Shown: in pieces, positions 1 through 41,921 of the stretch
Numbering within the stretch: position 1 is the stretch's first letter
How the letters are laid out: the number at the start of each line of letters is the position of its first letter
Source of the DNA: an uncultured Hyphomicrobiales bacterium
GTDB taxonomy: Bacteria > Pseudomonadota > Alphaproteobacteria > Rhizobiales > Aestuariivirgaceae
Assembly: GCA_902826365.1 (NCBI GenBank)
Contig: CADEEO010000002.1
Span: 17,316 to 59,236, forward strand
Length of the DNA: 41,921 nt
Direction of reading: 5' to 3'
The notes under the pieces: model-generated
Seen by the model: only the letters and a program-made list of their open reading frames with translations
Databases searched by the model: none
Told to the model about the DNA's origin: nothing
Made by a program: the position numbers and the translations under genes

Positions 1-687
1 CATGCCTGCCGGCTGGCTGAAAAAGTCGGCGTGAAAACCATCATCGTGCCCATGGGCGCGGGCGTTGGCTCGGCAATCGGCTTCCTCCGCGCCCCCATCG
101 CCTATGAGGTGACGCGCAGCGCCGCGGTCTCGCTCGATGCCTTCAATGCGAAAACCGTGAACGCATTGTTGCAATACATGACAAAAGATGCCCGTGCCGT
201 GGTGGAGCCAGCACTCGGTAAAACCAGGGCAACGGTGCAGATCATCGCCGATTGCCGCTATGTCGGCCAGGGCCACGAAATCCGCGTGACCGTTCCCGTC
301 AAGACATTGAAAGACGCCGACGGCAAAAAACTCAAGGCCGCATTCGAAGCCCAATACGAACAGGTTTACGGCCTGCGCATTCCCAATCAGGAAGCTGAAG
401 CCATCACCTGGTCAGTCACCGTGTCATCGGTTGCCAAGAAACCAAAACGGACCGCAAAAACCTCCGCCAAATCGACACCAAAGCCAAGAAGCAAGCGGCT
501 GATCTATGATCCCGCCCTCGGCAAGCAGGTCATGGCGCCTGTCTACTGGCGCTTCGACATGAAGCCCGGCGCGACATTCAAAGGCCCAGCGATTATCGCC
601 GAGGATGAAACCTCAACGATTGTCGGCGCAAACTTCAAGGCGAAAATCAATAGCCTGGGCTACATCATTCTGGAGCAATCGAAATGA
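1..687 (+). CDS. hyuA: Hydantoinase/oxoprolinase subunit A, C-terminal part (5' end outside window)
   Basis: The reading frame is open from base 1, so this is the C-terminal part of a HyuA/OplA-type subunit (N-methylhydantoinase A, ATP-dependent 5-oxoprolinase A). The family hydrolyses cyclic imides or lactams in an ATP-dependent reaction together with subunit B. The visible part holds the conserved C-terminal segment around PMGAGVGSAIGFLRAP, then the terminal beta-rich domain ending in PAIIAEDETSTIVG. A Lys/Ser/Thr/Pro-rich stretch at about bases 435-500 interrupts that domain and is atypically basic. The stop codon overlaps the start of hyuB as ATGA, so the subunits are translationally coupled. 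The exact substrate (hydantoin, N-methylhydantoin, 5-oxoproline or acetone-type carboxylation) cannot be read from this fragment. Confidence 0.88.
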   Translation, partial: HACRLAEKVGVKTIIVPMGAGVGSAIGFLRAPIAYEVTRSAAVSLDAFNAKTVNALLQYMTKDARAVVEPALGKTRATVQIIADCRYVGQGHEIRVTVPVKTLKDADGKKLKAAFEAQYEQVYGLRIPNQEAEAITWSVTVSSVAKKPKRTAKTSAKSTPKPRSKRLIYDPALGKQVMAPVYWRFDMKPGATFKGPAIIAEDETSTIVGANFKAKINSLGYIILEQSK

Positions 688-2354
688 GCAAATCCGCCCT
701 CGATGCCATCCGCACCCAGGTCATGTGGAACCGCTTGATTGCCGTCGTCGAAGAACAGGCCCAATCGCTGCTGCGCTCCGCTTTCGGCACCATCACCCGC
801 GAGGCAGGCGACCTGTCGGCCGGCGTCTATAACGCTAAGGGCCACATGATCGCCCAAGCCATGACCGGAACCCCGGGTCATGTGAACACCATGGCCACCG
901 CCGTTGGCCATTTCTTCAAGCACTACCCGCAATCCACCATGAGGCCCGGCGATGTCTATGTGACCAACGACCCGTGGCTCGGCACCGGGCACCTGTTCGA
1001 CTACGTGATGATGACGCCGGTGTTCCTCGGCAAGAAGCTGGTGGCGTTTTTCGCCAGCACCTGCCACGTGATTGACGTGGGCGGCGTCGGCATGTCCGCC
1101 AAGGCCAATTCCTCCTACGAGGAAGGCACCCTCATTCCGCATCTGAAAATGCGCAAAGAGGGCAAGATCAATGAGGAACTGCTTTCGGTGATCCTCGCCA
1201 ATTCGCGCAACCCCGTGGAAGTGCGCGGCGATCTGCTCTCGCTGGTCAGCGCCAATGACACAGGCGCCCGCCGCCTCATCGAAATGATGAACGAGTTCAA
1301 GCTCACCAGTCTGGAGCCACTGGCCAAACACATTCTCACCACCTCGGAAAAGGGCGCACGCGAAGCGATCAAAGCGATGCCGGAGGGCGAATGGTCCTAC
1401 GAAATGCCACTTGATGGCTATGAAGGGCCGATCACCATCAAGTCGAAACTCACCATCAAGAGCGGCAAGATCACCATTGATTTCACCGGCTCTTCAGCCG
1501 CCTCCATCTTCGGCATCAATTCACCGCGCACCTATACCCACGCCTATTCCGTCTTCGGCCTCAAGGCGGTGATCGCGCCGCATGTGCCCAACAACATCGG
1601 CTCGCTCTCCTGCTTTGATCTCATCACCGAGGCGGGGACTTGCGTTGATCCCATCAGGCCCTCGCCCGTCACCGCACGCCATGTCACCGGCCAGATGCTG
1701 GCCGATGCCGTGTTCGGCTGCCTCGCGCAAGCCCTGCCCGGAAAGGTGCAGGCGGAAAGCGCCGGCTCCATCTGGATCTTGGGATTGAACAGTGCCCATG
1801 GCCGCGTTCCAGCCCATGAAACGGCGAAAGCAAGGGAATTTGGCGTGATCAGCATTGCGCTCGGCGGCATCGGCGGCAGGCCCGGCAAGGATGGCCTGGC
1901 CACCACGGCCTTCCCCTCCGGCATCGGCGCCATCCCGATCGAAGTCACCGAAAACCAGTGCCCGCTTTATTTCAAACGCAAGGAATATCTGACGGACAGC
2001 GCCGGCGCCGGTGAATGGCGCGGCGGGCTTTCACAGACAATCGAAATCGCCAACCGCGAAAAAGCCCCCTTCACCATTTCCGCCGCAACCTTCGACCGCA
2101 TCAAGAACCCGGCCAAGGGGCGGCATGGCGGTGGCTCCGGCGTGAAAGGCGTGGCGCGCTTGGGCTCGGGCAAAACCATCCCCGACAAGGGCATTCATGT
2201 CATCCCGACCGGCGACAGCCTCGTCGTCGAACTCCCCGGCGGCGGCGGTTTCGGCGATCCCCAATCCCGGGCGCGGGCCTTGGTCGAGGCCGATGTAAAG
2301 GCCGGACTCGTGAGTGAGGAAGCGGCGAAAATGGACTACTTCTGGGATCGTTAA
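684..2354 (+). CDS. hyuB: Hydantoinase/oxoprolinase subunit B
   Basis: A 556-residue protein of the HyuB/OplB family, full length for the family. It carries the typical N-terminal block (MWNRLIAVVEEQAQSLLRSA), the YVTNDPWLGTGHLFD motif near residues 91-105, and the Gly-rich C-terminal end VVELPGGGGFGDP. It forms the hydrolase complex with the upstream HyuA, whose stop codon it overlaps by 4 nt. In this family substrate choice is set by the pair and not readable by eye. N-methylhydantoin from creatinine would suit the methylamine genes downstream, but that is only inference. Confidence 0.9.
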   Translation: MSKSALDAIRTQVMWNRLIAVVEEQAQSLLRSAFGTITREAGDLSAGVYNAKGHMIAQAMTGTPGHVNTMATAVGHFFKHYPQSTMRPGDVYVTNDPWLGTGHLFDYVMMTPVFLGKKLVAFFASTCHVIDVGGVGMSAKANSSYEEGTLIPHLKMRKEGKINEELLSVILANSRNPVEVRGDLLSLVSANDTGARRLIEMMNEFKLTSLEPLAKHILTTSEKGAREAIKAMPEGEWSYEMPLDGYEGPITIKSKLTIKSGKITIDFTGSSAASIFGINSPRTYTHAYSVFGLKAVIAPHVPNNIGSLSCFDLITEAGTCVDPIRPSPVTARHVTGQMLADAVFGCLAQALPGKVQAESAGSIWILGLNSAHGRVPAHETAKAREFGVISIALGGIGGRPGKDGLATTAFPSGIGAIPIEVTENQCPLYFKRKEYLTDSAGAGEWRGGLSQTIEIANREKAPFTISAATFDRIKNPAKGRHGGGSGVKGVARLGSGKTIPDKGIHVIPTGDSLVVELPGGGGFGDPQSRARALVEADVKAGLVSEEAAKMDYFWDR

Positions 2355-2470
2355 ACAAGGCTTCGCTCACCATCCAAAAGTTCCATACGTGGAGGTCAAA
2401 TAAAGGTGAATTGTGCCGCCATTGCCCCTCCTTTAGATTTCTCCCAGACGGAAAAACAAAGGAGAAAAAC

Positions 2471-3127
2471 ATGCGGAAATCAAATATCCTGGCCCTCATC
2501 GTGCCCGTGGCACTCGCCCTTTCGATGGCGCCATCGGCCTTCGCCCAAGACGCAAAAATGGGATTCTTCGTGACCAGCGCCGGCTCCGGCAAGGGCGCTG
2601 ATCTGGGCGGCCTTGATGGGGCCGACAAGCATTGCCAGACCCTTGCCGAAGCGGCCGGTTCCACCGGGCAAACCTGGCGCGCCTACCTCTCGACGCAAGG
2701 CGATGGCGCGGTCAATGCCAAAGACCGCATCGGCGCCGGCCCATGGGCCAATGCCAAGGGCGAGGTGATCGCCAAGGACGTGGCGGAACTTCATGGCGCC
2801 AATAATCTCACCAAGGCCACTGCCCTTACGGAAAAAGGTGAAGTGGTGAACGGCCGTGGCGACACGCCCAACATGCATGACATTCTCACCGGCACCCAGG
2901 CGGACGGCACAGCCTTCGCCGCAGGCGAAGACCGCACCTGTGGCAATTGGACCTTGAGCGGGGCGGAAGGCGCGGTGATGGTGGGTCATAGCGACCGCAC
3001 CGGCCTTGATGACTCAGCGCCCGCCAAATCATGGAACACTTCGCATCCCTCGCGCGGCGGCTGCAGCCAGGATGCCCTGAAAGGCACGGGCGGCAACGGT
3101 TTTTTCTATTGTTTCGCGGCGAACTGA
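2471..3127 (+). CDS. Secreted DUF1554/lectin-like protein
   Basis: A 218-residue protein. The ATG at 2471 is preferred over an in-frame start 60 nt upstream because it follows an AAAGGAG ribosome-binding site and begins a clear signal peptide (MRKSN..., hydrophobic core, cleavage near AFA-QD at about residue 25). The mature part resembles the DUF1554/C-type-lectin-like fold seen in secreted bacterial proteins: GADKHCQTLA and a following AYLST motif at its start, and a C-terminal cysteine pair in RGGCSQ and FFYCFA. The periplasm or cell surface is the likely site. No enzymatic motif is visible. It is separated from hyuB by 116 nt and followed by a G+C-rich hairpin, so it is probably its own transcription unit. 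The family assignment is by eye; function is unknown. Confidence 0.72.
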   Translation: MRKSNILALIVPVALALSMAPSAFAQDAKMGFFVTSAGSGKGADLGGLDGADKHCQTLAEAAGSTGQTWRAYLSTQGDGAVNAKDRIGAGPWANAKGEVIAKDVAELHGANNLTKATALTEKGEVVNGRGDTPNMHDILTGTQADGTAFAAGEDRTCGNWTLSGAEGAVMVGHSDRTGLDDSAPAKSWNTSHPSRGGCSQDALKGTGGNGFFYCFAAN

Positions 3128-3133
3128 ACCTTC

Positions 3134-3168
3134 GGGGCGGCGACCGGAAACATCTCTGGTCCCGCCCC
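3134..3168 (+). terminator. G+C-rich hairpin after the lectin-like gene
   Basis: An inverted repeat GGGGCG...GACC / GGTC.CGCCCC begins 6 nt after the stop codon at 3127. It lacks a following T-run, so it is either a weak or Rho-assisted terminator or an mRNA 3'-end stabiliser. The position directly behind a stop codon and before the dmm promoter region supports a transcription-end role. Confidence 0.4.
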
Positions 3169-3213
3169 AAACAGCCTGTTAAATTCTCAATCTCGCATCT
3201 TGCAACGTGCGCA

Positions 3214-3234
3214 ATTCCCGTTACAGTGGGGAAT
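3214..3234 (+). promoter_or_regulatory. Palindrome upstream of dmmD
   Basis: ATTCCC-N9-GGGAAT, a perfect 6-bp inverted repeat with a 9-bp spacer, lies about 40 bp upstream of the dmmD start and next to an A+T-rich stretch (AATAATAG) that could be a -10 element. Position and symmetry suggest an operator for the methylamine operon. No regulator gene is in the window and the site is short, so the call is tentative. Confidence 0.3.
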
Positions 3235-3272
3235 AATAGTTTCCGTGCATGAAACACCGAGGGGAGAGTTGA

Positions 3273-4406
3273 ATGGCCTTGAGTTGGAGATTTTCGGTTC
3301 TGGGGGACCGCCACCGCGCTTTGGGTTCAAAGCTCGAAGATTGGTCCGGCATGGGCACGGCCTGGACCTATGACAAGGACATTTACGCCGAGCACATCGC
3401 AGTGCGCACCAAGGCGGGCCTCATGGATGTCTCCGGCCTCAAGAAGGTGCATCTCGTGGGGCCGCACGCCATCAACGTGCTGGAATATATCACCACCCGC
3501 GACATGACGAAGATTTATCCCGGCCGCTCGGTCTATGCCTGCATGCTGAATGACCGCGGCCATTTCACCGATGACTGCATCGTCTACCGCACCGGGCCCA
3601 ATTCCTGGATGCTGGTGCATGGCTCGGGCTCCGGCCATGAGGAAGTGGTGAAGCAGTCGCTGGGCCGCAATGTGGCGGTGCTGTTTGACGATGACCTGCA
3701 TGATCTTTCGCTGCAAGGGCCGCTGGCCGTTGATTTCCTCGCCAAGCATGTGCCCGGCATCCGCGACCTGAAATATTTCCATCATATGCAGACCACGCTG
3801 TTTGGAGCGCCAGTGATGATCTCGCGCACCGGCTATACCGGCGAGCGCGGCTATGAGATTTTCGTGCGTGGCCAGGATGCGCCGAAAGTCTGGGACACGA
3901 TCCTCGCCGAAGGCAAGTCCATGGGCATCATTCCCGTATGCTTCAGCGTGCTCGACATGCTGCGGGTGGAAAGCTACCTGCTGTTCTACCCCTACGACAA
4001 TTCCCAGATGTATCCCTTCGCGGGCGAACAGCCCGGCGATTCTCTCTGGGAATTGGGCCTCGACTTCACCGTGAGCCCCGGCAAGACGGGCTTCCGCGGC
4101 GCCGAAGAACACGCACGCCTGAAAGGCAAGGAACGCTTCAAGATTTTCGGCCTGCTGATCGAGGCCGATGGCCCTGCCGATCTCGGCGACGAGGTCTATG
4201 CCGATGGCAAGAAGGTGGGCGTCATCACCTGCCCCTGCTATTCCAAGCTCACCAAGAAATCCATGGCGATCATGCGCGTTGACGTGGCTTGTGCCAAGCA
4301 GGGCACGAAGCTGGAAGTGCGCGGCAAGAACCTGAAAGCCAAGGCTATCGCCCACACCATCAGCTTCGATGACCCGGAAAAGAAGAAGCGGAACGCGGTT
4401 GGCTGA
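3273..4406 (+). CDS. dmmD: DmmD, GcvT-like tetrahydrofolate-binding subunit of dimethylamine oxidation
   Basis: A 377-residue protein of the GcvT (aminomethyltransferase) fold. Typical elements are ISRTGYTGERGYEIF in the middle and the GKTGFRG motif later. The ATG follows an AGGGGAG ribosome-binding site. On its own it would be called a glycine-cleavage T-like protein. It is named DmmD because it starts a compact run whose other members are DmmA, DmmB and DmmC, the layout described for marine dimethylamine monooxygenase dmmDABC and the related HODM system. The presumed role is to bind tetrahydrofolate and take the formaldehyde-level carbon released by N-demethylation, giving 5,10-methylene-THF. 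It overlaps dmmA by one base (TGATG). DMSP demethylase DmdA belongs to the same fold, but the neighbours argue against it. Confidence 0.85.
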   Translation: MALSWRFSVLGDRHRALGSKLEDWSGMGTAWTYDKDIYAEHIAVRTKAGLMDVSGLKKVHLVGPHAINVLEYITTRDMTKIYPGRSVYACMLNDRGHFTDDCIVYRTGPNSWMLVHGSGSGHEEVVKQSLGRNVAVLFDDDLHDLSLQGPLAVDFLAKHVPGIRDLKYFHHMQTTLFGAPVMISRTGYTGERGYEIFVRGQDAPKVWDTILAEGKSMGIIPVCFSVLDMLRVESYLLFYPYDNSQMYPFAGEQPGDSLWELGLDFTVSPGKTGFRGAEEHARLKGKERFKIFGLLIEADGPADLGDEVYADGKKVGVITCPCYSKLTKKSMAIMRVDVACAKQGTKLEVRGKNLKAKAIAHTISFDDPEKKKRNAVG

Positions 4407-4999
4407 TGCTTGTCGTTGGAATTAAGAGTCGCCCGGTTTACAAGGGGCTGATGATTGATATTCACAGCGCGCGCCATCTCTTTGCCCTCGAGGGCGAAGG
4501 AGCCGAGGCCTTGCTGGAGCAGATCAAGTCGATGGGCAGCGGTTTTCTGGAGAAGGCGGAAATTCTCTATGTCGGCCCGGAAAATCCGGCGGGCAAACTG
4601 CGTGAATTGAAGTCTTTTGATTTCTGGACGGCGCCCACCATTCCAGTGCTTCTCAATCGCTTGAAAGCCTCGCTCCAAGCTGCACGCATGGGAACCAGGC
4701 TCTATCTCTCCGGCACGGAAGGCTTCATCGGCCAGGCCATGCAGGTGGCCCTCGACCTTGGCATTGATTTCAACTCCATCCGCACCGAACACCGGGGCTC
4801 CACCGCACGCCGCGTGCAATGCGTCCATTGCAAGGGCATTACCGACAACGTCACGACCTCGCCCTTCACCTGTTCCCACTGCGGGCTGCCGCTGTTGGTG
4901 CGCGACCATTACTCCAGGCGTTATGGCGCTTTCCAGGGCGTGAACATTGACGCGGAAGAGCCGGGCTCCGCGCCCAAGCCGGAAGTGCTGTTCCCATGA
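4406..4999 (+). CDS. dmmA: DmmA, small subunit of dimethylamine monooxygenase with Cys4 zinc-ribbon
   Basis: A 197-residue protein with an alpha/beta N-terminal part and a C-terminal treble-cysteine region: Cys139 and Cys142 (CVHC), then Cys156 and Cys159 (CSHC), a four-cysteine metal-binding ribbon. An invariant-looking stretch EHRGSTARRVQ precedes it. This arrangement matches the DmmA family, a required subunit of dimethylamine monooxygenase whose precise job is not well established. It probably helps assembly or electron transfer between DmmB and DmmC. It overlaps dmmD by 1 nt and dmmB by 4 nt (ATGA), so the subunits should be made in fixed ratio. Confidence 0.85.
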   Translation: MLVVGIKSRPVYKGLMIDIHSARHLFALEGEGAEALLEQIKSMGSGFLEKAEILYVGPENPAGKLRELKSFDFWTAPTIPVLLNRLKASLQAARMGTRLYLSGTEGFIGQAMQVALDLGIDFNSIRTEHRGSTARRVQCVHCKGITDNVTTSPFTCSHCGLPLLVRDHYSRRYGAFQGVNIDAEEPGSAPKPEVLFP

Positions 5000-5961
5000 G
5001 CATCAATACGGACATGACGGTGCGGGTGGCGGCGATCACGCAGGTGGCCGAGAAGGTGAAACGCTTCCGCCTTGAACGGGTCGATGGCGGGGAAATGCCG
5101 ATTTTTTCCGGTGGCTCCCATGTCGTCGTGGCCATGCGCGATGGCGACATTTTGAGGCGCAACACCTATTCGCTGATGTCGAGCCCCCGCGATACCTCAG
5201 CCTATGAACTCTCGATCCTGCGCGTGGAAAATTCCCGCGGCGGTTCCGCCTTCCTGCACGAGAAACTGAAAGTGGGCGATACGCTGGTGATCTCCCAGCC
5301 TGTCAATCTCTTTCCCTTCGATGTACGCGGCCGCAAGCACCTGTTCATGGCGGGCGGCATCGGCATCACGCCCTTCATGGCCATGATGGACCAGATGACC
5401 CGCGAGGATCGCTCCTTCGAGCTGCACTACGCGGTGCGCAACCGGAACCACGGCGCCTATTGGAAAGACCTGTCGGAGCGCTATGGCGCCCACCGGGTGA
5501 AAATCTATGTCGATGAGGAAAAACTTTTCATTCCCGTCGAGGACGTATTGAAGGCCCAGGCCCTTGGCACCCATCTCTATGTCTGCGGCCCTGAAGGCAT
5601 GATCAATGGCGTTCTGACCAAGGCGCGGCAACTGGGCTGGCCCGAGCAGAACCTTCATTCCGAGCGCTTCCTCGCGCCGCCGCCCGGCAAGCCCTTCCGC
5701 GCCGTGCTGAAGAAATCGAAAAAGACCATCGAGGTGCATTCGCACCAGAGTATTCTCGAGGCCGTGGAAGCGGCAGGCGTTGATGCGCCGTTCCTCTGCC
5801 GAGGGGGCGCTTGCGGCCAGTGCGAAACCAATGTCATCTCCTGCGATGGCACGCTGGAGCATAACGACCACTTTCTCGAGCCCGAGGACAAGGCCTCGGG
5901 CCGCAAGATCATGATTTGCGTATCACGGCTGAAAGGCCATGAAATTGTGCTGGATCTCTAG
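4996..5961 (+). CDS. dmmB: DmmB, FMN/FAD-NAD(P)H and [2Fe-2S] reductase subunit
   Basis: A 321-residue phthalate-dioxygenase-reductase type electron-transfer protein. Domains in order: flavin-binding ferredoxin-reductase barrel (RRNTYS near residues 54-59), nucleotide-binding domain (MAGGIGITPF at 118-127, VCGPEGM at 196-202), and a C-terminal plant-type ferredoxin with ligands Cys268, Cys273, Cys276 and Cys308. It passes electrons from NAD(P)H to the haem subunit DmmC. The order flavin-NAD-ferredoxin and the position between dmmA and dmmC fit DmmB. Vanillate demethylase reductases share the architecture but would sit beside a Rieske oxygenase, which is absent here. Confidence 0.9.
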   Translation: MSINTDMTVRVAAITQVAEKVKRFRLERVDGGEMPIFSGGSHVVVAMRDGDILRRNTYSLMSSPRDTSAYELSILRVENSRGGSAFLHEKLKVGDTLVISQPVNLFPFDVRGRKHLFMAGGIGITPFMAMMDQMTREDRSFELHYAVRNRNHGAYWKDLSERYGAHRVKIYVDEEKLFIPVEDVLKAQALGTHLYVCGPEGMINGVLTKARQLGWPEQNLHSERFLAPPPGKPFRAVLKKSKKTIEVHSHQSILEAVEAAGVDAPFLCRGGACGQCETNVISCDGTLEHNDHFLEPEDKASGRKIMICVSRLKGHEIVLDL

Positions 5962-5970
5962 GAGAACGCC

Positions 5971-7011
5971 ATGAACATCGAATTCAGACAGGAATCCTTC
6001 CGCGACGATTTCACCTTCCGGAACAGCCCGGCTGCGATCCGGCGCTTCCCCTTCCCCTTCCATGAAGACAGCTACATGTATTCGGTGAACATGGAGCCCC
6101 ATGTGAAAGGCGCGCCCGGCTCCGCCTTCGAAAGCCTCATCGACGTGGATGAGCACTATATTTCCGAGATGAGGGACCGTGAAAAAGTTCTGAAAGAAGA
6201 CCCGCTGCGCTGCCAGGCCCTGCCCCACATGATGATGGCGCAATGGGACACGCTGGAACTCCTGATGGAGCAGCAGGCGGCGGGCTACCCCGAGCATTTC
6301 TCGCTCACCAAGGACGGCGACAACTGGCACTGGATCAACAAGCCGCTGGGCATTGACCAGAAATTTGTCTTCGGTGATGTCTCGACCCTTCCCTGCGAGC
6401 CCATGGAATACATCACGCGGCAGGCGCAGGGCGATTTCTGCATCGTCGACCAGCGCGACAACAACCTGTGGATGGATGCCGGCATTGCCACGACGCAAGC
6501 CGACTGGTCACTGGATTTCGACATCGGCATGAATTTCATGGAATGGCATGGGCCCGTGCCGCTCGCCCACCAGATCGGCGTCTTCGAACGCGCCCTCAAA
6601 TTCCTCCTCAACCTGCAGCAGGGCAAGCCCGTGCGCCGCCTGAACTGGACCATGACGATCAACCCGCGCCTCGACACCAGCCCGGAAAACTATCCGAAAT
6701 GGGGCCCGGACCGCGCCACCGTGACGCCGGAAAATGTCGGCAACAAGGTGCACCTGCGCTGCGAGCTGCAAAGCCTGTGGCGCCTGCCGCGCTCCAACGC
6801 CATTCTCTTTGTCATCCGCTGCTATCTCATCAAGATGGAAGAAGTGGCAACCGTGCCGAAATGGGCCAGGCGCCTGCCCCGCGTGCTGCGCTCGCTGCCG
6901 CCCGAACTGGTCGATTACAAGGGCCTAACCCGCTACCGCCAGACCACCATTGACTGGCTTTCAAAATTCGATGACGGAGCCCCCACCAGCCCCGGCATCT
7001 TCCCCGATTGA
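5971..7011 (+). CDS. dmmC: DmmC, haem-dependent oxidative N-demethylase (DUF3445)
   Basis: A 346-residue member of DUF3445, the family of the HODM haem-dependent oxidative N-demethylase, which uses a PAS-like haem domain to demethylate dimethylamine. Hallmarks include the N-terminal RFPFPFHEDSYMYSVNMEP block, the QADWSLDFDIG segment, a conserved FMEWHGPVP stretch and the C-terminal YRQTTIDWLSKFDDG end. It is the presumed catalytic subunit converting dimethylamine to monomethylamine and formaldehyde with O2 and electrons from DmmB. The ATG at 5971 follows GGAGAAC, 9 nt after the dmmB stop. The haem ligand cannot be assigned from sequence reading alone. Confidence 0.88.
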   Translation: MNIEFRQESFRDDFTFRNSPAAIRRFPFPFHEDSYMYSVNMEPHVKGAPGSAFESLIDVDEHYISEMRDREKVLKEDPLRCQALPHMMMAQWDTLELLMEQQAAGYPEHFSLTKDGDNWHWINKPLGIDQKFVFGDVSTLPCEPMEYITRQAQGDFCIVDQRDNNLWMDAGIATTQADWSLDFDIGMNFMEWHGPVPLAHQIGVFERALKFLLNLQQGKPVRRLNWTMTINPRLDTSPENYPKWGPDRATVTPENVGNKVHLRCELQSLWRLPRSNAILFVIRCYLIKMEEVATVPKWARRLPRVLRSLPPELVDYKGLTRYRQTTIDWLSKFDDGAPTSPGIFPD

Positions 7012-7029
7012 TAATCAAGAGGAAATCCC

Positions 7030-8370
7030 ATGACACGTGTTGCAGTTATCGGCGCCGGCCCCTCAGGCCTTGCGGCGCTCCGCGCCTTCCAGTCGGCGGG
7101 CAAGAAGAAGGCCAAGATTCCCGAGATCGTTTGCTTTGAAAAGCAGAATGATTGGGGCGGGCTTTGGAACTACACCTGGCGCACCGGGCTCGATGAACAC
7201 GGCGAACCCGTGCATGGCTCCATGTACCGCTATCTCTGGTCCAACGGACCCAAGGAATGCCTGGAATTCGCCGACTACACCTTCGAGGAGCATTTCGGCA
7301 AGCCCATCGCCTCCTACCCGCCGCGCGCCGTGCTGTGGGACTATATCAAGGGCCGCGTCGAGAAGGCCAAGGTGCGGAAATGGGTGCGCTTCAATTCGCC
7401 GGTTCGCATGGTGGAATGGGACAAGAAGAAAAAGAAATTCCACATTACCGTCCATGACCGGGTGAAGGACAGGATGTACAGCGAGGAGTTCGATCATGTG
7501 ATCTGCTCCTCCGGCCACTTCTCCACCCCGCAGGTGCCCTTCTTTGAAGGCATCAACACCTTCAATGGCCGCGTCATGCATGCCCATGATTTCAGGGATG
7601 CCCTGGAATTCAAGGGCAAGGACGTGCTCATCGTCGGCCGCAGCTATTCCGCCGAGGACATCGGCTCGCAATGCTGGAAATACGGCGCGCGATCCGTGAC
7701 TGCCACCTACCGCACCAAGCCCATGGGCTTCAAATGGCCCTCGAACTTCGAGGAGCGCCCGCTGCTGCAGAAGCTGGTGAACAAGACGGCCCATTTCAAG
7801 GACGGCTCCACCAAGGAAGTCGACGCCATCATTCTTTGCACCGGCTATCAGCACCACTTCCCCTTCATGGCGGAAGACCTGCGCCTGAAAACCGCCAACC
7901 GCCTCTGGCCGCTCGGCCTCTATAAGGGCGTGGTTTGGGAGGAAAACCCAAGGCTCCACTACATTGGCATGCAGGACCAGTTCTACACCTTCAACATGTT
8001 CGACGCCCAGGCCTGGTATGCCCGTGACGTGATCCTCGGCCGCATCAAACTGCCGAAGCTTGATGCCATGAGGAAAAATTCCAAGGCCTGGCGCAAGCGC
8101 GAGGAGAAGCTTGAGAACGCCGAGCAGATGATCTGGTTCCAGGGCGACTATGTTAAGGAACTGATCGACGCCACCGACTATCCGAGCTTTGATGTGGAGA
8201 GCGTGAACAAGACCTTCCTTGAATGGGAGCACGACAAGATGCACGACATCATGGCCTACCGCAACAAGTCCTACCGCTCGCTGATGACCGGCACCATGTC
8301 GCCCGCCCACCACACGCCGTGGAAGGATGAGCTTGATGATTCCATGGAAGCCTATTTGAAGGGCCGGTAA
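7030..8370 (+). CDS. tmm: Trimethylamine monooxygenase (Tmm)
   Basis: A 446-residue bacterial flavin-containing monooxygenase. The FAD motif GAGPSG is at residues 8-13, the FMO signature FxGxxxHxxxF at 178-188, and the NADPH motif GRSYSA at 203-208. Tyr206 corresponds to the mobile active-site tyrosine (Tyr207) I recall from Roseovarius Tmm. Long identical-looking stretches ([43 protein letters not shown]) are those of Tmm, not of generic FMOs or Baeyer-Villiger enzymes. It oxidises TMA to TMA N-oxide with NADPH and O2. It follows dmmC by 18 nt with its own AGAGGAAAT ribosome-binding site. Confidence 0.93.
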
Positions 8371-8375
8371 CAATC

Positions 8376-9227
8376 ATGGCTCGCAGTTTTGTCAACAAGC
8401 TGACCGGCTCATTTTCGGAAGGTGCGGCGGAAAATCCCACTGTTGCCATGGTCGAGGCGGCCTACCGGCATCACGGCCTTGATTACCGCTACATCAACTG
8501 CGAGGTGCCGCCGGAAAAACTTGGCGATGCGGTGAAGGGCGCCCGCGCCATGGGCTGGGCCGGGTTCAACCTGTCCATTCCCCATAAGGTGAACGTCATC
8601 CCCCACCTCGACGGGCTGGGTGAATCGGCAGCCGTCATGGGAGCGGTGAACTGTGCCGTGGCTCGGGGCGGAAAGCTCATCGGCGAAAACACCGATGGCA
8701 AGGGCTTCCTTCAGTCGCTCCGCGAACTCATCGATCCCGCCGGCAAAACCATCGTGATGTTCGGTGCTGGCGGTGCCGCCCGCGCCATCGGCGTGGAACT
8801 GGCGCTGGCCGGGGCAAAACACATCACGATCGTAAACCGCGATCCCAAGCGCGGGCAAACCCTGGTTGATCTCCTGAACGGCAAGACCAAGGCGAAAGCC
8901 GAACTCGCCGTATGGAAGGGCACTTATGCGATTGCGGCTGGCGTCGATATCGTCGTCAACGCCACGTCAATCGGCCTCACGCCAGACCTCAATGCGCGGC
9001 TTGATATCGCGCTGGACAGCCTGCGCAAGGGACTGGTGGTGGCCGATGTCATCCCCAATCCGCCCCGCACCAACCTGATCAGGGATGCCGAAGCGCGGGG
9101 ATGCAAGACGCTGGATGGCCTCGGCATGCTGGTGAACCAGGGCGTGATCGGCGTAAAATACTGGACCGGCGTTGACGTGGACCCCACCGTCATGAAGCGC
9201 AAGCTCGAGGAAATATTCTCGGCCTAG
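8376..9227 (+). CDS. Shikimate dehydrogenase-like oxidoreductase with altered substrate loop
   Basis: A 283-residue AroE/YdiB-fold protein, last gene of the dmm-tmm run, only 5 nt behind tmm. The catalytic pair is kept: Lys71 in NLSIPHK and Asp107 in ENTDG. The dinucleotide motif GAGGA is at 130-134. The N-terminal S-x-S-P motif that holds the shikimate carboxylate is replaced: the aligned positions are Asn20 and Thr22 in AENPT, and the usual following His-Asn is Val-Glu. It is therefore probably not the housekeeping AroE. It may act on another hydroxylated acid, or be a regulatory or amine-related paralogue. Its place in a methylamine operon is notable but its role is unknown. Confidence 0.8.
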   Translation: MARSFVNKLTGSFSEGAAENPTVAMVEAAYRHHGLDYRYINCEVPPEKLGDAVKGARAMGWAGFNLSIPHKVNVIPHLDGLGESAAVMGAVNCAVARGGKLIGENTDGKGFLQSLRELIDPAGKTIVMFGAGGAARAIGVELALAGAKHITIVNRDPKRGQTLVDLLNGKTKAKAELAVWKGTYAIAAGVDIVVNATSIGLTPDLNARLDIALDSLRKGLVVADVIPNPPRTNLIRDAEARGCKTLDGLGMLVNQGVIGVKYWTGVDVDPTVMKRKLEEIFSA

Positions 9228-9238
9228 AGCGGAATCCC

Positions 9239-9268
9239 TTTTCCTCGCCCCGTGGGGGAGAGGGAAAA
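9239..9268. repeat. REP-like hairpin between convergent genes, possible terminator
   Basis: TTTTCCTCGCCCC-GTG-GGGGAGAGGGAAAA forms a long stem with one bulge between the AroE-like stop and the tdm stop. Its A/T outer ends and G/C core suit a bidirectional transcription end. The core (CCTC..CCCC/GGGGAGAGG) resembles short intergenic palindromes that recur in many alphaproteobacterial genomes. I see only this copy in the window. Confidence 0.5.
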
Positions 9269-9271
9269 CCC

Positions 9272-11635
9272 CTAGCTTCGCGGCTTCAGCTTTTCCGGAT
9301 CATAGTGCGCGAACTTCACGATGCGGCCGGGAAGGCGTTTCTGCATGCCGTCGAGCTTGCCGATCTCGATTTTGGTTCCAATTTCGCCGTGCAGAACATC
9401 AACCCGTGCCAGCGCGATGTTCTTGCTCAAGACCGGCGATCGCGTTGAACTGGTGACCACGCCGATTTTCGAGCGCCCCACGTAGATACTGTCGCAGTGG
9501 CCCACGGCTTCGTTGGAGTCAATTTCAAGCCCCACCAGCTTGTGCCTTGGATGCTCCTTGCGCTGGATGAGCGCCTGCTTGCCGATGAAATCATCGGTCT
9601 TGGACTTAAGCGGCACCGCGAAACCTATGCCCGCCTCAAAGGGATCGGTCTCCGAGGTGAATTCATAATTGGCGAATATCAGGCCCGCCTCGATGCGCAC
9701 CATGTCCAGCGCCTCCAAGCCCATGGGCTTCAGGCCAAATTTCTGGCCTGCCTCCCAAACCGCATCAAACACCGCAAGTGCATCCTTGGGATGGCAGAAA
9801 ATCTCATAGCCCAATTCGCCCGTATAGCCCGTGCGCGAGACGACAATGGGTGGCCCTTCAAAATGGCCTATGCGAGCCACGGCAAAGCGGAACCACTCCA
9901 ACTCGCCGATTGCCGGTTGGGCCGGCGAGGTCCAGATGATTTCCTTGAGCAGGTCGCGGCTCTTCGGCCCCTGCACCGCAATGTTGTGAAGCTGGTCCGT
10001 GGACGAGCGCACCCAGGCCTTGTAGCCCATCTTTTCCGCCTGTTGCCGCAGCCACTGGCCGCTGAATTCATCCCCGCCAATCCAGCGGAAATTGTTCTGG
10101 CCCAAGCGGAACACCGTGCCGTCATCGATCATGCCGCCGTTCTCGTAACACATGGCCGTATAAACCACCTGCCCCACCGACAGCTTGCGGATGTCGCGCG
10201 TCACGCAATACTGCAGCAGCGCTTCCGCATCAGGCCCCGTCACCTCAAACTTGCGCAGCGGTGACAAGTCCGTCACCGTCACGTTCTCGCGGCAGGCCCA
10301 ATACTCCTCAACCGGGCCGTCATTGTTGAAACGCTGCGGCAGCCAGTAACCCCGGTATTCCGTGGTGTTGCGGGTCAGGGCCGATAACCGCGGATGGAAC
10401 GCGGTTTCCTTGGTGAGGTGGGCGTCTGCGTCGGGAGTCATGCGGGTTACCACTGCTCTTGAGAATTTCTGTTTTGCGGCATAGGTGCGGATGTGAATAT
10501 CGGTGGGATCCCAGCCATTGGCGGCGTCGATGTCATCGGGGCATGATGACGACACGCACACCAGTTCGGTGAGCGCCCGCATCAGCACATAGTCGCCGGG
10601 GCGCGACCATGGCTCGTCGAGATAGAGCTGGTTCTGGTGGTTGATATTGGTGTTGTAGAAATAATTCAGCGCTTCCCAGCCCTTGCGGGGCTTCACGCCA
10701 TAGGGTGCCAGAGCGTAGTTGAAATTCTCCGTGCAGTTCACGTGTCCCGGATAGCCCATATCATCATAATAACGTGAGGTGCAGGCCAGCGCGAAGGCAT
10801 CATGGCGGCCTACCGTGTCCTGAACGATTTCCACCAGCGGCTCGAATTCCCGGTCAAAGGATTTGGAGGGAAGCCCTGGTGCCGGATAGCTGCGGCCCAA
10901 AAGCGTGCGGGTGACCGTGGCGTCAAGCGCCAGGTCAAGCCCCTTGTCAATCTTGCGCGCCGACAGGGCCTGAAAGTCCGTGCACTGACGGCCGGATACG
11001 TCGATCACCTGGATATATTCACCAGCCTTCACCACATAGGCCGAAGCGGTGGACGCCCTGATGCGGAAATCCTGCAACGGATCGGCGAGGGGTTCCGGAA
11101 GAACACTGCCCCGTTCGGCTGCTTTGCCGCTGCGGGCAATGCGCAATTCAATATCCGTGGCCGTGTCCTGGTTCCCCGGCGCCATGGCGGCCCCTGGTGC
11201 GGCAACGATCAAAATCCCGTCACGCGAGACCTTGAACTGGGCTCTCGCCCCTGCCCGCGAGCCTTCCCCAAAGAGACGCACAATATCGGCCTTGCCCAGA
11301 TCAATGTTGCGGCGCTGCAGGGCCGATTTCGTGCGCTGCGTGTTTTCACCGTCCTCTGCAAGCAGGGCTTTCAACCCTTCGCCATGGCCGGTGGCGCGTG
11401 CGCCGATTGCCGAGGCATCAAATCGCCCAGCATCGTCGCAAAAGGCTATTTCACAGGCCTGGCCGCCTTCAATATCAGTCAGGACAACGCCATCGCCAGC
11501 CTTCACCGCAACAACCGTCGAGCCCGTTCCACGCACAATGTAACGCTCAACCCCCTGGGCCAAAGTCTTGATGCCGGGGCGATAGATGAGGCTGGGCTGC
11601 GGCGCGGTTGAAAGCATGGAGTAAAACGTCACCAT
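9272..11635 (-). CDS. tdm: Trimethylamine N-oxide demethylase (Tdm): DUF1989 repeat plus GcvT-like domain
   Basis: A 787-residue protein: two DUF1989-type halves (about 20-170 and 185-385) followed by a GcvT-like tetrahydrofolate domain (about 413-780, with ISRTGYTGELGYEIF-type and FIGKQAL motifs). This is the architecture of Tdm, which converts TMAO to dimethylamine and formaldehyde; the C-terminal domain can hand formaldehyde to THF. Cys285, Cys301 and Cys365 have the same spacing (16 and 64) as the zinc cysteines 263/279/343 I recall for Methylocella silvestris Tdm, and Asp220 matches its Asp198. It is convergent with the dmm-tmm operon. Two ATGs are possible (11635 and 11617); neither has a good ribosome-binding site. 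Dimethylglycine-type GcvT fusions lack DUF1989, so they are less likely. Confidence 0.9.
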   Translation of the reverse strand: MVTFYSMLSTAPQPSLIYRPGIKTLAQGVERYIVRGTGSTVVAVKAGDGVVLTDIEGGQACEIAFCDDAGRFDASAIGARATGHGEGLKALLAEDGENTQRTKSALQRRNIDLGKADIVRLFGEGSRAGARAQFKVSRDGILIVAAPGAAMAPGNQDTATDIELRIARSGKAAERGSVLPEPLADPLQDFRIRASTASAYVVKAGEYIQVIDVSGRQCTDFQALSARKIDKGLDLALDATVTRTLLGRSYPAPGLPSKSFDREFEPLVEIVQDTVGRHDAFALACTSRYYDDMGYPGHVNCTENFNYALAPYGVKPRKGWEALNYFYNTNINHQNQLYLDEPWSRPGDYVLMRALTELVCVSSSCPDDIDAANGWDPTDIHIRTYAAKQKFSRAVVTRMTPDADAHLTKETAFHPRLSALTRNTTEYRGYWLPQRFNNDGPVEEYWACRENVTVTDLSPLRKFEVTGPDAEALLQYCVTRDIRKLSVGQVVYTAMCYENGGMIDDGTVFRLGQNNFRWIGGDEFSGQWLRQQAEKMGYKAWVRSSTDQLHNIAVQGPKSRDLLKEIIWTSPAQPAIGELEWFRFAVARIGHFEGPPIVVSRTGYTGELGYEIFCHPKDALAVFDAVWEAGQKFGLKPMGLEALDMVRIEAGLIFANYEFTSETDPFEAGIGFAVPLKSKTDDFIGKQALIQRKEHPRHKLVGLEIDSNEAVGHCDSIYVGRSKIGVVTSSTRSPVLSKNIALARVDVLHGEIGTKIEIGKLDGMQKRLPGRIVKFAHYDPEKLKPRS

Positions 11636-11637
11636 CC

Positions 11638-11674
11638 GGAGGAAATTGAACTGTCAATATCGCACAGTTCCTCC
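11638..11674 (-). promoter_or_regulatory. Nested inverted repeat upstream of tdm
   Basis: GAACTGT-N9-ACAGTTC (11648-11670), a perfect 7-bp inverted repeat, is nested in GGAGGA (11638-11643) / TCCTCC (11669-11674). On the minus strand it also contains TTGACA, a -35-like hexamer. It sits immediately before the tdm start. It may be an operator, or in RNA a hairpin next to the start codon. The N9 spacing is shared with the palindrome before dmmD, although the arms differ. Confidence 0.42.
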
Positions 11675-11715
11675 GTATGGTCGATATGCGGCCAAGTCCG
11701 TCCAAAGCGGCTGAA

Positions 11716-13335
11716 CTACTGCTCCTTGTTCAGCTTGGCCCAGATCCGGTTGAGCTCAGCCTCGACATTGGCAGCCATTGGCGGCTGCACCGCAAGGCGC
11801 TTCAACACGCTTTTCGGCGGATAAAGCCCCGGGTCGCTCAAGAGATCCGGCTCGATGAAGGGGGCCGACGTCAGGACCGGATTGGCATATTGCAGGAAAT
11901 TGGTGTTGGCGGCGGCCACCTCCGGCTTCAGCATGTAATTGAGCAGTTTGTAGGCTCCCTCCTTGTTCTGCGACTTGGTGGGGATGACGATGAGGTCGAA
12001 CCAGAGCTGGCTGCCTTCCTTGGGAACGTTATAGACGATGGTCCCCTTGCCATTTTCCTTGGCCGTGTCGCGGGCGGCGAATATGTCTCCCGAGTAGCCC
12101 CAGGTAACGCAATACTTGCCCTCGGCCAGGCTGTCGATGTAGCTTTCCGCCGAAACAACCGTGATATAGTCGGAGACCTTCGCGAGGGCCACTTCCACCG
12201 CCTCCAGGTCGGTGATGCCGATGTTCTTCATGTCGCCGCCCAGATAGGCAACGAAGGCGGGCAGAACATCAATCGGCTCGTCAATCAGCGCGATGCCGCA
12301 TTTTGACAGGTCGGCGGCGATCGCCGGATCGAGGATGAGGGCCATCGAGTTGAGCGGCGCATCGGGCCTGATCGCCCTGACCTTTTCCCTGTTCACGCCA
12401 AGTCCCACCGTGCCCCACATGTAAGGCACCGAGTGGGAATTGTTGGGGTCCAGGACCTCGGTATAGGTAAGCGCCGCCGGGTCAAGGAATTCCGCATTGG
12501 GAATTTTCGCCCGGTCGAGCACTTCAACTGCGTTCTGCTCCTCAAGAACCTGGCGCATCTGCGCGCCGGACTGGATCATCACGTCATATCTGTCGGAACC
12601 CTGATGCAGCAGCTCCTTGGTTTCCGACGTGCTGCCAAACACTTCGTGCACGATTCGGATATTGGTTTCCTTCTCGAAATTCCCCAAGGTATCCGGATTC
12701 ATGTAATCCGGCCAGTTGAGCATGTGCACCGTGCTGACCGGCTTCTTGTCGGCAAAGTTCAAGGCGCGGATGACGTTTTGAAAGGTGTTGCGGGTAAGCA
12801 GGCCCGTGACATTCATGCCGTTGTCTTCCTGGAAAATCTCGATGGCCGAAAGCGTGGCGGGCCCAAACACGCCATCGGAAGGTCCGGGCGCGTAGTTGAG
12901 CTTCTTCAGCGCATCTTGCGCCTGGCGCACTTCGGCGGGCTCCACCACAAGGCTCTGGCCATCGGCGCTTCCCGTGGCCCAGCCCTCCTTGGTCCATGCG
13001 GCGGTAAACAGCGAACGCATGATTTTTTCGGACGTCATGCCGTCGGCCGGGGTATTTGTCGCCTGAAGATGGGTAACAAGCGCCGCTGTCGTGGCGGCAT
13101 CCATCTGGCGCGTCATGTTTTCCGGCTTGAGATAGCCCAGCCGCCGCAGCAGGCGCTGGATTGTGGATACTTCCTGGGCGCCAAGGTTTGCAAGGCCGTC
13201 AAGGCCCGCATCCGCCAAGTCAGTTTGCGCGGAAGGCGCGGAAATCATGCCCTGTGCATGGAGCGGCGCTGTGCCCGCAACATGCAAGGAAACAGCGCAG
13301 GCTAGGGATAGAGATATGGCAAAGCGTTTCTTCAC
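11716..13335 (-). CDS. Fusion of two peptidoglycan-binding domains with a PotD/PotF-like solute-binding domain
   Basis: A 539-residue exported protein. The signal peptide covers about residues 1-28 (hydrophobic core, HAQ cleavage region). Two PG_binding_1-like repeats follow: about 54-112 (VSTIQRLLRRLGYLKPENMTR...) and 134-190 (VRQAQDALKKLNY..GPSDGVFGPATLSAIE). From about 200 it is a type 2 periplasmic binding domain of the spermidine/putrescine family: VHMLNWPDYMNPDTLGNFEKE near its start, VPYMWGTVGLGVNREKV in the middle, and CVTWGYSGDIFAA near residue 405. Such receptors normally have no wall-binding modules and are linked to ABC permeases, which are absent here. Its only close neighbour is the FGE-like gene 34 nt upstream. 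It may sense or sequester a polyamine-like ligand at the cell wall. Confidence 0.8.
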   Translation of the reverse strand: MKKRFAISLSLACAVSLHVAGTAPLHAQGMISAPSAQTDLADAGLDGLANLGAQEVSTIQRLLRRLGYLKPENMTRQMDAATTAALVTHLQATNTPADGMTSEKIMRSLFTAAWTKEGWATGSADGQSLVVEPAEVRQAQDALKKLNYAPGPSDGVFGPATLSAIEIFQEDNGMNVTGLLTRNTFQNVIRALNFADKKPVSTVHMLNWPDYMNPDTLGNFEKETNIRIVHEVFGSTSETKELLHQGSDRYDVMIQSGAQMRQVLEEQNAVEVLDRAKIPNAEFLDPAALTYTEVLDPNNSHSVPYMWGTVGLGVNREKVRAIRPDAPLNSMALILDPAIAADLSKCGIALIDEPIDVLPAFVAYLGGDMKNIGITDLEAVEVALAKVSDYITVVSAESYIDSLAEGKYCVTWGYSGDIFAARDTAKENGKGTIVYNVPKEGSQLWFDLIVIPTKSQNKEGAYKLLNYMLKPEVAAANTNFLQYANPVLTSAPFIEPDLLSDPGLYPPKSVLKRLAVQPPMAANVEAELNRIWAKLNKEQ

Positions 13336-13369
13336 GGTGGCGGACTCCCCTTTTTGCAGATTTTTTATT

Positions 13370-14926
13370 TCACGGCTGCGACCTGGCCACCCGGAATCCT
13401 ATGGAATTGCGGGCCTTGACCGAAGTTTCCCAACCCCGGACTGCGGCGCGGTAGGCAACCGCGTCTCCCACCCAAACCCCATCCGGCAGGAAGCGGAATT
13501 CGCTGGCCCATGAACCGCCCCGCAAGACGTGGTACTTGCAGGTCTCGGTATTCGCCGCTTCGGTGTCGTAAGTGGCGCGCCAGCAATCGGACACCCACTC
13601 CCAGACATTGCCATGCATGTCAAAGATGCCGAGCGAGTTGGGGCTCAGCGAGCCCGCCGGGGCTGTGTAGAGAAAGCCGTCATTGCAGCCAACGCCAGCC
13701 CAGATGGTCTCCCGCATTTTGCCTGCCACATCGGAGGAGTTTCCATAGGCGCAGGCAAGCTGCACATTGCTGCCAACCTCGGTAATTCCGCCCCGGCTCG
13801 ACTTGTTCCCGCCCTGCGAGGCCAGTTCCCACTCCGCTTCTGTAGGCAGCCGGTAGGTGAAGCCCGTAATTTTCGACAGCCACGGCAGATATTGCTGGCT
13901 GATATCATTGTAGGACACGTGAATCACCGGATGGCGCCCGCGTCCCCAGCCATCATCGGCCGGTGAAGCCTTGCAGCCACCCCCGTCAATGCAGTGCTGC
14001 CAGTCATCGAAGGTTATTTCATACCGCCCGATGGCAAAGGGCTTGTCGACACTCACCTTCTTGGCATCAACGGGGTTTATCGCCTGCTGCGCCGTGCCGC
14101 GGCCCTCGGGGCCAACCATGAATTCGCCCGGCGCAATCGATACAAGTTCGGGGCATGTGTCGCAGTCCCGGAAAATCATCCCTTCCTTCTGCTGGGAATC
14201 GGCAAGGCCCGGCTGTTCAATCACCGAAGGGGCGTTTTTCAGGGTTGTGAGATCGGGAACGGGCACGGCCGCCACTGCCACTTGTTGTGCCACAGGCGGA
14301 GGCTCGGGGGCTGAAGCTTGCGCGGTGGCCTGGGGTTCTGGTTCAGCAGCTGCCTCCACTTCTGCCTGGGGCGCGGGTTCTGGTTCAATATCAGCGGGTG
14401 CAGCCTGCGCCTCCTGCTGGGGTTCAGGCTCAAGTTCAACGGCGGGAGATGTGATTTGCTCATCCGCTTGCTCCTCGGGTTCAGGCGCTGCCGGGGCAAC
14501 TTCCACTTCCGCTTCGCCGGGCGGTGGTGCTGCCGTTTCAGATTCTGCGGGAGCCTGCTGAACCGCTGCAGTTTGTTCATTGGCGGCGGTATCAAGTTCA
14601 GGCGGAGGCTGGACTCCAGCGGCCAGGTCCGGCTCGGTCTTGCTTTCGGGAGCAGGGCTTGCAATCTGCTTAAAAACATCCGCAACCGCGTGCTTGATAT
14701 AGCCATCCGACATGTAATCACGCACGCCGACAAAAGCCGCGCCGGCGATCACCAGCTGCGCCGCGATGAATGTAAAGAGATTGCGCCTGAACTTCCGCCG
14801 CCGCAAACGTTCGGCGCGCGTCGCCTGCGCATTTCTCAACCGCTGCGAACGCGGCGCCAAAGGCAAAGGTGTATCCGTTTGTGGAGCAGACAAATCATCA
14901 ACCGCATTGTTGAACCGGGGTGCCAC
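13370..14926 (-). CDS. Membrane-anchored formylglycine-generating-enzyme-like (SUMF1) protein
   Basis: A 518-residue protein: basic cytoplasmic N-terminus rich in Arg, one membrane segment (about 49-68), a long Pro/Glu/Ala/Gln low-complexity linker (about 100-235), and a periplasmic FGE-sulfatase domain from about 258. The latter begins with MVGPEGRGT, contains RLPTEAEWELA and GNVWEWVSDCW, and ends in VLRGGSWASEF and SIGFRVARS. SUMF1-like domains include true formylglycine generators, EgtB and many proteins of unknown activity; the copper-site cysteine pair of FGE is not obvious. There is no ATG: the GTG at 14926 is the only start near the frame opening, with a TTG 33 nt later as an alternative. 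It forms an operon with the downstream fusion receptor. Confidence 0.8.
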   Translation of the reverse strand: MAPRFNNAVDDLSAPQTDTPLPLAPRSQRLRNAQATRAERLRRRKFRRNLFTFIAAQLVIAGAAFVGVRDYMSDGYIKHAVADVFKQIASPAPESKTEPDLAAGVQPPPELDTAANEQTAAVQQAPAESETAAPPPGEAEVEVAPAAPEPEEQADEQITSPAVELEPEPQQEAQAAPADIEPEPAPQAEVEAAAEPEPQATAQASAPEPPPVAQQVAVAAVPVPDLTTLKNAPSVIEQPGLADSQQKEGMIFRDCDTCPELVSIAPGEFMVGPEGRGTAQQAINPVDAKKVSVDKPFAIGRYEITFDDWQHCIDGGGCKASPADDGWGRGRHPVIHVSYNDISQQYLPWLSKITGFTYRLPTEAEWELASQGGNKSSRGGITEVGSNVQLACAYGNSSDVAGKMRETIWAGVGCNDGFLYTAPAGSLSPNSLGIFDMHGNVWEWVSDCWRATYDTEAANTETCKYHVLRGGSWASEFRFLPDGVWVGDAVAYRAAVRGWETSVKARNSIGFRVARSQP

Positions 14927-14934
14927 CCCCGGTT
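14913..14934. repeat. Hairpin across the start of the FGE-like gene
   Basis: AACCGGGG-TGCCAC-CCCCGGTT is a perfect 8-bp inverted repeat with a 6-nt loop, centred on the putative GTG start codon (14924-14926, minus strand). In the mRNA it would bury the start codon. It could control translation, or it could mean translation begins at the downstream TTG. Confidence 0.5.
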
Positions 14935-15028
14935 ATTTCTGTCGCTCGTCCCGTTGAAAAATATTAGGCTTCAATGCGGCGTAATTGTGACCCGCCTGCC
15001 TCAGTTGCCGTTAACCATTTCTTGGGGA

Positions 15029-15056
15029 AAAATTAATCCGTATACGAATTAATTTT
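15029..15056. promoter_or_regulatory. 28-bp near-perfect palindrome, likely GntR-type operator
   Basis: AAAATTAAT-CC-GTATAC-GA-ATTAATTTT is symmetrical except for one base pair. The core GTATAC inside an A+T-rich palindrome is typical of operators bound by GntR (FadR/FCD) regulators. It lies 123 bp before the TakP-like receptor start and about 100 bp before the divergent FGE-like gene, so it could control either or both. No gntR gene is present in the window. Confidence 0.65.
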
Positions 15057-15154
15057 GCGGAAGCCGCGATAGGCCGCTTTTCGGCCCTGCCAGACAGCTG
15101 ATTCCCGGCATTTGCCCTCGCCGGAATCTTCGGTTAGGCTTTGCCCAGCGATAA

Positions 15155-16276
<1,122 letters not shown>

Positions 16277-16296
16277 GAAAATTGCGGCGCGCGCTA

Positions 16297-16324
16297 AAAG
16301 GCCCCGTTCGCGGGGTCTTTTTTT
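16297..16324 (+). terminator. Rho-independent terminator after the TRAP receptor gene
   Basis: A 10-bp stem AAAGGCCCCG/CGGGGTCTTT closed by a TTCG tetraloop is followed by seven T residues. It starts 20 nt after the receptor stop. The stop codon of the opposing dctM lies in the T-tract, and the stem ends in TTTT on the other strand too, so it may terminate both convergent units. Confidence 0.9.
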
Positions 16325-17762
16325 AATTCATCGCAGGCGGCTGGGTGAAGTCAATCGCTGGCGGGGCCGACAAATCCCCGCCTTCGTTGCTGGGGACGAT
16401 CAGCTCAAAATTGGGATCGACCACCACATCGGGATCGAGAAAAGCTGTAACCAGCCCCGGCCAGAGGATGAGGATGGCGACCAGCATTACTTGTAACACC
16501 ACCCAGGGAATGGCCCCCCAATAGATATCACGGCTCCTGACCTCCGGCGGTGCGATGCCCCGGAGATAGAACAGCGCAAAGCCAAAGGGTGGATGCATGA
16601 AGCTCGTCTGCATGTTGGCCCCGAGCAGCACGCCAAACCAGATGAGGTTGATGCCAAGCGCTTCAGCAGCCGGCGCCAGCAGCGGAATGATGATAAAGGC
16701 GATCTCGAAGAAATCGAGAAAGAAAGCGATGATGAACACGAACAGGTTGACGAACACCAGGAAGCCCACCTGCCCGCCCGGCAGCGCCACAAGAAGGCCT
16801 TCAATCCATTCCTTGCCGCCCACCCCTTGGAACACCAGGCTGAATATCCGCGCCCCGATCAGGATGAAAATCACCATGGTGGTAATCCGCATGGTCGTCT
16901 GCATGCCCTGATAGACCACCGCCCAGGTGAGGCGCCCGTTGAACCAGGCCAGCACGAAGGCCCCGATCACGCCCATGGCGCCGGCTTCGGTGGCTGTGGC
17001 AAAACCCATGAAGATCGTGCCGAGCACGATGAAGATAAGGGCAAGTGACGGCACCATGCCGCGAATGACGCGCCTGGCCAGCGCCCAACCCCGCAGCGTG
17101 CGCGCTTCGGGGGGAAGGGCCGGAATGTCCTGCGGCCGCAGATATGAGAGGAGCAGGACCCAGGCCATGAACAGCAAAACCTGAACCACGCTGGCCCCCA
17201 TGGCGCCGCGGTACATGTCACCCACCGACTTGCCGAGTTGGTCGGCAAGGACAACCAGCACGAGCGATGGCGGAATAAGCTGCGTGATGGTGCCCGAGGC
17301 GGCGACAACGCCCGTAGCATGGCGCACGCTGTAGCCATATCTCAGCATGATGGGCAGCGAGATGAGCCCCATTGCAATCACCGAGGCGGCAACCGTGCCG
17401 GTAATGGCCCCTAATATCGCGCCCACCAGAATGACCGCATAGGAAAGCCCGCCGCGCACCCCGCCAAAAAGCTGGCCGAAACCCTCAAGCAGGTCCTCCG
17501 CCAAACCGCAGCGTTCAAGGATGGCGCCCATCAGCGTGAAAAACGGAATGGCAAGCAGCAGGTCATTGCGCACCACAGATTCGAGCTGGAACACGATATT
17601 GCCGAGAAAATCCGGCTGGATAAGGCCGAGCTCAATCCCTATGAAACCGAAGAACAATCCCACCGCTGACAGCGAAAAAGCGGCGGGATAGCCGTAGAGC
17701 ATGAAAAGAATGAGCCCCGCGAACATCAGGGGCGCCATGTTGTGGGTGACAAACTCAATCAT
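16323..17762 (-). CDS. dctM: TRAP transporter large permease (DctM type)
   Basis: A 479-residue membrane protein with about 12 hydrophobic segments, as in DctM. The ATG at 17762 is chosen over a start 60 nt upstream because it overlaps the dctQ stop as ATGA, the usual coupling, and begins MIEFVTHNMAPLMFAGL. Typical DctM blocks are AIPFFTLMGAILERCG, a GAILGAITGTVAASVI run and MHPPFGFALFYLRG. It forms the ion-coupled channel for uptake with DctQ and, by inference, the convergent TakP-like receptor. The C-terminal 40 residues are hydrophilic and acidic. Confidence 0.92.
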   Translation of the reverse strand: MIEFVTHNMAPLMFAGLILFMLYGYPAAFSLSAVGLFFGFIGIELGLIQPDFLGNIVFQLESVVRNDLLLAIPFFTLMGAILERCGLAEDLLEGFGQLFGGVRGGLSYAVILVGAILGAITGTVAASVIAMGLISLPIMLRYGYSVRHATGVVAASGTITQLIPPSLVLVVLADQLGKSVGDMYRGAMGASVVQVLLFMAWVLLLSYLRPQDIPALPPEARTLRGWALARRVIRGMVPSLALIFIVLGTIFMGFATATEAGAMGVIGAFVLAWFNGRLTWAVVYQGMQTTMRITTMVIFILIGARIFSLVFQGVGGKEWIEGLLVALPGGQVGFLVFVNLFVFIIAFFLDFFEIAFIIIPLLAPAAEALGINLIWFGVLLGANMQTSFMHPPFGFALFYLRGIAPPEVRSRDIYWGAIPWVVLQVMLVAILILWPGLVTAFLDPDVVVDPNFELIVPSNEGGDLSAPPAIDFTQPPAMN

Positions 17763-18370
17763 TGCACGGGTTTCTCGTAGCCATGCTCGCGCCGGTAGCT
17801 GGTTGTCAGCGCCGCCACGCACTTGATGATCTCGGACACGCCCTGCAGCATGAGAAGGCCAAAGCCCAGCGGGAGGAACAACTTCGCGGGCCAGCGCGGC
17901 AGGCCGCCCGCATTCTGCGACAGTTCATTGCCCGTCCAGGATTCCAGGAACCACGGCCAGCTGAAATAGATAAGCAGCGCGCACATCGGCATGAGAAAGA
18001 AAATCGTGCCCGTAAGGTCAATCCAGATGCGCCTGCGGTCGCTCACCGAGGCATAGAAGAGATCAACCCGCACGTGCTCGTTGACCTTCAGCGTCCAGGA
18101 CGCGCCCAGCATCACCATGCCGGCAAACAGCACAAGCTGCAGGTCGCGCAGGGAATTGGAGTTTTCCCGGTAGATGTCGAAAAGCCAGCCCAGTCTTCCG
18201 CCGCCCGAGGACAGCAGCTGGTCAAGCCAGATGACGCTGCTCAGGCTGTAGCGCAAAAGCGCATCGAAGGCGCAGACCAGTGCCGCCAGCAAAACAAACC
18301 AGTTTGCAATGATGCCGGTCCGCCGACCCAACCCGTCAATGGCCCGGCTAAGGCGCAATAGTCCTTGCAA
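17759..18370 (-). CDS. dctQ: TRAP transporter small permease (DctQ type)
   Basis: A 203-residue protein with four hydrophobic segments, as expected for DctQ, including the SWTLKVNEHVRVDLFY motif. Translation starts at TTG 18370: no ATG fits, and the TTG has a strong GGGGAGG ribosome-binding site 5 nt upstream. It overlaps dctM by 4 nt. It lies back to back with arsC, with 131 bp between the starts. Confidence 0.9.
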   Translation of the reverse strand: MQGLLRLSRAIDGLGRRTGIIANWFVLLAALVCAFDALLRYSLSSVIWLDQLLSSGGGRLGWLFDIYRENSNSLRDLQLVLFAGMVMLGASWTLKVNEHVRVDLFYASVSDRRRIWIDLTGTIFFLMPMCALLIYFSWPWFLESWTGNELSQNAGGLPRWPAKLFLPLGFGLLMLQGVSEIIKCVAALTTSYRREHGYEKPVQ

Positions 18371-18501
18371 GATTCCTCCCCTTCGCAGGCCTCCCGTTAA
18401 CCGGGATGGTTTTTTGGGAACCCTAGATCAGTTTTGAGTCGTAGCAAAGGGACTTTGGAAGCTTCATCCCACTGTCATAAATCTTTGTTTAGAGGACATT
18501 C

Positions 18502-19005
18502 ATGAGCTCAGAAAAAACCTACAATGTTCTTTTTCTCTGCACCGGAAACTCCGCCCGCAGCATTTTGGGCGAGGCCATCATGAACCGCCTGGGCGCGGGC
18601 CGGATCAACGCCCGCAGCGCCGGGAGCCACCCCAAGGGCGAAGTCCACCCCTTCACCATCGATCTTCTCAAGCAATTCAACTACAAGACCGAAGGGTTCC
18701 GCTCAAAATCCTGGGACGAATTTGCCAGGGACGATGCCCCGCATTTTGATTTCGTATTCACCGTGTGCGATGACGCGGCTGCCGAAACCTGCCCGGTATG
18801 GCCCGGCCAGCCTATGACTGCCCACTGGGGCATTCCTGATCCCGCCAAAGTAGAAGGTACCGAAGCCGAAAAACGCGCCGCCTTCGCCGATGCTTATGGC
18901 AGGCTCTACAACCGCATCGCCATATTTGTAAGCTTACCCCTTGCTTCAATAGACCGGCTCTCCCTCAAGAACCGGCTCGACAAAATCGGCCAAACCAAAG
19001 ATTAA
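18502..19005 (+). CDS. arsC: Arsenate reductase, low-molecular-weight phosphatase type
   Basis: A 167-residue protein with the phosphatase loop CTGNSARS (Cys13 to Arg19, CX5R), the redox cysteines Cys89 and Cys97 and the DP motif with Asp113. It reduces arsenate to arsenite using a thiol relay (thioredoxin or glutaredoxin). The context of an AqpS-like channel 6 nt downstream matches the alphaproteobacterial arsenic route, in which arsenite leaves by the channel instead of a pump. The AGAGGA ribosome-binding site supports the ATG. No arsR is next to it. Confidence 0.92.
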   Translation: MSSEKTYNVLFLCTGNSARSILGEAIMNRLGAGRINARSAGSHPKGEVHPFTIDLLKQFNYKTEGFRSKSWDEFARDDAPHFDFVFTVCDDAAAETCPVWPGQPMTAHWGIPDPAKVEGTEAEKRAAFADAYGRLYNRIAIFVSLPLASIDRLSLKNRLDKIGQTKD

Positions 19006-19011
19006 TCATCC

Positions 19012-19662
19012 ATGACGCGCAAGATTTTCGCCGAAGGCCTGGGCACTGCCTTCCTTCTCGCAACTGTGGTTGGTTCCGGCATCATGGCCGCCAAGCTTGC
19101 AGGCGGAAACACCGCCATTGCCCTGCTTGGCAACACCATCCCGACAGGGGCGATCCTTGTCGTTTTGATTTCCATCTTCGGACCTGTATCCGGCGCCCAT
19201 TTCAATCCGCTGGTCACCCTTGCCGCACTCCTCAACCGCCAAATGACGGCAAAAAAGGCAGCAGGCTATATTGCCGCACAATTCATCGGAGCGCTTCTCG
19301 GCGTCATCATCGCCCACGCCATGTTCGATTTGCCTCTCTTGCAAGCCTCCACAACCCCGCGCAGCGGTGGAGCCCAATGGCTTGCCGAAGTTGTGGCCAG
19401 CTTCGGACTGCTCACCGTGATTTTCCTCAGTATCAGGAATGCCCCGCAACATGTGGCCATGAATGTCGGCCTCTATATCACCGCCGCCTATTGGTTCACC
19501 GCCTCAACCAGTTTTGCCAACCCTGCTGTCACCTTGGCGCGGTCGTTCTCCGACACCTTTGCCGGGATCAGGCCTGAAGATATTCTGGGCTTTGTCCTTG
19601 CCCAACTCACGGGCGCTGCCTTGGCGCTCACCGTCGATCGTTGGGTCTGGAATTCAAGATAG
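19012..19662 (+). CDS. aqpS: Aquaglyceroporin-like arsenite channel (AqpS type)
   Basis: A 216-residue MIP-family channel with six membrane helices and the two half-helix motifs: the first is FNPLVTL (NPL in place of NPA), the second FANPAVTLARS. MIP proteins paired with arsC in rhizobia conduct trivalent arsenic down its gradient; this one should do the same. It is co-transcribed with arsC (6-nt gap). Its 3' end overlaps the convergent BKACE gene by 9 nt. Confidence 0.85.
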   Translation: MTRKIFAEGLGTAFLLATVVGSGIMAAKLAGGNTAIALLGNTIPTGAILVVLISIFGPVSGAHFNPLVTLAALLNRQMTAKKAAGYIAAQFIGALLGVIIAHAMFDLPLLQASTTPRSGGAQWLAEVVASFGLLTVIFLSIRNAPQHVAMNVGLYITAAYWFTASTSFANPAVTLARSFSDTFAGIRPEDILGFVLAQLTGAALALTVDRWVWNSR

Positions 19663-20478
19663 CGACAGCAGCTTGCGTGCTTCCGCAACGCTGGCCGGAT
19701 GGCGGCCATAAGTGCGGCAAAGCTCTGCCACGCGCCCGACCAGCGCTGCATTTGACGGCGCAAGCTCAGTTCCATTCCACCTGATATTGTCTTCAAGGCC
19801 CGTGCGGCAATGGCCGCCGCGCTCAAGGCACCAGTGGTTGACCTCAAGCTGGTGCCTGCCAATTCCCGCCGCTGTCCATGTGGCCTCCGGCGCCAGCCGT
19901 ATGATCTCGTCCACCATGAAATCAAAGGCGGGCCGGACGGCGGGCATGGCGTTCTTCACCCCAAAGACGAACTGCACATGCAAAGGTTTCTGCAGCAACC
20001 CTTCATCCGCAAGGCGCAGCGCCTGATAGAGCATAGACAGGTCAAAGATTTCGATTTCCGGCTTGACGTTGTGTTCCCGCATTTTCGTAGCCAACTCACG
20101 CACCAGATCCGGGTGGTTTTCGTAGATGATCGTGGGGAAATTGCACGAGCCTGTGGCCAGCGAAGCCATGTCGCAGCCGAGATGCAGCATACCGCCGCGC
20201 TCGGAACCCTTGCCGGAGCGCCCCCCCGTGGAAAACTGCACGATCATGCCGGGACAGGCTTTCCGAAGTCCTGCCAACAATGCGGCAAAGCGTTCAGGAT
20301 CAGAGGTTGGCGTCTGGTCGTCCTTGCGCACATGGACATGGGCGATCGTGGCCCCGGCTTCAAAGGCGGCGCGGGTGGAATCCACTTGTTCGCTGATGGT
20401 GATCGGAACCGCCGGATTATGCTCCTTGCGCGGCACCGATCCGGTGATGGCGACTGTAATGATGCAGGGCGTCGTCAT
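19654..20478 (-). CDS. BKACE-family beta-keto acid cleavage enzyme (DUF849)
   Basis: A 274-residue TIM-barrel protein of the 3-keto-5-aminohexanoate cleavage (Kce/BKACE) family. Zinc ligands His47 and His49 lie in AHVHVR. The family blocks ITVAITGS at the N-terminus, QFSTGGRSG in the middle and GLEDNIRW near the C-terminus are present. The enzymes condense a beta-keto acid with acetyl-CoA, giving acetoacetate and a new CoA ester. Family members use many substrates, including 3-dehydrocarnitine, which yields glycine betaine. Given the methylamine theme that substrate is attractive, but no carnitine dehydrogenase is adjacent. Confidence 0.87.
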   Translation of the reverse strand: MTTPCIITVAITGSVPRKEHNPAVPITISEQVDSTRAAFEAGATIAHVHVRKDDQTPTSDPERFAALLAGLRKACPGMIVQFSTGGRSGKGSERGGMLHLGCDMASLATGSCNFPTIIYENHPDLVRELATKMREHNVKPEIEIFDLSMLYQALRLADEGLLQKPLHVQFVFGVKNAMPAVRPAFDFMVDEIIRLAPEATWTAAGIGRHQLEVNHWCLERGGHCRTGLEDNIRWNGTELAPSNAALVGRVAELCRTYGRHPASVAEARKLLSLS

Positions 20479-20512
20479 AAATCAAAAACCACCCGGCCCG
20501 GCACCTTTATTC

Positions 20513-21673
20513 TCACTGCAACGGTACGCAGCGTTGGCGCTTGCGGCTGAACTCTGTTCCTTCCGGGCAGGTCTTCGGAACATTCAACTGGATCGGTTCG
20601 CATTGCTTGGTCTTCGGATTGTACTCAAGATCCTGCTTGCACTTGACTGACGGAGGCTGTGGCGTCGGAACGCGCTCGCACTCGTTCGTTTGCGGGTTCA
20701 GCTTGGCGCCCTCCGGGCAGTCCGGCTCATCATCCGGGATGCGTTCGCACTGCTCGGGATTGTTGGGATTTCGGACAAGGCCCTGCGGGCAAGGCGCATG
20801 GCATTTTCCGCGGATCACTTCATAGCCTTCCGGGCATGAGGGCGGGCTGCAAACCCCGCGCAAATTCGGATAGCTGCCATCCTCGCAGCGCGGCGGCAGG
20901 CAATAGCCGTAGGCATTGCGCGTCGTGCCCTGCTCGCAAACCGGCACGCATTGCTGGCGGAAATTCTCAAACCCATAGGGGCAGGTTTCCGGCGGCGGCA
21001 GGCAGCGCGTGGGGTGATAGATATCGCGCGTGAAGCCTTGCGGGCACGATGGCAGGCATATCCACTTGTAGTCATCCGGCCAGTCGCCGCCGGGCACACA
21101 GGCGCCGGTCCGTTCGTTGCGCTGGGAGCCGTCAGGGCAGGCCCTGTCATAATAGCTGCGGCACAGGCCGCTTTCAGCCAGATATGTTCCCTCCGGGCAG
21201 TCCGGCGAACACCGGCCGGTTTCCTGTGAATAACTCAGCCCTTCTGGGCAATTGTCGGGAGTGGACGTGCTGCGGTCGGGCAGGCATTCTTCAGGATTGC
21301 TAAGATTGCGGTGATAGCCTTGCGGGCAGCCCGGCAGCGGCACTTGCTCATAACCTTCCGGACAGCCGTGATGGCCGGGCGGCAGGCATAGGCCTGGATA
21401 GCCGGGATAGCGCAAATAACCCGTGGGACATTCAGGCAGGCAGTAGTCATCGTAAATCGTGTAGCCCGCCGGGCAGCTCGGCCCCGAATCGCAGCTGCCA
21501 CAAGTATTGCAGGTGTTGCGTGAGGGCTTCGCCTGCACTTCGCAGGTTTGCGGCGCCGATGATTGCTCGGCCCGCGCAGCGGTTGGGGACAAGGCGCCCA
21601 TGAGAATGGCAAGGCAGGCGATCAGGACGGAACGATAGACTGCCGATTGCAAGCAGAGCTTCGCATGTGTCAC
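20513..21673 (-). CDS. Secreted cysteine-rich protein with about 16 CPxG repeats
   Basis: A 386-residue exported protein. GTG 21673 is taken as the start because GGAGA lies 8 nt upstream and a signal peptide follows (hydrophobic core, cleavage near ARA-EQ, residue about 36). The mature chain is almost entirely degenerate units of about 15-25 residues of the form C-P-x-G-(Y/F/x)-(8-13 residues)-C-x-P; I count about 16, for example SCPQGFTRD...RCLPP and SCPEGYEVIRGKCHA. Two cysteines per unit suggest a string of small disulfide-locked hairpins in the periplasm or outside the cell. I do not recognise the family and see no catalytic motif. Confidence 0.8.
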   Translation of the reverse strand: MTHAKLCLQSAVYRSVLIACLAILMGALSPTAARAEQSSAPQTCEVQAKPSRNTCNTCGSCDSGPSCPAGYTIYDDYCLPECPTGYLRYPGYPGLCLPPGHHGCPEGYEQVPLPGCPQGYHRNLSNPEECLPDRSTSTPDNCPEGLSYSQETGRCSPDCPEGTYLAESGLCRSYYDRACPDGSQRNERTGACVPGGDWPDDYKWICLPSCPQGFTRDIYHPTRCLPPPETCPYGFENFRQQCVPVCEQGTTRNAYGYCLPPRCEDGSYPNLRGVCSPPSCPEGYEVIRGKCHAPCPQGLVRNPNNPEQCERIPDDEPDCPEGAKLNPQTNECERVPTPQPPSVKCKQDLEYNPKTKQCEPIQLNVPKTCPEGTEFSRKRQRCVPLQ

Positions 21674-21827
21674 GGCGCACTATCTCCAATTTTCCCGCCC
21701 CGGGAGATGTACCGCATCCACCAGTTGCCTAGCCTCTTGCAACGGAGATTACGGCCTTTGGAACTGCATTGGCAAGGGGCTGGACGCTGCAACACATTTG
21801 GTTAAGTTCATAGAAAAGGGAGCTTTC

Positions 21828-23207
21828 ATGCGCCACGCCCAACTCACATCCCTCGACCTGCCGGATTTCGGCATCCCCACCACTGAGCCGGAACTGGGCC
21901 GTGAGATTTATGCGGCGCGCCTCAAGCAACTGCTGGCGCGGATGGCTGCCCAGGGCTTCGACGCCCTGGTGATCTACGGTGACCGCGAGCATGCGGCGAA
22001 CATCTCCTGGGCCACGGGCCATGATCCGCGCTTCGAGGAGGCCATCTGCGTCATCGTGCCGGGCCGCACCCCCATCCTTCTCGCCGGCAACGAAGGCTTT
22101 CCCTATGCCGAGATCGCCAATGGCAATTTCGAGCGCGTGCTTTGGCAACCCCTGAGCCTCATGGGCCAGCCCCGCGACAAGTACCGCGATCTTGCCAGCA
22201 TCCTGCACGACGCCGGCGTAAAGAAAGACATGCGCATCGGCCTCGCCGGATGGAAAGGTTTTGAAACGGAGGACAGCGTTTTCGATCCCCACTGGTTTGA
22301 AACACCGCACTATCTGGTCGAAGCGCTGAAAGCCTTCGGCCCAGTCACCAACGCCGCCCTGCTCTTCATGCATCCCGCCGATGGCCTGCGCGTGATCAAT
22401 GAAATCGAGCAACTCGCCCGCTTTGAATATGCCGCGACGCTGACCTCGAATGCCGTCCGCCGCATGATTCTTGGCGCAAAGCCCGGCATGAGCGAATATG
22501 ACGCCTGCCGCAACTTGGGGCTAGATGGCTTCCCGCAATCCGTGCACATCAACATGAGTTCAGGCCCGCGCGCCAAGTATGGGCTGCCAAGCCCCTCGAT
22601 GCGGGTTATCGAACGTGGCGATCCCGTCGTCATCGGCGTAGGCCTTATGGGTGCCCTGAATTGCCGCGCCGGATTCATGGTGGCTGAGGCAAACGAACTG
22701 CCCGCCAACATCCGCGATTACGTGGACAAGCTCGTGGCCCCCTATTTCGCCGCCGCCGCGGCCTGGTACGAAACCATCGGCATCGGCGTCGAAGGCGGCG
22801 CGCTCTACGAAGCCGTGATGAGCCGCCTGGGTGACCCGTTCTTCGGCATCGGTCTCAACCCGGGCCATCTCATCCATCTCGATGAATGGGTCCATTCCCC
22901 GGTGAAAAAGAACAGCAACATGAAGCTCGCTTCCGGTATGGCGCTCCAATGCGACATCATCCCCGCAACCGGCACGCCCTATTTCATGTCCAACATCGAG
23001 GATGGCGTGGCGCTCGCCGATGCGCCAGCCCGCGCCGCCTTCAAGGCGAAATACCCGGAAGCCTGGAAGCGGATCGAAAACCGCCGCGCCTTCATGTCCG
23101 AAAAACTCGGCATCACTTTGAAACCGGAAGTGCTGCCCTTCAGCAATATCCCCGCCTGGCTGCCGCCCTTCTGGCTGGCCCCGGGCGAGGTCATGGCGAT
23201 TCGGTGA
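21828..23207 (+). CDS. M24 (creatinase/prolidase) fold protein with degenerate metal site
   Basis: A 459-residue two-domain protein with creatinase-like N-domain and pita-bread C-domain. ATG 21828 follows AAAAGGGAG; an in-frame TTG 30 nt upstream has no such site. In M24 metallopeptidases two Asp, one His and two Glu bind metals. Here the first-Asp position after GDPVVI is Gly270 and the second-Asp region reads LNCRAGF. His347 (PGHLIHLDEW) and Glu391 remain and the fourth ligand is Asp376. Loss of both Asp residues suggests a non-metal enzyme, as in creatinase, or a non-catalytic protein. Creatinase homology would suit the HyuAB and methylamine genes, but the sequence does not settle it. Its 3' end overlaps the opposing acyltransferase gene by 17 nt. 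Confidence 0.8.
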   Translation: MRHAQLTSLDLPDFGIPTTEPELGREIYAARLKQLLARMAAQGFDALVIYGDREHAANISWATGHDPRFEEAICVIVPGRTPILLAGNEGFPYAEIANGNFERVLWQPLSLMGQPRDKYRDLASILHDAGVKKDMRIGLAGWKGFETEDSVFDPHWFETPHYLVEALKAFGPVTNAALLFMHPADGLRVINEIEQLARFEYAATLTSNAVRRMILGAKPGMSEYDACRNLGLDGFPQSVHINMSSGPRAKYGLPSPSMRVIERGDPVVIGVGLMGALNCRAGFMVAEANELPANIRDYVDKLVAPYFAAAAAWYETIGIGVEGGALYEAVMSRLGDPFFGIGLNPGHLIHLDEWVHSPVKKNSNMKLASGMALQCDIIPATGTPYFMSNIEDGVALADAPARAAFKAKYPEAWKRIENRRAFMSEKLGITLKPEVLPFSNIPAWLPPFWLAPGEVMAIR

Positions 23208-23874
23208 TTGAATCATCCTTTGCTCGTTTCGAAAGGCGGGCCGGATTGCCGATGACAGTGGCTCCGGCTTCGACCTCACGAAAGACCACGGCCCCGGCGG
23301 CAACCGTGGCGCCGTCCCCGATTCTGACGTTTGGCGCCACAACGGCCCCGGCCCCAATCATGACGCGCTTGCCGATTCGGCACTGCGAAGCAAGCGTGGC
23401 GCCCGGGCCGACGGTTGCGAAGGCTTCAAGCACTGTATGGTGGCCAACCGAGGCAGCGCGGTTGACCGTCACGAAATCATCGAGTTCGACTTCTGCTCCC
23501 AATGTTGCATTAGCGTTGATGAACAGGCCCTGCCCCGCATAAATGCCGCCGGGAACGACCGCTGTGGGATCGACAACCGGAATGAAGCGGCTAAATCCCA
23601 AGGACAAGGCGCGCAGATGCGCTTCTCCGCGGCCCTTGGGCGTGACCGGGCATAGCACGACTGGCAATTCAAGAAGGAGATGCGAAATTTCCTCCGGATG
23701 GAGCACAACCGGAATGCCGCGCAGCGACCAGGGCGGTGGACCGGTCAAAACTCCGGCGGCAACTTCAACGCCAAGCCTCGTCAACGTGTCAAGATAGTCG
23801 GACGCAAACGACGTTTCGATCCCGAAAAGCACGTATGGCTCAAGGCGGTTGCGGCTTCTGGTTTTTTCATCCAT
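23191..23874 (-). CDS. NeuD/PglD-like hexapeptide-repeat sugar O/N-acyltransferase
   Basis: A 227-residue protein: N-terminal Rossmann-like domain (YVLFGIETSFASDYLDTL) and a C-terminal left-handed beta-helix with hexapeptide repeats (IGKRVMIGAGAVVAPNVRIG and more) ending VIGNPAR. The candidate catalytic histidine is in SVGHHTVLE. NeuD/PglD-type enzymes acetylate sialic acids or UDP-diamino sugars with acetyl-CoA during surface polysaccharide synthesis. The ATG at 23874 removes a 25-residue extension that would need a TTG. It is divergent from the CapK-like gene with only 9 bp between the start codons. Confidence 0.82.
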   Translation of the reverse strand: MDEKTRSRNRLEPYVLFGIETSFASDYLDTLTRLGVEVAAGVLTGPPPWSLRGIPVVLHPEEISHLLLELPVVLCPVTPKGRGEAHLRALSLGFSRFIPVVDPTAVVPGGIYAGQGLFINANATLGAEVELDDFVTVNRAASVGHHTVLEAFATVGPGATLASQCRIGKRVMIGAGAVVAPNVRIGDGATVAAGAVVFREVEAGATVIGNPARLSKRAKDDSITESP

Positions 23875-23883
23875 GCTTTTCAA

Positions 23884-25221
23884 ATGAGCGATCCGAATGC
23901 TTCGCGCCAGACTGGCACAATTCAGCAGTTTTATGAAGCGCTGCTGCAAACCGAGACCTATTCAGCGAAAAATCTCGCTCGATTTCAGGATAATGTCCTG
24001 AAAGATCTGTTGCCTTTCGTGGCCAGGCATGTGCCGTTTTACCGGGAGAGGCTGGCGCCCGTCCTCCGCAGCGACGGCAGCTTCGATCCGGAGAACTGGA
24101 CAAAGCTTCCCATACTTGCCGCTGCGGAGTTTCGCGCTAACCGGGAAGCATTCCGTCCAACCGAACTTCCGGCCTCGCATGGCGCTGTTGCGCGCTATGT
24201 CTCATCCGGTTCGACCGGCGGGGCCACTGCATTCTACCGCTCGGCACTTTCCGAAGCCGCCCAGAATGCCGCCCACTACCGCCATTATCAGGCTTTCAAA
24301 CTCGATCCTCAACGGAACCTCGCCATGATCCGGGCCTTCGATAATACTTTGGCGCGCTCCCGGCCTGAACTCTTGGACCGCACAAAAATTTCCTGGACGG
24401 CGGAATGGTTTGCAGGCGGCGCGCCTGGTATGATTGAGCCGCTTACAGTTTTTACGCCTGTCGCCAGCCAGGTTGAATGGTTAAACGGACTTGGCGAAGT
24501 CTATCTCAACACTTTTCCGTCCAACGCGCTGGCTATCGCCCGGTACGTCGCGCGGAACCCGGGGGCAAGGCCACGGCTCCTTGCCATTCTTACGGCAGGC
24601 GAGCCCTTGACCGGGGAAGTCCGGCGCCAATGCGTCGAGCATCTTGGGAGTTCTTGTATTGACCTTTACTCGAACGCCGAGTGCGGTCTCATTGCCTGTG
24701 ATTGCCCATCAGGCAACGTAATGCACGTTCAATCGGAGCTGAATCGCATTGAGATTTTAGGCCAGAACGACAAACCGGCGCGCCCAGGCGAATGGGGCCG
24801 GCTGATCTTTACGCCGCTTTACAATTTTGCCATGCCATTGATCCGTTATGAATCCGGCGATCTGGTCCGAGTCACGGAGCCGTGCGGCTGCGGGCGCAAT
24901 CATCCTGCGATCGAGCGAATGATTGGCAGGCCCTCCAACCTGTTCCGTCTGCCGCGGAAGAAATGGTTCCGGCCCGAATTGGATTCAGCAATGATGGAAG
25001 GTCTTCTTGGCAATAGCAGATGGCAATTTATCCAGACCGGCGCGTCGGCCTTCGAACTTCACTATATGCCAAAAAACGCTGATATTGACATTCGCAAGCT
25101 TCGCCATGTTCTCAAAAAAGCATTGGGGCAAGGCAGTTCTGTCGAAATCAAACCGGTTGCAGCGCTGGGACCCGCTTCATCAGGCAAATTTCTTGCAATC
25201 TCAAATCGCTTCCGTGCCTAA
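23884..25221 (+). CDS. PaaK/CapK-like adenylate-forming enzyme
   Basis: A 445-residue protein of the phenylacetate-CoA ligase / CapK family. The nucleotide loop is YVSSGSTGGATAFYRS, followed by LYSNAECGLIACDC and RYESGDLVRV, and a C-terminal domain. Members linked to surface polysaccharide genes are thought to activate or transfer a carboxylic acid onto sugars. The neighbouring NeuD-like acyltransferase supports that use over aromatic acid catabolism. The ATG at 23884 has no clear ribosome-binding site, and both divergent promoters must lie inside the opposite coding regions or further away. It is convergent with the outer-membrane-type gene (19-nt gap). Confidence 0.78.
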   Translation: MSDPNASRQTGTIQQFYEALLQTETYSAKNLARFQDNVLKDLLPFVARHVPFYRERLAPVLRSDGSFDPENWTKLPILAAAEFRANREAFRPTELPASHGAVARYVSSGSTGGATAFYRSALSEAAQNAAHYRHYQAFKLDPQRNLAMIRAFDNTLARSRPELLDRTKISWTAEWFAGGAPGMIEPLTVFTPVASQVEWLNGLGEVYLNTFPSNALAIARYVARNPGARPRLLAILTAGEPLTGEVRRQCVEHLGSSCIDLYSNAECGLIACDCPSGNVMHVQSELNRIEILGQNDKPARPGEWGRLIFTPLYNFAMPLIRYESGDLVRVTEPCGCGRNHPAIERMIGRPSNLFRLPRKKWFRPELDSAMMEGLLGNSRWQFIQTGASAFELHYMPKNADIDIRKLRHVLKKALGQGSSVEIKPVAALGPASSGKFLAISNRFRA

Positions 25222-25240
25222 ATGCGGGGCGACAGTTGTG

Positions 25241-26059
25241 CTAAGGCTTCGGTTGTGTCGCACCACACGTCACCGCTGGGCCATCAGCCGCCATCGGCAC
25301 ACAATCCTCGGCCTCGCGCGCCAGAAGATTAAAGAAGTGGCCCGGGTCATCCTCCCGGTGCCGTGCCTTCAGGCTCTTGTCCTCGGCTCCGAAATAAAAC
25401 CGCAGCCCGCCCATCACTGAAACATAATCATCCGAGCCTGCCATTGCGTCGACGAACACCGACCCCGGCAGGGTTTCCGGCTGGAGCTCAAACCCTATGG
25501 CGCCCGCGTCAATGGGAAGGAAGTGCCTGTAGCCGGCATAAAGCTTGAAATTATCGTTGATATAGTAGGCGGCTTCGACCTGCGCGACCACGTCATCGGT
25601 ATCGAAGCTTTCGACATCCTCAAATCCTGCCATGGCACTTAAGGTCACATTGTCGAGATAGAGTTCGGCTTCCGGCCCGATGCGGAAGATGTCCTCGCCG
25701 CTAAGGTCGATATATTGCCCGTGAATGCCCAAGAGGTAGCTCGACGGGTCGCGCATGAAGAGGTGCCCGCCAACTCCAAAAAAGCCGTCGCCGTCCAGAT
25801 CGCCGGCTCCAACATCAATTTGGGCGCCGAACAGGCAGCCAAGCGGCAGGCTCAGCGATGCTACACCCTGAAAGCGCGCGCCATCGCCGACGTCATCTTC
25901 ATAATAACCGCCTGCACCCTCGATTTTTCCGTTGAGAGCCGATACAGCGGGCACGCAGCCCGGATCAACATCAGCGGCAAGCGCTCCCGTCAGCATCATC
26001 CCGAAACCAAAGGTTCCAGTGGCGACAGCACTGCCAATAACATTAGCAAATTTTGTCAT
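25241..26059 (-). CDS. Putative outer-membrane beta-barrel protein
   Basis: A 272-residue protein with a signal peptide (hydrophobic core, cleavage near ALA-AD, about residue 29). Alternating short beta-strands rich in Gly and aromatics follow (GVGGHLFMRDPSSYLLGIHG, FKLYAGYRHFLP, YVSVMGGLRFYFG), as in small porin-like barrels. After the last strand there is a hydrophilic tail with two cysteines. The ATG at 26059 has GGGGA 7 nt upstream; the longer TTG start is less likely. No specific family is recognised. Confidence 0.65.
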   Translation of the reverse strand: MTKFANVIGSAVATGTFGFGMMLTGALAADVDPGCVPAVSALNGKIEGAGGYYEDDVGDGARFQGVASLSLPLGCLFGAQIDVGAGDLDGDGFFGVGGHLFMRDPSSYLLGIHGQYIDLSGEDIFRIGPEAELYLDNVTLSAMAGFEDVESFDTDDVVAQVEAAYYINDNFKLYAGYRHFLPIDAGAIGFELQPETLPGSVFVDAMAGSDDYVSVMGGLRFYFGAEDKSLKARHREDDPGHFFNLLAREAEDCVPMAADGPAVTCGATQPKP

Positions 26060-26161
26060 GACGAATCCCCGCAACTATTGAGTCGCTTGAACTCCAGAAT
26101 ACACGATCAGGCTGCAAGCGGCAAGCCAGGCGGAATACCTGATTTCACGGCATTTCGGCGG

Positions 26162-28534
26162 CTATTCCCCATAGGGAATCCAGATATTCTTCACCTGCAC
26201 CGCATGGCGGAGCAGCACCGGACCTTCGCTTGAAGCCGCATCAAACCAGTCCGTGGCAAGACCATGGTCAACCAGTGTGCGCTTGAGATTGCCGGTAGAA
26301 AGCCTCTCGGCGCTGGCGGAATTTTCCTTCGAGCCGAACACCCACAGCGCGTCCACATCATCATGCTCGGCCAGGGTCTTGAGAAGTGCGTCACGGCCGC
26401 CCGTCACGATATTGATGACGCCCGCCGGCACATCCGAGGTTTCAAGAACCTGATAGAAATCGGTTGCCGCAAGTGGGTGCCGTTCGCTTGGCACCGCCAC
26501 CACGCGGTTGCCCATCGCAATGAGCGGCGCAACCAGGCTGACGAAGCCAAGGAGCGGCGCTTCATCGGGGCAGATGACACCGGCAACACCCAGCGGTTCA
26601 TTCATCGCCAACGCCACACCGCGCAGGGGTGGCGAGTGCACAGCGCCATCATATTTGTCGGCCCAGGCGCCATAGCTGAACAAGCGCCGGATAGAGGCTT
26701 CGACTTCAGATTTTGCTTTCGAATTCCCCGTCATCGCCTTGATGCGATTCGCAAATTCATCACTGCGCACCGAGAGGTTTTCCGCCATGTAATAGAGGAT
26801 TTGCGCCCGGCTATGCGCCGTGGCCTTCGACCATCCCTCGGCTCCACGCGCCGCGGCAACCGCATTGCGGATATCCTTGCGATTGCCTTCACCCACTTCA
26901 CCGACAATTTTGCCCGAGGGCGAAAGAACCACGCGCGAGTAATTTCCATCGGGCCGCGCCTGCTTGCCGCCGACGAAAAGTTTTGCCGTGCGGTCAAGTA
27001 CGGGATCATCGAAATTCGGCTTCACCTCCGCTTCGGTTGCAACGCGCTGAACGGCCTTCGGTTTCCGCGCCGCCCATGACTTCAGCTTCAGATATTCATA
27101 AATGCCCTCGCGCCCGCCTTCCCGGCCAAAGCCGGATTCGCGGTAGCCGCCAAAGCCCACGGCGGCATCGAAGAGGTTTGTCGCATTCACCCACACCACG
27201 CCGCATTGCAGCTTGGGGGCAATGTCGAGCGCAAGCCCGATGGTCTCGCTCCACACGCTCGCCGACAGGCCATAGCGGCTGTTATTGGCAAGCATCGCCG
27301 CCTCATCCGGCGTGCGGAATGTCATGCTCACCAGCACGGGGCCAAAGATTTCCTCGGTCGCAACCGTCGAAGACGTTTCCACATTGGTGAGCAGCGTTGG
27401 CGGGAAGAAGCAGCCCGCCGCCGGAAGCGCGATGTCCGGCTGGAATTTTTCCGCCCCTTCGGCCACCCCTTTGTCAACCAGCATGCCGATCCGCTTGAGC
27501 TGGATCGGATCAATGATCGCCCCCATGTCTATGGACTTGTCCAGCGGATGGCCGACCCGCAGTTTCCCCATGCGCCGCTTCAGCCGCTTGATGAATTCCG
27601 CCGCCACGCCCTCCTGCACCAGAAGCCGCGAACCCGCGCAGCACACCTGGCCCTGGTTGAACCAGATGGCGTCCACCACGCCTTCAACCGCACCATCAAG
27701 GTCCGCATCATCGAACACGATAAAGGGCGACTTGCCGCCAAGCTCCAGCGTCAGCGACTTTCCGGTTCCCGCCGTTGCCTTGCGGATCAGGCGGCCCACG
27801 TCGGTGGAACCAGTAAAGGCAATCTTGTCCACGCCCGCGTGTTCCACCAGAGCGGCACCCGTGGCACCTTCGCCAGTCACGACATTCAGAACACCCGGCG
27901 GCAGTCCTACCTTATGAGCAAGTTCGGCAAACAGCAAAGCTGTGAGCGGCGTGAATTCCGCCGGCTTCAAGACAACGGTGTTTCCGGCAGCCAAGGCTGG
28001 AGCCACTTTCCATGCCAGCATGAGCAGCGGGAAGTTCCACGGAATGATCTGGCCAACAACGCCAATGGCCTTGTAGGCGGATAATTCGCTCTCCTGCAAT
28101 TGCGCCCAGCCCGCGTGGTGATAGAAATGCCGCACCGCCAATGGCACATCAATATCACGCGTCTCGCGGATCGGCTTGCCGTTGTCAAGACTTTCCAGAA
28201 CCGCGAAAAGCCGCGCATGGCGTTGCAGCATGCGGGCCAGCGCATAGAGATGGCGCGCCCGTCCATGGCCGCCAAGTTTCTCCCAAGGCCCTTGCGCCTT
28301 GCGCGCTGCGGCGACGGCGGCATCAATGTCTTTCTTTGAGCCGTCGACGATCCTGGCCAGAAGCTTGCCCGTGGCCGGCTCGTTGGTGTCGATCTGTTTT
28401 GCGCCAGACACAAAGCTTCCGCCGATAAAATGACCAAAGCTTGACTTGTGCGTTGCCAGCCAGGCGCGCACCTCCGCATCCGATTCAGGTGCCGGGCCAT
28501 AATCCATGGCTTCGAAATATTCAGCGACGCTCAA
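26162..28534 (-). CDS. ALDH16-type double aldehyde dehydrogenase
   Basis: A 790-residue protein of the ALDH16 family. The first domain is a full aldehyde dehydrogenase with Glu264 (LELGG) and the nucleophile Cys298 (GQVCCAG). The second (from about 500) is ALDH-like but shortened and lacks the cysteine nucleophile, as is known for ALDH16 proteins, where it serves structure. I place the start at TTG 28534, 4 nt after the deoC stop with GGGGT upstream; it gives the family-like N-terminus SVAEYFEAMDYGPAPES. ATG 28507 is an alternative. Next to deoC it probably oxidises an aldehyde from deoxyribose breakdown, such as acetaldehyde, to the acid. Confidence 0.88.
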   Translation of the reverse strand: MSVAEYFEAMDYGPAPESDAEVRAWLATHKSSFGHFIGGSFVSGAKQIDTNEPATGKLLARIVDGSKKDIDAAVAAARKAQGPWEKLGGHGRARHLYALARMLQRHARLFAVLESLDNGKPIRETRDIDVPLAVRHFYHHAGWAQLQESELSAYKAIGVVGQIIPWNFPLLMLAWKVAPALAAGNTVVLKPAEFTPLTALLFAELAHKVGLPPGVLNVVTGEGATGAALVEHAGVDKIAFTGSTDVGRLIRKATAGTGKSLTLELGGKSPFIVFDDADLDGAVEGVVDAIWFNQGQVCCAGSRLLVQEGVAAEFIKRLKRRMGKLRVGHPLDKSIDMGAIIDPIQLKRIGMLVDKGVAEGAEKFQPDIALPAAGCFFPPTLLTNVETSSTVATEEIFGPVLVSMTFRTPDEAAMLANNSRYGLSASVWSETIGLALDIAPKLQCGVVWVNATNLFDAAVGFGGYRESGFGREGGREGIYEYLKLKSWAARKPKAVQRVATEAEVKPNFDDPVLDRTAKLFVGGKQARPDGNYSRVVLSPSGKIVGEVGEGNRKDIRNAVAAARGAEGWSKATAHSRAQILYYMAENLSVRSDEFANRIKAMTGNSKAKSEVEASIRRLFSYGAWADKYDGAVHSPPLRGVALAMNEPLGVAGVICPDEAPLLGFVSLVAPLIAMGNRVVAVPSERHPLAATDFYQVLETSDVPAGVINIVTGGRDALLKTLAEHDDVDALWVFGSKENSASAERLSTGNLKRTLVDHGLATDWFDAASSEGPVLLRHAVQVKNIWIPYGE

Positions 28535-28538
28535 AATT

Positions 28539-29519
28539 CTACCCCACGGGATGGCGGTTGAAGGCCGAATAACGGCCGGTGACATGGTGCTCAAGCTGGC
28601 GCTCGATATCGGCAAGCAGGCTTGAAGCGCCAACACGGAAAAGATCGGGCTCAAGCCATTTGCGCCCCAGCTCCTCCTTCATCAGGATCTGGTAATTGAG
28701 AACATCCTTGGCCGCGGAAACCCCTCCCGCCGGCTTGTAGCCCACTTTGAATCCGGTGCGCTCCTGATATTCGCGGATCATCCTCAGCATGGTGAGCGTC
28801 ACTAGAAGCGTCGCGTTCACCGCTTCCTTGCCAGTCGACGTTTTGATGAAATCAGCCCCCGCCATCATGCAGATCATCGAGGCCTTGGCCACATTGCGCA
28901 TGGTCTTGATATCGCCTGTCGCCAGAATGGCCTTCACATGGGCTTCGCCGCAGGCGCTGCGGAAATCCCGCATCTCGTCATAGAGCGCCCGCCAGTTGCC
29001 GGTGAGGACGTGTTCGCGGGTAATGACAATATCAATTTCCTGCGCCCCATCCCTGACCGAAGCTTCAATTTCCTTGAGCTTCAAATCATGCGGAATGAGA
29101 CCCGCCGGAAACCCGGTTGAAACCGCCGCAACCGGAATGCCGCTGCCTTCCAGCGCTTCAACGGCAGTCTTCACAAAGCGGTGGTAAACGCAAATGGCGC
29201 CCGTATGGATGTTGCGGTCGGCAAATCCCAGCTTTTCCAGAATGTCTTCGCGCACCGGCTGCTTCGCCTTGGCGCAGAGCCGGCGCACCCGCGAGGCCGT
29301 GTCGTCCCCGCTCAAGGTTGTCAGATCAATGCAGGTCACAGCCTTCAGAAGCCATGCAGCCTGCGCATCTTTTTTCACGGAACGGCGGCCCGGCAGGCTC
29401 GCCACCCGGCGCTCCGAGGCCGAAAGGTTAATGCGCACGTCCTCGATCCAGTTGAGGTCAAATGCCACGCCCGCATTGCGCGCCGAAGCCGACATGGGGA
29501 GTATGTTGCTCTGGGCCAT
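28539..29519 (-). CDS. deoC: Deoxyribose-phosphate aldolase
   Basis: A 326-residue class I aldolase, of the longer DeoC type. The Schiff-base Lys226 lies in DFIKTSTGK, with supporting Asp65 (CIDLTTL), Asp164 (EIDIVI) and the GYKPAGG motif. It splits 2-deoxyribose 5-phosphate into glyceraldehyde 3-phosphate and acetaldehyde. The downstream ALDH16 gene (4-nt gap) would dispose of the acetaldehyde. It follows the cyclase gene by 41 nt on the same strand. Confidence 0.93.
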   Translation of the reverse strand: MAQSNILPMSASARNAGVAFDLNWIEDVRINLSASERRVASLPGRRSVKKDAQAAWLLKAVTCIDLTTLSGDDTASRVRRLCAKAKQPVREDILEKLGFADRNIHTGAICVYHRFVKTAVEALEGSGIPVAAVSTGFPAGLIPHDLKLKEIEASVRDGAQEIDIVITREHVLTGNWRALYDEMRDFRSACGEAHVKAILATGDIKTMRNVAKASMICMMAGADFIKTSTGKEAVNATLLVTLTMLRMIREYQERTGFKVGYKPAGGVSAAKDVLNYQILMKEELGRKWLEPDLFRVGASSLLADIERQLEHHVTGRYSAFNRHPVG

Positions 29520-29560
29520 GGCCTAGTTAGGGACGCGACTGTGTCTTAGTCAAGTCGGGC

Positions 29561-31339
29561 CTATTCCATCCCGGCCAGGCGCAGGCCCTCGATGTAACGG
29601 TCCAGCAGCGCCCCCTCCATGAACTTCAACCCGTCCGCAATGGAGGCAAGGCTGAGCGGCGGGCGCAGGTAAACAAATTTTGCCAACGCATCCCTGGCAC
29701 CCTCCAAATCTCCCATTAGCGCCTTGTAGGCGGCAAGGTCGCGGTAAGGCCAGGTCAGGCCAGGGCGTTCGTCGAGAACCATCTGCGGATAGCGTATGGC
29801 CTCAACATACCGGCCCGCCGCGAAATGCGCCAGCCCGATGCCGATGTGCATGTTGAATGTGAAAGGATCAAGCGGTGAAAGCCGCTCGGCCCGCGCAAAG
29901 GCCTGCAGACCTTCCTCGGGCTTTCCCGTGTAAACCAGGCCGAAGCCGCGCCGCATCCAGGCCCAGGCGTGGTTCGGGTCGACCAGCACCGCTCTTTCGA
30001 CAAAGCCAAGCGCCCGCCGGGCATTTCCCTCAAGCAGCATGACGGCGGTGCCGAGCGCCGTAAGGCCGGTGGCATCATCGCCTATATGGCGCGCCGCTGT
30101 TTCAATGAGCGCCAGGCCCTTGCGTCGTTCACCTTCGACATCATCCGTCCAGTTGTAGACAATCTGCTGGGCCCGGGCCCAGGCGCACAACGCCGCCGCA
30201 AGCCCGTAGTTCGGATCAAGCTTGAGAGAGCGGTCAAGCAGCGAGATGGCTTCGGGGTTCTCATGCATACGGTGGGCCCAGAGATGCGGCAGGGCCCGCA
30301 TGACGAGATCATAGGCTTCAAGATTGTCCGGGCGCTTCATCCGGGCCCGTTCGATCTCGGCTTTGCGCACCGAAGGATAGACCGCACCCGCCACCATTTC
30401 CGCGATGCGGTCCTGAAGGTCGAACAGGTCGGACGTGGCGCCCTCCGCCTTGCCGGCCCAGATATGACGGGCGGACTCGGTTTCAACGAGTTGTGCAGTG
30501 ATGCGCACCCGCTCGCCCACACGCCGCACGCTGCCTTCGACGACATAGCGCACGCCGAGTTCGCGGCCCACTTGCCGCACATCCACCTGGCGGCCCTTGT
30601 AGGTGAAGGCGGAGTTGCGCGCGATGACCAGGAAATCGCCGATGCGCGACAGGGTGGCAGTAATTTCCTCCACCACCGCATCGGCGAAATGCGCCTGCTC
30701 CGGATCGGTGGAAAAGTTCTCAAACGGCAGCACCGCCACCGAAGGCCGGTGGCTGGAATCCCCGCCCTTTTGTGTCGAAGACAGGCTCTTGTTGGCGAAG
30801 CGCTCTTGCAAATTGGGGTCGGGATGCCAGACGAAAACCCGCACCGTGTGGCCGATGTTTTTCAGCCTCTGCGGCCCGATGTCAGTAAACGACAACTCCG
30901 TCTTGCCCGTGAGATATTCATGCATCCATTTGGAAACTGCCACACCGCCCGGCGGCGCACAGCCCTGCACCCGGGCCGCCAGGTTCACCCCTTCGCCAAA
31001 GCGGTCGTTGTCCTGCACCATGACATCTGCCATGACAACCCCGGCGCGCAGTTGCAGGGTCTTGCCATCGGCTGCCGCCACCGGGCGCTGGTAGAGCTGC
31101 TGCTGAAGCTCCGACGTCCATTCCACCGCCGCCACCACGCTGGCGAATTCGGCGAGGATGCCATCCCCCATGGTTTTGAAGACGCTGCCGCCATGGTCTG
31201 CGATGGTGGCGCCAACCCGCTCATTGAAAACATGCTGGACCGCCGCAAGCGTGGCGACTTCATCAAGCTGGATCAGCCGCCCATAGCCTTCGACATCCAG
31301 CGAGACAATTGGCACAAGCCTGCGTTCGTTCTTGGCCAT
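29561..31339 (-). CDS. Class III adenylate/guanylate cyclase with TolB-like and TPR domains
   Basis: A 592-residue protein. The N-terminal class III cyclase domain (about 7-175) has metal Asp15 and Asp59 (KTMGDGI) and the FGEGVNLAAR motif. Next is a FlgO/TolB N-terminal-like domain (about 200-330, SVAVLPFENFSTDPEQAHFAD) and then tetratricopeptide repeats to the C-terminus. This layout is abundant in rhizobia, where these soluble proteins are presumed cyclic-nucleotide signalling enzymes. The input signal is unknown. It is 76 nt behind the methyltransferase gene. Confidence 0.88.
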   Translation of the reverse strand: MAKNERRLVPIVSLDVEGYGRLIQLDEVATLAAVQHVFNERVGATIADHGGSVFKTMGDGILAEFASVVAAVEWTSELQQQLYQRPVAAADGKTLQLRAGVVMADVMVQDNDRFGEGVNLAARVQGCAPPGGVAVSKWMHEYLTGKTELSFTDIGPQRLKNIGHTVRVFVWHPDPNLQERFANKSLSSTQKGGDSSHRPSVAVLPFENFSTDPEQAHFADAVVEEITATLSRIGDFLVIARNSAFTYKGRQVDVRQVGRELGVRYVVEGSVRRVGERVRITAQLVETESARHIWAGKAEGATSDLFDLQDRIAEMVAGAVYPSVRKAEIERARMKRPDNLEAYDLVMRALPHLWAHRMHENPEAISLLDRSLKLDPNYGLAAALCAWARAQQIVYNWTDDVEGERRKGLALIETAARHIGDDATGLTALGTAVMLLEGNARRALGFVERAVLVDPNHAWAWMRRGFGLVYTGKPEEGLQAFARAERLSPLDPFTFNMHIGIGLAHFAAGRYVEAIRYPQMVLDERPGLTWPYRDLAAYKALMGDLEGARDALAKFVYLRPPLSLASIADGLKFMEGALLDRYIEGLRLAGME

Positions 31340-31415
31340 GGCGGCGCGTCGTTCCGATCTTCTTTTCCTTTGATACCACGGCCTATTACGTTCGCAAGCT
31401 TTCCCTGAAATTGGG

Positions 31416-32204
31416 CTATTCCGGCTTCCAGGCGCGGAGGTGGGTTGGGCAATGCTCCCCGGATTCCAGCACCGGCAACATGTTCGCCCAGATATCGATG
31501 TTGTGGTCGACGAAGTCGTGCCCTAGCTTCGCTGCAGCCTCCGCATAAAGCGGCCCTTTCATCAGGGCCAGTTCCTCCCGCGCCCGGTCGCGGTACCAGG
31601 CATTGCGGCTGCGCGTTTCAACCTTCTCAAATCCGGCGGTCCGCATCGCATCGGCATAGCGCAGGGGCGAGGCCATGCCGAAATCCAGGCCTTCCGACGC
31701 AATATAGGCTTTCATCGCCGGGCTCGGTTCATGGTCGTGGCCGATGAGCCAGTCGGAGGCCACGAACCAGCCGCCGGGCTTCAATACCCGGAACACATCG
31801 CGCATCAGCGCGTGCTTGTCCGGAATATGAACAATCGAATCCTTGCTGAATACGATATCAAAAGTCTGCGGTGGAAATGGCAAGGGACCGGGCACGACTT
31901 TCACCAGGCCGATCTGCGCCGCAAGCCCCGCCTTGTCGGCGCGTCCGCGCGCATGGGCCAGGACCGTATCTTCAACATCGATGCCCGTCACATAGCCGGC
32001 GCCATGCATGCCAACCAGCAGCACATCAATGCCGCCCGCCCCGCAACCGATATCAAGAATGCTCTTGCCCTTGAGGTCCATGCCCTCGAGCAGGCGCGCC
32101 ACTTCCGCCGGCCCGCCCGGTGAAAGCCAGCCATCGCCCCACACCCGTTCCAGCATGCCGATCATCTGGTCGTGATAGAGCTCGGCGGATTCGGTGACGT
32201 TCAT
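31416..32204 (-). CDS. SAM-dependent methyltransferase, phosphoethanolamine N-methyltransferase-like
   Basis: A 262-residue class I methyltransferase. Motif I ILDIGCGAGGID is at about 49-60. An acidic residue for ribose is in GIDVED, and the SKDSIVHIPDK stretch resembles the SRDAILHI motif of phosphoethanolamine/phosphocholine N-methyltransferases. An N-methyl donor role toward ethanolamine-like substrates is possible, but generic methyltransferases share the fold. It starts 9 nt behind the HisA-like stop, so the two are co-transcribed. Confidence 0.72.
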   Translation of the reverse strand: MNVTESAELYHDQMIGMLERVWGDGWLSPGGPAEVARLLEGMDLKGKSILDIGCGAGGIDVLLVGMHGAGYVTGIDVEDTVLAHARGRADKAGLAAQIGLVKVVPGPLPFPPQTFDIVFSKDSIVHIPDKHALMRDVFRVLKPGGWFVASDWLIGHDHEPSPAMKAYIASEGLDFGMASPLRYADAMRTAGFEKVETRSRNAWYRDRAREELALMKGPLYAEAAAKLGHDFVDHNIDIWANMLPVLESGEHCPTHLRAWKPE

Positions 32205-32213
32205 CGCTAGACC

Positions 32214-32957
32214 CTATTGCAATTGCGCGGTTGGCCCATGGGCCGCCGATGCAATGGCATGGGCTTCGCTGAAACTGAAGGCACCGCCAAACAGCGCCCG
32301 GCTGGTGATCACCCCTGCGATGTTGGGTAGGTATGACAATGTCGAAATGTCATCCAGGGTTTTCACCACGCCGCTGGCAATTACCGGAACTCTAATTTTC
32401 GCGGCAAGTTCCGTTGTGTGCGCAATCGAACTTTCCGGATGGTCCTCGTCGCGGTCAATGTCGGTGAAGATGATCGCCGCAAGCCCGATGTTTTCAAACT
32501 GGTGCGCAAATTCAATCGGTGTGAAGGTCGTGGCCTCGGTCCAGCCTTCGATGGCCACATGGCCGCCGCGCGCGTCAATGCTGACCACAACGGAATCCGG
32601 ATAGGCCGTGGCTGCCGCCTTGACGAGATGCGGATATTTCACCGCCGCCGTGGCGATCACTACCCGGCCGGCGCCCGCCTCCATCCAGCTATGGACCTTC
32701 TCCATGGAGCGGATGGCCCCGCCAACCTGCACCGGGCAGCTCGTTTTGCTGATGATATTCTTGATGATCGCGGTGTTCTCGCCGTCGTTGAATACCGCAT
32801 CGAGATCCACCACATGCAGCCATTCGGCCCCCTGCGCCGCGAGGTCGCGCGCCGCCTGGACGGGATCGAGATCATAAATGATCGGGCTGTCAATTCGGTT
32901 GCGGGCCAGGTTGACCAGGCGGCCCTTGCGCAGTTCAAGGTCAGGATAAATGATCAT
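32214..32957 (-). CDS. Divergent HisA-like (beta/alpha)8 protein
   Basis: A 247-residue homologue of ProFAR isomerase (HisA). The ATG follows GGGAGGG. Conserved parts include a run with HVVDLDAVF, QVGGAIRS and SIDARGGHVAIEGW. Key features are altered. The N-terminal general-base Asp8 is Glu8 (PDLEL in place of PAIDL). The QGD phosphate motif is missing (LVNLARNR). The DGTLxG loop after the fourth-barrel-side Thr is replaced by DEDHPES. It is not in a his operon; its partner is a methyltransferase gene. It is probably a paralogue with a different substrate, or a weak HisA. Confidence 0.78.
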   Translation of the reverse strand: MIIYPDLELRKGRLVNLARNRIDSPIIYDLDPVQAARDLAAQGAEWLHVVDLDAVFNDGENTAIIKNIISKTSCPVQVGGAIRSMEKVHSWMEAGAGRVVIATAAVKYPHLVKAAATAYPDSVVVSIDARGGHVAIEGWTEATTFTPIEFAHQFENIGLAAIIFTDIDRDEDHPESSIAHTTELAAKIRVPVIASGVVKTLDDISTLSYLPNIAGVITSRALFGGAFSFSEAHAIASAAHGPTAQLQ

Positions 32958-33203
32958 TGTCGAGCCCTCCCAAGTTCAACAGATGGCTTCAGCTTGCGCC
33001 AAAAACCCGGTCGTGAACAGGGGCCGTTTTGCCGGACCTACTTGGAAAGTTCGCTCAGATTTCCGCTCAGGGTCAGCGTCGCGAAAACCGGGTTATCGCA
33101 ATCCGTATAGGCCTGAAAGCCGCAATTCGGCAGTTTCAGATCATTGCCATGAATGGTTGTTGAAGCTGTAGTTCAACCGTGCTTCATGCCGGAAAATGAT
33201 TTG

Positions 33204-34715
33204 TCACGGACTGACCGTGAACGGCGCCACCGCAAGGGTGGCATAATGATCGTCATGCATCAGCCTCACCTCATAGTCGCCCGGCGCCAATTCCTCGTAG
33301 AGATCCGACGCCGGGAAAGTCAGTTCGCCCTCGTGCTTGGCTCCCGTATAGACAAAGCCCAGATAGTTATAAACGCTCGGCTCGTTCTTCCGGTAAACGC
33401 CAACCCAGTCGTACCGGAAGCCCGGTGCGCCAGACCAGGCAACCGCAATATCGCCGCCGGTTTTCACCGCCGCCTGCGTCACGCTGATCGTGGCCTTGGC
33501 ATCGGCGGACACAATGGAAAACCGGGTCCGCGTCAGTTCCTTGCCCTCGCCATCCACCATCACGGCGTCATAGCGCCCGGGTTCGAATCCGATGGTCGAA
33601 AGCTTGATCGAGGGCCGGTCACCAGGCTCCACATCCTTGATGCCGGTAATCGCGTCCTTTGCCGGATCGCCGCCGCGCGGCGTCACGATTGCATTCCAAT
33701 TGGCATGTGCGGGGGACTCAACCCGGACAATGAAGGTCTGCCCGGAAACGACGGGCCTCGGCTCCACCGTGATGAGCGCTGGCGCATCAGCCGGCGCCAC
33801 CTGGAAGGTTGAAACCACGGCCCGGTGGTCCGACGGCCATGGAGTAAGGGCGATTGAAACCTCGGGATTGCCTGCTTCACCAACAATTTCGCTGCTCACG
33901 ATCCGCGCATTCGCTGCCCAGACAAAATCAATCCGGTCATGGGTTTCGATATCGCGCACATAGGGATGGGGATAGCCAGGGGTCCAGGTGAGTCCCGGAT
34001 TCTTCACTGGATCCGGATGCGCGGCGCGATAGCTGTCGGTAAAGCCGCTGTCGGCCATGAGCTTGGAAGCAGGCCATTCCACCGGAAATTTGATCGCAGG
34101 CCGCATCTTCATCATAGCTTCGGTCCAGTCGAGATGCGACGGTGAATTGAAGTCACCAACCAAAAACACCGGCGTTCCGGCTTTCGCCAGGCCGCTCAAA
34201 CCGTCGGCAAGAGCCTGCGCTTCGGGAACGCGCGTATCGGTTTCACTCTGCAAAACCTCCGCCAAAGTCTTGCCATCCCTGACAAGCTCCGGGCCATAGG
34301 AATCGCTGGTCAGATGAGTGTTGGCGACAGCGATCACTTTGCCGGGAGCCACCAAGGCCCAGGCATGCACCGTGTTGGAATCAACGCCAGCAATTGAGTA
34401 AAGCGGGTTGCCCTCTTCCGTCCGCTCGCCCACGCCGGAATCGAAAAGCGGAAACTTGGAAATGATGTGGCGGCGCACATCCGCATAGGGGTAGCCGGCA
34501 AGGGCTGCGATCTCCAGCGTCTTGCCGTCCGGCTCCTGCAGCCCGACAATGTCGGCGTCCGCTTTCTTAATGGCCTCGATGACCCGGTTGAAATCAACCT
34601 GGTCACCGCCATACCAGATATTGAAGCTCATGATCTTGACCTGGACGGATTCGGCGGCCGAAACGGCAGCAGAAAACAAGACGGCAAAGAGTGAGCTAAG
34701 AATGAAACGCAGCAT
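33204..34715 (-). CDS. Exported endonuclease/exonuclease/phosphatase-family protein
   Basis: A 503-residue protein; ATG 34715 is preferred over an ATG 21 nt upstream because GGAGA precedes it. A signal peptide (cleavage near VSA-AE) is followed by an EEP metal-dependent hydrolase domain: MSFNIWYGG (Asn), LQEPD (Glu), NTHLTSDS, VGDFNSPSH (Asp/Asn), DRIDFVW and SDHRAV (Asp/His), so the catalytic set is complete. From about residue 290 two beta-sandwich, Ig-like segments follow. Substrates could be nucleic acid, phospholipid or inositol phosphates in the periplasm or outside. It has no obvious operon partner. Confidence 0.83.
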   Translation of the reverse strand: MLRFILSSLFAVLFSAAVSAAESVQVKIMSFNIWYGGDQVDFNRVIEAIKKADADIVGLQEPDGKTLEIAALAGYPYADVRRHIISKFPLFDSGVGERTEEGNPLYSIAGVDSNTVHAWALVAPGKVIAVANTHLTSDSYGPELVRDGKTLAEVLQSETDTRVPEAQALADGLSGLAKAGTPVFLVGDFNSPSHLDWTEAMMKMRPAIKFPVEWPASKLMADSGFTDSYRAAHPDPVKNPGLTWTPGYPHPYVRDIETHDRIDFVWAANARIVSSEIVGEAGNPEVSIALTPWPSDHRAVVSTFQVAPADAPALITVEPRPVVSGQTFIVRVESPAHANWNAIVTPRGGDPAKDAITGIKDVEPGDRPSIKLSTIGFEPGRYDAVMVDGEGKELTRTRFSIVSADAKATISVTQAAVKTGGDIAVAWSGAPGFRYDWVGVYRKNEPSVYNYLGFVYTGAKHEGELTFPASDLYEELAPGDYEVRLMHDDHYATLAVAPFTVSP

Positions 34716-34798
34716 GGCAGTTCTCCGGTCCCTCATCTATATCCCGTATGTGACGCTCTCACGAAATTGAACGGCTGTAAAGTAAGCTCATGCGGAAT

Positions 34799-36334
34799 TC
34801 AGTGCGGTTTTCCTGCCAGTTCGCGTTTTCGCCGGGCCATGTAATCCTTGAGGGCGTCGTCAATCGCCGGGTCAATCGCCGGTTGTTCATACTCGGCAAG
34901 CATCTTTTTCCAGATTGCATTGGCCCGGGAATAGGCATCGACCTTGCCCTTTTCCACCCAGGAATCGTGATTGTCCCAGTTCGAAAGCAGCGGCGCATAG
35001 AAGGCGTGCTCGTAGCGTTCAATGGTGTGCGCCGTGCCGAAGAAATGCCCGGCCGGGCCCACATCGCGGATGGCATCCAGGGCCAGCGTGGCAGTTGAAA
35101 CCTCAAACGGCTCAAAATAGGCCGCCATCATTTGCAGCATTTCCGCATCGACGATGAGCTTTTCAAAGGATGCCGTGAGGCCGCCGCCAAGCCAGCCCGC
35201 CGCATGCAGCACAAGATTGGCCCCGCCCATGAGGCAGCCCCACAGCGACATGGCGCTTTCATAGGCCGCTTGCGCATCCACATCATTGGCCGCCGTTACG
35301 TTGCTGGAGCGGAAGGGCACGCCGATATGCCGGGCAAGCTGGCCGGAAGCCTGCGCCGCTTGCGTGTATTCCGGCGTGCCGAATGCCGGCGCGCCAGATT
35401 TCATGTCCACATTGGAGGTGAAGCCACCATACATCACCGGAACGCCGGGGCGAATGATCTGGCACAGCGCAATGCCCGCCATGGCTTCCGCGTGTTGCTG
35501 CGTCAGGGCCCCGGCAATCGTCACCGGCGACATGGCGCCAGCCAACGTAAATGGAGTGATGACATTGCACTGGCCATGCTCCGCAAAGGTCATCAATCCT
35601 TCCGCCATGGGAATGTCGAGCTGCAGCGGCGAATTGGTATTGATGATGCAGGTATGAACCGGCGTATCGATAAGCTGCTCGCGGGTTTTTCCCAGCGCGA
35701 TGGCCGCCATCTCCAACCCGTCAATGGCGCGTTCGCGGCCCAGTCCCTGCGGCTGCCAGTTCTTGTCCATCAGCGTGATCTCGGCGTAGTGCAGGTCAAG
35801 ATGACGCGTCTCGGCCGGAAGATCGAGCGCCTCGAAGGGTCCGCCGCCCTCCTGATGAATGATGTTGAGCGACTGGATCAGCTTGATGTAATCGCACATC
35901 TCCTCATAGGTGCCGGCCCGCCTGCCCTTGTCGCGGTCCATCACATAGGCGGGGCCGCCCACCGACGAGAGAATGAAATTGCGCCCGCCGACCTTGAGGT
36001 TGCGGTCAGGATTGCGCGCCGCGAGAGTGAATTCAAAGGGCGCCTTCTTGACCAGTTCGGTGATCATGGCGCGGTCAAAACGCACTCGCATATCGCTTTC
36101 ATCGATAGCCGCGCCTGCTGATTTATAGTAAGCCCGCGCCCGGGGTTCCAAAACCCGCATGCCGATTTCCTCAAGCACCGTGAGCGCCGCGTTGTGAATG
36201 GCGGCGACGTTGTCAGCGCTCAGGATTTCAATCGGCGCATAGGGCCGCGACAGTTGTTTCCATGGGATCTGGATAATGCCGCCCACTTGGCGTTGGGGGC
36301 GGCCAACTCTGCGGCGTTCGCGTGGCTCAGTCAT
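34799..36334 (-). CDS. MttB-family (non-pyrrolysine) methyltransferase
   Basis: A 511-residue member of the trimethylamine methyltransferase MttB superfamily. It is read without an in-frame amber codon, so it is not a pyrrolysine enzyme. ATG 36334 has GGGAG 9 nt upstream and overlaps the stop of the flavoprotein gene by 8 nt. Typical barrel blocks are a long run ending FAEHGQCNVITPF, VPVMYGGFTSNVDM and HAAGWLGGGLTASFEKL. Non-Pyl relatives such as glycine-betaine methyltransferase MtgB move a methyl group from a quaternary amine to a corrinoid protein. No corrinoid protein or activase is in the window. The family also contains many uncharacterised aerobic members. Confidence 0.87.
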   Translation of the reverse strand: MTEPRERRRVGRPQRQVGGIIQIPWKQLSRPYAPIEILSADNVAAIHNAALTVLEEIGMRVLEPRARAYYKSAGAAIDESDMRVRFDRAMITELVKKAPFEFTLAARNPDRNLKVGGRNFILSSVGGPAYVMDRDKGRRAGTYEEMCDYIKLIQSLNIIHQEGGGPFEALDLPAETRHLDLHYAEITLMDKNWQPQGLGRERAIDGLEMAAIALGKTREQLIDTPVHTCIINTNSPLQLDIPMAEGLMTFAEHGQCNVITPFTLAGAMSPVTIAGALTQQHAEAMAGIALCQIIRPGVPVMYGGFTSNVDMKSGAPAFGTPEYTQAAQASGQLARHIGVPFRSSNVTAANDVDAQAAYESAMSLWGCLMGGANLVLHAAGWLGGGLTASFEKLIVDAEMLQMMAAYFEPFEVSTATLALDAIRDVGPAGHFFGTAHTIERYEHAFYAPLLSNWDNHDSWVEKGKVDAYSRANAIWKKMLAEYEQPAIDPAIDDALKDYMARRKRELAGKPH

Positions 36335-38363
36335 GGACAAGGCTCCCAACCAGAGGACGTTCACGCCGCAGCACGGCGCCGGCATTATTATCACCGAATT
36401 CGCGGGCAAAGCGATGGCCGCTATAGACCGCATCGGCAATCGAAGACGGCGCCAGACAATCGCCAACGCGGGTAACTGATTGCCGCCCGCCAAGTTCAAT
36501 GAAGAGATCATCGGCGGCAAGACGGCCTGTGACCAGAACCAAGGTTTCACAAGGCACAACCATTTCCCGTCCCGTATAGACGCAGGCCAACCGGGCCTCG
36601 TGAGACGTGCATGATTTCAAGCCATGCAGCAGAACCAGCTTGATGCCCTGCTCCAGCAAGCGTTTCTGCACGAAAAATTGCTCGTCGGTCAGCGCTGTCC
36701 ATGAAGAAGCGTTAGCCATCGGCGTCACCAGCGTAACCTCATGGCCCGCCTGCCGGAGCTTTTCGGCCAGCGCCCCGCCCATGAAATAATTGTCATCGTC
36801 AAAAATGACCACTGGACCTTTGACAGCGGCACCACTGAAAATGTCATCGGGCGTCAACGCCGCCGGAAATTCCGCCGCGTCTTCCTGCACCACGCCAATG
36901 CCATCCCGCCGCCAGGAGCTTCCCGTGGCCAGCACCACATGGTCAGCGCCAAAATCCACAATATCCTGCGCGCCCATCACGCTCCCGCGAAACACCTCCA
37001 CATTCGGCAGTTTGGAAATCATATGCTCCCGGTAATCCCGCACTCGTATCCAGTTTCCCAAGCCCGGCAATGCGGCTTCATTCAACAGACGGCCGCCCAG
37101 CGAATTACTCTTTTCTGCAAGGATGACCTCATACCCCCGTTGGCCCAAGGCGAGCGCTGCCTCGAGTCCCGCAGGCCCTGCCCCGACTACCAGAACTTTT
37201 TGCTCTTGGTGTCTGGCGGGAATGCGCACCGGATGCCAGTCGCGCCGCCATTCCTCGCCCACGGTGGGGTTCTGCGTGCAGCGCAGATGCACCGCCTCAT
37301 TATTGGCCGCCCGGCACATGTTGCAGCCGATGCATTCCCTGATCTCATCCTCCCGGCCCTCGTTGATCTTGTTGGGCAGGAACGGATCGGCAATCGACGG
37401 CCGCGCCGCGCCGACAAAATCCTGGATGCCGCGTTTGATCTGGCTCACCATGCTATCGGGCGAGGTAAAGCGGCCGACGCTGACAACCGGCTTGCTGGTA
37501 AGGCCCTTCACGAAAGCCACATGGGATTCCTGAAAGCCTTCGGCGCTGAAGCGCGATGACTTGGAATCATTGCCAAGGCTTCCCGAAACATTCACGTCCC
37601 AGAGATCGGGAAGCTCTGCCAGCATTGCGACCACATCGCGGCCCTCGCCTTCCGAGGTAATGCCCTGCGGCCCATGCAACTCGTCAACGGAAAGACGCAG
37701 CGCCACGGCGCAGCTTTCGCCCACCGCTTCCTTGGTGTCCTCAAGCATCTCGCGGAGCAGCCGCGCCCGGTTTTCCAGCACTCCGCCATATTCATCACTG
37801 CGGTCATTGCTCCGCCGCGACAGGAATTGAAACGGCATATAGTCATGGCCCGCATAGACATAGACGATGTCAAAACCGGCGCGCTTGGCCCGCACCGCCG
37901 CCGCGCGCTGCCAGCCCCGGAGATCGCGGATATCCTGCTTGTCCATCGCCCGCGCCGTCGCCGGCACATGGAATTTTCCCGGCCGCGATGAAGGCCCGAT
38001 CAGCGGCAGCCGCGTCATCCGGTTGCTGCTGTGCGTGCCGCCATGCCAGAGCTCGACAGCAGCCAGGCTGCCATGGGCATGAATGGCGTCCGCCGTCAGC
38101 GCCAGCCCCCTCACGTCCTCTTCGTCCCACAGGGAAATAAAGCCATGCGGGCTGTCGTCCGAACTGGGATGGATCGAGCAATATTCGGTGCAAACCACGC
38201 CCCAGCCGCCCTCGGCCTTGACGCCGCGCAGCGCCGCCGAGCTTTGCGGCTTCATATAGCCCATGCCGGTGGCATGGGGCGTCTGGTAGAAACGGTTCGG
38301 CGCCACAACAGGGCCAATGCGCACCGGTTCAAACAGAATATCGTAGCGCGGGTTCCTTTGCAT
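36327..38363 (-). CDS. Trimethylamine-dehydrogenase-like flavoprotein (OYE/FAD/[4Fe-4S]) with altered active site
   Basis: A 678-residue protein with the TMADH/2,4-dienoyl-CoA reductase layout: FMN TIM barrel (1-340), [4Fe-4S] ligands Cys344, Cys347, Cys350 and Cys362, then an ADP/FAD-type region (VVGAGPAG at 392). It is close to TMADH along its length (DILFEP, EYCSI, YVYAGHDYMPFQFL, RPSIADPFLP). The residue that covalently binds FMN in TMADH (Cys30) is Ala31, and of the aromatic bowl Tyr60 is kept (Tyr61) while Trp264 and Trp355 are lost (Asn354 at the latter). Tyr170, His173 and Tyr175 are retained. It should be a non-covalent FMN enzyme for another N-methylated or amine substrate. Overlap with the MttB-like gene suggests one pathway. 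Confidence 0.88.
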   Translation of the reverse strand: MQRNPRYDILFEPVRIGPVVAPNRFYQTPHATGMGYMKPQSSAALRGVKAEGGWGVVCTEYCSIHPSSDDSPHGFISLWDEEDVRGLALTADAIHAHGSLAAVELWHGGTHSSNRMTRLPLIGPSSRPGKFHVPATARAMDKQDIRDLRGWQRAAAVRAKRAGFDIVYVYAGHDYMPFQFLSRRSNDRSDEYGGVLENRARLLREMLEDTKEAVGESCAVALRLSVDELHGPQGITSEGEGRDVVAMLAELPDLWDVNVSGSLGNDSKSSRFSAEGFQESHVAFVKGLTSKPVVSVGRFTSPDSMVSQIKRGIQDFVGAARPSIADPFLPNKINEGREDEIRECIGCNMCRAANNEAVHLRCTQNPTVGEEWRRDWHPVRIPARHQEQKVLVVGAGPAGLEAALALGQRGYEVILAEKSNSLGGRLLNEAALPGLGNWIRVRDYREHMISKLPNVEVFRGSVMGAQDIVDFGADHVVLATGSSWRRDGIGVVQEDAAEFPAALTPDDIFSGAAVKGPVVIFDDDNYFMGGALAEKLRQAGHEVTLVTPMANASSWTALTDEQFFVQKRLLEQGIKLVLLHGLKSCTSHEARLACVYTGREMVVPCETLVLVTGRLAADDLFIELGGRQSVTRVGDCLAPSSIADAVYSGHRFAREFGDNNAGAVLRRERPLVGSLVHD

Positions 38364-38380
38364 GTTGCCAAGAGCCTATA

Positions 38381-38406
38381 CCTTATTATATGGTAGTTCA
38401 ATAAGG
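38381..38406. promoter_or_regulatory. Inverted repeat in the divergent promoter of the flavoprotein and CocE-like genes
   Basis: CCTTATT-N12-AATAAGG is a perfect 7-bp inverted repeat in the 56-bp gap between the divergent starts at 38363 and 38420. Such a central site could bind one regulator controlling both units. It also overlaps ATATGGTAG, a 9-mer that recurs before the downstream permease gene (40458-40466). Confidence 0.45.
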
Positions 38407-38419
38407 ATGGGGACCACTG

Positions 38420-40444
38420 GTGGCGAAAATCGAAACAAAGTTTCCGCGCAGCGTTAAAACCGTGGAAAATATTTTGATCCCCCTGAAAGACGGCACCCGG
38501 CTCGCCGCAAAAATGTGGCTGCCCGAAGACGCCGAAAAGAAGCCGGTTCCGGCCATCCTCGAATACATTCCCTATCGCAAGCGCAACGGCACCCGCACCC
38601 GTGACCAGGGCCTGCACATGTATTTCGCCGGCCACGGCTACGCCAGCGTGCGCCTTGATATCCGCGGCACCGGCGACAGCGAAGGCCTGATCGACGATGA
38701 ATACACGGTCCAGGAACAGCTCGACGGCTGCGAAGCCATTGCCTGGCTGGCAAAGCAAAGCTGGTGCGATGGCCAAGTGGCCATGATCGGCATTTCCTGG
38801 GGCGGCTTCAACGGCCTGCAAATTGCGGCACGCCAGCCGCCCGCCCTCAAAACTATCATCACCGTGGGCTCCACCGATGACCGCTACGCCACCGATATCC
38901 ATTGGGTTGGCGGCTGCATCTCGAAAGATAATTTCGACTGGTCCTCCACCATGTTCGCCCACAATGACCTGCCGCCCGATCCGGCCATCGTCGGTGAAAA
39001 ATGGCGCGACATGTGGAAGACCCGCATGGAACACAACCAGCCCTGGATTCTCACCTGGCTGAAGCACCAGCGCCGCGACGCCTATTGGAAGCAGGGTTCC
39101 GTCTGCGAGGATTTCTCCAGGATCAAAATTCCGGTCTACGCCGTCAACGGCTGGGCCGACAATTATTCCGAAAGCATCCCGCGCCTCCTGGCTTCGCTCA
39201 AAGGCCCGCGCCTCGGGCTCATTGGCCCCTGGGCCCATTCCTATCCCTATGACGCCGCCGTGGCTCCGGCTATCGGCTGGCTGCAGGAAGCCCTCCGCTG
39301 GTTCGATCATTGGCTGAAGAATATCGACACCGGCATCATGGAGGAACCGATGTACCGGGTCTGGATGCAGGACTCCGTGCCGCCCAAAACCAATTACCGC
39401 GAAAGGCCTGGCCGCTGGGTGGGCGAAAGCCAATGGCCCTCGCCGCGCATCATCCACGAAAAACACTATCTCAACTTCGGCGGCCATCTCGGCCGCAAGA
39501 AAACCGCTCCGAAGAAAACCAGCATCCGCTCGCCCCTCTGGGTAGGTCTCGGGGCCGGCGAAGTGGGCCGCTATGGTGAAGATGCCGAATGGGCTCTCGA
39601 CCAGCGTGAGGATGACGGCGGTTCGCTGGTCTTTACCAGCCAACCCATCGCAAAGCCATTCGAGATTCTCGGCGCGCCGCAAGTCCACCTCGAATTTTCA
39701 TCGGACAAGCCCCAGGCCTTGGTCTGCGTGCGCCTCAATGATGTGGCCCCGGATGGAAGCTCCACCCGCGTTACCGTCGGCCTGCTCAACCTCACCCACC
39801 GCGATAGCCACGAACATGCCAAGCCCCTGACCCCGGGTAAAACCTACAAGGCCGTCGTCGATCTCGATGACATTGCCCATTCCTTTCCCAAGGGCCACCG
39901 CATTGCCGTTTCGGTGTCCACCGTCTACTGGCCCATCGCCTGGCCTTCGCCAGAACTTGCAACCCTTACCATCACCGCGGGCAAAAGCTTTCTGGAGTTG
40001 CCGGTGCGCCCCAAGAGCCCCAAGGACGCAAAACTCCGGAAATTCGATCCGCCCGTCCAGGCTCCCGAAACCCCGGCCATCTACCACCCCAGCGAATCCA
40101 CGCTTCGCCGCAAGATCACCCGCGATTTGCTGAGCGGCCTGATGACCGTGGACTTTCCACGCTGGACCTCGAGGATGGAAATGCCCGACATCGGCCAAAC
40201 CCATATCTCGGAAGGCCTCGCCCGCTATGAAATCGTCGACGGCGATCCCTTGTCCGCAAAAATCACCACGGATTTCCGCGTCGAGCTGGCGCGCAAAGAC
40301 ACCACCATTACCCATCACAGCCGCGGCACCATGACCTGCGACGCAAAGAACTTCATCATCGAGATGGATCTCGAGATTCTCGAGAATGGCGTGAGCCAGT
40401 TTCACCGTAAATGGCGTGAGAGGATTAAACGTGACATGGTATAG
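38420..40444 (+). CDS. CocE/NonD-family serine hydrolase (X-Pro dipeptidyl-peptidase S15 type)
   Basis: A 674-residue alpha/beta hydrolase. The start is GTG 38420, with AAGGATGGGG upstream; no ATG fits the frame. The nucleophile is Ser126 in GISWGGF; the acid is in NGWADNYSE and the His in GPWAHSYP. Tyr52 in IPYRKR matches the oxyanion-hole tyrosine of cocaine esterase. The C-terminal half is the jelly-roll XPD-type domain. The family acts on esters and on peptide or amide bonds. No signal peptide is visible, so it should be cytoplasmic. Its neighbours are dipeptide-type ABC permeases on the same strand, suggesting hydrolysis of an imported peptide or ester. Confidence 0.88.
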   Translation: MAKIETKFPRSVKTVENILIPLKDGTRLAAKMWLPEDAEKKPVPAILEYIPYRKRNGTRTRDQGLHMYFAGHGYASVRLDIRGTGDSEGLIDDEYTVQEQLDGCEAIAWLAKQSWCDGQVAMIGISWGGFNGLQIAARQPPALKTIITVGSTDDRYATDIHWVGGCISKDNFDWSSTMFAHNDLPPDPAIVGEKWRDMWKTRMEHNQPWILTWLKHQRRDAYWKQGSVCEDFSRIKIPVYAVNGWADNYSESIPRLLASLKGPRLGLIGPWAHSYPYDAAVAPAIGWLQEALRWFDHWLKNIDTGIMEEPMYRVWMQDSVPPKTNYRERPGRWVGESQWPSPRIIHEKHYLNFGGHLGRKKTAPKKTSIRSPLWVGLGAGEVGRYGEDAEWALDQREDDGGSLVFTSQPIAKPFEILGAPQVHLEFSSDKPQALVCVRLNDVAPDGSSTRVTVGLLNLTHRDSHEHAKPLTPGKTYKAVVDLDDIAHSFPKGHRIAVSVSTVYWPIAWPSPELATLTITAGKSFLELPVRPKSPKDAKLRKFDPPVQAPETPAIYHPSESTLRRKITRDLLSGLMTVDFPRWTSRMEMPDIGQTHISEGLARYEIVDGDPLSAKITTDFRVELARKDTTITHHSRGTMTCDAKNFIIEMDLEILENGVSQFHRKWRERIKRDMV

Positions 40445-40479
40445 TTATCCCACCCCAATATGGTAGGACTGTTGAGCCC

Positions 40480-41430
40480 GTGTTGAACTACGCGATCAAG
40501 CGCATACTCCTCGCAGTGCTGATCCTGTTTGTGGTCATGCTGGCGATGTATGCCATGGTCTTCCTGGTGCCGGGCGACCCCGCTACCGTCGCTCTCGGCC
40601 CGCGCGCCACGCCTGAACTCAAGCGCCAGCTGACCGAACGCATGGGTCTTGACCAGCCCATCCTCCAGCAAATCTACAATTTCTTCCACAACGCCATAAC
40701 CGGCGACCTTGGCTATGATGTATGGTCCAAGCGCCCGGTTCTCGATGTAATTTTAGAGGTTCTTCCGAATACGCTCCTGCTCGGCCTTGTGGCGCTGGCC
40801 TGGGCTTTGATCCTCGGCGTTGCGCTGGGCTGCGCCGCCGTTGTCTATCGCGGCACGGCGATGGACCGTATCCTTGGCATTCTCTCCGTCAGCATGATCT
40901 CGGTTCCTTCCTTCGTGGTGGCGATCTATGCGCTGCTGATTTTTGCCGTCTGGCTGCAATGGCTGCCCGCCATTGGCGCGGGCCAGGCCGGGGATTTCTG
41001 GAGCCAATTCCGCGCCGTGCTCATGCCGGCCTTTGCCGTTGGCATCAGTTGGGTGGGCTATCTTGCCCGCATGGTGCGCGCCTCAATGCTGGAGGTTATG
41101 GGCGCCAATCATATCCGCACCGCCCGCGCCTTTGGCCTGCCCGAGCGGCGCGTGGTGTTCAAATATGCGCTGCGCATTGCCATCATCCCCACGATCTCGA
41201 TTATCGCCGTGGGGTTAGGCAGCATTCTGTCCAGCGCCGTGTTTGTCGAATCCGTTTTTACCAGACCAGGCATTGGAACGCTGATCACCAGTGCGGTCCA
41301 CAAACGCAATTATCCCGTGGTGATGGGAACGGTTCTGGTGATGACCGCCTTCTACCTCATGGTCGTCACTATGGCCGATCTGCTCATTGCCAGGCTTGAT
41401 CCGAGGGTCCGCGATGTCCTCAAGAGCTGA
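40480..41430 (+). CDS. ABC transporter permease, DppB/GsiC type
   Basis: A 316-residue membrane protein with six helices and the peptide/nickel permease motif MLEVMGANHIRTARAFGLPERRV, the EAA-type loop. The N-terminus MLNYAIKRILLAVLILFVV is typical. The start is GTG 40480 (or TTG 40483). It begins 35 nt after the hydrolase gene and overlaps the next permease by 17 nt. Ligand cannot be told from the permease; the binding protein is outside the window. Confidence 0.92.
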   Translation: MLNYAIKRILLAVLILFVVMLAMYAMVFLVPGDPATVALGPRATPELKRQLTERMGLDQPILQQIYNFFHNAITGDLGYDVWSKRPVLDVILEVLPNTLLLGLVALAWALILGVALGCAAVVYRGTAMDRILGILSVSMISVPSFVVAIYALLIFAVWLQWLPAIGAGQAGDFWSQFRAVLMPAFAVGISWVGYLARMVRASMLEVMGANHIRTARAFGLPERRVVFKYALRIAIIPTISIIAVGLGSILSSAVFVESVFTRPGIGTLITSAVHKRNYPVVMGTVLVMTAFYLMVVTMADLLIARLDPRVRDVLKS

Positions 41431-41921
41431 AAGCGCCACAGGAATCATGCGCGGCATCCGTTCGCTGGCCCGCGATCCTATGGGGCTTTTGGGTCTTGCG
41501 CTGGTTGTCATATTTCTTCTCATGGCCATACTGGCGCCCCTCATCTCGCCCTATGATCCCCTGAAGATCAGTGTCATGAGTAAATTCGAGGGGCCCAACT
41601 TGTCTCATTGGCTGGGAACCGACCATCTCGGCCGTGATACCATGTCGCGCATCATCTATGGCTCGCGCACCGCCCTTTCCATTGCGCTTACAGCCACGGG
41701 CCTGGCCGGGCTCTTCGGCCTTCTCCTCGGCCTCATTGCGGGCTTTGGCCCCCGCTGGCTCGATGCCATTCTGGTTCTGCTCTTTGACTCCATGAGCTCA
41801 CTCCCCATGATCCTCTTCGCTCTGGCGGTTATCACCGTATTGGGGCCGGGAACGGCAACACTCATTCTGGTCATCGTGCTCGTCTCGATACCAAGTTATG
41901 CCCGCCTCATCCGCGCCCAGA
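41414..41921 (+). CDS. ABC transporter permease, DppC type (3' end outside window)
   Basis: An open frame from ATG 41414 to the last base: 169 residues. It shows the DppC N-terminal cytoplasmic stretch, first helix (LLGLALVVIFLLMAILAPLI), the SPYDPL motif, HWLGTDHLGRD and SRIIYGSRTALSI. These are standard for the second permease of peptide/opine/nickel importers. It overlaps the DppB-type stop by 17 nt. ATPase genes should follow beyond the window. Confidence 0.92.
   Translation, partial: MSSRAESATGIMRGIRSLARDPMGLLGLALVVIFLLMAILAPLISPYDPLKISVMSKFEGPNLSHWLGTDHLGRDTMSRIIYGSRTALSIALTATGLAGLFGLLLGLIAGFGPRWLDAILVLLFDSMSSLPMILFALAVITVLGPGTATLILVIVLVSIPSYARLIRAQ

Follow-up and report, generated by a model that had tools for sequence, protein, structure and literature searches.

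A two-gene unit was located on the minus strand of the window, by which is meant the whole 41,921-nt stretch of DNA that was analysed (G000:C2:17316-59236), from a source genome of 2.98 Mb in 238 contigs. Among the collections, the closest named relative of this genome was an Aestuariivirga MAG (Hyphomicrobiales). The gene for a membrane-anchored protein with an FGE-sulfatase domain (the FGE partner) comes first and is followed, after a 34-nt gap, by the gene for a secreted protein in which two peptidoglycan-binding repeats are joined to a PotF-like solute-binding domain (the fusion). The features of the unit are the following:

13370..14926, minus strand: FGE-partner gene, 518 aa, GTG start; anchor, linker and FGE-fold head
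14723..14779, minus strand: transmembrane segment of the FGE partner, residues 50-68; hydropathy 2.19, with 11 K/R before the segment
14192..14650, minus strand: Pro/Glu/Ala linker, residues ~93-245; fastest-evolving part, dN/dS 0.24-0.34
13382..14155, minus strand: FGE-sulfatase (PF03781) head, residues 258-515; 1.5e-45
13336..13369, minus strand: intergenic gap of 34 nt, with the ribosome-binding-like AAGGGGAG ahead of the fusion start
11716..13335, minus strand: fusion gene, 539 aa, GTG start; secreted, two PG_binding_1 repeats and a PotF-like solute-binding protein
13252..13335, minus strand: Sec-type signal peptide of the fusion, residues 1-28, read by eye and ending ...APLHAQ
13018..13179, minus strand: PG_binding_1 repeat 1, residues 53-106; 25.3 bits
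12778..12936, minus strand: PG_binding_1 repeat 2, residues 134-186; 58.8 bits
11728..12735, minus strand: PotF/SpuD-like solute-binding domain, residues 201-536; keeps W37, D39, D247, D278 and Y314, with E185D, R254T and F276W (PotF numbering)

The counterpart of AAGGGGAG before the fusion start in genome G010 is ATGGGGAG. Both open reading frames are real and not due to chance, as judged from their lengths, from their conservation across species and from the dN/dS of the window copy relative to its orthologues, which is 0.09-0.15 over the full length of each gene. Neither protein was matched by the PADLOC defence models.

Domain structure of the two proteins

The fusion had originally been described as a PotD/PotF-like receptor with two N-terminal peptidoglycan-binding repeats, and this description was upheld, since both repeats, scanned separately, exceeded the PG_binding_1 (PF01471) gathering cut-off of 23 bits and the PotF-like domain was found at residues 201-536. 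No acceptable lipobox was seen in the signal peptide on inspection of the sequence by eye. The PG_binding region was matched in 12/12 N-termini of the fusion family; PG_binding_1 is a sequence family, and wall binding is not necessarily true of every member. In orthologues of the C2 type, no part of the protein is more constrained than repeat 2 (dN/dS 0.013-0.014), and by domain dN/dS was 0.013-0.16 for repeat 2 and 0.08-0.11 for the solute-binding domain.

The best solved match of the solute-binding domain was SpuD (3ttm, 1.2e-77 by phmmer), and SBP_bac_8 was detected above its cut-off. The fusion scored 242 bits against the NCBIfam PotF model (NF007962) and 127 bits against the PotD model and is therefore closer to PotF than to PotD, but it misses the PotF equivalog cut-off of 636 bits, and its solute-binding domain is 36% identical to E. 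coli PotF. AlphaFold2 models of the pair's two proteins, built for window and relative sequences, were of poor quality, with mean pLDDT values of 61 and 36.

The anatomy proposed for the FGE partner, namely a membrane anchor, a Pro/Glu/Ala linker and an FGE-sulfatase domain, was recovered in full, except that the proposed linker length of about 130 residues was slightly short. The linker of the window protein spans approximately 150-170 residues (18% P, 15% E and 22% A, and nearly free of K/R), its composition is kept across homologues, and the arms of full-length homologues range from 98 to 227 residues, which in principle would be long enough for reaching the wall. Because 11 positive charges precede the transmembrane segment, an N-in/C-out topology is predicted. 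TonB-type tethers consist of an N-terminal membrane anchor with a basic N-terminus, a Pro-rich periplasmic arm and a globular C-terminal head. The FGE partner has the same layout, but it is without the TonB C-terminal domain and its head has an FGE fold. Its cytoplasmic part comprises about 49 poorly conserved residues, and the domain scan found PF03781 as the sole domain, with no cytoplasmic output domain such as GGDEF/EAL or a kinase. The same scan did not find Peptidase_C14, which is present in L050, L052, L056 and L057, in the window protein.

The FGE head evolves under dN/dS values of 0.055-0.19, and together with the adjoining RDCxxC motif it contains eight conserved cysteines that recur at matching spacing. 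The catalytic Cys pair, however, was absent after the RGGSW (or LGGAW) motif in all ten partners aligned, whereas FGE (6muj) has two cysteines there. Because this pair is absent, the head is predicted not to be a formylglycine-generating enzyme, and the reading of the domain as a sulfatase-activating enzyme was not supported. Its nearest characterised relative is PvdO (5hha, 3.8e-31), although the score against the PvdO model (137.9 bits) is far under the cut-off of 500. PvdO is needed for periplasmic oxidation in pyoverdine synthesis, and the purified protein is inactive and without detectable cofactor (PMC6206403). The partner resembles PvdO and the secreted caspase-FGE and trypsin-FGE proteins of Hyphomicrobiales in its related FGE-sulfatase domain, in a mostly RDCxxCPE(M/L)-like opening and in the absence of the FGE catalytic cysteines, but differs in having no caspase or protease domain, in its membrane anchor and long linker, and in its placement in a separate clade.

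Distribution, co-inheritance and transfer of the pair

The survey covered 100 relatives, after which a profile of the N-terminal module was run on 397 genomes from the order and 385 from the class. Of the 37 Aestuariivirga genomes, 9 carry the fusion, and outside the genus it was found in three further members of the Hyphomicrobiales: G049, which belongs to the same family, and G095 and G096, which come from other families. It is therefore not an isolated event in one strain. The carriers belong to a sparsely studied group of bacteria from soil and water. In G012 and G026, contig ends truncate the fusion genes. Several other candidates were rejected: the Halomonas match L095 (residues 112-535), which at first seemed to extend over part of the PG-binding region, proved to be a standard binding protein without the fusion; the weak N-terminal-module matches in G189 and G216 are long proteins resembling Sel1-repeat plus PG-binding proteins, G771 has the same look, and all three are without the solute-binding fusion. 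The N-terminal module was absent from plasmid and phage records, and matches in viral contigs centred on the PG-binding region, with none spanning the fusion. No description of the same domain combination was found in the open-access literature searched, and it occurred nowhere else in the genome collections searched; the domain architecture is new, while its component families were already known.

At 10 of the 11 Aestuariivirga fusion loci with an assembled upstream gene, the FGE gene lies 29-55 nt upstream on the same strand. The ten pairs are those of G000 (C2 and C9), G005 (C75, C19 and C78), G007, G008, G010, G017 and G032, and at G008:C234 a second fusion gene stands in tandem behind the first. 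The reverse relation was also seen, as the FGE partner lies beside the fusion wherever the partner's downstream context was assembled. The pairs occupy several unrelated neighbourhoods that vary by type, containing tdm and a TRAP binding protein, metallo-beta-lactamase/rhodanese and GNAT-like genes, glpK, or a beta-eliminating lyase. Pairwise distances of the FGE heads and of the fusions were correlated (r = 0.90, with 0 of 5000 permutations as high). The FGE partners group in a single clade (support 0.996) that excludes the caspase-FGE, trypsin-FGE and stand-alone FGE relatives tested, and secreted proteins of these three kinds are the closest relatives of the partner heads within the order.

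The co-occurrence with SUMF1-like neighbours that the original prediction raised was found for the ten pairs, but not in G049, G095, G096 and G008:C298, where no FGE partner adjoins the fusion; at G008:C298 a different gene lies upstream. Therefore, the fusion can work without the FGE partner in these four contexts. A small predicted secreted protein is encoded after the fusion in G049 and G096 (35% identical to each other) and may serve the fusion as an alternative partner. In G049, a PAS-GGDEF-EAL gene identified by reading lies directly upstream of the fusion (L084:6885-8984); such a neighbour was not seen in the other fusion contexts.

Transfer of the pair was apparent from a comparison of G005:C78 and G017:C30, in which the two pairs are 96.9% identical over 2552 bp. 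The match begins where the G017 contig does, within the FGE gene, and ends 63 nt downstream of the fusion stop; beyond that point the two contigs show no similarity. The dS values of the two pair genes between these genomes were 0.054 and 0.057, versus 0.96, 1.30 and 1.60 for tmm, aroE and tdm. Directly behind the match, G017 retains the 3' end of another fusion gene, of native type and interrupted by an internal stop (E ~1e-7 to 1e-8), and the cassette therefore appears to have displaced a resident fusion copy near tdm. In G005, a partial glpK copy is found upstream of the insert, and the pair is bracketed by a 46-bp direct repeat that corresponds to the 3' end of glpK. Both are metagenome assemblies in which misassembly is possible, yet each contig has its own distinct flanks. 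An identity of approximately 97% against dS values of 1.0-1.6 elsewhere, together with a match that ends 63 nt past the fusion, indicates that the pair moves between genomes as a cassette. In conclusion, the two genes, whose co-conservation had been put forward as decisive for the proposed unit, are a co-inherited and co-transferred unit.

Ligand pocket and relation to transport

Searches with PotG, PotH and PotI found no homologue next to the fusion, either in the window or in 12 of 13 fusion-bearing regions tested in relatives, in agreement with the earlier statement that no ABC permease accompanies the fusion. In the remaining region, that of G007, a separate Pot-type operon, which includes a binding protein of its own, lies more than 5 kb from the fusion. 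A complete canonical potFGHI operon is present elsewhere in the window's genome, on contig 1. Judged by its gene context, the fusion is not part of an ABC importer, which supports the view that the pair is not an uptake system.

Comparison with E. coli PotF shows that W37, D39, D247, D278 and Y314 are retained in the window copy, which carries E185D, F276W and R254T. In PotF, R254 forms a salt bridge with D39 that closes the lobes, and conservation of both residues reaches 96% or more across 250 PotF-type proteins (PMC8666671). R254 is lost in 15/15 fusions, being T in the window copy, and among the same 15 proteins W37 is kept in 11, D39 in 10, D247 in 12 and D278 in 12. The control set consisted of 15 correctly framed canonical paralogues of the same and related genomes (5 of 20 in the wrong frame were left out), and all 15 keep W37, D39, D247, D278 and R254. 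The fusion thus shares a homologous two-lobed domain (residues 201-536) with the PotF/SpuD putrescine-binding proteins (NF007962; PDB 1a99, 3ttm), but is unlike them in its two added N-terminal PG_binding_1 repeats, in having no PotGHI beside it and in the family-wide loss of R254.

The fusions of G007 and G032 share W37A, D39G and D278Q, and dN/dS between their solute-binding domains is 0.145, which suggests that in part of the family the fold has been kept while the ligand has changed or is gone. Because R254 is lost in every fusion, and W37, D39, D247 or D278 in several, the pocket residues indicate that polyamine binding is not a trait of the whole fusion family, contrary to the idea that it defines the system.

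The window copy has a distinct setting. The TMAO demethylase gene tdm (NF053776, 1239.6 bits versus a cut-off of 1100) lies 80 nt downstream on the same strand, within a methylamine-degradation cluster that also contains dmmDABC-like genes and a trimethylamine monooxygenase gene (NF058570, 851.6 bits versus a cut-off of 675). The presence of a conserved palindrome in the gap between the fusion and tdm, directly ahead of tdm, suggests that tdm is under its own control. Inclusion of tdm as a third member of the unit was rejected on account of this palindrome and of the other genes that adjoin tdm in most Aestuariivirga genomes with tdm. The methylamine setting and the retained acidic/aromatic pocket make a cationic amine the first candidate ligand for the window copy, which could bind such a compound; others among the paralogues probably do not. 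Other fusion copies lie in other settings.

A proposed receptor and tether at the cell wall

The reading that we tentatively prefer, at a probability of roughly 0.37, is that the pair forms one envelope module acting as a non-transport receptor and tether, in which a mobile and diversified wall-bound PotF-fold receptor is combined with a TonB-like inner-membrane tether bearing an FGE-fold head. The anatomy of the pair fits a wall-bound receptor with a membrane tether. Its parts, as read from sequence, suggest the following course. By its sequence, the fusion is exported, with two peptidoglycan-binding repeats preceding the two-lobed PotF-fold receptor, and the repeats would hold this receptor on the sacculus. 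The TonB-like flexible arm of the inner-membrane partner would put the FGE-fold head at the wall. Co-inheritance and co-transfer suggest that the head and the fusion act on each other, most simply by docking, and docking would bridge membrane and wall in dependence on what the receptor lobes hold.

This receptor/tether reading is favoured over classical sensing because the partner has no recognisable cytoplasmic domain for carrying a signal. A precedent for sensing is NspS, a PotD/PotF-like binding protein that signals instead of transporting and whose gene adjoins that of its membrane partner, an arrangement also found in a rhizobial relative (PMC9993111). The fusion is of the same parentage and likewise stands beside a membrane-partner gene without transporter genes, and a ligand-bound fusion might accordingly dock on its partner and signal inward as in NspS-MbaA. 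Unlike NspS-MbaA, the pair combines a receptor bearing peptidoglycan-binding repeats with an FGE-fold head on a single-TM tether. Such signalling is quite improbable, since the partner's cytoplasmic part, of about 49 residues, is poorly conserved and lacks GGDEF-EAL or any other output domain, and since the PAS-GGDEF-EAL neighbour of G049 is not seen in other contexts. An unlikely but somewhat better placed alternative is a passive membrane-to-wall tether, in which the solute-binding fold has lost its ligand function and only offers a docking surface to the FGE head. Several paralogue lineages have lost pocket residues while purifying selection still acts on the fold, as between G007 and G032. 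This fits such a tether, as do the conserved linker composition and the strong constraint on repeat 2 in C2-type copies. However, the window copy retains W37, D39, D247, D278 and Y314, and the pocket changes are distinct and shared within lineages, which suggests new ligands over simple decay.

It is also improbable that the FGE-fold head is an enzyme, either a PvdO-like oxidase or one of unknown chemistry, for which the fusion would capture and present a substrate at the wall. PvdO is among its best-characterised relatives (5hha; 138 bits against the model) and the head is strongly conserved, but the head lacks the catalytic Cys pair of FGE and falls far short of the 500-bit PvdO cut-off, and PvdO itself, once purified, is inactive and without detectable cofactor. 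Least likely is an orphan binding protein, concentrated at the wall, that feeds a distant ABC permease such as PotGHI of contig 1, the FGE gene being incidental. The genome does hold a complete potFGHI operon, and the window copy keeps the main amine-binding residues and lies upstream of tdm in the methylamine-degradation cluster; against this, no copy retains R254, tight binding to peptidoglycan would impede delivery, and the FGE gene is not incidental because it is co-inherited and co-transferred with the fusion.

Beyond this receptor/tether reading, and more speculatively, the family may comprise mobile, diversifying wall-anchored PotF-fold receptors, each with a different periplasmic ligand that is reported or held via an FGE-fold co-receptor on a tether. 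Such a recognition system, built from transporter and FGE-fold parts, would belong neither to transport nor to known two-component signalling, a proposition that we hold to be rather doubtful. The pair offers a clean example of a transporter-type binding protein that has been removed from transport and given peptidoglycan-binding domains and a dedicated membrane partner, and an example of a two-gene envelope module travelling between genomes as a cassette. Its paralogues differ in their pockets and so offer a natural series in which the ligands of such receptors can be compared. The FGE-fold head, a domain that is common in Hyphomicrobiales and whose role there is mostly unassigned, gains a testable candidate binding partner.

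Insertion footprint and intergenic palindromes

In the related genome G005, the transferred pair, comprising the FGE gene and the fusion, lies between two 46-bp direct repeats that correspond to the 3' end of glpK (L075:6026-6071 and 9442-9487), and a partial glpK copy lies upstream of the pair. The repeats and the partial copy are a footprint of the insertion in this genome.

In the window, the FGE gene and a TRAP binding-protein gene are divergently oriented, and the intergenic stretch separating them (14927-15175) contains a palindrome, ATTAATnCGTATACGnATTAAT, at about 15033-15054, which is mostly kept in three species. Another palindrome (GGAGGAACTGTGCGATATTGACAGTTC...CCTCC), at about 11636-11685, immediately ahead of the start of the TMAO demethylase gene (tdm), is near-identical across three species and is operator-like.

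Methylated-amine genes and a cysteine-rich repeat protein

A methylated-amine degradation cluster spans 3273-11635 of the window, which also carries an MTTB-family gene (34799-36559). Genes of the cluster include:

3273-4406, GcvT-like (dmmD-like)
4406-4999, dmmA-like
4996-5961, reductase
5971-7011, HODM alpha-like
7030-8370, trimethylamine monooxygenase (tmm), exceeding the NCBIfam equivalog cut-off
9272-11635, tdm, exceeding the NCBIfam equivalog cut-off

The window also encodes a predicted secreted, cysteine-rich repeat protein of 386 aa with CPxGY... units (20513-21673), which had no match in Pfam; a homologue is found in G017:C40 (L216), with a second FGE-partner gene about 4 kb away.

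Caspase-FGE proteins and neighbours of FGE-less fusions

Caspase-FGE proteins were found repeatedly within the Hyphomicrobiales. One exported protein (L056:616-3702) combines caspase and FGE-sulfatase domains with a PG_binding_1 domain of borderline score (22.7 bits against a cut-off of 23) and, by eye, a lysozyme-like stretch.

Neighbours of fusions lacking the FGE gene in two relatives were:

L083:1904-2401 (G096), small predicted secreted protein, directly 3' of the fusion
L084:10758-11144 (G049), small predicted secreted protein, directly 3' of the fusion
L084:6885-8984 (G049), PAS-GGDEF-EAL-like gene, assigned by eye, same strand as the fusion and immediately 5'

No PAS-GGDEF-EAL-like gene was seen in fusion contexts other than that of G049. 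The two small secreted proteins share 35% identity, and such a protein is possibly an alternative partner of the FGE-less fusion.
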